From assembly GCA_949358305.1 (NCBI GenBank), contig OX442314.1, positions 26,955,118-27,019,117 of the forward strand: a stretch of DNA of 64,000 nt. The letters are read 5' to 3'. The notes under the pieces were generated by a model that was given only the letters and a program-made list of their open reading frames with translations, was not told the DNA's origin and ran no database searches. The stretch is from Strigamia acuminata (Eukaryota; Arthropoda; Chilopoda; Geophilomorpha; Linotaeniidae). Position numbers and translations under genes: made by a program. Below, piece after piece: positions 1 to 64,000 of the stretch (position 1 is its first letter; every line of letters begins with the position of its first letter).

Positions 1-63
1 TTATTTGCGTTTTGAAATAACAGATTTTCTTACTTAATTGATAAATAAATAAAACATTCTTAC

Positions 64-546
64 TTGATGTGCTTCTACAAGCTCCAAATTGTTTAGCATA
101 CTTGAATCTAGCCACAACTGAGTGTAATTAAAAGCTTTGGTAGCACACTTTAGAATCCCTTTCACTCCATTCCCACAATTTATAATATCGTCTGCGCCAA
201 CTGTTGTTGATAGCCAATATGGAGCCAAAGTTGCGGTATCTAATCCTGCCAACATATAGCCAGCTATTTTTAGTTCTTTCGTTTCTTTATATTCAATCTC
301 AACTTTAATTGGGTTAGACAAGTAGTGTTGCACTCTTCGGCATGTCTGATAACAACAAATGGTCGAGCAAAGCGTTACTGCAACCAGCCATGAAATGCGA
401 ACTGCAACGGATTTCTGTTTGTCCAATAACTTATTCATTATTGGCAGAGATGTCTTCTCGATTGAACTTGCAATTTCTTTTCTGCACAGATGCCGAATGC
501 GTTTTTTTTTCATGTTGAAAATTCTTAAATTTCCGTTACGTCTCAT
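64..546 (-). CDS. DEG/ENaC channel unit C, exon 1 only (gene continues off the left edge)
   Basis: First coding exon of a DEG/ENaC amiloride-sensitive-type cation channel subunit. The 161 codons run from an ATG at 546 to a donor GTAAGA immediately after the CAA codon ending at 64. They encode a basic cytoplasmic tail, the first membrane segment (roughly residues 50-70, starting SWLVAVTLCSTICCYQT) and the beginning of the extracellular domain (PIKVEIEYKE). The exon matches units A (16718-17200) and B (43919-44386) over its whole length, with the same length as A. It is the third copy in a head-to-tail array on this strand. The remaining exons would lie to the left of the window, so whether this unit is intact cannot be judged. 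Confidence 0.8.
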
Positions 547-769
547 AATCCTGGTGCTTTTTTTTGTCAGTATTGAATTTCTTTTCAGTTTTTTAAATTG
601 TTCTCTGGTAGAAACGCATTAATTCCACACTGATCTGAACGTAGTTAGAAAATTTCCTATTAATTAAAACTTGCGTTGATTTTTTACATCTTTGTAATTA
701 ATTTTTTTTTGAAATCTTAATATTTCTAAAAGTTACTGGCCTTACCCTAAAGCCGCCGCTGACAACGTG

Positions 770-1290
770 CTTCAAATTGTTCGATGAAGTTATTCGTCGT
801 GATAAATCCAGAGCACTTGTCAGTCCAGTTCTATAGCTTGAAAATAAACATACATTGGGTAAATTGTGTGTATGCATACAGGTTGTCAGCCGAAGTGTCC
901 CAAGCAGAGAGAATTAATAGATGTTGCCATGGGCTTGTTGTTGAATGTTGGGTTAGGCGTAATGTTGCATAAAAATGATATTAAAATGTCGTTAATTAGA
1001 TATTCGAGACAAGCTATTTAATGGCTTTCTTGTTTACAACTTTACAGTTTTTATGACTGTAAAATTTTTATGACTGAAAAATTATCAACATTAAAATTAA
1101 AAAGGAAGTTTCTTAACGACATGAATTTCCTTTGGCACAAAATAGCTATCAGTAAGTAAAAACTCGATGAGAATAAAGAGCGAGTTTGAAACTTTACTAC
1201 AACCGTGACGGTGTTAAAACTTCTGACCAAGTGCTTTTTCCGCAGTCGAATTTTATTAATACAGAGTAACAACAGGAAAACTGTAACCAA
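770..1290. repeat. Upstream-flank repeat of the channel units, copy C
   Basis: AT-rich sequence about 230 bp upstream of the unit C start codon. It recurs near 32990-33720, 44640-45060 and 45790-46140. Shared landmarks, in order, are 'aaattgtgtgta', a run ending 'gatattaaaatg', 'ttttttgtttacaac' or similar, and 'actcgataaaaataaagag'. I infer it is part of the duplicated unit rather than a mobile element, because it sits upstream of exon 1 in units B and C. It may contain promoter sequence, but no motif proves that. Confidence 0.6.
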
Positions 1291-2394
1291 TTAACAATAA
1301 AGTTAAACTTAAAAATATATTATACAGTTCACTTATTGTTATTGCATTCCAAAATGTACATACAATAATGCATTGTATAATACAATTGAAAAAATGCATT
1401 AGAAAATGCATTCTTATTAATGAGAATGCATTTCATAATATACTTTTTGCAAAATTTGTTATGATTTTCAATCCAATACATTCCAATAGATTTCCAAATG
1501 ACTGCCGAAAGTACAATGCAGAGATTGGCTAATCTTGTAACTAAATTCCAAGAAATTTTTGCGACTTTTTCAAAATTTGCTTTAAAAAAATTTTTTTTTG
1601 ATATTAAATGCATTTCGCACTTTAATCGCAGGTATTGGATCACTATTAAACATGCCTGAATGTAAGGTATATTTGCTCCAAATAATTTTATAAAAAGATG
1701 TAGCTAGAGCTGAAGCGTTTTTGACGAGGAAGTTAACCATTTTTTCGCCAGGTGGCAATAGTATCAAAATACTTTCGAGCTGGAGTGCGTGGTTCGCAGC
1801 GAGATCAACAGGCCCATAATAGTCAACTATTTTTTAATCAGGTGGCAATAGCAGCAATGTACTAGCCAAAATGGTAAATTGTATAACGGTAAAAAGAAAG
1901 TGTATTTAAAAAAAGTGTAAATGATAAAATATTGCAATATTTAACCACATACAGTAGGTGTCTGATGTATTTCAAACCTCGCACCACATTAAACTAATGG
2001 GTTCAAATGAAAATGATAATGCTAAAATGCGCCAGGTTAAAACCGATTAGTATCAATAAATTATTTTCTTCTCTTTAATTTTATTTTATTTATTCACTTA
2101 TTTATTTATTACCTGTTAGGTTGTTACATAACTACTAAAATGAATCGGTATACAACAATGATGAAAGAGACAGACGACACATAATGACTTTTAAAGGTAC
2201 GATTTTACAATTATGCAATGTGATTTCAGTCTTGCAACAAAGTATTGTTTAATTACAAATCAATGCGAGTTCAAATTCTTTGGAGTACGTTAAAACAAGC
2301 GATTTGCAATTGTGGTATTATCGGTATTTTAACAAACCATTTATTGCTATCATTATCTGTTAAAGTGCATTTATTTTTATTTTTATATTGTTAT
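1291..2394. other. Gene-free AT-rich interval
   Basis: I see no coding exon here. Between about 1330 and 1640 there are repeated short 'aatgcatt' words, similar to GCATTTT-rich stretches elsewhere in the window (20.0, 20.8, 47.1, 57.4 and 58.8 kb). Confidence 0.4.
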
Positions 2395-2640
2395 ATTGTG
2401 ACGATTCTACTTTTGGGCTAATTTATTAGTCCTTTGAGATAGATAATTCGGTTTATACAAGACGTTGCTAAGTTTAGCAACAACCTAACCGAGATAAGCT
2501 ACGGAAGTCTTTACAAACATGAATATGTGATCAAGTAGAAATAACTTACAGTTTTAGTGTGACATAACATATTTATTATTAAATATTAACAATAACAAAG
2601 ATGGGTTCTTGACGCGTGTAAACGGGCGGCATCAACTGGT
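2395..2640 (+). repeat. LTR-like repeat fragment, copy 1
   Basis: Begins TGTGACGATTCTACTTTTGG and contains 'aacctaaccgagataagctacg', followed by 'aataacttac'. The same ordered landmarks occur at 22269-22480 inside the foldback element. The TGTG start and dispersed copies suggest an LTR fragment, but no reverse transcriptase or second LTR is visible. Confidence 0.45.
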
Positions 2641-2857
2641 TGAGGATCCGGGCGAAGCCAAAGGGATACGGCTGACTTGCGGCATCGTCACAAATATCGC
2701 TACGGAGACGTATTTGGTCCGCAGCTCGAGTATCTAATAATGCGAAGAGTCCTTCGCATAAGTAGGAATATTCAGCAGAATATTCCATGTTCCAAATGAA
2801 TAAAAGTAAAGTAATTAGTGGAATACAACAAATGAATTGTTGTATAAATATTAATTG

Positions 2858-3240
2858 GGCGGGGACCGTCACGACAATTGAGAGAACGTCGCGGGAGTTG
2901 TTGAGACTCCATCCGCCAGCATGCCTTACGACGACAAGATCTCGTGATCAGGCGCCGAGTATTTAATTGTGTGCTTTAACTCGCTATCGGTGGTACCAAC
3001 CACCAGGTAAACATTTCTATGGACTTACCGGGTTTAAAAGATATTGCCAATACAGGATTACCAATGCCCGAGTAATTTGTTTAACACGACATATTTTATA
3101 TATCGTTCACGGGTTATTAACCCGGAGGGTACAATGGGGCGGGGACCGTCACGACGGTCGAGAGAACCATCGCGGGAGGATTTGACTCCTCCATCCGCCA
3201 GCATGCCTTACGATGGCGGGATCCACTGATCGAGCACCGG
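2858..3240. repeat. Two direct copies of a ~100-bp GC-rich block
   Basis: The block 'ggcggggaccgtcacgac' followed by gagagaac, tcgcgggag and catccgccagcatgcc occurs near 2858-2960 and again near 3136-3240. Spacing is about 280 bp and each copy is followed by an 'accgggt'-type tract. The base composition differs sharply from the AT-rich surroundings, which suggests the internal part of a degraded mobile element. No protein is recognised. Confidence 0.5.
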
Positions 3241-4600
3241 GTAAAATATTAATCGGCCACTGCCGTTGGATTACCATTATCCAGGTAGTTATTTATCGCA
3301 ACATCTTGAAGATATTACTCACGGGCTACCAACCCGGCGTGTCACCTGTGCATTAGGCCTTTACCGACTTTTAACGAGCGGAAGGACCAATCGTAGAAAG
3401 ACGGGAACCTGCGAGGGCTTTTACAACAGCCATCCTGCAGCGGACTGAGGCCAGTTAGCTGAGGGACCTACTTTCATTTAGCAAGGTCGTACTGTATACG
3501 ACCGTTATATTAAGCCACCGTACGAAATCCTACTGTCCCGTAGAACAGCTGGCTAACGTTACGGGGCCATTTCATGCGGATGCATGTCTATTACCGGAGT
3601 TAGCCTTCCCGAAAAGGCCCTACAACAACAATAACAATAGTAATGAATACCGATTGTGGAGAGCTGAGGTGGCCTGATGTGTCGATAAGAAAGTGAAATC
3701 AAACGATAACAACAATTCAATTACAGACATTTACAGTTATCAAGCCAGGGGGGTTACTGGGTGAAAACTGATGCTTATATAGTTCTGTAGAACTACTAGA
3801 TTGGCGACAGCCAATCAGCATACGAATCGGCGGATTCGTGGGTCACTAGTCCGGACCTAATATATGACTATGTCCAGATGGGCCCAGTTGGGGTCCGGAA
3901 GGGTCCAGTTGGTTCCCTTCGACAGGTAAGTAGCGTGGATATTGATTCAACAGAATCAACATCATCAAGTAATTAATACTTAGTTTATGTCGAATAAAAT
4001 AGTTATATTTTATTCACCGTGTCTAAATAATTATTTATCACACTTTTTAGTTTTATCGAGTTTGAATTACGCGCGTTTGGTAAACAGCGCCATCTATTGT
4101 GAACATTGATAAATACGGATTTGTAATCATCACAATATGTATAGACTTCTACTTAAGTAAACCAACTAATACGATAACCTGAATATGCTGATGCAGGGTG
4201 TAACAAATTTCAAGAATTGAAGTGGGTGTTTTTATTCAGCTAAAGATACGAAAAGAAGTTTGAGTATTAGACAATTGATACACTGCAAAATGTAGAGAAA
4301 TGCACTAGGAACCAGCGTTTGGTGGGTCACAAAAGCAATTTTTTTTAACTTTTAGAGGAGGTTGAACAACAAGTCACAGTTGTACAAATAAATAAGTAAG
4401 TAGGTAGTAAAGGAAATCAAAAGGGAAAACAAAACATATTTTGATGATGGGTTGACATTTTCTAGCTAGTCAATAAGTATTGCTATAAAAATTCATTGCG
4501 CTGGGGATAAAGTAGGTTGCTAAAATGTTCTAGTATCTATGCATTAATCTGCAGAATTGGATTTAGAACTCAACATATACCACAATTGATATAATACCTG
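3241..4600. other. Gene-free interval 3' of channel unit A
   Basis: No exon is recognised. From about 4203 the sequence ('aagaattgaagtgg', then 'agctaaaga') matches the 3' flank of unit B near 34503, so the duplicated unit extends a few hundred bases beyond the stop codon. Confidence 0.4.
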
Positions 4601-4604
4601 GTAC

Positions 4605-4979
4605 TTAAGAAAAATAATTTTTAACAGTTGTGTAGCAGTTTTGAAACAACTCTGGTATGATGAGCAACGATAGACCGAACAATAAACCAAAGGCATTTGC
4701 CAAATCACAGAAAAGAGCTTCAGGCTGTATTTAAGAATTTCAACATATTGCTCGATGAAATTTGTAGCTGGCATTATTAAAACAATAGATACAGTTGATG
4801 CATTAGGATGCTGAAAATAAAGGTTTGTTTGGTGAATAACTTTCTTGCAAGTAGGCCGACAGTCACATTCTCCTTTTGTGCGGATATTCAGAGACAAATA
4901 AATGAATTTTGCCAACACTTCTTTAGCTTCTGATGCAGACTTGCACGTGTTTGTGAATATATTATTGGTAAATGGTAAC
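4605..4979 (-). pseudogene. Unit A last exon: DEG/ENaC C-terminal half with frameshift before TM2
   Basis: The acceptor ends at 4980-4981. The exon opens LPFTNNIFTNTCKSASEAKE, continues through a CDCRPTCKK cysteine motif and FIEQYVEILKYSL, then loses frame. Unit B has 'agcttcgaggctg' on the plus strand where A has 'agcttcaggctg' (4716-4727), a single missing base. Downstream of this point the other frame encodes a good TM2 with the GLS selectivity motif and an IIPELFQN end like unit B. As written, the frame used upstream gives no membrane segment. A sequencing error is an alternative explanation. Confidence 0.75.
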
Positions 4980-5780
4980 CTAGTCGATAATTCAAATTAA
5001 AATAATATAATTCAGTATGTCATGCGACTGCTAATATACCGGCACGAGATTAATTCGAATAATTTGTCTTGAAAGCATTTGTCGTGGCATTGTATATATT
5101 CTTCTTCCTTTTCAATACATGGGCGTGATTTCAAATTCAGTGAAATTTTCTGTAAGTGTAGAGAATTGGTTAAATTACTCTGAAGTGTTCTTTTCATGTT
5201 ATGCGATTTTACATTACAACAAGTAGTTAAACACTAATTTAATTTATAGCTACTGTATTCAGGTTTTTTTGGGAGGTGGAGGATAATATGAGTAAAAAAT
5301 TTGGCGGGGGATTGTTAGTTTATTCCTGGTTAAGGTTTAGCTTTGGAATCCAATCCAAACAGGAAACACGAAAGGTTCTGGTTTTTGTTAATAATATAAT
5401 CATAATATCAAGATATTTAGATTGCCTTATCATGTGTGGTATTTTTGGAATTATTCTATAAAAAATGGAAATTATTTGTCATATAAGTATAATATATTTT
5501 ACTTCGAAAGACGATATTTGCAGTATTGACATGGTAGAGAAATCGATGTTCCGTCGACTTGTAAGAATAGATTGGATTTTAGCTTCAGGTGGACGAAGGT
5601 ACAACTACAAATTTAAAATAAAAATTAAAAAAAACTTGAAGCTATCCGATAATATAAAACGACACATTCATTATTTACACAGCATGTAGTAATGTAAGTG
5701 GGGAGAACCACATTATGCTGTGGCGTAGCAAGAACGGGCAAGAACGGGCCCGAAAGCAAATTGGGTTTGATGGGCTCTTT

Positions 5781-6850
5781 GGGGCCGTCCATAAAGAAGG
5801 TCACGCTAAAATCGGCTTTTTTTAGACCCCCCCTCCCTCCATGTCACACTACTGTCACACTAAGCTTCACCCCCCCTACCCCCTATGTCACAGTCACGGT
5901 TTATTATCATTGGCGCGGATGAATAAGCGCGCTTATTCATTCCGCGCCAGTTATTAAGGGGTTTCATAAATGACACGCTGAAGGCGCTGAAGTGATTGTT
6001 CCAATAATCACAATCACTGCATTATTGAGGACCCACACCAGATCCAAGTGATTATTCCTTAAGTCACATAACTTTTTTTTTTTTTTTTTTATTATTCTTA
6101 TTTTTTTAATGTATTTTTGTAACCTATTTATTTATTTTTTTAAATTAAATTAATTATTTATTTTAATTTTTTTAAATATTTACAACCAACTCTTATTTCC
6201 TTAGTTTAAGCACTCTTCAGCACTAAAAACTCCTTTTCAGACGATTATAAATAAGCGCTGAAACGCTGAAGCGATTATTCATGTGATTGGCCCATCCAAG
6301 TCACATGATAATCGCTTCAGCAGAATAATCGTCATAATCGCTTCAGCGCCTTCAGCGCACCATTTATGAAACCCCTTATTGTAACCCTGTCAATTATTTA
6401 AAACCAAAAGTTCATACTTAAAATGCAGTCAGTGTTTGTTGTTTCTGATCAAACTTGAACTTCCACCCTTGAATTTCATTTTTGGCATTTTGGGGAAAGT
6501 CATTGCTAGATTTCAAATGCTTCCAGATGTTCGAAACTTCCACATCGCACAGTGATGCCCGTCACACTTTTGTACTACAAAAGTTGATCGTAAAGCAGTT
6601 TGTTTTGATTTGCCATCGTATCAGGCTGAGGAGGAAAACTCCTCACAGGAAGCATTTCCTGTTGCAAAAAGCTCATGGGCTGGTTACCCTGGCAACCACC
6701 CACATGTCTTCAAGTTGTGCCTGAAAGATCTTTGCTTGTGACATCACATTTCCAAGAACCCCCCCCCTTCCCCCTATGTCACAATTTGTCACGAGATTGG
6801 CTTACCCCTCTCTCCCCCCTAAGACCGTGACCTTCTTTATGGACGGCCCC
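5781..6850. mobile_element. DNA transposon (MITE) with GGGGCCGTCCATAAAGAAGG termini
   Basis: The left end GGGGCCGTCCATAAAGAAGG at 5781 is matched by its reverse complement ending at 6850. Both flanks show TTT, a possible 3-bp TSD. C-rich blocks ('tgtcacaatttgtcac', 'cccccctacccc') lie inside both ends. No transposase is seen, so it is non-autonomous. It lies in an intron of channel unit A and carries a second element inside. Confidence 0.7.
5956..6377. mobile_element. Nested MITE, termini AAGGGGTTTCATAAATG, TSD ATT
   Basis: A perfect 17-bp terminal inverted repeat lies at 5956-5972 and 6361-6377. It is followed inside by CGCTGAAGGCGCTGAAG-type subterminal repeats in opposite orientations. 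ATT flanks both sides (5953-5955 and 6378-6380). The element is 422 bp, inserted in the larger element 5781-6850, and has no coding sequence. Confidence 0.75.
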
Positions 6851-7117
6851 TTTATCACAGATGCAGCTGACACACCAGTAAGATTTTTCGATACTTACAG
6901 GGTCACTTTAAAACCTTCTTTGGCCCTAGGAATTTGTGTCAAAATTTGACTGTTTCTTTTGCGAATCTTTTGTATTAATCTAGATTATAGAAAGTAAAAT
7001 AAATGTCCTTCCCCCCCCCCCTTTGAATTTCTTATAGCATAAAATCATGCCTGACTTGTGACTTTATCAAATAGGGTTGTTTTGATTTGACCAAGTTTGG
7101 CAAAAGAGCTTAATCAT

Positions 7118-7473
7118 TTACCATGTTTACATGTACTCACTTATCCAGATAAGTGAAAATGCGAATATTACTTTCGTGGAAAACTGCATGCGTTTACAAA
7201 GAATCAGTTTTCTAACAAAGGTGATGTCATAAGACGTTTTTAACTCTCTGTTGTGACGTCAGCTTTTTTAGATAAGTAATGAGTGGTTGTTTACATTGCA
7301 AATGGTACTGCGCAAAACACTCAAAATCTACTGTACCTCAAACAAGTAGATTTTAGTTTTCCAGATTAGTTAAACTTTTCTGGAAACTGATTTGTTTACA
7401 TGATCAGTTTTCAAAAAAAGTAAATTTTGCATTTTCACTTATCTAGATACGTGAGTACATGTAAATATGGTAA
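7118..7473. mobile_element. MITE-like inverted repeat element
   Basis: The left arm TTACCATGTTTACATGTACT and about 25 following bases (to 'gtgaaaatgc') are repeated in inverted form at 7430-7473 with few differences. The interior has paired 'aatcagttttct' and 'gatcagttttc' motifs. No clear TSD and no ORF. It lies in an intron of channel unit A. Confidence 0.6.
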
Positions 7474-8117
7474 CTGACGGTGTGTCGTCGATCAGTCATA
7501 ATCGTCGACGATTTGACCCGAGCTAATTTTTTTTATTCTGTTATCTTACCTGCCACAATCCATCAGAACAGTGACTCCTTACATTTATAAGAGCAATAAA
7601 GAATGCAGATGCAGCTCCAGCGTACTTAATAGGCTCTAAAACAAAATAAAATGTGTCTTCAATTCTATGTTATATTATTTTTATAACTTTCTCTGTACCG
7701 ATAGTATAGTCCAAGCATGTTCCCGAATGCAGTTGTAAGTCATTGATACTGTACGTGTCATCTGTTGAACTTAACCCGAGTATCTGAAATATTGTGAATT
7801 TCAGCATTAATTGTAATCTACTGAACCCGAAGTAGATTGCATAAACAAAATAGCAAAAAAAAAATCGTTTTCTGCCTCCAACTGCAGTGGTTTTGGAACT
7901 TGGATGCATACTACAGTAGTAATGTAACTGAAACTGACAAAATTGAAATATTTTTACTTAGTTTGTTCACTTTAAACACTCTTTATAAAGCACGTGATTT
8001 AAAATCCTTCAGGTTCAGTTACCGGTATTCAGTTTATGGTTCCAATAAGCAATAACAATTGGCACACAGAAAGACAAATACTCAGCGAGCTTACAAATAA
8101 ACATGAAAAACACTTAC

Positions 8118-8955
8118 CTTTGGAACATGTTTCATTACGACTTTATTCAATTGAGGCTTTTGATATCTCCATAATGTTTCGAGCGATGGTTTCTTATCAC
8201 TGTTCATTAGATCAATGAAATGAATTTTGCATGGATCTTTCATAATCTTCTTTGCATATCGTTCTCTGTATACGGTCATTAGTTTGCCATCGTTGCAGGC
8301 AATTATATTAGGCATGTAAATGGTGTCGTTTTCTTGAACTTTAACTACGAATTTGATTGGTTCGCTGTAGTATAGCTGTATTTTCGTTGCAGTTAAATAT
8401 ACGGCAATTATGGTATTTGTCAATAACACAATTAAACGCACGAAACGACCAATCGATGGCATTTTATGTGAAGTAATGTGGCTTTTTTTAGACATTACTT
8501 TGTCATGTATCTCCACTATTTTACTTTTAAGGTTTGTGTTTGATTGACAAAGAGGCTGAGAATTGTATTTTCTAATTTTCTCGTGCAGTCGCTTAATCGA
8601 TGCTTGTCCTATTGCTACCAAGGATAACAATGATAATCCCAATGAAAATCCCAAATTTCCGCCAAAGTCTACTAGCAATGCGATTACGTCGTAGTCAGGC
8701 ACTTCAGTCATGACTATGAATGTTGTGTCAGTCTGTTTCATTTCGACGACAACTGTACTCTTGTCGGGTGATCTCGCTGAGGCTACTTCCGATATGTATA
8801 TTTGCTTCGTGCAAGGTCTCAAGCAACCACAATCCAATGTTGCTTTTGTTGATAATACATGTTTGAATGTGTTGCCATGAGTTTTAGCAACAATTGTTGT
8901 ATTTTTTACCTCGCTGCAGTCCCTAATTTCATGTTTAAAATCCATATATGGTAGT
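8118..8955 (-). CDS. Unit A shared exon: C-terminus of channel subunit 1 fused in frame to N-terminus of subunit 2
   Basis: One exon of 838 nt between acceptor 8956-8957 and donor 8116-8117, open throughout. It encodes the pre-TM2 ectodomain of subunit 1 (CGCLRPCTKQIY), TM2 with the selectivity signature (GGNLGFSLGLSLLSLV), and a basic cytoplasmic tail of about 50 residues ending MSKKSHITSHK. It continues without a stop into MPSIGRFVRLIVLLTNTIIA, which is the start and TM1 of a second DEG/ENaC subunit, followed by its early ectodomain (YMPNIIACNDG). N and C termini of this family are both cytoplasmic, so the fusion is topologically possible. Unit B has the same exon, 3 nt shorter, with one stop codon at the junction. 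Whether it is translated is unproven, because the rest of unit A carries lesions. Confidence 0.8.
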
Positions 8956-9004
8956 CTGAAATTTAAAAATTGTTTTTATTTAAATCAGCTGTGGCAGCTG
9001 TGAC

Positions 9005-9461
9005 AGCCTGGGGACTGGATACCATGGGTGGGACGCATACTCATGTTAAATAAGACAAAGGACTCCAGATTGATGGGTTGTTGGCTTTTATTAATCGTTG
9101 TGTAGGGGTTGGAGTCTCCAGTCTACACATGTGTTTGGCGGTGCCATACCAGCACCGACCCGTCACACGTGGGGAGGGATCCCCATGAATGACGTGGCCG
9201 GTTGGACATAACTATTTTGCCGCACTTAACTGTACAGCCCATGTAACTGCTCATGGGTGGTGGATCGACCATCTCACCACTGAGCGTCACCGGTCTAGGT
9301 CTCGGTTTCGGTCTCGACTCAGCGCTCTTCTGTCCTTACACCACTCTGCTCCCTCCTTTCCCTTACTTGGTCATATCACTCCGTGAGGAGGGGACCTTGG
9401 GGCCATTGGGCAGTGTTTGGTAGTGACGCAGGTCACCTTTGGGTGGCCAAGCGGTCACACA
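9005..9461 (+). mobile_element. Dispersed ~0.5-kb repeat R1, copy 1
   Basis: Runs from 'agcctggggactgg' to 'ggtggccaagcggtcac'. Two further copies are present: 25084-28656 (interrupted) and about 42344-42840 (inverted). Shared blocks in order include 'gggagggatccccatgaatga', 'ccggttggacataacta', 'ctgagcgtcac' and 'gacgcaggtca'. There is no ORF. The 'tggccaagcgg' near the right end resembles a Pol III box A, but no box B follows, so I treat R1 as an unclassified non-autonomous element. It sits in an intron of unit A. Confidence 0.65.
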
Positions 9462-9726
9462 GCAATAGGAAGAAATGTGTTCTTTTTAAATTTTAAAGTT
9501 AAATTTCAAGTCTGATAAACTTGACTACACTGTATAGTCAATATTTTGATTTACCGGCATTTAGGTTTCTCTCTCCGCGCCAAACAATCTTCGTAACACT
9601 TTATACTATCTTCTTCGTTGGAATTGCACCCAGGGTGTTGTGATGGTAGGAAATTGTACTGGAAATTAAAATGTTAATTCTCAAAGTCTTACAATTTTGT
9701 ATATAACACATCAAAAACACAAAGAC

Positions 9727-9937
9727 TGTTGGGATATTTGATGTGGAAAATCACCACTTGATGTCATTGTGTAATTAATGTAGTTTGAGTTTTTTTTGTA
9801 TCCTGTGGTGACACTCCTACCATATATGGAGTGAACATCCTTCCTGTGTTTTTTCCCCACTCATTCACTTGATGTAGAACAGTGAGGTTGCTCCTAACTT
9901 GTATTAAACTTCAACCGTTTTTACTTGATTCATAACA
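9727..9937 (+). repeat. 5' LTR of copia element 1
   Basis: Begins TGTTGGGATATT and ends CATAACA (TG...CA, with TGTT/AACA inverted ends). It is 211 bp, immediately followed by AA and the primer-binding site. No second LTR is available to confirm the ends. Confidence 0.65.
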
Positions 9938-9939
9938 AA

Positions 9940-9950
9940 TGGTAGCAGAG
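9940..9950 (+). promoter_or_regulatory. Primer-binding site (initiator tRNA-Met type)
   Basis: TGGTAGCAGAG, complementary to the initiator tRNA-Met segment that primes many copia elements, two bases after the LTR end. Confidence 0.65.
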
Positions 9951-10248
9951 AGGAAGGTTGAACAATCATCAGCCACATTGAATTGATGAAAAACGGTATT
10001 GAGACCGAAAAACAAGAAGATTTGAGCAGATTTGAGGCAACGGTTGAGAGCAACCACGAGGCGAAAACCGAGAGTAACGACGCGCCATCTTGAAGTGCAC
10101 GATACGAGACGACGAGAAACAACTTTAACAAAGACTGTGAGCAACAATTCGATTCGAGGTGAATTAAACAATATTGAGATTGTGCCACAGAACCGAGACG
10201 GAAGAAAAAGTTGAACAATACGTGCAATTTGAGACGAAACCAACAAAG

Positions 10249-10855
10249 ATGAGCGATACCGGTAATTGGAGTTTGGCAAACATTGAGCCACTAAATGATG
10301 CGAATTATTTCTTATGGGAATCAAGAGTGGAGGGAATCCTCAGAGCCAAGAAATTGTGGAAAGAAGTAATTGTAGGAGCCGAACCGCCACGTGGAGTTCA
10401 AGGAGAAGCGGATTTTGCCGCAAAAGAGAAAACCTGGGACGAATGGGATGATAAAAACGCGGCGGCCCACTTCACGATGATCAGCACAAGAACGGCACCA
10501 CAAGTTTTGAAGTATTCAAACACAAAAGGTGCAAAGGCACTTTGGGATTTGGTAAAAACCAACATGGCGGCGAAAACCCAAGAATTGCAAATGAGGAGTG
10601 CCTGCGAGCTGACACAGCTAAAGATGAATAACAAAGAAGATGTAGACACGTACATGAACGGGCCGAAGCCATAATTAACCGCTGTGCAAAACTTGGCAAA
10701 AAAATAGATGACTACGAATGCAAGTTTTATGTGACGAAAGGATTGCGGAGAGAATTTGACGCAAATGTGCGCGCAATTGAAGTGCAGGCGAATTTAGACA
10801 TGTCAAAAATTCGCAACATATTAAAAATGGAGGAAGGGCGAATTTCAGCTTGAAA
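10249..10855 (+). pseudogene. Copia 1 gag (frameshifted)
   Basis: ATG at 10249 (MSDTGNWSLANIEPLNDANY) starts a gag capsid region with the typical copia opening, in which a leucine-rich start is followed by a tryptophan-containing YFLWESRVEGIL block. The frame breaks near 10660 (reads NGPKP then stop). The next frame carries on with INRCAKLGKKIDDYECKFYV and ends at a TGA near 10853. The structural protein would not be made in full. Confidence 0.7.
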
Positions 10856-10925
10856 AGATGACAAAAACGCGACAACAAATGAAACCGCACTCAAGACACG
10901 TGAGAGAAGGCAGAAGCCAAAGCGC

Positions 10926-13139
10926 ACATGCTTCAACTGTGGCTGTCGAGGACATATGGCAAGAGAATGCTACAGTGAGGCAAAATGTTTCAACTGCCAG
11001 GAATTTGGACATTTATCGAAAGATTGTTCGAAACCCAAACGAGAGTTTAAAAGTGGCGACTCAAGAGGACGTGGGCGAGGCAGAGGCGGTCAGCGAGGTT
11101 GCGGCAGAGGAAAGAGCGAAATATCAATGATGGCACTTGAAGAAAAAGCAGAATTCACGCTAATGACGTACGAGATGGATGAAAACACGAATGATGAAGA
11201 GACGAATGAAGAACCAGATGGAGAGAGCGATTGGGTATTAGACTCCGGATCGACAAGCCACATGACGGCGCTGAATGCGAAACATTTCGACACATTTGAT
11301 AAAGATGAGAAAAATATCGGAATGGCGAAGAAGGGAAAAAGCATGAAGTCAATTGGAATGGGCGAGATTGTGCTCGAACACGACAGAAAAAATTCCAGAT
11401 TGAAGAAAGTATTGTGTGTGCCGCAAATTGGAAGCAATTTGTTGTCAGTATCGAAAATTGTCGATAATGGACTAAAAGTCACATTCTCCAAAATGAGCGC
11501 AACAATTAATGATGAAAATGGAGAACAAGTTATGACGGTACCAAGAAAAGGAGACATGTTTGTGTTGCACGCGAATATTAAACAATGCGAGAAGTCGTAC
11601 CAAGCGGAGGAAAATGGCAATAATTGGCACGTGAGATTGGGACACCTGAATTACAACACCCTGCGAGAAATGAAAAATGAAGAACTTGCATATGGCATAG
11701 AAATTAGCAGCAAAGGTGGCACCGTGTGTGAACCATGCATCGCAGGAAAAATGAAAAAGACGTCGCACAAGTCGGTAACAGACCGCCAATCGTCCAGCAT
11801 CATGGAGTTGTGGCACATCGATCTAATTGGACCAATTGGACCCGAATCTCGAGGAGGTGCAAACTATGTAATGACTGTAGTGGACGACTGGAGTAGGATG
11901 TTGATGGTAAAAACATTAAATGCAAAAAGCGACGCAAAAGAGAAGTTGACAGAACTAATCACCTGCATGGAGAGACAGACTGACAAGAAGCTAAAGAAAT
12001 TGAGGAGCGACAATGGCGGCGAGTTCTTGTCCAAAAGCATGAAAGAATGGACGACAAAAAGGGGCATTGAACATCAGCTGACCACAGCATTTAACCCGGC
12101 TAGCAACGGCGTCGCAGAACGCGCGAACCGGACAATACTTGAGATGTTGAGAGCAATATTAAAAGATTGCAAACTGCCAAAGACGTTTTGGGCGGAGTGT
12201 GCATCGACAGTGGCACACATCCGCAACCGATGCAAATCGTCAATTCATGGACGCACACCATTTGAGATATGGTTTGGCAGAAAACCAAATTTAAAATTTT
12301 TGAGAAGATTTGGATGTATAGCATATGTGCTAATCAAGGATCATAAACGAAAGAAACTAGATCCCAAGGCAGAAAAAGCAATATTCATTGGCTACTCGAA
12401 TACAAGGAAGGCCTACCGAATTTATCATCCGGAAAGTGATTCGATTAGTGAAGAAATCGATGTGAAATTTGACGAGAGTAAAACTGGTGCAGACTTGCTG
12501 AATGGAAAAATCCAAGACGATGAAGAGATTGAAACAGTCAAAATCGATCTGAACTGCGAAGAAAATGAAGACGAGTCAGACGATGCCGAGGAAGAAAAAC
12601 AAAATGAAATAAATGAAGAAGAAGAGGAAACAAATGAAACAGAGATCAACGCGGAAGAAAATGACGACCAAGATGAACGTGCCGAACCACCACAGAGAGG
12701 GCGACCGGCAGGGGTGACCAGAGAAATGAAATTGGTCGCAGACACGATGCAAAGAGAGAAACGAGAACGACAGTTAGTCGCCCAAGGAGCACGAAGATCA
12801 GAGAGAATTAAGACGAAGCAAATGGCATTACTAGTAGAAGAAATTCTAACGCCGAAAAATTATAATGAAGCGACAAATTCCAACAACGCGACGGAATGGA
12901 AAGCCGCGATGGATGACGAAATGAGTTCGATGAAACAACACGGAGTGTGGAAAATTGGAAAATTGCCAAAAGGAAAGAAGGCGGTGAAATCCAAGTGGGT
13001 TTATAAAGTGAAGTTAAATTCCGAGGAGGAACCGGAAAGATTCCGAGCGAGACTAGTAGCCACTGGATACTCGCAGAAATTTGGGGACGACTACGAGCTG
13101 ATCTTCGCCGGGCGAAGTTCGCCCCGGTTATCCGAATAG
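10926..13139 (+). pseudogene. Copia 1 zinc knuckles, protease, integrase and start of RT
   Basis: Open frame beginning with two CX2CX4HX4C knuckles (CFNCGCRGHMAREC and CFNCQEFGHLSKDC, about 10926-11028). Next comes an arginine/glycine-rich stretch, an aspartic protease (LDSGSTSHM, about 11239), a GAG pre-integrase HxxxxH..CxxC zone (near 11630-11750), and an integrase core with D (HIDLIGP), D (SDNGGEF) and E (RANRTILEM). An acidic linker and the first part of the reverse transcriptase follow. The frame is lost near 13105, around a short 'ttcgccgggcgaagttcgcc' duplication, and stops at 13139. Confidence 0.8.
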
Positions 13140-13150
13140 AGACTCTGAGA

Positions 13151-13615
13151 ATGCTGATTAATGTAGCAGCGAAAATCAACAGACCATTAAAGCAACACGA
13201 TGTCAAAGCCGCTTATCTTCACGGCAAGCTGAAAGAAGTAATATTTATGATGCAGCCAGAAGGATACGTTGAAGGAGGAAAGGAACATGTATGCCAATTA
13301 ATCAAAAGCATTTATGGATTAAAACAGGCAGGGAGATGTTGGTTTGAAATGTTAGACAAAACCTTGAAGAAAATTGGATTTAAACCATCTCCAGAGGACC
13401 CATGCCTTTACGTGATTTTTATTGACGGCAACTTTATGTTTCTAGGCGTATACGTGGACGATGACCTGTCCTTGGCATCCACAGACGAATTTGAGACGGA
13501 ATTAATGTCGAAAATGAAGGAAGAAATTGAGTTCGTGAGCATAGGCAGACTGGAATACATCTTGGGAATCCAAGTCGAGTATAAAAATGGAAGAATCAAC
13601 ATCCACCAAGGCTAG
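13151..13615 (+). pseudogene. Copia 1 reverse transcriptase, second part
   Basis: Continuation of the RT in another frame: KAAYLHGKLKE, IYGLKQAGRCWFE, the catalytic YVDDDL box and LGIQVEYKNG. Translation stops at 13613-13615 after NIHQG, before the RNase H domain expected in a full copia pol. Confidence 0.75.
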
Positions 13616-14199
13616 ATGGAGGTACACCACACTAATGCTGTTCACACCCACGACTTGCGACCTGCAAGGGGTATCCCTGAAGTTGTTAAGACGAAGTGCG
13701 GACACCCATCGAAAGCTAAGAGCATTGTGTTCACAATGACAAGAAAACTAAATAACAATACAAAGTGTTGGGGTACATTGGATAATAATTGGCGATAGAT
13801 TTGTTGGGGGGAATAAATTTATTAGGGGAAACTAAAGTTAGGGGAGTGTCATAATTTAATTGGGGGGGTTTTGAGTGGGGGAAATTAAAATTATTTTAGG
13901 GGGGTAATTTGTCGCCTTTCCTAACAATAGGTAATCGATTACAATGTCTGTACATCTAATGCAATTATGGAGTTCCGATCTGCTTTTAAGTGTCACTGCA
14001 CAAGTGAAATGGCTCTGCCAATGGGAGAAAGGCCCAACTTATAGTGAGCTAGAGTATACCGGTATGTACATACAATATTAAACATCTCATCTATCTTCGA
14101 TGTTAAATTGTTCGTTATGTTACTTGGGAGGAGTTTGTTTTTCCGTAATTTGCCTGGAACACTTTAAAGAAAAGTAAAGTAAACACCCTGTATTCTCAC
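13616..14199. other. Gene-free, G-rich interval
   Basis: No exon is recognised. From 13806 to 13915 there are repeated G5-G7 runs separated by AT-rich tracts. A similar pattern occurs in reverse orientation at 28965-29035, next to the second copia element. Confidence 0.4.
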
Positions 14200-14276
14200 C
14201 ATCACAGCTGGTATCTTGCAGCTTCCATTTTTCTGAAACTGCCACATCATAGAGAATCCCTCAGCCATGGACAAAT
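14200..14276 (-). CDS. Unit A, subunit 1 ectodomain exon
   Basis: 77-nt exon after the acceptor 'tttttag', encoding LSMAEGFSMMWQFQKNGSCK and ending with donor GTGAGA. Unit B has the same-length exon at 43122-43198 (LSMIEGFSFTWSFRKNGSC). It resembles the early ectodomain of DEG/ENaC subunits. Its phase does not join exon 1 directly, which implies an unseen small exon of 3n+1 nt. The open frame extends upstream to 14403, so the true start of the exon is uncertain. Confidence 0.5.
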
Positions 14277-14404
14277 CTAAAAATTTCAATGATATAACTT
14301 GAAACTTATTTACTGTATCCAGATCAGATAAAAATCCTTTCCTCACTAATGTTGTTGCAGTTATTGGGGATATTTTATGGTAGATTGGCAGGAAATTGCA
14401 CATT

Positions 14405-16717
14405 CTATTGTTAATGATAATGAAGCATCGTTACAACATTTGTCATTAAGGTGTAATTTCTGAACCAACAATGCTAGACTAAAAATGTTAATCTACAATA
14501 TTGTCTAGCGTTGTTGATTAAGAATTTAGAACTGGGAAGACAATGTCGCAACGATGCTACAAAAACAACAAATGTCTCATTGGATTTGTCATGTCCAATT
14601 TCCTACCAATTTTACAGTTTTACCTTGGGCATAATGGCTATGTGCGAGCATGACAAGGAAAGGACTTTTTTCTGCTTTGTAGAGCAGTTTTTATTACTTG
14701 TTTTGAAAATTAAAGCAACGCCCATCATTGTATTTTTTTCACTGATCTCTATATTTGAATTAGTTGTTACAATTTTGCTATTATTTTTAGTCATTTTAAA
14801 AATAGATTTCTTGTACTAATAAAAAGAAATAACTTAGTTAAATATAATAAAGGAATAAAACAAATCAGAAAAGGAAGTGAAGTGCTGAACTTGAGTTTTA
14901 CATATTGGTTTAAAGCGCATTTACAAACGGATCGTGGTAATTAGATCGAATAAAACAAGAGTGAAATCGGATTTTGCTCTTGTTCAAACATGTTTGTGCA
15001 ACAAAAACGAATGCATTGCGCGCTTATTCAATGCAGCTAGCAGTTGAGAGTTTGAATAAGCGCGAAATAAGTATATTGAATTATGCTTTTGTTCAAACAG
15101 TGTAGAACCACATTTGCAATCGCTAAAATTGCTCCCAAATTTTCGACGTTGTTAAATTGTGACGAATTAAAAATATTTACTTCAAACATACACAGGACCT
15201 AGCTCTCTTTTAGGAGAGAACAGGAACTGGATAGCCAAAACACATTCAGGATAAAGTCATTGTCTTAATCTAAACGATGTGCAGGTGTGAGGGGTGGCTT
15301 AATCTTGGTTTAATCCTTTGGCCAAGTTTGTTGGAAATTAGTTATTCTTGGTTATTACATATAAATATTAATTTATGTTATATTTTAAACAGTAATTCTT
15401 TTACTTACAAATGCATAAAACATTTGTATTTATGTATTTAATCAACTATATTAAATTTGCCATCTAGGGACAAAATTATTCATTTACATGAATATAGTTC
15501 ATGACTGTCACACAGTTACCATACAAAATCAGACAGGACAAGAGCGCATGACTTCCTGTTGGAGGGCAATATGTCTTGTGTCGTCTGTATGTCTATGAGG
15601 GATGCAGGATTTTTATTAGTCATGACCGTATCAAAAATATTTCTAAGACTATCAGAGGGTTCTTCTTCAGCTCTCCTTTTCACTGCTGCAGCAACCTTAC
15701 ACTTAGCAAGTGCAGCAGCTAAGTCTGCCATTAGTGTTTGGGAATTACCTGTATATAAGCTACATGCTTTATCAACACATACTTGTACAAGTAGTATGTA
15801 CATTTTTCTCTGTTGATGAGCATCTTGGCTGCGGATTGCTTCACTTTAGTGACGCCGTTTTAGCGACGCCGTTTTTAAGGTGCTTAGGTTCAGTTAGTTT
15901 AGGTTAGTTTAGGTGTAGTTAGTTTAGGTTAAGTCAAGGTCATGATGCTGCATTTCCGATTAATCGGAGATGCAGCATGTGCGTGGACGCTGGCCCACAA
16001 GCCTACAGTAGGGGGTGAAGGAGAGATTGAGTGGTGACCATATTTTTTTTCAGGTTTTTAGGCTCTTAGAGTATCAAAATCCTAGCTATGGCTCTGCTAA
16101 GAGCCCATCATGCAACTTGCACACAGACCCATTGGTGTATTACTACGCCGCTGACCACGAGTACTGTATTTATGCTGTAACAGCAGTGTGCACCTATACT
16201 CTGGTTCGACTCAAGAGTATGCCCTTCTAAGAGCCGCATCACTGGTGTAGTGATCCATAAATGTAGACCCAAACACCATAACAAACAATAGTTTTTCATT
16301 CACATGTCCATAGAACTTTATTTCTTACAAGGAAGTAACATTTATGTATAAAAATAATCAAAATTATATCAACTTAAATGGTAATAACAATCACAAATGA
16401 TAATAAAAATAAAAACTACTTCCCCTAGTGGTAGTAATACAACCTTGAGTTAGGAGTAATGCGGCTCTTAGAAGGCATACTCTTGAGTCGAACCAGAGTA
16501 TATCTATGCTGTAACAACAGTGTGCACCTACAGTATCTATGCTTTAACAACAGTGTGCACGTATCCATGACATGTAATTGCATCCCTAAGTTCCCAATTC
16601 ACTTTAAGCGACGATTTAACAGAACCAAGTAATCGCATAAAATGAGGGATACCTTTATTTGAATTTTGAAATAACAGATTTTCTTACTTAATTGATAAAC
16701 AAATAAAACATTCTTAC
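14405..16717. other. Intron region of unit A without recognised exon
   Basis: 14640-14790 resembles 43390-43510 in unit B (shared 'gctttaat.ttcaaaacaagtaat' on the minus strand), so the segment belongs to the duplicated unit. A 95-codon minus-strand ORF at 15516-15803 has no recognisable domain. TTAGG-like words occur at about 15875-15935, and an inverted repeat at 16198-16239/16459-16500. Confidence 0.4.
16198..16500. repeat. Inverted repeat pair, 42-bp arms
   Basis: 'actctggttcgactcaagag' and the next 22 bases (16198-16239) are repeated in reverse complement at 16459-16500 with a single-base difference in length. Direct copies of 'cagtgtgcacct' lie next to each arm. This could be a small MITE. 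The 'ggttcgactc' word resembles a tRNA box B, but no tRNA fold is evident. Confidence 0.5.
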
Positions 16718-17200
16718 TTGATGTGCTTCTACAAGCTCCAAATTGTTTAGCATACTTGAATCTAGCCACAACTGAGTGTAATTAAAAGTCTTGGTAGCAC
16801 TCTTTATAATCCCTTTCACTGCATTCCCACAATCTATACGATCCTCTATGCCATTTTTTATTGGTCGCCAATATGGAGCCAAAGTTGCTGTATCTAATCC
16901 TGCCAACATGTAGCCAGGTATTTTTAGTTCTTTCGTTTCTTTATACTCAATCTCAACTTTAATTGGTTTAGACAAGTAGTGTTGCACTTTTTGATATGTC
17001 TGATAACAACAAATGGTGAGACAAAACGTTACCGCAACCAACCATACAATGCGAACTGCAACGGATTTCTGCTTGTCCAGTAACTTATTCAATATCGGCA
17101 ATGATGTCTTCTCGATTGAACTTGCAATTTCTTGTTTGCAAAGATGCCGAATGCGATGTTTTTTCAACTTCAGCATTCTTAAATTTTCGATACGTCTCAT
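16718..17200 (-). CDS. Unit A exon 1: DEG/ENaC N-terminus and TM1
   Basis: ATG at 17200 begins MRRIENLRMLKLKKHRIRHL. A basic cytoplasmic tail is followed by TM1 (IVWLVAVTFCLTICCYQTYQ) and PIKVEIEYKETKELKIPGYM. The exon ends at CAA before GTAAGAATG (donor 16716-16717). Its 161 codons match unit C in length. Unit B is five codons shorter, in the loop after LAPYWR. No in-frame lesion is present in this exon. Confidence 0.8.
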
Positions 17201-17437
17201 AATCTTGGTGCTTTTGTGAGTATAGGGTTTTTTTCAGTTTTTTAATTTGTTTTCTGGTGTAAATATGGGGGTGCCGTTCCAACGGCGAATCGTCCAAGGG
17301 CGAATCTGGCCATTCGGACGAATGGCGAATTTCGACTTTATTCTGTCCAAAACAGTCCCAACGGCAAATTTCTCCCAATTCAGCATTGGGACTGCTTTTG
17401 GACCTTTCTAATGGCGAATTGGTAAACGATTTGCCAT

Positions 17438-18062
17438 TGGAAACGCAAAAACGTGACCAATGGCGAATATGTGTGTGCTGAATTTCGCCATTGGAAACGC
17501 AAAAACGTGACCAATGGCGAATATGTGTGTGCTGAATTTCGCCATTGGAAACGCAAAAACGTGACCAATGGCGAATATGTGTGTGCTGAATTTCGCTATT
17601 GGAAAGGGTTTTGCGTTTCCAATAGCGAATATGTGTGTGCTGAATTTCGCCATTGGAAACGCAAAAACGTGACCAATGGCGAATATGTGTGTGCTGAATT
17701 TCGCCATTGGAAACGCAAAAACGTGACCAATGGCGAATATGTGTGTGCTGAATTTCGCCATTGGAAACGCAAAAACGTGACCAATGGCGAATATGTGTGT
17801 GCTGAATTTCGCTATTGGAAAGGGTTTTGCGTTTCCAATAGCGAATATGTGTGTGCTGAATTTCGCCATTGGAAACGCAAAAACGTGACCAATGGCGAAT
17901 ATGTGTGTGCTGAATTTCGCCATTGGAAACGCAAAATCGTGACCAATGGCGAATATGTGTGTGCTGAATTTCGCCATTGGAAACGCAAAAACGTGACCAA
18001 TGGCGAATATGTGTGTGCTGAATTTCGCTATTGGAAAGGGTTTTGCGTTTCCAATGGCGAAT
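17438..18062 (+). repeat. Left-arm 54-bp satellite array with 216-bp higher-order period
   Basis: About 11 units of a 54-bp sequence. Each unit contains CCAATGGCGAA and, facing it, TTCGCCATTGG, with 'tatgtgtgtgctgaa' between. A variant junction (gctattggaaagggttttgc) occurs at about 17595, 17811 and 18027, exactly 216 bp (four units) apart. Because 54 is divisible by 3, several frames stay open for hundreds of bases without being genes. Confidence 0.9.
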
Positions 18063-18840
18063 TGAAATTGAACGAGCCGAGTGTGTATTTAAAGTGCTTG
18101 TGAGTCACGAGCGAACGATTTGGTTTGTTTAAACTGGTCGACTGATTTATTTAGAAAGTTCTGCTGTTTAAATAAGACGAATTAAACAGAACGTTGAGTG
18201 GACGTGATTCCCTAAAGCAAACGAACTGTGGACGTGATGCCAGGCGAGAGGTGACCGGATGTCACAGTGCTAAAGCCAATATTGGCCTAATATTGGTAGG
18301 CTACAAGAACGTATTGCTAGCTGATCCGCAACAGTACCAATCGATTTTTACACATGCCGCATTTGCGCGATCGAATACAGCTAAACACCCGCCGTATTTG
18401 GGCGATCGAATACAGCCAAACACCCGCCGCATTTGCGCGATCGAATACAGCTAAACACCCGCCGTATTTGGGCGATCGAATACAGCCAAACACCCGCCGC
18501 ATTTGCGCGATCGAATACAGCTAAACACCCGCCGTATTTGGGCGATCGAATACAGCCAAACACCGGCCGTATTTGGGCGATCGAATGCGGCGGATGTTTG
18601 GCTGCATTCGATCGCGCAAATGCGGGCAGTGTTTGGTCGGTTCTCAGGTCTTAAAAAAATAAATAATAATTGAAATTGAACGAGCCGAGTGTGTATTTAA
18701 AGTATTTAAAGCAAACGAACTATGGACGTGATGCCAGACGGATGTCACAGCGCTAAAGCCAATATTGGCTATAATTGGTAGGTTACAAAAACGTATTGCT
18801 AGCTGACTCCGACTGGTCCGCAACACACGCAACACACGCT
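18063..18840. repeat. 35-bp repeat array flanked by a ~200-bp direct repeat
   Basis: From about 18369 to 18590 a 35-bp unit (gatcgaatacagctaaacac...) alternates between two versions, giving a 70-bp dimer period. At 18585-18640 the unit is found inverted. Sequence at about 18063-18310 ('gaacgagccgagtgtgtatt', then 'gcaaacgaact', 'gccaatattggc') returns at about 18672-18800. All of this lies inside the foldback element. Confidence 0.75.
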
Positions 18841-21800
18841 GCTGGTTTTAATTCAAAGTTATCTTTATTTGTAATTCTAACTGGTTATGTAGTGCAATCG
18901 TCAGCTCCTATTGGCTGTTTAAAATAAAACGTTATTGAGACGTTCTCGTCTCCTTCCCATTCTCGTGTTCGTCTCGTCTCGTGTTCCTCAGGAACCCGAA
19001 AATTCTACAATTCATTAGTTCGAGACCAGCAGGACATGAACAGTGTTACACAACAATTTAGAACCCAAACGGACTCAGCATCGAACGGAATCACATGTGC
19101 GAGGTCAAGTTAAACTTTCCATTCGATATCGATGCGAGTAACCTTGTATGTATATAAATATAACGCCTCACGCAGCACGTAAAACGTATTTACACGACAT
19201 TTTTACTGAAATAAAAGTTTGAAATTAAACAAAAAGCAATTTGAGGCACAAAACTGTGCATTTAAGTACAAAAATTCATACTTTTGGCTTAAATTTTGAA
19301 ACTTGTATAAACAATGCCGTGTGGGTCCAAAAAACGCTTAAATAAATGAAAAATGAATTTTAAAATGAATTTTTGTTACAGGCATCGAGTAACAGCACCG
19401 GACATTACGTTTACTTCACCAAACATAAAACGAAGATAGTACGACGGACAACGCACCCGAAATTTATGGAAGATACATATTTTTAATATTGTGTAAATTA
19501 TTATGTCTATACATTAATGCTTCTTTTTGGAAAGGAGATCGAAAAAACCGTTAATAAAACTTCTGTTATTCTATATTATGGAATGGATTTTTTTGTGTTA
19601 ATAAAATAAATTTTAGAAATTTTTCTAATATTTGAATTAATAATCATTTGGATTGAAATGAGCACGGTGCTTTTGTAGAAGCGCGCAAAGCATTGCGGAG
19701 TACCTGCTCTGCACGCAGGAGCAGCAAGCGGTACAGCCAATCTAGCTGCCTGATTTAACATTGTTGTCCCAAGAGCAGCAATCGGAAATGTAGAAAGCGG
19801 CGCCTAATCGCTTCAAACAACACGTTTTTGAAAAGTTTAATTCTTTTCATCACATATTGTCTATGTTATTATTCATTAAGCAGAGCCGGCTTGTGGGTCT
19901 TGCAAAAAATGTTTTTATTTTGGCAAAGTATTTTTTATCCCAAAAAGTTCATTTGTAAAGTAGATTGTCTCTAAAAAGAGTCTATTGCAGCACATGATAA
20001 TGCATTTATTTGCCTAAAAATGTCTAAAAATGCATTTATTTTCGCCAGGTCGCTTACTACGACAAGACTGAAACGTTGCAAATGAGATTGCACAAATTTT
20101 GACAATTTTGCATTAAAATGACCCAAAAAAAATGCATTTTTACACGCAGATTGCAATTTGTCTGTCGAAAGAAACGTTTTCTAGTGGTTTCTGCAGATGA
20201 TGATGTTAATCTGAGCCAGCCATTTGATCTCTCTCGTTTACAATGCTACATGAAATACGGATTGCCGAAACGGGACTCAATTTTAAGATACAATCGGACT
20301 CTCCAACCCAGCTGGGTTTTGGAACACTAAAAAAACAAAAGCCGCATTGAACTTTACAAGTGTAGGGCCATCCACGTATTTGAAATGTTTCGCAACACCA
20401 AAATATAGTAGGCACTTGATTCAAAATTTGATCGTGAAGATGGTGATGAGGAAACTGAAGTGTTTCATTATTGAACATTGCAATTATTGCACTAGAATGC
20501 AGAGAATTCTCCGCATTCATCGAGGTTTGATAACCGATCGAATGATTTGATTTTTTGACGTTTTTGATGGATTTAAATGTGAAAAAAAGTTATTTTTGGT
20601 TGGAAAATATCGATTTGAGCTCGAATTTTGATGAATTTGTTATGAAAATGTGAATTTTTGATGGTTTTTAACACTTTTAACCGATTTACATTCTGATTAA
20701 TGTGGATACGTTTAGGAATTGTTCCATTTATGGTTTGTTTTGGCCAATCATGCGCTGTTTAGTTTCGTACTGACAATTTTGCATTAAAATAGCACGAAAA
20801 AATGCATTTTTACACGCAGATTTCAATTTGTAAGTTTGCTTACTGTTAAAACTATTTATAGGAAAAGGCAAACTGTGTAAGATTTGTATTACTTTTCATT
20901 TTAATTTTTTTTTCTCAAATATACTTGTAGAAAGTACGATTGGGAGGACAGCAGTGCCTGCATATGGACATGATCAAGATCTATTTTGAAAACGAATAAT
21001 TATACAAAAAATATTTAATATTTTTGAAAAATTGTACTTCCTTATTTTAAATTTGATGTATTTTTCTTTCAATTGAATAAAAACATATATTTTAATTTTT
21101 TCATCGATTTTTTCATTCCAACATGATTGACGGCCGGAAAATGAAGGCAAAATTGTCTATTTTAATAAAAATAAAAACATGATCAAATGTTGAAGAAAGA
21201 ACTAGCTGCTAAGCTGATTGAAAAAAAAAGAATTTGAAACAAACGTCGAAGAAGTAGACACGATAAGAGCATCGTCCGATTTCGTGGGAAATGAGACGCG
21301 GCATCGAAAAGTGATATCCTCGTAAGTTGCGAGGCAGGAAAGCCACGCGTAATGAACCTCGATTCAAGAAACGACCTTAAAGCCGAGACAGCAAATTACG
21401 TGAATTAATTATAACCGTTGACTAAATGCAATTAAAAGTTTTATTCAACATATTGGAACGTATTGGAACACGTATTGCAACCAGTATTAGACACTCTGGA
21501 TAACTTTTTTAATGTTTTTGAGATGGCGGAAATGTAAAACCAAGATGAAACGATCATCGCTGTTCAAATATTCGTTCTAATGAACACGAACCAGATGTCG
21601 GAGACGGACATGCATTTGGTCATCATTGACACAATTAGAGAGTCTCGTTTTAAAGGTGAAACGCAATAAATTGGCGGAATTTGTCATACTTATACTGAAT
21701 TGGGAAATAAGACACGTGGACGACGAGAAAACAACACGACTTGGGACCATAGCTTTTGGATGAGAACAAAAAACCATTCGACTATTTTCCGACAGTTTCG

Positions 21801-23999
21801 AGCACAGGACACATGTTTTATTGCAGTTTATCCAGTAGGAGGAGGTTTACCGCTCCCGTGGGCGACACAGACTTGCACATGCAGTTCTATAAAAATGAAG
21901 AAACGACGATAATTTTTGATAACATCACAGAATAAAAATTCGTGTTTTTATTTCGAATTGAAAATGTAGCGGTCGGTTTATTTTGACGATCAAATTGAAG
22001 GCAGCAATTGCAGGCTTTTGCCAATCGGTGACAAGTATTTCTTCGACTTGGAAATCCACATGAAAATCTTGGAGAGTTGTATAAATGAGAGAGAAATTGC
22101 CGGGTAGTTGGCAAAATTAAAAATGTAAAAGTCAGTGCAGAAATTCGACGGAGAAATTAATATTTTCCCGAGAGTTGATAATTCCACTGATTTATGAATA
22201 CATCAGCACATTTTTGAATTCGTGGAAGATAAATTAGAGATAAACAAAATATATCGATCTCGTTCAGTTTGTGACGATTCTACTTTTGGTTGAATTATAA
22301 GCCATTAAACGAGATAAATCGGTCGGAACAAGACATTGCTAAACCTAACAATAACCTAACCGAGATAAGCTACGAAATATGTGCAACGTGAATAAATAAC
22401 CAGAATAGCAAATAACTTACGGTTTTCCATGTTTATTATCAATACAACTGGTTCTGGGTTCTGGGCATGTGTAAACATAACCGATCGTTTTTGACGTTGC
22501 AATCGAATTCTTTCAAAGGTCGCCATGTCGTTTTTTCACTGTTCGATTGAATCTACGTTGGAACGACGTATCGTGGGCGGACATGAGTGTATCATGGTTT
22601 TGATTATACAATACGAATGTAAATATAATCAGGTATGTGTTTATTTTGTAAATAAACTTTTAACACGAATAAACTTAAAAATGCATTGATTTGCCTAAAA
22701 AAGGTCTAACTTGCCTAAAAAAAGGTCTTTAATGCATGAAAATGTTTATAACTGCTTAAAAAAAATTTGTCGTTATTAAACCTGTTACTTTCTCTCCTAA
22801 TTTTATGTTAAATGGGCCACACATAGTCTTTGCACTCGTTCCCGAAGCCTTCCAAGCCGGCCTCGCCATCAAACCGTATCAAACATTTTTTGCAAAGCAA
22901 AAGGTAGTTGTCACAAAGTCATTCATTACTTTAAAAAGAATTTCTTGCCTTTTAGTCCTAACTCAAAAAATGTAGCACCTATGTGCCAAGTCTAATCCCT
23001 ATTGTTTCAAAGTTTCCTGTCCTTTATGCAAACTTTCCCTTTGCCGACCCAATGTCGCCAGACAGGCAATTATTTCAATTAACATAATTTAGATCTACGA
23101 AAATACCCCTTTCCTTTGTGTAACTCAAAGGTTATAAAGACCCAAATTTTCCGATTCTCCTCACTTTTCGAAGTATCTTCTGCGTGCGTACCAACGTGCA
23201 CCCAAAGATCCACTCCTTCGCAAACTGAACGCAAATTTAGGACGACCACTGAAAAACTCGATTCGAACTCTCCATTGACGGTAAGAAATTTATTGTATTG
23301 TTTCTTACCCTGTTGAATAGCTTCGAGTTGTTACATTAGTGAGACGTCTGATAATATTAACTCAGAATCGTGTATTTTCTTGAATTCTCTTCGAATTTAG
23401 GAATCTCAACCCCTTATTGGAGGCTTTGTAAACGCGCATCACAGTACTTCGTGATTCTTGTTATATATATATACATATATATATATTGGATATGGTTTTA
23501 TTAGATTATTAATTAGTTCTTAATAAATATGTTTATCTCTTAAATGTCACACACTTGTGTTGGCTCAACATGTTATTTTGATCACATTCACCTATCAAAT
23601 CACATTGTCGATTGTTACGAAGTCGGATATTAATCCTTATTCACTTGTTTATTTCTTCTCTACACCTAAACTAATTTGTGGTCACATGTGCAGTGACCTC
23701 CCCTACCCCCCCTACCTCTGGAGTGACTCACGGCCGCATTCGATTGCAAACGATTTTCACTGATTTCATATTGACACTGCAAAGATTAATTTTACTGATT
23801 TCATTTAATTATTCCTTTTTTTCTCTGATTTCATTTGAGATATTTTCGATTTATAGTGATTTCATTGATATATTAATAATTTTCATTGATTTCATTGAAA
23901 TATTCTTGATTTTCACTACTGATTTCATTGAAATACAGTATTCCTGATTTTCAGGGAATTTATACAGATCTTCAGTGGATTTATACTGATTTTCAGTGG
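18841..23999. other. Core of the foldback element, no recognised gene
   Basis: Only short ORFs without known domains. Visible structures: a 62-bp direct repeat ('gacaattttgcattaaaat' plus 'gcatttttacacgcagatt') at about 20100-20160 and 20768-20830; the second copy of the LTR-like repeat at 22269-22480; an (at)n run near 23463; and degenerate 'gatttcattga' repeats at 23760-23940. Confidence 0.4.
22269..22480 (+). repeat. LTR-like repeat fragment, copy 2
   Basis: TGTGACGATTCTACTTTTGG, then 'aacctaaccgagataagcta' and 'aataacttacggttt', matching 2395-2640 in order and orientation. It lies inside the foldback element. Confidence 0.5.
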
Positions 24000-24054
24000 A
24001 TTTTTATTGATTTCCGTGGATTTAATGCAAAGCGATGTCGCCGAGATATTATTC

Positions 24055-24600
24055 GACAAAAATGGCGAAATTCAGCACACACATATTTGCCATTGGTCAC
24101 GTTTTTGCGTTTCCAATGGCGAAATTCAGCACACACATATTCGCCATTGGTCACGTTTTTGCGTTTCCAATGGCGAAATTCAGCACACACATATTCGCCA
24201 TTGGTCACGTTTTTGCGTTTCCAATGGCGAAATTCAGCACACACATATTCGCCATTGGTCACGTTTTTGCGTTTCCAACGGCGAAATTCAGCACACACAT
24301 ATTTGCCATTGGTCACGTTTTTGCGTTTCCAATGGCGAAATTCAGCACACACATATTCGCCATTGGTCACGTTTTTGCGTTTCCAATGGCGAAATTCAGC
24401 ACACACATATTCGCCATTGGTCACGTTTTTGCGTTTCCAATGGCGAAATTCAGCACACACATATTCGCCATTGGTCACGTTTTTGCGTTTCCAATGGCGA
24501 AATTCAGCACACACATATTCGCCATTGGTCACGTTTTTGCGTTTCCAATGGCGAATTTCAACATGCACATATTCGCCATTGGAAGCGTAAAAACGTTCCC
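24055..24600 (-). repeat. Right-arm 54-bp satellite array
   Basis: About nine units of the same 54-bp satellite in the opposite orientation to the left arm, followed to 24820 by degenerate CCAATGGCGAA motifs. Unlike the left arm it lacks the 'gctattggaaaggg' variant, so the two arms have been homogenised separately. Confidence 0.9.
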
Positions 24601-26559
24601 AATGGCGAATTTTACATTAAAAACAAATCTCCCACATTCGCCCTTGGAAACAGAAAATATCTTTCCAATGGCGAATGTGGGAAATAAAACATTCCTGCAC
24701 TCAAAAAACGTTTCCAATGGCGAATTTAATAAAATTTGCCATTGGAAACGTCAAAATAGGTTTCTAAAGGCGAATTTCCAAAATTCGCCCTTAGACGATT
24801 CGCCGTTGGAACAGGTACCCTAAATATGGTAATTGAGGGCCAACACGCAGAGTTGAACGTATATAATTATGGAATAGATTCTGATAATTAAAACTTGTAT
24901 TGAATTTTTTTTACGAACTTAGAATTAATTTTTTGAAAATTAATGATGTCAACTTTTCTAAAACATTCATGTTGCAGTTATTTAGCTTAACACGAATATT
25001 CGTGCGTTTGTTGCAGCAATTAAAACATTACTTCGTAATATTTTAAAGTTGAAATCTTGTGATGGTGGTGGTTTTTATCCATGGTAGCCTGGGGACTGGT
25101 TACCATGGGGTGGAACGCATACTCACGTAAATGAAAAACAAGGACTCCAGAATGTTGGATTGTTGGCCGTTAATCGTTGTCTAGGGGTTGGAGTTATCTC
25201 CCGTCTAACCGCGTGTTGGCAGTGCCACGAAAGCACGCCACACCAGGAATCGATTTGTCTCACACAGGGAGGGATCCCCATGAATGACATAGCCGGTTGG
25301 ACATAACTATTCTGTCGAAGTTAACTGTATGATCCATGCAACCGCTCATGGAGGCTGTGGTGGATCCAACATCTCACGACTGACCGTCACAGTGGGGAAT
25401 AGGGAGGGGAGCAGAGTCAGTACAGGGCACGACTGCCCTTGCTGGCTTCAGGACTTCACTTCACACGTCTGTCTCGGTTGAGACCCAGCGTTCTTCTCTC
25501 TCCCTATCCCTACACTACTCAGCTCCCTTCTTCCTGTACTGGGTCATCCCACTCCACAAGGAGGGGTGACCTTGGGGCTTTTGGGCGGTGCGTGGAATGA
25601 CGCAGGCAGTGTTGGGCAGGGTACAGTAACGGTACCGGCGGTACAGTAACGCCGGTACCGTTACTGTACCGAAGGCCTGTACCGCGGTACTTTTTAAGAA
25701 AGCATCGTGTACCGTTACCGGTACCGCGTTACTTTCTATGGGAACAGCAAGTACCGGGTACTTGTACCGCGGTACTTTCGCCGCCATGCAGTACCGGTAC
25801 CGGGATTTTGCGGTACATCTCGCGGTACACGATAATAAAGTTTAAAAGTGTATGTTTTGTTTACATTGTTTTGCATTTTAAACTTTATTGTCTCATATGT
25901 TGTGGAAAACAAATTTCTCATTAAAAAATACCTATTTATACATATATACTACTACATTTCAAAAGTTTAGAAAGTGAGTGAAAAATTCACTCACTTTGTG
26001 AATAACACCAAAAATATGACTTAAAAGTTAAGCAAAACCAATTTATACCATCAGATTTGAATAAAACAATTATTTTTTATCTAAAATAGCTTGTAGTTAC
26101 ATATATTTTGTTATATAGTTTAGTTACAAATCGAGATTTTCAAAACATCACTTGTGTCAAAAGTTTAGAAAGTTGAAAAAATCATTTCATAAGTTTAGAA
26201 AGTGCAACACAATTCCTTTATTTCGACTTGAAAATAGACATTACATATAATTTTGTTTAGTATTTTGTTGGATGGCCTCTGGATCGTATAACTGCCTTCA
26301 ATCTGCGAGGTATTGTAGTGTGGGGCAAAACTAAGTTAACAATTGCGACATTTGAATCTCAAGGCTGCATCTCAAGAATAAAAGTAGGAAAACCAATGAA
26401 ATTTTAACTGAATACTGGTCCAACATTCTGCTTTGTTCACCTAAGATTTTATGACAATCTATCCATTAGTTCTAGAGAAAATAATTATTTTATGAAGTGA
26501 CATCAAAATTTAAGAGGCAAAGGTAAGTTAACAAACTCTGTTAACCATCGAGAAACCTT

Positions 26560-27020
26560 ACAACAATGTCTGTTAATGCTTTGTTGGCCCTCCTTTAGCT
26601 TGTACTATTGCTTTCAATTATTCAGCCAGATTTTCAAGCAATTTTAGTAGCACTGTTTTAGACATACTTTACACCCAAACATCAAGCAAAGCTAATTTCA
26701 ACTTTAAAACATTTTTTTCTCAACTCTAGAGAAACTTTTTGGTTTAAATCAAGAAATCATCTCATAACTGTTCAATTGGATTAAGTTTCAAATAACTGAG
26801 AAGGCCATTGAAGATGTCTGATTTTTTTTGGTGTGAAATATTCTCACGCAAATTTTGATGTATGTTTTTGGTTGTTATCCTGTTGCTACAACCAACCCCA
26901 ATGTTTTTTTATTCTTCAAGATTTCTTTCTAAATTGTCTCTGTAAACATTAGTATCCATTATTTCTTCAATGGATTGGAGATTTCCAACCTTTCGCATCC
27001 CCAAACCAACACTGAACTAT
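26560..27020 (-). pseudogene. Degenerate Tc1-family transposase
   Basis: Minus-strand frames give VGNLQSIEEIMDTNVYRDNL, then an NIHQNLRENI region and LLSYLKLNPIEQL with stops and frameshifts. The spacing resembles the C-terminal catalytic part of Tc1 transposases, where an SPDLNPIE-type motif holds the last acidic residue. It is clearly inactive. Confidence 0.55.
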
Positions 27021-27346
27021 TTTTTCAGAGCAGTCACTTCATAAAATAATTTTTTTCTCTAGAACTAATTGATAGATTGTCATAAAATTTTAGGCGAAGG
27101 AAGCAGAATGTTTGACAAATATTCAGTTAAAATTTCATTGGTTTTGCTCCTTTATTTATCGAGATACAGCCATGAGATTCAACATGTCACAATTGTTTTG
27201 CCCCCTACTGTATTGTCTACAATGCCTCGCAGATTGAAGGCGGTCATACGATGCAGACATCATCCAACAAAATACTAAACAAAACAATGAAAATGTCCTA
27301 TTTTCAAGTCGAAATAAAGGAATTATGTTGCACTTTCTAAACTTAA

Positions 27347-27977
27347 AGGTCATGGGAAGAGAAAAATAAAAATTGAGGAGAAGATTGTTTGTGTCATTAT
27401 TAGACCAAATCCATTGTTGAAACGTGTTCAATTGTTTCAAGAGTGTTATATCGTTCGTTTAAACGTTTGAAAATTCTCAAATGTCCTCCATTTTTAGTTT
27501 TCGAAAGTTTCCAAAAGTTGCCGTTGGTGGCGCTATTTATGACGTCATCGGCGACAAACAAGCAGCTTTTTAGCATGGGCTTGGCTTCATTTAAGAGCTA
27601 CAAAATTTTTTTTCCAAATTTGACAACACTGTTAGGTTATTGGGATTTTAATATTCAGTAAATATTCCAATTTGCTATTTGTTGCAAGTGTATAGGTTCA
27701 AAAGAACTAATAATAAATTTTCGTAGCTCTTAAATGAAGCCAAGCCCATGCTAAAAAGCTGCTTGTTTGTCGCCGATGATGTCATAAATAGCGCCACCAA
27801 CGGCAACTTTTGGAAACTTTTGAAAACTAAAAATGGAGGACATTTGAGAATTTTCAAACGTTTAAACGAACGATATAACACTCTCGAAACAATTGAACAC
27901 GTTTCAACAATGGATTTGGTCTAATAATGACACAAACAATCTTCTCCTCAATTTTTATTTTTCTCTTCCCATGACCT
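27347..27977. mobile_element. Foldback MITE with TTAA target duplication
   Basis: 631 bp made almost entirely of two inverted arms of about 263 bp (27347-27610 and 27715-27977), starting AGGTCATGGGAAGAGAAAAA, with TTAA at 27343-27346 and 27978-27981. The undamaged left arm of the surrounding Tc1-like element ('catttcataagtttagaaag', about 26187) serves as an internal empty site. TTAA targeting is typical of piggyBac, but the terminus does not match a piggyBac end I recognise. Confidence 0.8.
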
Positions 27978-28663
27978 TTAAGAAATGATTTTTGCTACTT
28001 TCTAAACTTTTGACACAAGTGAGGTTTTGAAAATCTGGATTGATAACTAAACTATATAACAAAATATATGTAACTATAAGCTATTTTAGATGAAAAATAA
28101 TTGTTTTATTCAAATCTAATGGTATAAATTGGTTTTGCTTAACTTTTAAGTCATATTTTTGGTGTTATTCACAAAGTGAGTGAATTCTTCACTCACTTTC
28201 TAAACTTTTGAAATGTAGTAGTATCTTCTGCTTCTTTTTATTATTAAACAATAACAATCGTTTCCATGGCTACAATTGGAGCGAGACATAGGCCTATCAA
28301 TACACAGGGACTCCTTCGATTATTTTTTTTTAAGTTTTAATTTTAATACTTTTCTAATTCTTCAATATCGTTCGAAATTTTGGTGTGTTATATATATATC
28401 TGCCATTTATCAGCGATTATTGGATTCTTATCGTTGAAAACGGGAGAAAACACGAGAATCTCGTGTTTTCTCGCGTTTTCTCAGGTACCGCGTACCGGTA
28501 CCGCGTTACTTTTGGCGGACGCAGCAAGTACCGCGTACCGGCACCGCGTTACATTTCTCCGTTGGCGCAAGTACCGGTAACGGTACCGCGGTACGTGTTG
28601 GAAGTACCGTGCCCAACACTGGACGCAGGTCAACCTTGGGTGGCCAAGCGGTCACAATCCATG

Positions 28664-29040
28664 AGGCAAATATATTGAAAAAAATTGCAGCAAAGTGTGA
28701 GAAGCTTTACAATCACAGTTTCCAAAGACTTTGTGTTTTTTTAATTCTATCTTGTCAAAATGATGCCTCATTTTCCGTGTTATTATTTTCTCCTGACAGG
28801 TTTCTTCCAAATCAAATTTATAATTTTGGTTTGAAAGTGTAAACACGTAAAATATTAATATTAAGTTATAAAAACTGCAACAGCAACACAGAAGCAACAG
28901 CAGTACTTGTAAATCCATATTTCAGTAAATTTGTTGGCAGTTGGAATCTATGGGCATCGATTTAAACACCCCCCATTTTGGCTTAATTTTCCCCCGAAGT
29001 TCAATTTAATTTTTCCCCAACCAAAACCCCCCCTGGAAAC
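28664..29040. other. Gene-free junction between the nested cluster and copia 2
   Basis: No exon is recognised. C-rich runs at 28965-29035 mirror the G-rich interval at 13806-13915. The 5' end of copia 2 cannot be placed exactly because no 5' LTR is visible. Confidence 0.35.
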
Positions 29041-29070
29041 TTTAAAGAGGCTGTAAACAAAGATGTAAAT

Positions 29071-32000
29071 TTGGATTTTGCTTTGAGCACGAGACGTCGG
29101 GACACCCTGCCCCTCGAGTCCGGTCCTGCGGAATGGTTTCTCGATTCTGGTGCCACTTCCCACATGACAGGAAATGAGATATTGTTTAAGACTTTGGATT
29201 CTGGTGCAGCTCGTATGGTCATTTTGGCGGATGGGACCGCTGTCCAAGCTACTGGCATCGGGACAGTTGATTTAATAGTTAAATATGAAGGAGTGTGCCG
29301 TACATTACACCTGGATGAGGTGTTATATGTGCCGTCGTTAACGAACAATTTATTTTCGGTTGGCCGTGCTATTAAAAAGGGATGCTCTGTATTGTTCGTG
29401 GACGGATTTTGTAAGATAGTGGATATGAATGCTCGAGTTGTGTTAGAGGCAGAGATGAAGAATACCTTGTTTGCGTTTAAAGCCTCATTGGGAAGATGTT
29501 CCATATCACCTGATGAAGCAGAGGCTGGTTTTGCTGGGAAAACCGTCACACAGTCTAACCAAGAATTAGACACTGTTCTCTGGCATCGAAGATTTGCACA
29601 CCTAAATTTTCAGGATTTGAAGATATTGGTCACAAGGGACATGGTTAAAGACTTACTTTTGAAAAATCTCAAGCCATTGCCGTTGTGTCAGGCATGTGTG
29701 ACAGGAAAGCTTACTCGTTCTCCATTTAAGTCGGTCCAGTCGATTAAGAGTACTGCACCTCTCCAGATGCTACATATGGACCTTTGTGGTCCGATGACCG
29801 TACCATCTTGTGGAGGATCAGTTTACATGTATACAATCGTGGACGATTATTCAAGAGCAATTTTTCTGAAATTTTTAAAAACTAAAGATCAAGTTACTGA
29901 AGTATTTAAGGAGTTCTTAGCGGTACAACAGAACAAGTATGATATGCGCGTCAAGACTGTAAGAACCGACAATGGGACTGAATTTTTGAATAAAAGATTC
30001 GCCAATGTTATGGCCCAAAATGGCATTGAACATCAGAAAACTGTAATTTATAGCCCAGCCCAGAATGGAGTTGCTGAGCGCAGTAACAGAAAAATTTTGG
30101 ACAAGACACGCACCATGTTGCAGGATGCTAAACTCCCTATGGAATATTGGGCAGAAGCGGCTGCAACGGCAGCCTATATTGGGAACAGGTCGCCAACTAA
30201 GCGTTTTGTTGGACAAACTCCTATAGAACGCTTGACCGGTGTGAAACCAACAGTTAAACATCTACGGATTTTTGGGTGCTTGGCATATGCTTGGGTGCCA
30301 AAGCAGCATCGTAAGAAATTGGAACCCAGAGCAAAACCAGTAATATTCGTTGGTTACCCTAATTTACAACCAGGATGGAAATTCATGGACCCGCGGACAA
30401 ATCAAATAATTATTTCTCGCGATGTCCGGTTTGATGAGACAAAGAATGGGAGTGATTTGTTGCAAAAACATAATCAACTGGAGCCAATGATGTCATACAT
30501 ACCGGAATCAGCCCCAGTTGAAGTTGAAACAACACCGCCTATTGATCAACATGAGAATCAACCAGTGGTTAGGAGACAGTCAACTAGAATTCGTCGACAA
30601 GTTCAGCCATATCAGGTTGCTGATTGGCGTAAACACCGCGATCGAAAATGGGCGAGTGCACGTGACGCTGCACGTCATGTTAATCACAATGGTTTACCCG
30701 AAACGGGTCTCTCCTCGCACCATGCTGAAGAAGCGATTATAGAACCACAGAACTATAAGCAAGCGATTGAATCAGAAGAAGCTGAGCAATGGAAAAAGGC
30801 CATGGATAATGAAATGGATGCTCAGCGAGAACGTAAGACTTGGAGACTGGTATCAAAACCAGAACAAGCCAAAGTGATTGGCTCAAGATGGGTTTATAAG
30901 AAAACGATGGACCCAAGAACAAATTTACCAAAGTTTAAAGCACGGTTGGTTGCGCAAGGTTATAGGATAACAAAAGGCATTGACTTTGAGGAATCATTTG
31001 CACCTGTTGTTCGTTTATCTACAATTCGCATGCTTTTTGCGATGGCAGCAATATTTCAATTACTAATTTTTCACTATGACGTGAAAGCTGCTTATTTACA
31101 TGCCAAATTAAAAGAAACTGTTTATATGGCTCAACCACCCGGTTATGAACAAGATTTTGACGTACCTCGTGTCTGCTTGCTCCTGAGTGCAATTTACGGG
31201 CTTCCGCAAGCTGGGCGAGCATGGCACGAGGCCCTTAATCGAATATTGCTGGACGTTGGATTTAAGAAGTTGACCATAGATTCGTGTGTATATTTTTGTT
31301 ATGATCATCAAAAGTTAATTTGGATGGCCGTGTATGTGGATGATCTACTGGTGTTTACAAATAACCAAGACTTTATGAACCTACTATTGCAGAAGATAGG
31401 ACAGAAGATTGATATAGTTAATCTTGGACGGGTCAAGAACATACTCGGCATTCAGGTCGAAACTAATGATGAAGATGGCTCTATTGCAATCCACCAAAGG
31501 CCTTATATTGAGCAATTACTCCAAAAATTTGGCATGGAAAATGCCAATACCGTAAACACACCAATGGATCTTGCTCAGAAGTTTGAAGATCCAACTTACC
31601 CAAAGGGAAATCCACTCGAGGATAAGCCTTACAGGGAAATCATCGGATCATTGATGTATTTAGCACAAGGTACAAGACCCGATTTGGCTTTTGCGGTATC
31701 AAGCCTATCACAATGGCTAACCCAGCCATTTGAATGTCACTGGACAGCCGCAAAAAGGATCTTGAGATACCTTAAAGCAACGAAAGACTACAAGTTAACT
31801 TATCGAAGAGAATTAAATCAATTAAGAGGATTCGCTGACTCCTCCTGGAACACCCCTTCTCATGATGCAAAATCATTTGCAGGTTACATAACCCTTATTG
31901 GCGGCACCGCCGTCACATGGCAGTCGCGCAAGCAACAGTTGGTTGCACTCTCTACTTGCGAGGCCGAATTTGTGGCCCTCGTAGAGTTAGCGAAGGAGGT

Positions 32001-32289
32001 TAAGTGGCAGAGTTCCTTCCTGAGTGAGCTCAAGTTGGACTCTATCGTACGACATCCTATTAAATTGTATTGCGATAACCAGGCGGCGGTCGCCTTAACC
32101 AAGAACCCACAGTTCCACGCTCGCACGAAACACTTCCAGCGTCGCGTCCTATTTTTGCGGGATGATGTAGCAAAAGGAGTTTATGATATTGAGTTCGTAC
32201 CGACAGATAAGATGTTGGCAGACGTCATGACGAAAGCCTTATCCAAGCCAAAGTTGGAAAATGTTTTGAAATTTATCGGACTTTATTGA
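29071..32289 (+). CDS. Copia 2 pol polyprotein without gag
   Basis: An uninterrupted frame of 1072 codons with no ATG at its start. The frame is already open upstream of 29071 to about 29038, so the ORF is truncated, not initiated, here. In order: aspartic protease (LDSGATSHM, residues 24-32), GAG pre-integrase zone (LWHRRFAHL near 170, CQACVTGK near 212), integrase catalytic residues (HMDLCGP near 237, TDNGTEF near 299, RSNRKI near 335), reverse transcriptase (YVDDLL near 755) and RNase H (LSTCEAEFVAL near 960, DNQAAVALT, HARTKHF). The lack of stops suggests recent insertion, but without gag and the 5' LTR it could not move by itself. It belongs to a different copia lineage from element 1. 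Confidence 0.9.
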   Translation: MDFALSTRRRDTLPLESGPAEWFLDSGATSHMTGNEILFKTLDSGAARMVILADGTAVQATGIGTVDLIVKYEGVCRTLHLDEVLYVPSLTNNLFSVGRAIKKGCSVLFVDGFCKIVDMNARVVLEAEMKNTLFAFKASLGRCSISPDEAEAGFAGKTVTQSNQELDTVLWHRRFAHLNFQDLKILVTRDMVKDLLLKNLKPLPLCQACVTGKLTRSPFKSVQSIKSTAPLQMLHMDLCGPMTVPSCGGSVYMYTIVDDYSRAIFLKFLKTKDQVTEVFKEFLAVQQNKYDMRVKTVRTDNGTEFLNKRFANVMAQNGIEHQKTVIYSPAQNGVAERSNRKILDKTRTMLQDAKLPMEYWAEAAATAAYIGNRSPTKRFVGQTPIERLTGVKPTVKHLRIFGCLAYAWVPKQHRKKLEPRAKPVIFVGYPNLQPGWKFMDPRTNQIIISRDVRFDETKNGSDLLQKHNQLEPMMSYIPESAPVEVETTPPIDQHENQPVVRRQSTRIRRQVQPYQVADWRKHRDRKWASARDAARHVNHNGLPETGLSSHHAEEAIIEPQNYKQAIESEEAEQWKKAMDNEMDAQRERKTWRLVSKPEQAKVIGSRWVYKKTMDPRTNLPKFKARLVAQGYRITKGIDFEESFAPVVRLSTIRMLFAMAAIFQLLIFHYDVKAAYLHAKLKETVYMAQPPGYEQDFDVPRVCLLLSAIYGLPQAGRAWHEALNRILLDVGFKKLTIDSCVYFCYDHQKLIWMAVYVDDLLVFTNNQDFMNLLLQKIGQKIDIVNLGRVKNILGIQVETNDEDGSIAIHQRPYIEQLLQKFGMENANTVNTPMDLAQKFEDPTYPKGNPLEDKPYREIIGSLMYLAQGTRPDLAFAVSSLSQWLTQPFECHWTAAKRILRYLKATKDYKLTYRRELNQLRGFADSSWNTPSHDAKSFAGYITLIGGTAVTWQSRKQQLVALSTCEAEFVALVELAKEVKWQSSFLSELKLDSIVRHPIKLYCDNQAAVALTKNPQFHARTKHFQRRVLFLRDDVAKGVYDIEFVPTDKMLADVMTKALSKPKLENVLKFIGLY

Positions 32290-32364
32290 ATTAACATTTG
32301 AGTCAAAAAATGTACATTTATAATTTGAAATAGTTTAATTACTAAAGTATGCAACGTGGGCGAG

Positions 32365-32503
32365 TGTTGATATTAAATGCGTTGCTTAGTAATGTAACAA
32401 TGATTTTAGGTTGTATGTTTGTTGTGTTACAAAAAAGAGGAATAAATATGGAGTGATGTGAATGTATTCAAAATTAACGTTGTGTGCTGAAGTTATTCCA
32501 ACA
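32365..32503 (+). repeat. 3' LTR of copia element 2
   Basis: Starts TGTTGATATTAAATGCG just after the purine-rich 'gtgggcgag' and ends ATTCCAACA. TGTTG/CAACA are inverted ends, and an AATAAA lies inside at about 32440. There is no 5' partner to verify the limits. Confidence 0.5.
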
Positions 32504-32632
32504 AATATCTCTCCCATAATAACACAATGAATTGAATATAGACATGAAAAAATACATACGGTTTTAAAGTCCACTCCGGTGAAAATTTAGCACTCAATCC
32601 ACATAAAAACACCGCATTGCAGCTATATTGAT

Positions 32633-32773
32633 GTTTTGTGAAAGTTGACAAGTAATTATTATTTTAAAAAATTTATGAGATTTTGTGAAAGTTGGCAAGT
32701 AATTACTATTTTAAAAAATTTATGAGATTTTGTGAAAGTTGGCAAGTAATTACTATTTTAAAAAATTCATGAA
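32633..32773. repeat. Three copies of a 47-bp tandem repeat
   Basis: 'ttttgtgaaagttggcaagt' followed by aattactattttaaaaaatt is repeated three times in tandem with few differences. Confidence 0.85.
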
Positions 32774-32989
32774 ATTTCTGAGAATTGTAATGAGTGGTTC
32801 GTGACTTACAGTACATAGATATCACAAATGCGAAATTTCATTTTGTGAAGTAGCAAAATACTCAATTCCCCATCACATTAGATTGTACAATGTGTTTCAC
32901 TCCTTCATGCACAATTGCCTATCTTGGCATGGTTTATTGTCTACGCGCAATAGGCCGATTACCATCGTAAATCAACACAAAAGGGACAT

Positions 32990-33720
32990 TCACAATTGAG
33001 AGAAATCCAAAAAACTTACTTGTCCAGGTACATGATCTTGAAGATAAATATACTGTATGTTGGATGAATTGTGTGTATACAAATAAGTTGCCAGCAGAAG
33101 TGTCCAAACCAGAGATGATTATTAAATGATGCTAAGACTTGTTGTTAAATGTGTTTACGACGTGAAGTAATGTTGCATAAAATTGATATTAAAATGTTAT
33201 TATGTCATTAGTATGATATATGAGACAAGCCATTTTAATCACTTTTTTGTTTAAAACTTGACAATTTTTGTGACTTTTTTGTTTTAAACTTGACAATTTT
33301 TGTGACTTTTTTGTTTTAAACTTGACAATTTTTGTGACTTTTTTTGTTTTAAACTTGACAATTTTTGTGACTTTTTTGTTTTAAACTTGACAATTTTTGT
33401 GACTTTTTTGTTTTAAACTTGACAATTTTTGTGACTTTTTTTTATTACAATTTCACAATTTTAAGAGTGAAAAATTAACAACTTAAAAGGAAAGTGTTTT
33501 AGTGACAAGAAACGCCATTGGTACAAAATGGCTACGTGGAAACTCGAGAATAAAGAGTCAGTTGGAAATGCAAAACGGATAAACTTTTCTATACCATGAC
33601 AGGAAAATGCTTTGGTACAAATGACTAATAATAAAAGGTGTCCTTGTTCCATGAAACATGATTTATACAAATTGAGAAAAATCTAGCATGTATTTGAGTG
33701 TATTGTAGCAAATGAAGCGT
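32990..33720. repeat. Upstream-flank repeat, copy A (displaced), with a 32-bp minisatellite
   Basis: Matches the flank copies near 770, 44640 and 45790. Within it, 33241-33450 consists of six to seven copies of a 32-bp unit ('gacttttttgttttaaactt' + 'gacaatttttgt'). The other flank copies contain a single such unit, so the minisatellite expanded here. Confidence 0.7.
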
Positions 33721-34300
33721 GCCGAATTTATTGGTAACTTTAAAAATTGTTTGTGATCATTGTTTCAATGAGTTTTAACTTCTATTTTTGAAACTGTAAA
33801 GATAGACATTGTTTACCTATTACAAAGTTTTAGAACACCGTTTAATTAGTCTAAAAATATTTAAAGATTTATCATTTGTGGGGAAATTTTTTGAGAAAAA
33901 AATGAGAACAATGCTTTCTACCAAATAACACAGCGGCCTACTTGCACTGCAATCACGCTGTCATGCTCTAACGATCCTGCTGCAATCGTTGCAGCAAGAG
34001 GCCGAAATGGTAACTTCCATCCTAAATTAAAAAATTTAATGGTAAAACATTCCATATACATATAACCAGGCAGATGTGTGTGATGTTGGGGCGTGTCATC
34101 TAGCGCGGCATTTTAGAATAGCGACTCAGTCTACTGCGACACAATTTACAGCGACTCAGTCACCGCCTACAGCCCCCGAATCTACAGCGACACAACCTAC
34201 ACCTAATTCAAAGCAGAAAAAGAACACTGTACATCTGACACACATGACACAACTAAAAATAAACATACTTCAAAATGACAGAATTCAACACTCAGATAAT

Positions 34301-34387
34301 AGTGAGTTTGCGGTTGCCAATTGTTCCTTATAATTATGAGTTACAAGCTCATAATTATAAGGAACAATTGGCAACCGCAAACTCACT
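34301..34387. repeat. Perfect long hairpin (40-bp arms, 7-nt loop)
   Basis: Arm 34301-34340 (starts AGTGAGTTTGCGGTTGCCAA) is the exact reverse complement of 34348-34387, with loop TTACAAG. It lies about 240 bp beyond the stop codon of channel unit B. Confidence 0.9.
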
Positions 34388-34624
34388 ACTATGACAAAAT
34401 TATTACAGTATATATAATAATATAATGATAAAATCGAAATCTCACAAAATTTCTACTTGAGTAAGCCTACTGAATCTGAGAATGCACGATATAATTAATT
34501 TTAAGAATTGAAGTGGATGTTTTATTTAGCTAAGAGATAAGAAAAAAGATGGGATAAATAGAAATGCATTAAACAGTATCAGATCTAAGCTAAACATATA
34601 CCGTAATTTTTAAAATACCAGTGC

Positions 34625-37600
34625 TTAAGAAAAATAAAATCTTATAGTTTTATAGAAGTTTTGAAATAACTCTGGTATGACCAGCAATGACAGACCAAAA
34701 AATAAACCAAAGGTATTTCCGATTTCACAGAAAAGAGCTTCGAGGCTGTATTTACGAACTTCAACGTATTGCTCGATGATATTTGTAGCTGGCGTTGTCA
34801 TAAGAAAATGTAAATCCGATGTTTCAGGTTCGTAAAAAAAAAGATTTGTTCGTAGAACAACTCTCTTGCAAGTAGGCTGACAGCCACATTCTCCGTTTGT
34901 GTTGATATTCAGTGATAAATTAATGAATGTTGCCAAGGCTTCTTTAGCTTCTGAAGCGGAACTGCACACTTTGGCGAATGTGTTATTGGTAATTGGTAAT
35001 CTATAGTTTAAAATTCAAATATGTTTTCACATTTGTGGTCCGTTACGTGCGATGCAACTGCTAATAACTTACCGACACGAGATTAATTTGAATAACTTTT
35101 CTTGAAAGCATTTGTCCTGGCATCTGATGTACTCTTCTTCGTTTTCAACACATGGGCGTGATTTCATATTTAGTGAAATTTTCTACAAGTATAGCGCCGA
35201 GAATTGGTTAAATTACTTTTCTGTTTTCTTTTCATAGTTTGGGGTTTTCGTGATGGCGAGTAAACAATACATAAATGCATAGGTTACGTTTAGTTTTAGA
35301 GCCCATCCCAGTAATATGAAAGATTCCAGTTGCAATAAAATCTTAATACAGGTTGAGACTTAGAAACCTGACTTATTCATTTTGTATTATATATTTTGTA
35401 TTATATTTTGCAAATAATGATAGATAAACTTAAAAAAGCTAAACAAAAGGGCGGTTTTTTTTTGTCCTTGACTGTTTCAGCTTGTCAATATTCTGTGGTC
35501 TTGTGACAAGAGACTTTACTTGTAAAGTAACCCCCATTGCCAATAATCACATGTGCTTCAGGGTGGAGAAAATGGAGGCTAGGGGTAATGCCATTCCGTG
35601 AAATTAGAAGCCCCAGAAATATTTGATGCAAAATAGTCATTGACACGTTTGCTGTACGGGAAGGAAGTTTTCCCATCTTGTTGTGAGACCGCAGTGTCCA
35701 TACCAATTTGCAAACATTTTCCATTTTCCACCTATAAAAATGGCATTCAAATATCTGTATAATGATTGTAGTTTCAAATAAAAATTTTAATTATTTATGG
35801 GGTAATTACTTTTGCAAAATCGGCGGGTCTCTCTGGTTCACCCGGTATTAGAAGGGCTTTTAGATAAGTTATAAACTCACACATTTTTAAAAACTCATGA
35901 AGTGCAATAGGATTTTTTTGTTTTCAAATCATGTGTTAAATTTTTCAGAAATAATTGTTGAAAAAGGGAAATTATTTATGTCAGAAATATAATATATTTT
36001 ACTTCTAGAGATGATATTTGCAGTATCGACACGGTAGAGTAATCAATGTTCCGTCTACTTGTAAGAATTGATTGTACTTTAGTTCCAGGTGGTCGAAGAT
36101 ACATCTACAAAATTTAAAAAAAAAAATTGAAACTACAATAATAGAAAACAAGGCTATCACAATTTTTACAGCACATAGCAGTGGTTCTTAACTTTTTAAA
36201 AGGCCATGAAACATTTTTTGAGTATTTATATTGTTGCGTTCCTGACGGTTCCAATTGAATTTTCACAACAACACTAAATTTATATTTAGTCACTATGGGA
36301 TTTTCTAAGTGTGAGAGATCCCGGCGTTCACCTGTGGAAGCAGTTGAATGCCGTTTATAGGTCTTCTATCGGGTGGGTTAGCCGTTAACTCGGTGTCTAG
36401 GGATTTGATCTCGAATAAAGACTAGTTTAGTTATTTTAAATCAAACAGTTAATCAATTTATTAAGCGTTAATTACAGGTTCAATTGACGAGAATGATAAT
36501 AAAATGGGTTCTATGAGGATAATGTCGTCGGCGTAGAAGGCGACGTGCTCGAAGCAGCGCGGGTCTCCTTCGGGCGGGAAAAAGCAGTGCAGAAATGGCG
36601 ACTCGTCGCCGCGCAAATTCTGCGAAGAGGGAAAGGAAGCGTGAAGCCGAAAGACTTCACAAAGTGGTCCGGCTGTTAAGCCTGACAATACGGGAAATCT
36701 TAGGTTAAACCCTAGATTGCAACGGGAGATTTCCGTTGGCGACAAGTAGTCAAACGGCGGGTACCGCCGATCGTTAAAACCTGACTGGAGATCCGCTACA
36801 ATCTGAATCGGAATCGTCGTCAACAGGTCGAGGAGCGGCGACGATGGCTCTGCAATCCTCGGCGGCTGGCTGGCGTCGATCTTCAACGGCGCGGGCGCGT
36901 TGGTCTTCGGGCGGCGGCGGGAACGACGGTGGTTTGGGCCGTCGTGCGTCGTCTTCGCAGCTCGGAAAGTGATTCGTTTGAACGTTGGTTCAAACAAATC
37001 GGGTTGAAACTTGGCAAACTCACGAGTCACGGACAAAACAGTGTTTTTGGTTAGTGAACAAAGCTGTGTCGGTGTGAACGGTATGAGTGTGATGCAAAGA
37101 GTGAGTAATAATTCGAATTATTGCTCAAAATATGGCCGGAAAACGGCCAGTGCGCAGGCGTGGCGTGTGCCAAGGCACGCTTCAGCCCTAGCAACGGTGC
37201 AAAATTTGGGGATTGACTTAGCAACGCCCCAATCCAGGGCTCAAAATGCCAGGGCAGCCGTTACAGCTTCTGGGCCAATTGCCCAAAAGCGCAACAGGTG
37301 CACGGCAAAAAACACAATTCTAATGATTATGGTTAAAATATAAATAATATCTTAAAAACGTGGTAGAAAAACTCCACCACAAATGAAGTGAATATTTGAG
37401 ATCGCAACAATATCTAGACCGAACTTAGCAGCGCCGGCTCAAGATAGGAACAAGCGGTGCAATTGCGCAGGGCGCCATGACGAATGGGACGCATTAATGC
37501 GCCCAAAATTTACCTACGAGCATTAAAAACAATCGCACTGGACACTGATTGACTTTTAGCTGCCCCTGGGACGAAGGCAGGTCTTGTAAAAAATCTGAAC

Positions 37601-40600
37601 TAGAGGGTTGCCCAATCTCCAGGCAGATCTCTTTAGATTGGACACAATCTGCAGTTGCCGTGATTCGACTTACAAGTTAGTGGCAGAGAAATACAAATAT
37701 GTCGTCGGGATAAATAATACACTTTATTAAACACTTACGAATATTCCAATACAATTAACAAGTGTATGATTGATGGTCTCGGATCCTGCTGCGAATACGA
37801 GTCATTGCTAAACAATCGGCCCTCAATTTCATTCTATTTTTTTTTTACTTTGTTTGATTTGCAGTTGTTGCGACAGAATGATTTGTCATACACCACAGGT
37901 CGTGTAATGTTGTGACCGTATATACAGTATTAAAATGATATTAATTTAAACTACCTTTAACAACTTGTGTTGCTCGAATTCACAGTTTAAAAAACGCATT
38001 TAGACAAACCAGACTAAAAGCTTTACAACCTGTGTATTTTTGTTAACGAAAAAAATAGTGCAGTTACCTTACCTGCCATAAGCCGTAAGAACATGAGGTA
38101 GTTTTACTAATAACGGAAATCAAGAATGTAGATGCACATCCAGCGTACTTTAGAGGCTCTAAAACAAAGTATAATCGGTCTTATAGCTTTTATTTTACAC
38201 TTTATTTTATAATTTTCTCAGTACTCATCCTAAACTCCAAACATGTTCCTGAGTGCATTTTGATGTCATTGGTAGTGTATGCTTCATCTATTGGATTAAA
38301 CCCGTATTCCTGGAATCAAGTAAATGGCATTATTAATTTCGGTTCTACAAAGCCTGTATGAACCCAGAAATTCATAAGGAAATTCTTGCTGTTGATCCCT
38401 TTTTGAGTCACCATTTATAGAAAAAGGTCATTTCCCTCTTTTCTCAGAACCCACTCCTATGAACAGGTGTGTGTCCTGAGGAAAATGAGTGATGTTGCCC
38501 TAGTTGCTATTGGCTTGGGCAGTCACATGACTTTAATGTATAAAAACATGGGGTCTTCCTTTTCAAGGCAGAACCTACAAAAAAACCATACCCAACACAC
38601 AACAACCATCTCACCATCAGACCTACTTCCACTGCAAGTCAGGAGTGATTGAGGAAATAACTGTGTAAGTATAATTGTAATTTCGTATAGTTTAGAAGTT
38701 TACAAGAAGACTATTTCGGCCATAATCACATTACCTCAGTTTGTAATGAATTCGGCCTCCTGAACCTGAATAACCTCCTCCGCCTCTACGACATCACGGC
38801 GATCGCTGATGCTGTCCGAAACGAGAATCATCCGGCCCATAATCATCCGGCCCATAATTACATCCGGCCCATTCTAATTTTCCGGCCCACATACTACCAG
38901 TCAGACGTCGACACCCGCATGCCACGGCGCCATCGCTTTGAAGTTACCACACGGCAGTCCACATACAAGAGTAACACGTTCCCCTATCGGTGTACCTCCC
39001 TCTGGAACGACCTCCCTAGCGACCTAAGATACTCAATATTCGACTGCACAGCGTCCCGATGCCGTTATCATTGCTGACATTTACACAAAAGAGTGGGCAA
39101 CTACCTACTCAACCAACAAAAAATTGTCTAATTCTCAACTTGTATTTACTTCACCGGAGTGTTCTTGAAATAAATAAATAAATAAATAAATAAAGCAAAG
39201 GAACAGTCATTGTAAGCACTCATTGAATTAGTAGCTGTTGGAACAATATCTTACAAATTAACAATGTAACTTAGTTGCTATGTAACAAATGTTGTTTATT
39301 AAAAATGAAGATGAGTGTATGAATATATAAACGCCTCCATTGCATGTTTGACTTTTCATGGGTTATGAGCCCAGACACAAATTTATTATGTGGAATATGG
39401 ACTGTTTTTTGGCTGAATAAGTGCATATTGTGAGCAAAGGTTCAAAATAAGAAGTTTTCAATGAAAACTTTTCATACAGTTTGAAATGTTCCATGAGAAT
39501 TAGGCCCAGAATTGATTGAGTGATAAGCCTCATCCTGAACTAATAAAGTGATAAGCCTCATCCTGAACTAATAAAGTGATAAGCCTCATCCTGAACTAAT
39601 AAAGTGATAGGCCTCATCTCGATCTAATAAAGTGATAAGCCTCATCCTGAACTAATAAAGTGATAGCCTGTGCAACCTTAAGTCCTGGACTGATCAGTTG
39701 ATTTTAAGTGCTATTTCTGAGGAAATGTTGACAGTTCAATTTGTAATTTCAGTTGAGTACGTGGTCGAGACAGCGCGAGATTCCAGCGGGCGGGAAATAG
39801 CAGTGGGCGAAATGAGCCTGATGGCCGCGCAAATCGTCCTTAAGCCTGGAGAACGCACGGAGGCTAGCGATGTCGTAATTGGATCCGGTTGAGAAGCCTG
39901 ACCAGAATGCAAAGAATCTGGGATTGAACCCTGAAACTCAGCAGGAAATTCCCCGCTGAAGGAAGGTATCGTATGGCGTAAATCGTCGACAAATAAAACC
40001 TTCAAAGTCTACTGCAAGTCGTACTGTTACCAGCGGCGGCTTGCTCGCGTCGATCTTCAGCGGCTCTCGCTCGTCGGTCGTCGGCAGTTTGCTGGCGCGG
40101 GTCTTCGGCGGCTTTTTCGCGTCGGTCTTCGGGCAGCGGTGGTGACAATGGCGGTTCTTTACGTGGCCCTTCGTCTTCGTCGTCCGGGAAGGATTCACTT
40201 GATGCGGATTGGCATCAAGAAAATCGAATGAATCAATGCAAACTCACGGATCATCGGCCAAAACAGTGTTATTCAGGAATAAAGCTGTGACAGTAGTGAT
40301 CAGTCTGAGGTGTAGGCAAAGAGTGTCTTTTTTCGAAAAACAATTAGGGATTTGGGCCAGAAAATCGGCCAAATACGCATGCGTGGCGTGCACCTGGCCT
40401 ACGCTGTGCCTAGCATAGGTGCAAATTAGAAGCCCGCCTTAGCAACCCCCTAATCCGACACCCCGGTTGCCAGGCAACGGACAACGGCCAAGAGCATTTG
40501 TCAAGTGCAAATAAAATTAATATTTTACTTGCACAACCAAATGAATTTAAGCAGTAATTTTAACACACATTTCGTTAAATTATTTTAGAATTTTCATTTA

Positions 40601-41086
40601 ATTTTATCCCGAATTTTCCAAAATAGATTAGACCATTTGGGGTCACAACAAGTTCCAATAACAAATTAATTGGCACACCGAAAGAAAAATACTCAGTGAG
40701 CTAAACAAATAAACGCGAATACCAACGTAATCAGTACTTACCTCAGTAACAAGTTTCATTACGGCAACATTCAATTTAGGCTTTTGGTAATTCCATACAT
40801 TTTTAAGCGATGGTTTCTCACCACTGTCCATTAGATCAACGAAATGAATCTTGCATGGATCTATATCAATCTTGTTTGCATATTCTTCTCTGAGCCTGGT
40901 CATTTTTAAGCCATCGTTACAGACAATTATATTAGGCATGTAAATGGTGTCGTTTTCTTTAACTTCAACTACGACTTTGATTGGTTCGCTGTAGTATAGC
41001 TGTATTTTCGTTGCAGTTAAATATACAGCAATTATGGTATTTGTCAATAACACAATTAAACGCACGAAACGACCAATCGATGCCAT
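34625..41086 (-). CDS. DEG/ENaC channel unit B, subunit 2 (second ORF)
   Basis: Second channel subunit of unit B. Exons: 40742-41086 (MASIGRFVRLIVLLTNTIIA: very short N tail, TM1, early ectodomain), 38225-38309, 38073-38158 (ends YGLWQ), 36003-36104 (YLRPPGTKVQSILTSRRNID), 35073-35182 (SRPCVENEEEYIRCQDKCFQ) and 34625-35000. The last exon has cysteine motif CGCQPTCKR, TM2 FCEIGNTFGLFFGLSLLVIP with the GLS selectivity triplet, and a TAA stop. Phases join (0, 1, 0, 0, 2). The total of about 367 residues is shorter than usual for the family (about 500), so an exon of 3n nt between 38073 and 36104 is probably missing from this model. It lies in the same exon as the end of subunit 1 and starts two codons after that stop, so it must share the transcript. 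Confidence 0.75.
36232..37409. mobile_element. Solo LTR, 4-bp TSD ATAT
   Basis: Begins TGTTGCGTTCC and ends GATCGCAACA (TG...CA, with TGTTGCG/CGCAACA inverted ends), flanked by ATAT at 36228-36231 and 37410-37413. GC-rich centre, no coding domain. A second, 5'-shorter copy in the same orientation lies at about 39740-40650. Both are in introns of channel unit B subunit 2. Confidence 0.75.
38740..39195 (+). mobile_element. 3' end of a LINE (non-LTR retrotransposon) with AAAT tail
   Basis: A frame reading TRMPRRHRFEVTTRQSTYKS then SNTFPYRCTSLWNDLPSDLR resembles the C-terminal zone after the reverse transcriptase in many CR1/RTE-like LINEs. It is followed about 120 bp later by (aaat)n at 39170-39194, a typical LINE tail. 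The rest of the element is absent (5' truncation). Confidence 0.6.
39516..39667. repeat. 28-bp minisatellite, about 5 copies
   Basis: Unit 'gtgataagcctcatcctgaa' + ctaataaa repeated in tandem, with one variant unit ('tctcgatctaat'). Confidence 0.9.
39740..40650. mobile_element. Second copy of the solo-LTR family, 5' incomplete
   Basis: Shares ordered blocks with 36500-37400 ('gcgggcgggaaa', 'gtcgatcttca', 'ggtcttcgg', 'caaactcacg', 'aaaacagtgtt', 'gcgtggcgtg') and ends GGGTCACAACA. It lacks about 250 bp of the 5' part present in the other copy. Confidence 0.6.
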
Positions 41087-41576
41087 TTTATTTTAACTAT
41101 TGTAATTTGTTTTAGACATGACTTTCTCATGTATCTTCACTATTTTACTTTTAAGGTTTGTGTTTGATTGACGAAGAGGCTGAGAATTGTATCTTCTAAT
41201 TTTCTCGTACAGTCGCTTAATCAATGCTTGTCCTATTGCTACCAAGGATAACAATGATAATCCCAATGAAAATCCCAAATTTCCGCCGAAGTCTACTAAC
41301 AATGCGATTGTGTCGTAGTCATGCACTTCAGTCATGACTATGAATGTTGATTCCGTTTGTTTCATTTTGATGACAATTTTATCTTTGTCAGGTGATCTGG
41401 TCATAGCTACTTGCATTAAGTATATTTGCTTTGTGCAAGGTCTTAAGCAATCACAATCTGTTGCTTTTGATGAAAATACATTTCTGTGTGTGTTCTTAAG
41501 AATTGTAGCAACAGTGGTATAATTTTTTATATCGTCGCAATTCCTAATTTCTTTGTTAAAATCCATATATGGTAGT
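40742..41576 (-). CDS. Unit B shared exon holding the end of subunit 1 and the start of subunit 2
   Basis: A single 835-nt exon between acceptor 41577-41578 and donor 40740-40741. Subunit 1 ends with TAA (41095-41093). The next two codons are AAT AAA, and ATG (41086-41084) opens subunit 2 in the same frame. The corresponding junction in unit A has the same number of codons and no stop. No splice site or room for a promoter lies between the two coding parts, so subunit 2 could be made only by readthrough, by reinitiation, or from a transcript starting inside subunit 1. Confidence 0.85.
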
Positions 41577-44386
41577 CTGGAATTTTAAAAAGGGTTTTGT
41601 TTGTATCGGCAATGCTTTATAGATTTCAAAGTTGTATTTCAATTCTAATGAACATATTATTGACTAACCGGCATTTAGAATTCTCTTTTTGAGCCAAACA
41701 GTTGTCGTAACACTTTCTGCTATTCTCTTCGTTTGAAATGCATCCAGTGTGTTTCGACGGTAAGAAGTTGTACTGAAAATTAAAATGTTAGTTACTACTG
41801 TAGGTGCATTCAAAAACTCTAAAACGTATGCAAAACTCGTTTCGTGTTTGAACGTGACGTCATTTCCATTGAATATCATGGGAATGTTATGTTAATTCTC
41901 ATACAATTTCTAAACACAATATCACTAAAGCATTGTCTACTGCCAGGGCAAAATAACCTTTCGTAAAATTTTCCAATTATTCTCAATCTTGTAATACCGT
42001 AGACTGTTTGCATCTGAAATTTTTTTCTATTTGCAAACTACATGTTAACGGAAATAATTTTGTACTTATCATCAATACGCAGTTTGGTCCAAACATGTAA
42101 ACCATTTTCCCCTGTCAATAAACACTTGCGAACATGTGTAAATACCTGTCGCGAATGATAAGTCACCAACAACATATTGCCCATTTCTGTTGGTAATGCG
42201 TATTCAAAAGGCATTAGAGGATTTACGGTCATTATCTATCAAAAACAAATTTAATTTAGTAACTCTACTTTTTGATGGTTATTAGCGAGATTGCAGAAGG
42301 GTGTTTGTGCATTATAAAAGTCAAGTTATATTATGTACTGTGACCGTTTGGTCATCCTAGTGGCCTACGTCACTCCACACACCGCCTGGTGGCTTAGCAG
42401 GGGAGGAGGTGAGCTGAGTGGTGTGGCGAGAGAGAGACGTTGCCGAGAGAGCCGAGGGTGAAGACGTGTCAGGATGAGCTGCCACGGTCCCAACCACAGC
42501 AGAGACAACTGCTGACTCTGCTGCTCTCGCCACTCACCACTGTGACGCTCAGTAACAGGCTTCTCATTCTGTTGCAGCCTCCATGAGCGCCAGAGTGTTC
42601 GTCCGACGTGACCGACCCCGTCACCCATGGGGCTCACGCCCTGTGTGTGACGGGTCGGTTGCCGGTGTAGCGTGCCTAACGGCACCGCCACACAGTGAGA
42701 TAGGTGACCCAACCCCAAGACAACGATTAAAGGCCAAAACCCAACAATCTGAGTCCCTGTCTCGTTCTTACGTGAGATATGCGTCCCTCCCATGTAGTAA
42801 ATCCCCATACTATGCGGGTAAGACCATATCCAGTCGCAGTACACAATACGAATAGTCTAAAGGCAATCACAGTTTTTGTGTGTACACAAATTAGCTATAA
42901 ACTTGGATTGAATGTATTAATGACATTTTTGGATGTCCTGTGCTTTATAGGATAAGTGATATACAAGTAAATGAACTCCATTTCTTACACCTTTTTAAGT
43001 TTTACACTTTTTACCAGAAGGTGTAACTGCAGTTTTACACCATGTCAATTGTGAAGTTGTTTAGGCAATGACATTATAAATGCAATATTTAAATAAAACA
43101 CTTTCAAGTCTGTCTTCTGACCGTTAGAAATGGTGTCATACAGCTTCCATTTTTCCGAAACGACCACGTAAAAGAGAATCCCTCAATCATGGACAAATCT
43201 AAAAATGTTAGTACGGTAATATATAATTGGAAACTTATTTAAAGTATAGAGGATGGAAAAAAGTTCTTTCTTCATTGAATTTTTGGCAAGTCTTTGTAAA
43301 TTTTTTAAAATATTTAATACATTGGTATGAAATAGGACTTGCCATCATTGTTAATGAAGCTTTGCTGCAACACTTTTTATCAAGTTGTAACTTCTTAATC
43401 AGCAACTAAAGGACTTTTTTCTATTCTGTATAAGTTGAGCAGTTTATATTACTTGTTTTGAAGATTAAAGCAGCTCCCATTGCCATATTTTTTTCTCTGA
43501 TTTCCATATGTGAATTAGTTGATAAAACGTTGCGATTGTTTCCAGTTATTTGAAAAACACGCTTCTTGTACTATAAAAAATGAAGTAGCTGACTTAAATG
43601 AAATAAAAGAACAGGGAAAATCAGAAAAAGAAAGAAAGCAACTGCTTAACTCTACTTTTAAACATGGAAATGTTACTACAATAACAGCTGAATGTGTCAA
43701 CGACAAAAAAAATAAAAAAGGGCATATTCTTTTCCTCATTGATCAGAATTGACCTCTGTTAATTGATGGGACCTGGAATGCCAGACGATCACAAACAAAT
43801 CAGGCAAACAATTTCTTTGATATTATAATGAAATCAACGTGTTTGTATTTAAAGTCATTGTAATTACTTCCATAGATATGGAAGTAGAGTAATAAATAAA
43901 AATAAAAAACATACTTACCTGATATGCTTCGAAAAGCTCCAAATTGTTTATCATACTTGAATCTAGCCACAACTGAGTGTAATTAATAGCTTTGGTAGCA
44001 CTCTTTATAATCCCTTTCACTGCATTCCCACAAGAAAAAGGATTCCCTGATCGCCAGTAAGGAGCCAAAGCTGCTGTATCCAATCCTACCATTATCAAAC
44101 CAGGTATTTTTAATTCTCCTGTTTTTTTATACTCAATCTCGACTTTAATTGGTTTAGACAAGTAATGTTGCACTCTTCGGTATGTCTGATAACAACAAAT
44201 GGTCAAGCAAAACGTTACCGCAAACAACCACAAAGTGCGAACTGCAACGGATTTCTGCTTGTCCAGTAACTTATTCAATATCGGCAATGATGTCGTCTCG
44301 ATTGAACTTGCAATTTCCTCTTTGCACAGATGCCGAATGCGTTGTTTTCTCAACTTCATCATTTTTAAATTTTCTATACGTCTCAT
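41093..44386 (-). CDS. DEG/ENaC channel unit B, subunit 1 (first ORF)
   Basis: Exons: 43919-44386 (ATG at 44386, MRRIENLKMMKLRKQRIRHL; TM1 TLWLFAVTFCLTICCYQTYR), 43122-43198, 42050-42235 (YALPTEMGNMLLVTYHSRQ), 41669-41772 (CISNEENSRKCYDNC) and 41093-41576. The last exon has CDCLRPCTKQIY, TM2 GGNLGFSLGLSLLSLV with the GLS selectivity motif, and a basic cytoplasmic tail ending MSKTNYNS before TAA at 41093-41095. DEG/ENaC subunits assemble as trimers forming Na+-selective or cation channels in the plasma membrane. Gating stimulus and ligand cannot be told from sequence. An upstream in-frame extension to 44500 exists, but the start conserved in all three units is 44386. One small exon after exon 1 (3n+1 nt) is unplaced. 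Confidence 0.75.
42344..42840 (-). mobile_element. Repeat R1, copy 3 (inverted)
   Basis: Reverse complement carries the R1 blocks in order ('gggacgcatatctcacgtaa', 'gttgggttttggcctttaat', 'actgagcgtcac', 'gaccaaacggtcacag'). Ends CTGTGACCG.../CTGCGACTGG... face each other. It lies in an intron of channel unit B subunit 1. No ORF is supported. Confidence 0.65.
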
Positions 44387-44639
44387 AATCCTTGTGCTTG
44401 TGAGTATTGAGTTTATTTTCAGTAAACCTGGTAATTGAGGGCGAATTGAACGTATAATTAAGGAAAAGAGCCCGTTAATTACAACTTGGTAATTGCACAC
44501 TGAACATTTGAAAATTAATTGGGTATGCTGTCATTGGTTACGGTGCACCAAACAGAAACAATCTCACGCAATGCAGTTGGCATGGTACCAAACTTATAAT
44601 TTCTACGTCCAAAATTGAACTTTAGTAGGATATTTACGA

Positions 44640-46140
44640 AGTTCTTGTGCATTGGGAGAAATCCGGAAAACTTATCAGTCTAGTTCCACCATCCTGAGAA
44701 TAAATTGTGTGTAAATTGTGTGTTTGCAAATAGGTTGACAGCCCAAGTCTCTGCAGCAGGGAAAATTAATAAATGTTGCCACGCTTGGTGTTTAGCATGT
44801 TTTTGGTAAAAGGTAATGTGGTATAAAAGTGATATTAAAATATGTCATTAACATGATTTATGAGGCAAACTGTTTCATGACTTTTTTGTTTACAACTTCA
44901 CAACTTTTATGACTTAAAAATTAACGACTTAAAATGGAAGTTTCTTCCTGACAGGAAACTCCTTTGGTTCAAAATGGTTATTGGAAAACTCGATAAAAAT
45001 AAAGAGCTATATTTTGAAATTCTAAAGAGAAACTTTTACTAAAAACGTTTGAGCAGTTTGAGCGTTACTAAACAACTTCAACAACAAGTAAAACAAAAAA
45101 AAACTACGTTTTTAAGAAAAAGGCTTTTATGCTGCATCCTTGCGAAATTGGAATCCAGACTAAAAATTTGGCAATTGACAGATCGTTTTTTAGCAAATAA
45201 AAAAAAACTGAAGTTCAGATCAAAAAATTATTGGCACCCTTTGAAAGAGCAGCAAATTCTGCACAGGAAACATATTTTAAATATTCTAATCGGTTCATTT
45301 TTCATATTTTTGGTTTTTTTATGGTCGAATTCAAATTTCCCACTAAATTTGCCATGCGGTCGCTGTCTATAATCGTAAAGAAATGTACTTTTTTTTTACC
45401 GAATTGAAAGAAAAAATACACAGGCTTGTGCAGAATAAAATTTCCAATCGAATGAGCCTGCTTTCCGAATTTTTAAATCCCCTTTTGTACCGAAAACATC
45501 AAAATTCGTATCGGGCGAAAATTTTGTCATCCATTAAAGGACACGAGTTCCGCCAGGTGGCGCTCCGGTTTGCTTACATTTTGCAGTAAATCAGCATTTT
45601 ATTTTGTTTTTCCTGTCCACATGCGCTTAAAAATGAACGCCTTATATGCAAACAATCCGTAATGAATACGTTCGCGAGCATTTTTTCTTCTGCAGATATA
45701 CATATAATGTTGATCCGAAATGGACAGTGCTCGAATTTTAATGCATAAAATTGAACTTTTAAAATCTCGAATTTTAGTGCGTTTGTGTGGAACAAAATTG
45801 GGATGCGGAGACATCTATAGTTCCATCATCTTGAAAATAAATTATGCGTAAATTGTGTAAATTGTCAGTTTGCAAATAGGTTGACAGCCATGGTAATGTA
45901 GCATAAAATTGATATTAAAATGTCATTACCATGATTTATGAGGCAAAATGTTTAATTACTTTTTTGTTTACACATTCACAATTTTTATGACTCAAAAATT
46001 AACAACTTAGAATGAAAGTTCCTTCCTTCCAGGAAACTCCTTTGGTACAAAATGGATGTGAAAACTCGATAAAATAAAGAGTAAGTTTGAAATTCAAAAG
46101 AGAAAAACTTTACTACACCTTGAAATGAATAAAACATCAA
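44640..46140. repeat. Two upstream-flank repeat copies upstream of unit B
   Basis: Copy one at about 44640-45060 and copy two at about 45790-46140, same orientation, separated by about 730 bp of AT-rich DNA with no recognised gene. Both share 'ttgcaaataggttgacagcc', 'gatattaaaat' and 'aaaactcgataaaa'. The second ends about 140 bp before the OSBPL9 start codon, marking the right limit of the duplicated array. Confidence 0.65.
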
Positions 46141-46281
46141 ACATTTCTAGATTTCTAATGTTTTTGGTTAATTTTGTGGTTAAGATTGTACTGGATTTAC
46201 CAAGTTACCGTACATTACATACCATTGAACTTAAATTATTCGCCGCCAGATGCCACTAGAAGTTGGTTAATTTAATTCAAT

Positions 46282-49200
46282 ATGGCGTCAAGCATGGAAG
46301 GTCCGCTCAGCAAGTGGACTAATGTGATGAAAGGATGGCAATTTCGATGGTTTGTTCTTGACGACAATGCCGGATTACTGTCGTACTACACAGTAAGATA
46401 GCTAGAGAAATTTTTAATAAACATTTTGACTCGATTATACCCATGGAGTAATCGTTAAAACTTTAAAAGCACTTGAGTGTTTGCAGCTGTCATTTGACAA
46501 ATTATCTTCATTGCATTTAATTGATTTTATTTATTATTTCGTAATTAGTCCAAAGAAAAAATGATGAGAGGTGTTAGACGAGGCTGTGTACGTCTGAAGG
46601 TAAAGTCGAAATATTTTATTTCCGATTAAAACGACGTTTTATTAATTTTTTTCCTCAATTTTCTTGTTGTTTTCATTAGGACGCCGTTTTGGGTATTGAC
46701 GACGACGATGACAGCACGTTTACAATAACCGTTGATGGGAAAATGTTCCATTTCCAAGGTGAGTCAGATCGAGATTAATTTGAGAGCTGGATAAGATAAG
46801 GATGGCTGAGGGTAGTGAAGTGGCAAATTGAATTAATGCGAAGAGTTTGAGTAAAGAATGAGCAGGAAGTGTGGAAAATTGTTGTTTTCGTTTTGTAAAT
46901 TCAGTTTATTCGTCTATTTTGATCTATTTTTCTTCGTTTGATTTACTGTATATAATTTTTTTTGTGATAATCTAATCTACTGATTGGATTGTTTTATTTT
47001 ATTTTATCATTTATTTTATTTTCAGTGCTGGATTTAGGGTCGATGGTGAAATTCGCCTTTTAGGAGAAAAAAATTGCATTTTTTTTTTAAAAAATTCAAT
47101 TTTGTTATCAAAAAGCATTTTTTTTTTTGCTTAAAAATGCACGAATGGAATTTTTAGACAAAAATGCATTTTTTAATTCATTTCTAAATAATAATAAAAA
47201 AAAAATCAATGTGGCGTCTAAATATAATATCAAAAGCCGATTTTGCAATATTTATTTCTTCGATTATAAGACGCCATCGATTGTAAGATGCAGTTTTTAG
47301 AGATGTTTGTCTGGGGAAAATAGACACATCGATTCTAAGACGCGTCGATAACATTCAATGACATGAAATCCCAGAATGTATTGCACAAAATGGTTCCCTT
47401 TTTCAAATGGTAAAAAACACTATTTCGTCATTGCTTAAAGTTTTGCAGAAAAAAATGCCACATAAAGGTTATTTTAAAGAGATTAGAGAAATTTTTCGTT
47501 TTTCTTCCTATGACCTTTAAAACAGCGGTGAATGTGTTTTGGAAAAAATAATTACCGCACTCTGAATCACGCCAGGCAAAATTAAATCCAGCCGTGCAAA
47601 TTGTTTGTGTTTTCTCGCAATACACAGCGAAAACATTTGACGTAAACACAATACAACTTTCCTCCCATTAATTCATCCAGCAATTTGCTGCAGAAAAAAA
47701 AAATAAAAAAAAAAATTATTATTTGTTTTTAAAATAATAATTTCTTTCAAAAAAAAAACTTTGTTGGAGGTTGAAAGTGAAATATTCTCTATTATTTATT
47801 ATTTAAAGCAGACATTAAATTGTAAGTGTTTGAAAGTGCAAAATGTGATGAAATTGTGCCAAAAATACTCGTGGAATCACATTTTCCATGTCACACTTTC
47901 GCCTTACCCGAGTTATTGATTTTTGCTATCATATCCGAATGGTGTTGTTGGATGCGTAATTTGGACGAGCAGTCTTTTTGTGGTTCCCATCTCGTCTAAG
48001 TGCTCTGGTGGAAACATTTTACATCCAGCTAACACTTAAAACTCGCTGCATTTATCAAGTTTATAGCTGAGTGTAATTAATTTATATTTTTATAAGTCGT
48101 TTTTCCTCATTAAACGTGCATAGCCGTGCACAAAACCGTAAAGTACAATCCTTTTTATACACACGTTTTGAATTTAGCTCGAGATCCGGATGAACGCGAC
48201 CGGTGGATTAATTCTCTCGAAGGTACAATCCTAAGACACGCTCAGTTTAACCACAAGGTGAGGATAATTTTGTTAATTTCTAAAGAAATCACATTTTGTT
48301 AGTATTTTTATTTTTAACTTTTATTAAATCTTTTTTCTTGCTGTTTATCTAACGAAAAGCGTAAACGGTCAATATTAATTACAAAAACGGAATTTAATCG
48401 TGTGGTTACTGAATGACAAATTTTTTGGACGCGCAACATGAAATTCGATTTCTGAGTTTGTCGTTTGGTTAAACTGCGAAACGAATTTTACTCGAAATTT
48501 GATATTTCCAAAAAAAATTGCAATTTGCAATTTGGTTTTTGGCAAAACAACAATTTTAAGTTTTAACATGCGTTTAAACAGGAAATGATGCCATTTTTGT
48601 TTTAAAATTGAAGTAAAGCACAAAATATTTTAATTTTTCAACGCGGCTAGTGTAAATGTCAAATTTAATGTGTCAAATTTTACATTTAGACCGGCTATTG
48701 CGGTTGAGTAATATATTTGTAAAAAATTTGTGTGCATTCAGTGTTTGCGTGAGAGGAAACAAACTTTCTCGTCATTTTTAATTGGCTTCATCCATGCAGT
48801 TGTGAATGTAGAAATTAGATTCTTTCCACTACTTGTTTACGCTGTACGGAGCCAATTAAATTGATTCGTCTTTACTTGGCAGCAACGGTAAAGTAGTGAC
48901 AGTAGACAGGGAGTCGTCACCTTGGAAACTATAAGGCTTGCCTTAAAAATTCTTATTAGGGCTTTGTGTGTACACAATCTTCTAATCCATAAATTTCGCT
49001 GAAATTTATTTCATACTTTTTTTTAAAATACAAAACTTTTGTTCTGTGTTTGCCTACTGATAATATTGTAGTAACTGGAGATTATATTTAATCTTTTTAC
49101 CATTCTCAATGGAAGTTTTGATTCATTTTGAACAATTTCAACAATTTTGTCTAAGAATTTTTGATTTGTTTGATGTTATTTTAAATTTTTAATAGAGGTA

Positions 49201-52200
49201 CGATGTTAAAGGTAAAAAAAAAATAGTTTACTAAAATAAGTTGATTTTTTTTATGTTGTTTGTGTTAATTTATTATATTTGGACATTATTTATGTGTTTT
49301 TAGAGATGGAAACCACACCAAGCTGTGCCGACGGTGCACGATTTTGATAAGAAACTTAGTGAAACTGATGCTTACCTGCAAATTCTCATTGACCAAGTTA
49401 AAGTATGATATATTTCGATATTTTTTGGTTAGATTATCAAGTGATTAAATGTTATTTGCTTTGTAGAATATAGAAACTAGAATAGAAAAGTGCGAAAATG
49501 AAGAAGAGCGAATTCGGTGGCTCGACATCCGTGATACGACCAATGTTAGGTTTAATTAGATTATCAGTCGGACAGAGAAAGGATTTAATAGAGATTTTGT
49601 CTTTTCAGGAAATGTTGGATTCTATTAAGCATACTATTGTATTTTTGCAAATAGCGAAGGTAAATTGGTTTACGCTAATCGCTTTTAATAAATCCAATTG
49701 AAAATGTTTTGTTTTTTTTCCCAAGTAGAACACAGCACATCCGGTTAATGGAATTTATCAAGTCAGACAGAACATTCCCACAGTTATAAGTAAATATATT
49801 TAAAAAATAACACTATTTACTGGACAATTATGGAATTGTACAATCAAATAGTTAGAAATTATTCAAACGGTTAAAGTTTGGTGAATTTGAGAATTTGTTA
49901 TTTACTATTCTAGTTTAAAATTCGTGAAAAACTTCAACAATATCTGAAACTTTTAATTAATTTCAGCAACGATTGGGAAAATATAATTACGTACATTTAA
50001 CAAAATTTGTGAAATTTGCGATAATTTTCAACAAAGTTTTGTAAAATTTCTGTTAACTTTCAAAAAGATATGAGAAATGTTACTAGAATTTCATCTAAAA
50101 TTGAGATTTTATTTCATTTTTGATTCAAGAGATGAAAATTAATGCAAATTAGCTGAATCATATACTGCTGCAGTGAATAAAAAAGTTTGATGAATTGCTC
50201 TTTTGCAATACTACTTTCTACCAGGTTCATCGTCCGAACTCATAAGAAAACGGATATTTCCACGTACAATCAGCGAAAGCTCACCACTGGATGCCGACGT
50301 TGAAACTGGAATAGAACCCGCTTTGGAATGCTGCGAAGAAGGTTCCTCCCACCCAAAGCCGACTAATGGAAGCAACTGGCTCGCTCTTCAGCCCTCCTCC
50401 CAGAGGATAATAGCCGGCAGTGAACCCGTGAACAGCGGATCACACATTGACACAAACTTTTCTCCATCCCATCTCGTTCTCCCCATCCCCGAAACTTCGT
50501 ATTCGAGCAGCGAAGATGAAGACTATTACGATGCACAAAATGACAGTTACGATAGCATTGGCAATGCAGCTCGACCGCAGAGCCCTAGGTGATGGTAATT
50601 GGAATGTAGAAACGGAGTTATAATTGGCCCAATTTGTTTACTTCATTTATAGTACTTTGACATCGGCTTTTGAAGATGCTATCGATACTTTGCCACCGTC
50701 GCTCCACGTGCAAAGTGAAACGAAATCTTTGCTACTAATGGCTAATAAAATTGATTATGATGGTATGCAGTGTTTGGCAGTGTTGTATCGAACGCCAACT
50801 AATAGTTCACGTTCAAACGTTTTGATGACATTTGATGACATTTTCATCATCAAAACATTCATTTCCAATCGCTTTTTATGACAAAAATTTTCGTCTGAAA
50901 TTCACAAAATGTGCCAAAAAACATGTTAATTTCTTTTAAAAAAAAAATTAAAAAGTGAACATGAACTATTGGTTCAAGTTCATGAACTTGAACTTAGTTC
51001 ACTTTGGAAAAAATTAGAGTGAACGTGAACGTGAACGATTTCACATGGTCATGAACGCGAACTTGAACACGAGATACAACACTGGTGTTTGGTTAAATTT
51101 AGGGCAGTGGCTACGATCATGTCCGACATGAAAGTATTATTAATACATGTCGGTTCGTTTTCGAGGTTTTATCGTCTTTTTTCTTACAAACCTAACCTTA
51201 TTCGTTTTTAGCAACAAAGACTGAACCGAGTATTTTCATCAATCCATCTCTCGACCAATCACAGCGCGTCATGAAAATGTCGGACATGAAAATAGCCACT
51301 TCGTAAATTTAACGGAGTACATATGTGTCATTCTATCTCTTTATTTGCAGCTATTTACGAAGATGACGATGAAGACGATTGTAAGTTGAACACGGTATTG
51401 GGTTTGTGCGCGGTAGAAATTACAGTGGTACGCTCTAATGCGCATTTATCTTGGTAATGAGCCTGCAGCTGTCTGTGAGGTATTAGAGAAGTTCGACCAG
51501 GCGTTAGACGGGAACAACTGACGCCTGGAAAGCCGAAACATAATCACTTTTTGTGCCGACGTCATGGAGACGGAGCTAAGTTTCACGTTGAGCGTGTAGG
51601 CTTTGTTGTTTGCTACGTGTAATTGCGGGTCCAGACCAGGCCCACCTTTACCATTGGGCTAACTGGGCTGCAGTCCAGGGGCGCCGGGCACAGGGGCTCG
51701 ATGGGCACAGACAGGCGCCAGGCACAGAAAAGTGCTGGGCAAGGGGCGCCTGAGTTTTATTAGCCCAGGGCGCTGAAAAGTGTAAAGACGGCCCTGGTCC
51801 AGACGTGTAAAAACAACGGCAACGGGTGGGCGGAGCTAATTGTTCGAGTGGCCGTTCCCGACTAACGCCTGGCAGAACCTCTCTATTCCCACTTAGTTTT
51901 TACCGTCCGCAAACCTTTGCCCGACACTGCTTAGAATGGCGCACGTAACCATTAGTTGTGCGTTTCAGTGGGATCGGTGGAAAGTCACGGCAGCGTTATC
52001 AGTCATCTTCTATCTCAAGTGAAATTGGGAATGGATCTAACCAAAGTCGTCTTGCCTACTTTTATTCTCGAGCGGCGCTCGCTTCTAGAGATGTACGCTG
52101 ATTTTTTCGCGCACCCAGATTTATTTGTGAGCATCACAAACTCTCCCGACCCAAAAGAGCGCATGATCCAAGTGGTCCGCTGGTACTTATCGGCCTTCCA

Positions 52201-53453
52201 TGCTGGACGCAAAAGCTCCATCGCCAAAAAACCATTCAATCCCATCCTGGGAGAGATTTTCCGCTGCCATTGGGACGTGACGGGCGCGAACAACACTCCG
52301 GACAGCGAGGCCGTCGTTGCCGACGGACCGCTCCCGTGGGTCTCACGAAACCAGCTGGCTTTTCTCGCCGAACAAGTCTCGCATCACCCACCAAGTAAGC
52401 GAAATGATTGATTGGATATTGATTGATTGATTGATTTGTGTTTAGTTTCCGCTTTTTATGCCGAGCATTACAACAAGCGAATATCATTTTCGGCCCACAT
52501 TTGGACCAAGTCAAAGTTTCTCGGCCTTTCCATTGGAGTACACATGATTGGACAGGGTTGCGTGTCCGTTCAGGATTATGATGAGGAATATATCGTAACA
52601 TTCCCCAATGGTTATGGCCGATCTATATTGACTGTGCCGTGGGTAGAATTAGGCGGGACCACGAATATCAGTTGTGCCAAAACTGGTTACTCCGCTACTG
52701 TCGACTTTTTAACCAAAGTAATATCGACTTTTTTTTTTAATTTTTGGTTTTTATTTTTTTTTGGTTGAATGAAATTTGTTTAGCCTTTTTACGGTGGAAA
52801 GAAACATCGGATATCGGCTGAGGTTTTCCAGCCGAACGACAAGAAAGCGTTTCTTTCGGTTGCAGGCGAATGGAATGGCTGCATGAATGCTAAATGGGCA
52901 GACGGGGTGAGGTTTTTATTTGGAAAAATCGATTTTATTTTTTTTTTGGTATTAAAAGTGGGGTTTTGTTTAGAGATCGGAGGAATTTGTCGATACTAAG
53001 AAATTGGGGATAATACAGAAAATTGTGCGACCAGTTGCGAGCCAAGAACCAATGGAGTCGCGCAGGTAAACTGATTTATTTTATTTTATTTTTTCATTTG
53101 TGATTTTATTTATTTTTTATTTTTAAATTTAAATTTAAAGGTTATGGAAAGAGGTTTCAGCTGGACTGAAACTGAGGAATATTAGTCGAGCAACGGAAGC
53201 TAAATTCCAAATTGAGCAACGACAAAGAGCGGAAGCGAAAGACAGAAAAGATTCCGGAGCCGTATGGGAGACGAAAGTAATAAATTAACCCAAATTTGTG
53301 TTTGTTCGAACAAAACATGCCAAGAAATTCGAATATTTTTAATTTATTTATTTATTTATTTATTTTCCTTAGCATTTTCACGAAAATGGTGAAAACTGGA
53401 TTTACGATACACCATTATCAAAACGTATAGTAGAAACATCAAATAAAAGATGA
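46282..53453 (+). CDS. OSBPL9: Oxysterol-binding protein-related protein 9 (ORP9)
   Basis: Lipid-transfer protein acting at ER-Golgi/endosome contacts. Seventeen exons: 46282-46392, 46549-46599, 46680-46758, 48178-48257, 49304-49402, 49467-49544, 49609-49659, 49729-49789, 50225-50588, 50653-50762, 51351-51380, 51969-52394, 52446-52717, 52784-52906, 52974-53065, 53141-53276, 53373-53453. They join in phase to about 747 residues, close to vertebrate ORP9-long. N-terminal PH domain ([20 protein letters not shown]), a helical segment ([24 protein letters not shown]), a Ser/acid tract with an FFAT-like VAP-binding motif ([14 protein letters not shown]), an acidic patch, then the OSBP-related domain with the fingerprint EQVSHHPP and conserved [18 protein letters not shown] and GEWNG. 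All introns are GT-AG. AATAAA at 53765 may be the poly(A) signal, leaving the 3' ends of this gene and the converging peptidase gene very close. Confidence 0.95.
47040..47530. other. OSBPL9 intron 3: GCATTTTT-rich tract and a TTAA-type MITE end
   Basis: 47040-47200 holds repeated 'gcatttttt' words on both strands. At 47505-47522 'ttcctatgacctttaaa' matches the terminus of the TTAA foldback MITE at 27347-27977 (AGGTCATGGGAAG) next to TTAA. No opposite end was found, so it is a fragment. The rest of this 1.4-kb intron shows nothing recognisable. Confidence 0.45.
50778..51084. mobile_element. hAT MITE in OSBPL9 intron 10, TSD GTGTTTGG
   Basis: Ends CAGTGTTGTATC on both sides, 307 bp, with GTGTTTGG at 50770-50777 and 51085-51092. 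The interior is full of TGAAC/GTTCA words. It starts 15 nt after the exon 10 donor. Confidence 0.85.
51102..51303. mobile_element. Second hAT-type MITE in OSBPL9 intron 10, TSD TAAATTTA
   Basis: Terminal AGTGGCTA and subterminal TCATGTCCGACATG in inverted orientation, 202 bp, flanked by TAAATTTA at 51094-51101 and 51304-51311. The left TSD begins only two bases after the right TSD of the preceding MITE. Confidence 0.75.
51485..51884. mobile_element. MITE in OSBPL9 intron 11, TSD ATT
   Basis: Ends AGAGAAGTTCGACCAGGCGT and (reverse complement) AGAGAGGTTCTGCCAGGCGT, flanked by ATT on both sides. A 3-bp TSD suggests a PIF/Harbinger relative. It contains the nested element 51637-51796. Confidence 0.75.
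51637..51796. mobile_element. Nested hAT-type MITE, TSD GTCCAGAC
   Basis: 160 bp with ends CAGGCCCACCTTTACC and (reverse complement) CAGGGCCGTCTTTACAC, flanked by GTCCAGAC at 51629-51636 and 51797-51804. GC-rich, non-coding, inserted in the MITE 51485-51884. Confidence 0.8.
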
Positions 53454-53764
53454 AAAAATATATATATCTTTACATATAAAAGTTGTTTAAATGATTAATT
53501 AATTTGTTTTTAAATATGCAAATTTTACGTTGATGAGTACAGTACCTTTATGCCTTAATTTCCCTCGACTAAACATGCAAATTTTTACTTTGTAACGGTA
53601 GGTTTGTAAAAAGTTCAATAGAGTGTGAATGAATGTGTGGAGTAGACATTATTCTTGTAGATAAGTAAAAAGAAACCAAATGTTTTCCTGAAGAAAGTGA
53701 TTCGTGTAATCATGGTTATTAAATGCAGAGAAAATATTTCTTGTCGATTGCTCACTTAAACACA

Positions 53765-53770
53765 AATAAA
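53765..53770 (+). terminator. Candidate OSBPL9 poly(A) signal
   Basis: AATAAA 312 nt after the stop codon. Another AATAAA overlaps the last codons (53442-53447) but is too early to be the main signal. Confidence 0.35.
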
Positions 53771-53811
53771 AGCACGCTTTTTCGTATTTTTTCCCCAATT
53801 TTTTGCCAAGT

Positions 53812-53817
53812 TTTATT
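53812..53817 (-). terminator. Candidate thimet oligopeptidase poly(A) signal
   Basis: AATAAA on the minus strand, 82 nt beyond the stop. It faces the OSBPL9 signal at 53765-53770, so the two convergent transcripts would overlap or nearly touch. Confidence 0.5.
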
Positions 53818-53898
53818 CAGGTAACGCGCACATACGTAATGCTATTTTTTTCAAGTAGTTTCAGGCACGAGTGAGTTACATTTTCGCAATTTTTAACT

Positions 53899-56800
53899 TC
53901 AATCTAGGCCTTTCACCTTTAAAAATGCATCTTGAGTCGGTTGACGGCCCAGAAAATTCTTCAGCATATCTTGGGCATCCTAAAACCAAAAAAAAAAGTC
54001 AAAATATCTAGATAAAAATTGGTTAACAATTAATATATTGCTTACCATTGATCCACCTGGTTCCAAAATACTTCTCCGATAATCCCTACCAACGGATGGA
54101 TTCATGATTCCCTCGATTTTAAAACGCGAGAGAAACATATCGCAACAGTAAACCTCGCTCCACTACAAAACAAACGAAGAAAACGAATATTTTTGTGCAA
54201 ATTCATGACCACTGAATCCTTTGTAAACATCAATTTGGTACGAAACTAACACGAAGTTGAATACAGTCGAAACTCTTTATAACGAATCGCGATATAACGA
54301 ATTATCGATATAACGAATTGTTATGAATGATTTGGTTGGCCAGCCATAGAACACCATGTTAAATATTTTCGTTATAACGAATTTCAATATAACGAATTAT
54401 TCGTTATAACAAACAAGTTTTCATGTACACTGTAATACCAACAATCCCTCGTTATAACGAATTTTCAAAACTGATCACATGACTCACAACATCCTATGCC
54501 CATGTTAGGGACACATTTAGAAAAAATAAAAAAATTTCTGTTTTAAAATGGCTGCCAAATGAAAAGAAATTTTGATTTAGGACAAGTTGAACATTTTTAA
54601 TGCCATTAACAATGGCAAGAAGCTATCAATTGTAGCAGTTGAGTTTAATTTGTCCCGTTTTACAATTTCAACAGTTTTTAAGAATCGGGATAAAATTAAC
54701 ATGATTTTATGAATAAATAATGTTGTGTATGATGAAATTTTATTTTTTTCAGCTAATTCGTTTTAACGAATTCTCGTTATAACGAATCGATTTGTCCGGT
54801 CCCTTGCGATTCGTTATAAAGAGTTTCGACTGTACACTTACCAAATATCCATAATATTGAGCGTCGTATGAACCGGCTAGATGCGTGAAAGATGCCGGCA
54901 TATTGGTTCTTTCGGAGGGAGAAATACCGATAATTTCTTCAAACAGTCGATTGTACGTTTCCCGCGTGTTGGCCTGAGAAATTAAAAAAATAATCAATTA
55001 TTTGTGAAATAATTATCTCGATTTGATTTACTTCTGCCGTCGTGTGTATCGTTTGATCCAACTTGGCATAAACGATTTGCCGCAGATTAGTAATTCCGAC
55101 GTTGGCTTTCTGCGATTCGATCAACTTCTGGATCATTTCGTCGGGGATTGGTTCGTTGGTCTTGTAATGCGCCGACATTCGTTTGAGCGGTTCCATTTCC
55201 CAAACCCAATTCTCCAGCATTTGCGACGGCGCTTCGACAAAGTCCCTCTCCACTTTGGTCCCGCTAAAAATGCAGTACTTGGCGCGAGCACAAATGTGGT
55301 GCATCAAGTGGCCGAATTCGTGAAAAAAGGTTTCCACCTAAATGTAAAGAATTGAGCCAATGCAAATAAATGAAAATCGTCCGTGTGTAAGGAATTTAAT
55401 TGATACTACCTCGTTATGATCTAGTAGGGCCGGTTTATCTTGTGTTGGTTTTGTAAAATTGGCCAAAATGACCGGCACCGCCAATATTCTTTGGTTATCG
55501 GGACCGACACACCCGTTCTGAAAGAAAATCAATTGGTTACATTTTATGGCATAAATTAAGTGATTAAGTGGTGTAACTAATCCAGTTGGCATCCGCAATT
55601 AACTAGTTAAATCTCTATAAAATTTGTGAGCAATTTCTATACAATTTGTGAGCAATTTCTATACAATTTGTGAGCAATTTCTATAAAATTTGTGAGCAAT
55701 TTCTATAAAATTTGTGAGCAATTTCTATAAAATTTGTGAGCAATTTCTATACAATTTGTGAGCAATTTCTATAAAATTTGTGAGCAATTTCTATACAATT
55801 TGTGAGCAATTTCTATAAAATTTGTGAGCAATTTCTATAAAATTTGTGAGCAATTTCTATAAAATTTGTGAGCAATTTCTATAAAATTTGTGAGCAATTT
55901 CTATAAAATTTGTGAGCAATTTCTATAAAATTTGTGAGCAATTTCTATAAAATTTGTGAGCAATTTCTATAAAATTTGTGAGCAATTTCTATAAAATTTG
56001 TGAGCAATTTCTATAATATTTTTGCCATCAGATTGAGACAATTCTTTTGATTTTACAAACATTTCGAGTTGCAAGCATGATTGCTACACCACTGAACACA
56101 TTACCTGTAACTTATACACGCAAGCGTGCCCGTATTTTCCTTCTCGAGGAAATAAATCGAAAAAGAAATATCCAAGCAACTCCTTTGTCTTCTCGTCAAC
56201 CGCACGAAACTGAATATAAAAATTTAATTAATTTGGTTAGTCAGTAAATACAAAAAGTACAGAGTATTTATAATTATTTACCATTTGCACATCGGGATGC
56301 CAAACATCCGCATCTTTGACTTCCTCGAATCTCACTCCTAACAAATCCTGATAAATCTTGAGCAGCCCAGCACTAACGACGCTAAGTGGAAAATATTCCT
56401 TCAACTTATTCTCATCCACAGCGTACAACTTCTCTTCGATCATCGTCATGTAATAACGCAAATCCCAGTGATTCAATTTCCCATCAAATCGCAAACCAAG
56501 CGCGTTACACTACAAAAATTAATAAATAAATAAATAAATAAAACGAAACAAAACAAAACGTTAAAAACACCTCTTCCTCTTTAAATTGCATCATCTGTTC
56601 CTTTTCCTTGCTCCAAACCGGCTGAAGTCGGTCGTTTAAATCGTCTAAAAACTTCGAAATTGTTTCTGGCGATTTGGCCATCAGCATTTCGGTGATAAAT
56701 GAAGAATGGTTCGGATAACCGAGCAAATCCGCTTGTTTCTGACGGAGCGTGATTAATTCCTCTAAAATCGGAGTGTTCTCATTAATGCATCTAGATTGAA

Positions 56801-58007
56801 AAAAGTAAAAACTTAAAACATAAAATTATGTTTTCCAATTTCTTTGTTCACCGAGAATTAAACGCTTTGTCCATTTCTTGTCTCGTGTACGAATTCTGGC
56901 ATTTCCTCATGATGGGGATGACGTGAGGGTATTTTAGCGTTACTTTGCGCTTCCCGTTTTCCAGTTTCTCCAAGCTTTGAATGAAGTCGTCGGGCAATCC
57001 TTGCAGTTGTTTTTCGGTGAATTCCAACACCGTGTTTTCCTCGTTCATGTTCTGCTGAAAGTTGATGCTCAGTTCGCTCATTTTATTCTTGATCGCTTTG
57101 ATTTTCACTTGGGTTTCGTACGCGAGATGCAGACCATTTCTTTTGCCCAATTTTATTTGTCTTTCTACGTAACGTTTGGCTTCCGGGTCCAAAGTTTCCA
57201 TTTTGAATTTGTTTTTCTCTTGAAAATACTCCAGTTTGTCGAAAATATCTTTTCTCATGCTGAAATCATGGAGTATAATCAGGGATCGGTGCCAGGTGTA
57301 TAGAAATATATTTTATTTTGCACGAAAATGCATTTTTTTAATGTAAAAATTGCATTTTTGTGTGCCAATTTATATTTTTGCGTGCAAAAATGCACTTTTA
57401 TACGAAAATCAGTTCTTTATAGGTGCAAATAAAACACTTTTAAACCAAAATGTGTAGTTTATAAGCGCAAGAATGCACTTTTTCAATGCCAAAGACGACT
57501 TTAACACGCAAAAAAATTATTTCGGAGCATATTTCTAATTTCAACCTCATTTCAACACTAAATTCATCCAATTTCTGTGCCGCTGCAGTGCTCGCCTTTC
57601 TGATCTCTTTCAGCGTCGAAACTTGTTGTGGGAATACAAGCGGAGCCTGGTGAATCGAAAAATCACATTCGACGTCTGCTAATTTCTACAAAAGAAATAA
57701 GGTCGAATAAATTATACAAAATTGATTTAAGATTTATATTTCTGGCTATTACCTTAATGACGTTATCAAACGTGACATCTTCAAATTTCAAATCCGCTAT
57801 TTCATCATAAACGAGTCGACATTTTTCGATCAATTCTTTGGTTTTTTTGCATATATCCTCTTCAGTAAGCGCATCGAAATTCCAAGAATAATTAATTCCG
57901 CTTATTTTCGACATTTCTGACGATTTTCTTTGTGATAAATAACGGAATTGATTTGATCGAAGGAGGAAGGTTTGACTAAGTTTCTGAATACACTTAAATA
58001 TTGTCAT
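53899..58007 (-). CDS. Thimet oligopeptidase / neurolysin (M3A zinc metallopeptidase)
   Basis: Cleaves short peptides in cytosol and possibly mitochondria. Eleven exons: 57753-58007, 57546-57685, 56852-57259, 56571-56790, 56282-56509, 56105-56209, 55410-55517, 55032-55337, 54842-54973, 54046-54162, 53899-53979. All phases join to about 699 residues, the usual family length. Landmarks: KRNGLHLAYETQVKIKAIKN, LPDDFIQSLEKL, the zinc site HEFGHLMHH in exon 8 with the third ligand in ERDFVEAPSQMLENWVWE, and the substrate-side loop SFTHLAGSYDAQYYGYL. The first ATG (58007) gives a basic, Ser-rich N-terminus resembling a mitochondrial presequence. A second in-frame ATG (MSKISGINYSWNF) would give a cytosolic form, as known for neurolysin/thimet relatives. 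Orthology to THOP1 or NLN cannot be separated by eye. Confidence 0.93.
54264..54832. mobile_element. Pogo/Tigger-type element remnant in a peptidase intron, TSD TA
   Basis: CAGTCGAAACTCTTTATAAC ends in inverted orientation, flanked by TA, with many 'ataacgaat' repeats. Inside, from about 54549 (+), a frame reads KLNIFNAINNGKKLSIVAVE then NLSRFTISTVFKNRD, resembling the helix-turn-helix DNA-binding start of pogo/CENP-B-type transposases. The catalytic part is missing. It lies in the intron between exons 9 and 10. Confidence 0.8.
55610..56014. repeat. 22-bp minisatellite in a peptidase intron, about 18 copies
   Basis: Unit 'ctataaaatttgtgagcaat' + tt. Most variation is a single a/c switch (ctataaaa or ctatacaa), mixed in the proximal part and uniform in the distal part. 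Confidence 0.92.
57300..57500. repeat. GCATTTTT-rich intronic tract
   Basis: Peptidase intron 2 contains six to eight 'atgca(t/c)tttt' words about 25-30 bp apart. The pseudogene copy has the same tract at 58740-58910, so it was present before the duplication. Confidence 0.5.
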
Positions 58008-58344
58008 TCACTAAACAAGTGACAATTATCTCGGTATCGATAGTTCTTTCTATAAAATCTTTGTATAAACTAGGATCCAGGTAAAATTAACAAAAGATAC
58101 CAAAGGCAAATACAACTCTGATTTTTATCTTTATTTTATCAATGTGACGTCAAAAATTTACTGATTTGTTGTTATATCAGATATTTGTTGACTTTAGGTG
58201 ACTACCGGTATATTGCCATCTAGCGTTAAACATTACAAATAAATTAGAAAGATGGCGACTTTATTTATTACTCGCTAAGCTGGAAACTTTTCGAGTAATA
58301 AAGAAGCCGCTCTCTTTATAATCTAGCTTTATAAACAATAAAGT

Positions 58345-59615
58345 CGTCGAAAATCTCAAAAATAAGCGGAATTAGTTATATTTGGAATTTAGGTACGCTT
58401 ACTAAAGTAGATATAAGCAGAAACACTAACGAATTGATCGAAAAATGTCGACTCATTTACTATGGAGTGGCGAATTTGAAATACGAAGATGTCACGTTTG
58501 AAAATGTATTTAAGGTAATATTGAGAAATATAGGTGTAAAATGAATTTTGTATAATTTATTAGAATTTTTTCCCTTTGTAGAAGTTAGCAGATGTCGAGT
58601 ATGATTTTATGGTTCATCTGGCTCCGCTTGAATTAGCAGCACAAGTTTCGATGAGAAACGGGATCAAAAATGCGTGCAATACATCGGCACAGAAAATGGA
58701 TGAATTTAATTTTGAAATGAGGTTAAAATTACAAATACGTCCCAAAAATGCATTTGTTTCGTGTAAAGTTTTTCTGTGTGGAAAAGATGCATTTTTGCGT
58801 ACAGAAAGTGCATATTTTCGTTCAAAAAGTGCGTTTTTGTGACGTAAAAATATAGATTAGCATACACAAATGCAATTTTCACATAAAAAAATGCATTTTT
58901 GGGCAAAATATAGTGTATTTCTAACTCCTGGTACCGATCCCTCATTATATTCCATATGATTTCAGTACGAGAAAAGATATTTTTGAAAAACTGGAATATT
59001 TTCAAGAGAAAAATCAAATTTAAAATGGCCACTTTGGACCCGGAAGCAAAACGTTACGTGGAAAGAAAAATAAAATTGGGCAGAAGAAGTGGTTTGCATC
59101 TCGCGGACGTAATCCGAGTGGAAATCAAAGAGATCAAGAAGAAGTAAATGAGGGAACTTGGCAAATCTTACATACAGAAGTTGAATGAGGAAAGCACGGT
59201 TTTGGAATTTACCAAAAATAAGTGCAAGAATTGCCCGAAGACTTCATTCAAATCAAAGCTTGGAGGAACCGAAACATGGGAAACTCAAAGTGACGCTAAA
59301 GTATCCGTACCTGATGCATTTCGACAAGATTATGAAAAAATGCCAAAACTCGGAACACGAGACGAGAAATGGACGAAGTTTTTAATTCTCGGTAAACAAA
59401 AGCTTTGAAAAGAATAATTTTATTTTTTAATTTTTTTTTTTTAATTTTTTAAATTTAGATGCATTGAAAAGAACACTAATACGATTTTAGAGGAATTAAT
59501 CACGCTTCGGGTCAGAAACAAGCAGATTTGTTCGCTTATCATCGACATGCTGATGGCCAAATCGCCAGAAAACATTTCAAAATTTTTAGGAATCTGCTTG
59601 TAGTATGCGATAGTT
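58345..59615 (+). pseudogene. Inverted, truncated thimet oligopeptidase pseudogene
   Basis: Opposite-strand copy of exons 1-4 of the neighbouring gene, with introns retained in the same places. Exon 1 part ends at 58512 (YEDVTFENVFK, then gtaata). Exon 2 lies at about 58583-58720, exon 3 at about 58966-59393 and exon 4 at about 59459-59600. It is damaged: a stop after EIKKK near 59145 where the gene reads KNKMSEL, several frameshifts, and no zinc-site exon. Retained introns show a DNA-level duplication, not retroposition. Sequence at 59660-59805 matches, in inverse orientation, 53636-53758 beyond the 3' end of the real gene, so exons 5-11 were deleted from the copy. Confidence 0.88.
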
Positions 59616-60156
59616 GAATGTAAAACGTAGCAAAAAATTGAGGAACAATATTATGTAAGCAATTATGTAAGCAATCCACAAGAAATATTTTCTCTGTATT
59701 TAATAACCACGATTACACAAATCACATTCTTTAGGCAAACCTTCTCCGTACTTACCTTCAAGAATAATTCTATTCTACTCCACACATTGATTTTCTACAC
59801 AGCGTGAGTCAAATGTCTGGAAATATCTTATTTTCTTGAAAATGACTGAAGATATATCAGTTCTATTAATGTGGTTGAACAGGAAGTCGATGACAGAGTA
59901 TAAAGAAAGTGATGTGATGATGTAATGTTATTGTTTGAAAAGAGAATTAATGTTATTTCATTTTTAAAATTCCTCTTTTTTTAAAAAAAATAATTTGTAT
60001 ACTATATAATTTTAATTTTTTTTAAAAAATACATTGAAGATGTTGATGCGAATTCAGTTTTTTCCATTTCGAATGAGGCCCCGCTGGGCCACCGTACTCA
60101 ACTGCTACGAGTTAGGAACAGACACTACGGTAGGCGCATTCAGAAAGTAATTTAGA
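59616..60156. other. Gene-free interval with the distal end of the inverted duplication
   Basis: 59660-59805 is the inverted counterpart of 53636-53758 (shared 'agaaaatatttcttgt', 'gtgtggagtaga'). The rest, to the SLC22 stop, shows nothing recognisable. Confidence 0.55.
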
Positions 60157-62574
60157 TTATAAATCATTTTTAAACTTAAATTTTTCTTCCAACTCAAAGG
60201 CTTGGTTAACATTTCCGTTTTTGTTTTGTTCAGTGTTGGTAGTTATTGTAGTTTGGTTTTTCTCAGGTTTTGCTTTCAATATCATTGTGCCCTCCACATC
60301 TTCAATCATATCAGGCATTGGTTTTTTGTGAGTATCCGGGAGCAGAAGAATGAGAAGAGATGATGTGATTCCAAACATCCCAATTATCAGAAATGGTGCT
60401 GGTTTCCACAACACATTGCCCTTGTTGGATGAATAAATTATCAAATCTTTTGCCAACTGACTTGTCACTTTGTGTACGGTACTTACCAAGAGAGCTATTT
60501 GAGGTGATAAAATTCCACCAATCCTCGTACAAAATCCTGCACTTCCCTGTCCAAAACTCCTGTAAAATATATGAGAAATTGCATAGAATTTTCCAATTGT
60601 ACAAATTTATAAGAATTTGCTCAGGATTTGGGGAAGATTTGCATAGATTTGTGAGATTTGGAAATCAAAAATTTTAATTCATACAGGGTATTCAAGATAA
60701 AGTGAATTTGAATAATTGTTATACCTTATCACTGTTGGATAGAGTTCTATTGTGTACAAAGCTATTATAGTCCAAGTAAAAGACATAAATATTTTAGCAA
60801 TGACAGCACAAACAGTCGAGGCAGTTGTTGTTGTTGATGTATCTGTGTAAACAAATATTTTCAACGATCACTACCATGCTTAAACAATGAAATTCAACAA
60901 AATTATTTCTACCAACCTCCACCAAAATAGAAAATCAGCGGTATAGCAACGCAGAACATCCCAGACAGACCTATGGTCATCACAACCGGTCGTTTTCGGC
61001 CAAATCTAAAAATTCCATGCAAAATAATCGACATTTTGAAATGGCCAAAATAATAAATATGAATTTTTTTTTACTTTCGTAACATAAGAAAACTGACTCC
61101 GCACAAACACGCTTGGATGGAATTACTGATGACTATTGTCAAGTAAACATTACTGGCAAGCGCCGTTAAACCAAAGGAAATCCCATAAGTCACCGTAGAT
61201 GCAGTAAACCTACGCGAAGCACAATTACCACAAATCGTTAACTAAAACATTATTTTACTCTACCACACAAAGGCAACGACCATTGTATATTTTCGAATTT
61301 TCGGAGTTCGAACTAGATCGAGTAAAGTGTAATTTCTATCGAGACTATTCTGCGCTCTCACTGCGCAGTCCAGGCAAAGTTGCTCAATCTGTGCTCGCAC
61401 ATCGGCACTTAGTTCAATGTTGTTGAATTTTGCCATTTTACGTGCTAATGTTTCCGCTTTGTCCACCTTTTGCTGTGTGATGAGCCAGCGCATGGATTCG
61501 GGAATAAACGAAAAGTAAAAGAATGAGATTACACTCGGGATTGTCATGGCTAATTGTACGTGGCGCCAGTCATCTAAAAACCAACAGATGATGGCGATTA
61601 ATGCTATTCCTGTTGTCCAGCTTAAACTAGCAAAGATGGCTGCTTTGTCCCTCATTTTCGGTTGAAGCATTTCCATCATTAGGATATAGGAACAGCACTG
61701 ACAAAGCTACATACAAAAATAATTTTGTAAATATTTAGTCTCATCAAAAATACATCTAAAATCGTCCAAAACAAATTTAAGGATTTAACATCAGAAATTT
61801 TTTTGAATAAATTTTTACCTGCAGCACAATTGCATGGAAAAATCGAACAGCAACAAATACCCAGTAGTTTTTAATGAATGCAACCGACAGTCCTAAAATT
61901 GCTTGTGTGTAAATTCCCATCAGGATAATGGGCTGTCGACCAATTTTATCCGCTAAGAATCCACCGGAAAGTCCACCAACCATTACCCCCACAAAATATA
62001 TGCTAAATCCAAGACTTAGCTGCCATTTATTATCACAAACTAAATCCCACTGAAAAAAAAAACAACCAATATATTTCATTTTATTTTTAAATAATAATTA
62101 TATTGATAATTCACCTCGGAAACAATAGACCTGCGTCCAAGTTTTGGGTCATAGTCCCATCCATTAGTACATGGAACAGTTTTATTAAGTAGATCATCCA
62201 TCACAGAACAACTTTGAGATGTATAATTAACTGGCATCAAATGGGTTGACTTATAAAAAAGAAAGAAATGAATAAATAAAAAGTAGTTTGTATATATTAA
62301 ACCATCCACACCCATGTCAAAGGCCTCAGAGCACTTAATTATGCAAATATCGTTAGAAATGTGGCTTAGAAGTCAACGATTCAACGAAAATTTAATTTAA
62401 TAATAAATTTTTTTTTACCTTGCAATGATGTTTGGGTATTACTCCATAAAATATTGTCACAAAGTTGTTGAATGCAATTGGATACGTATTGCTCCATAGC
62501 AGCAAACAAGCGATTATTTGGAATCTCCCTGGTTTACCCAGAGTCAGAAGAAAATCATCAACGGTGAGTGCCAT
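60157..62574 (-). CDS. SLC22-family organic ion transporter
   Basis: Major-facilitator plasma-membrane carrier of the organic cation/anion/carnitine group. Eight exons: 62419-62574, 62115-62249, 61819-62049, 61264-61706, 61075-61209, 60917-61005, 60725-60842, 60157-60559. They join in phase to about 569 residues, the normal length. Features: MALTVDDFLLTLGKPGRFQI start and TM1, extracellular loop with Cys and N-glycosylation sites (PVNYTSQSC, NKTVPC), WDLVCDNKW, GLSGGFLADKIGRQP (MFS motif A), SFIPESMRWLITQQKVDKAE (SLC22 signature after TM6), FGRKRPVV, and LLLPDTHKKPMPDMIEDVE after TM12. The substrate cannot be told. A GGTAAGTAC inside the last exon (about 60485) resembles a donor, but the open frame runs through it with conserved sequence, so I kept it as coding. 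Confidence 0.92.
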
Positions 62575-63640
62575 TTTCGCGTCTGGGTCTACGAAAAGTG
62601 TTGTTATCTCCGAGTTAGAATGTTCTTTTTTGTGATGTCTAAATCCACACGCGAGGAAATAGGTACAAAAATCGGTTTTTCATGCGCAAATCCACCTGTA
62701 GATGTTTTTTACAACTAAAGTATAAAAGCACAAAAGATAGAATGGTGTTGTTGATAGATTTGCATTTAAAAAACATTATCTAATATTTGCTTACGCAATG
62801 TAAGGATAAAAAGCTTCTGGTGGTCATTAATTTGGCTGGTGCATGCCATCAGCTTTGTGTAACTTCAGAATGATTGTAATTAATTTACCTTGTAAAAATT
62901 CCTTATTATTGTTATGTGGTGATAAATGCTTGTAATCATAACAACATGAGTTGATTACATAGTTCTCAAGTCTTCGTGGACAGGAAAAGGAATATAAAAA
63001 AGAGAGTAAAAGAGCCAAAGGGTTGAAATTCAAGGATGCCTGTCAGGAAAATATAGGTTTAGTGCTCTAGTGGTGGGTAAATTAATTTATAAACAGGTTT
63101 GTTGTTGGGAAGATTTTTGGTGTTTGATTTATGTCAAACAATGTTTTGTTATTGATGGATTCTGTGACAAGACTCTGAAAAATGTTTTTTAAAAGTGAAT
63201 ATGCGTTTGTCTATTTATTTCACGCCAAATGAAACGAAACGAAATGATTTAATAATTCTCATTAAATAATAAAAAATGAAAAAACACACACAGAACTATT
63301 TTTTTTTAAAATTTGGATTGAAATATTTTAAAGAACAAGGTCGGAAGATATACAGGAAAGCCATTAAGAAAATGTTGTTTGATGGTGGCGCTAGATGGCA
63401 ATGGCAATGGTCGTAATTTGACGAGGCCTAGCTCATTGGCTGGGCGAAATTCAAGCTTGCAGTTTTGTGCCTTGGTTTTTGTCGTTATTTCGTTTAATGA
63501 CACGTTTTCGCGTTACATTTTCATTTAGAGCCAGTTTCAGGTAATATATAACGAGTAAAACTCTTCATAAGGGTCAACGTGCACAGATGAAAAAAATAAA
63601 ATTGTGAATTTAACGTAACCAAATGATTCGTCTTTTGCAG
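62575..63640. other. Intergenic region between SLC22 gene and right-edge fragment
   Basis: No coding exon is recognised. It must hold the promoter of the SLC22 gene and perhaps that of the divergent fragment at 63642. No clear motif is seen. 'ttcag|gtaata' at 63540 followed by 'ttttgcag' at 63641 could bound a 5'-UTR intron of the latter. Confidence 0.35.
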
Positions 63641-63641
63641 A

Positions 63642-64000
63642 TGGCGAACAACAAAGAAAATTACGTGAAAGTGAACAGTTTACGTTCAAAAACACTTCGG
63701 ATCAAAGAAATGCGTTTGCAACGAGACAAGAACGTGATAATGAGCAATTGCAAGCAGAGAATATTACGTGGCAATACTTATCTGTAGGATTTGGGACATT
63801 GCAATTACGTTCTCCAGGAGACTGACTTCGATGTCGGAAATGGATTGAGCGAACGATAAAAAACATTTTTAACGACTTATCGGGGCCGTTGAAGAGCGCC
63901 TTATACAGCAATTATAAAACGATGAAGTGGAACAAAGAGCACTTGAGCAAGATTCAAGAATCTGACGACATTTTAAAACAATTTTATCCGTCTGTGGAAG
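63642..64000 (+). pseudogene. Unidentified coding fragment at the right edge (gene 5' end or pseudogene)
   Basis: After an acceptor-like 'tcttttgcag' at 63641, ATG at 63642 gives MANNKENYVKVNSLRSKTLR and a lysine/arginine-rich 48-residue frame, stopping at a TAG near 63786. The same frame continues past the TAG with coding-like sequence (GHCNYVLQETDFDVGNGLSE). From about 63840 a different frame is open to the window end (KNIFNDLSGPLKSALYSNYK). A gene with an unrecognised intron, or a decayed copy, would both explain this. No family is recognised. Confidence 0.3.

Follow-up and report, generated by a model that had tools for sequence, protein, structure and literature searches.

Evidence for a large family of genes encoding tandem dimers of DEG/ENaC subunits in the centipede Strigamia acuminata

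The stretch of DNA considered here, which we call the window, comprises 64,000 nucleotides of the genome of the geophilomorph centipede Strigamia acuminata (contig OX442314.1, positions 26,955,118 to 27,019,117), and coordinates given without a contig name are positions within it. On its minus strand, at 8118 to 8955, lies a single exon of 838 nt, bounded by the acceptor TTTCAG and the donor GTAAGT, that we call the junction exon. In one frame it encodes, in order, the end of the ectodomain, the second membrane segment (TM2) and the tail of one DEG/ENaC channel subunit (A), then a linker, and then the first membrane segment (TM1) and the start of the ectodomain of another (B). A 294-codon open frame (8091-8975) encloses the exon; on the scale of chance, about 8% of the window's 60-codon stretches are free of stops in a given frame. 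The whole junction exon matches the Pfam ASC profile (PF00858, curated cut-off 23.6 bits) in two stretches with 62.7 bits. Taken alone, the TM2 part scores 45.3 bits over profile positions 347-450, and the TM1 part 21.9 bits over positions 13-107, just below the cut-off. The original prediction, made from the letters of the sequence, had described an uninterrupted exon in which the TM2 and tail of one subunit are followed by the TM1 of a second, and the two-stretch match and the open frame bear this out. Its coordinates coincide with the exon borders, and the junction peptide that it named is present in the exon translation. A predicted structure of the junction exon alone was unusable (mean pLDDT 31, pTM 0.17).

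The other exons of the same gene lie on either side of the junction exon, also on the minus strand. Exon 1 (16718-17200) encodes the N-terminus and TM1 of subunit A, with an in-frame TM1 profile match at 17074 and the donor GTAAGA; its start codon and border were taken from the sequence, and a further upstream exon is possible. Exons 2 (14624-14815) and 3 (14200-14276) of subunit A are tentative. The first of these shows 91% conservation with the paralog L032, its borders were drawn by eye and are unsure, and its end phase is incompatible with exon 3; exon 3 is conserved with the same paralog and has AG and GT borders. The middle exons of the A half of the window gene did not fit together with consistent phases. 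Exon 5 (9555-9658), which encodes the cysteine-rich end of the subunit A ectodomain, keeps the frame when spliced to the junction exon and is matched in 27 of the paralog loci compared. Downstream of the junction exon, the ectodomain of subunit B continues by in-frame splices through exon 7 (7699-7783; 85 nt, the same length as in the complete gene on contig C11 described below), exon 8 (7550-7635) and exon 9 (5503-5604). The cysteine-rich exon 10 (5040-5149) has 110 nt, again the same length as in the C11 gene, and its splice donor in the window copy is unlike that of a close paralog. From exon 5 to exon 11 one frame runs through the splices, with GT-AG borders, and the phases of the junction exon are those of the C11 gene. 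The last exon of subunit B, exon 11 (4544-4979), which holds TM2, was placed by pairwise alignment and translation; relative to the paralog L031 it is frameshifted upstream of TM2, and the TM2 profile match at 4718 falls in another frame. Because of this frameshift, the window's own fused copy is probably dying, its second half being broken.

A second fused gene of the same array was found by a scan for the membrane modules at 34628-44530 on the minus strand, the same place as locus L007, with TM1 at 44260, the junction at 41383-40898 and TM2 at 34816. Its linker is broken by a TAA codon, and both window copies, the one with its frameshift and the other with its linker stop, look like members that are being lost. 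The first exon of the next array gene, carrying TM1 of its subunit A, lies at 34-618 on the minus strand and has an open frame with a TM1 profile match at 420. The window also contains repetitive DNA. Two stretches on its plus strand were recognised by eye as resembling Ty1/copia: 10168-13615, an element with several broken frames that lies within an intron of the fused gene on the strand opposite to it, and 28987-32289, where one unbroken frame of 1100 aa resembles a Ty1/copia polyprotein. A 54-bp tandem repeat forms two arrays, similar in their units, one at 17429-18062, immediately 5' of the first exon of the fused gene, and one at 24061-24582.

A complete gene of this kind could be modelled in an array on contig C11. 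The model, for whose exon 8 one of two possible donors was chosen, has 11 exons and encodes 809 aa with no internal stop, and its A and B halves score 82.5 and 64.7 bits, respectively, against ASC, both above the cut-off. At a hydropathy threshold of 1.6, TM1 and TM2 of the A half and TM1 of the B half pass; TM2 of the B half falls below the threshold and is covered both by the Pfam profile and by an alignment to BRTNaC1, a channel of another centipede. Both halves show the TM1 and TM2 profile modules and have the conserved CxC-C cysteines. The G-x-S residues of TM2, which we take to be the DEG/ENaC selectivity filter, read GLS by eye in both halves of the C11 gene and in the A half of the window gene, and in the B halves of the genes that we looked at the second glycine of the GG just before GLS is changed to asparagine or serine. 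At the His-Gly motif that precedes TM1, inspection by eye gave HK in the window B half, no HG in the C11 A half and HG in the C11 B half. The motif does not decide membership in the DEG/ENaC family, since PDPNaC1, the second centipede channel considered below, is also described as being without it (PMC12714832).

Each half of the C11 gene contains five introns, with the phases 0, 1, 0, 0, 2 in both. When the halves are aligned with each other, 86 of 345 aligned pairs are identical (24.9%), and the introns fall in equal or near columns (169/180, 200/208, 236/234, 272/272 and 308/308 for A/B). These matching phases and positions indicate that A and B share one gene plan, and the joint lies at the point where A's last exon runs into B's first. 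The shared plan could reflect a tandem duplication, or it could reflect two family members with common old introns.

Junction exons of this type are numerous. Protein searches of the S. acuminata genome with four family members as queries, once merged, gave at least 324 distinct junction loci in 114 clusters at 100-kb linkage, distributed over nine contigs (at least 130 on C1, 73 on C3, 72 on C6, 12 on C4, 11 on C8, 10 on C9, 8 on C11, 7 on C5 and 1 on C50). Both membrane modules were spanned by 137 of the 142 matches listed for the window exon, by 135 of the 140 listed for a C6 member, by 117 of the 142 listed for a C3 member, and by 136 of the 141 used for a C9 member (141 of 144 matches were merged here, three partial ones on C11 being left out). 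The 324 loci exclude 30 partial-only matches, and near-identical triplets such as C8:11121926, 11151885 and 11212851 may be assembly duplicates, which would lower the figure. Identity to the window exon declines to 22-26% in the lowest matches listed. At C11:3666485-3704017 there are three near-identical, stop-bearing pieces of junction exon about 18 kb apart, which represent a repeated broken copy.

The defects in the window invite the explanation that the two subunits are neighbouring genes that are transcribed separately, and that an open junction is found only in dead or read-through copies. The window copy has a frameshifted last exon, the second window copy has a stop in its linker, and 16 of the 324 junctions, among the matches listed, contain an in-frame stop. 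The other 308, by the same count, are open, however, and the C11 gene is complete with no visible defect. Selection points the same way: dN/dS is below 1 on the TM2 side in all 11 pairs compared, on the TM1 side in 10 of the 11, and in the linker in seven of the eight pairs for which it could be computed. We therefore consider separate transcription very improbable. The original prediction had said that the gene "encodes, or recently encoded" a tandem dimer; the open junctions of apparently intact paralogs uphold this for the family, while the window copy itself is likely broken in its second half. Since paralogs elsewhere show no visible defects, open junctions also occur outside dead copies.

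The strength of constraint varies along the gene. In one subgroup of five genes, dN/dS is 0.09 for TM2, 0.29 for the linker, 0.33 for TM1 and 0.47 for the ectodomain, and in several pairs the linker evolves faster than the modules that flank it. In the recent group to which the window copy belongs, dN/dS is 0.78-1.71 by segment, on few changes, which would fit relaxed selection.

To judge how many subunits a gene contains, we considered the order of modules around the junction exons. In the loci read and in the window, a TM1 comes first, a single exon with TM2-linker-TM1 follows, and a TM2 closes the series before the next gene starts. Within the stretches read, a lone TM2 exon lies downstream of 17 of 19 junction exons and a lone TM1 exon upstream of 13, no TM1 exon being seen upstream of the other six, and no second junction follows any of the 19. 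Natural trimers were looked for at three of the six most closely spaced junction pairs (4801, 4977 and 5396 bp apart), and none was found; each of the three pairs consists of two dimer genes. Among the 212 junctions of the first merged list, at least 105 have a B-type last-exon match within 8 kb downstream, and at least 29 have one within 8 kb upstream. Loci L034 and L043 have an extra partial TM2-like piece downstream of B. Where the genes are readable, the module order indicates two subunits per gene and not three, and we regard it as very likely that these are tandem-dimer genes, DEG/ENaC subunit A followed by subunit B. Thus the dimeric structure that the original prediction proposed is indeed encoded, as the C11 model and the module order attest, although it belongs to a very large family and not to a single odd gene.

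Unfused DEG/ENaC genes in the same genome provide a control. In five loci chosen among the ASC matches (L037-L041) and characterised by open frames and module matches, TM1 and TM2 occur in separate, alternating open frames, and the 12 TM2 frames stop 2-15 residues past the TM2 match. In 47 fused frames the gap from TM2 to TM1 is 29-58 residues, with a median of 40; these frames were picked for holding both modules, so they serve for the gap measurement only. Two B-type tails of 38 residues probably represent a stop-split junction that was counted twice, in the window and as L007. In L037, L040 and L041 the unfused genes form tight arrays, in which the next TM1 match often begins 0.7-1.1 kb past the previous TM2. 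Such an array is a layout from which loss of the gap could yield a fusion.

The origin of the fusion was approached with phylogenetic trees of the TM2 block and the TM1 block (about 107-109 columns), from which L007 was dropped because it is the same place as the second fused gene of the window, and which were computed with and without the long-branched L048. Without L048, the B halves form one clade in both trees (support 97/93 for TM2 and 98/84 for TM1), and the A halves form one group that lacks support (71/17 and 92/40). That the unfused genes form a clade is neither shown nor rejected (p-AU 0.419 and 0.229). With L048 included, the TM2 tree holds B as one clade at 88/79 and requires two changes for A; the TM1 tree shows the reverse, a single A clade at 98/96 with two changes required for B. 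The single B clade in both trees without L048 favours a single old fusion. L048 and the C3 loci at 1.55-4.83 Mb form a very divergent fused subfamily, whose B TM1 does not group with the other B halves in one of the trees, and this subfamily may possibly represent a second, independent fusion. We also considered a derivation of A from PDPNaC1 and of B from BRTNaC1, and dropped it on the rankings of block profiles, in which BRTNaC1 is top for the B ends, ASIC5 is top for the A starts, and BRTNaC1 and PDPNaC1 are about equal for the unfused genes.

DEG/ENaC channels are trimers of separate two-pass subunits, and both termini of each subunit are cytoplasmic, so that a joint from the C-terminus of one to the N-terminus of the next is topologically easy. 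Fused subunit genes are familiar from other channels: in TPC and the voltage-gated sodium channels a single chain gives several pore domains. There the four-fold pore can be divided evenly by the repeats of one chain, whereas here two repeats face an expected three-fold pore. The solved structures nearest to the junction profile are those of PDPNaC1 (PDB 9jf7) and BRTNaC1 (PDB 8ymr). The A half of the C11 gene aligns nearly full-length to the former (1.3e-17), and the B half nearly full-length to the latter (1.6e-13); both are single-subunit chains, with 421 and 431 residues in their structure files, while the genes described here hold two subunits each. The two channels have been reported from antennal neurons of another centipede, BRTNaC1 as a thermal receptor and PDPNaC1 as a proton-dissociation channel (PMC12714832). 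ASIC, FaNaC, ENaC and pickpocket channels give weaker matches over the same regions of TM2 and ectodomain, and in the structures listed they too have a single subunit per chain, in contrast to the two found here.

Chains comparable to those proposed here have been made in the laboratory. Dimer, trimer and tetramer fusions of ASIC1a have been reported to give typical currents (PMC4529235), and the ASIC concatemers of another study, with linkers of 19 residues, are likewise described as conducting (PMC10329638). Like the genes discussed here, these constructs join C-terminus to N-terminus through a cytoplasmic linker; unlike them, the joint in S. acuminata is genomic, occurs at hundreds of loci and connects two different types of subunit. 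In the open-access literature, covered by title and the start of the abstract, we found no description of a natural DEG/ENaC dimer; predicted genes that carry two ASC domains may well exist without having drawn comment. Both halves carry the ASC profile and the filter residues of DEG/ENaC subunits, with the His-Gly motif mostly absent, and what would be new is a gene that departs from the pattern of a single subunit in each polypeptide.

Overall, the best explanation of these observations is that each such gene specifies a covalent tandem dimer of DEG/ENaC subunits, A then B, to which we give a probability of roughly 0.7. The likely history is that a DEG/ENaC subunit gene was duplicated in tandem, that copy A's last exon then ran on into copy B's first without a break, and that the fused gene was multiplied to hundreds of copies. 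It is highly likely that the chain is made whole as one polypeptide, which would have four membrane segments and whose linker and two termini would all be cytoplasmic.

An alternative is that the product is a precursor cut within the linker, giving separate A and B in equal amounts, so that the fusion would set dosage and not geometry. The faster change of the linker seen in several pairs is consistent with this. A linker that is cytoplasmic, as the established topology has it, would lie away from the secretory proteases, however, and we consider cleavage improbable, even though lower-mass by-products have been noted with expressed ASIC concatemers (PMC4529235, PMC10329638).

How an uncut tandem dimer would be built into a channel is a puzzle, as two subunits per chain cannot be divided evenly into three. 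We suggest, with less confidence, that A and B would sit next to each other in a three-subunit pore, the third position going to an unfused DEG/ENaC subunit or to half of another chain; a pore of this kind, with a third partner beside A and B, is a tentative proposal that we hold at somewhat less than even odds. It is also conceivable that the whole chain forms a complex that is not a three-subunit pore. Three chains could form twin trimers, A3 beside B3 and tied by three linkers, or two chains could form a four-subunit channel. A and B are consistently distinct types, both keep the ASC features, and there are always two subunits per gene where the genes are readable, all of which would suit such an arrangement. 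The solved relatives, on the other hand, are trimers of single chains, and PDPNaC1 is reported to assemble as a homotrimer (PMC12714832), and we consider a departure from the three-subunit pore unlikely. An effect of the fusion on subunit stoichiometry is plausible.

The tandem dimers may, again with less confidence, be sensory receptors, a role suggested by the antennal centipede relatives together with the large gene arrays. The findings suggest that Strigamia has a large unrecognised receptor family. The genome paper of the related S. maritima reports "sodium transport" as one of the functions for which duplicates specific to the lineage are enriched; its main text contains none of the words ENaC, degenerin, pickpocket, amiloride and sodium channel, and it describes the animal as blind and without insect-type odorant receptors (PMC4244043). 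In the most far-reaching interpretation, which we put forward as an unlikely speculation, the geophilomorphs would have a superfamily of several hundred heterodimeric DEG/ENaC receptors that are natural concatemers, with a pore complex unlike that of three separate subunits, and these blind predators of the soil would use it as a main sensory repertoire. If this were true, A3 and B3 trimers might, for example, be tied together as twins, or the channel might have four subunits. The puzzle is one of arithmetic, two subunits per chain against a pore of three. The fused form has been retained and multiplied alongside unfused relatives in the same genome, and the family would thus amount to a natural experiment on subunit number, of a kind that is otherwise built by hand in laboratories as concatemers.
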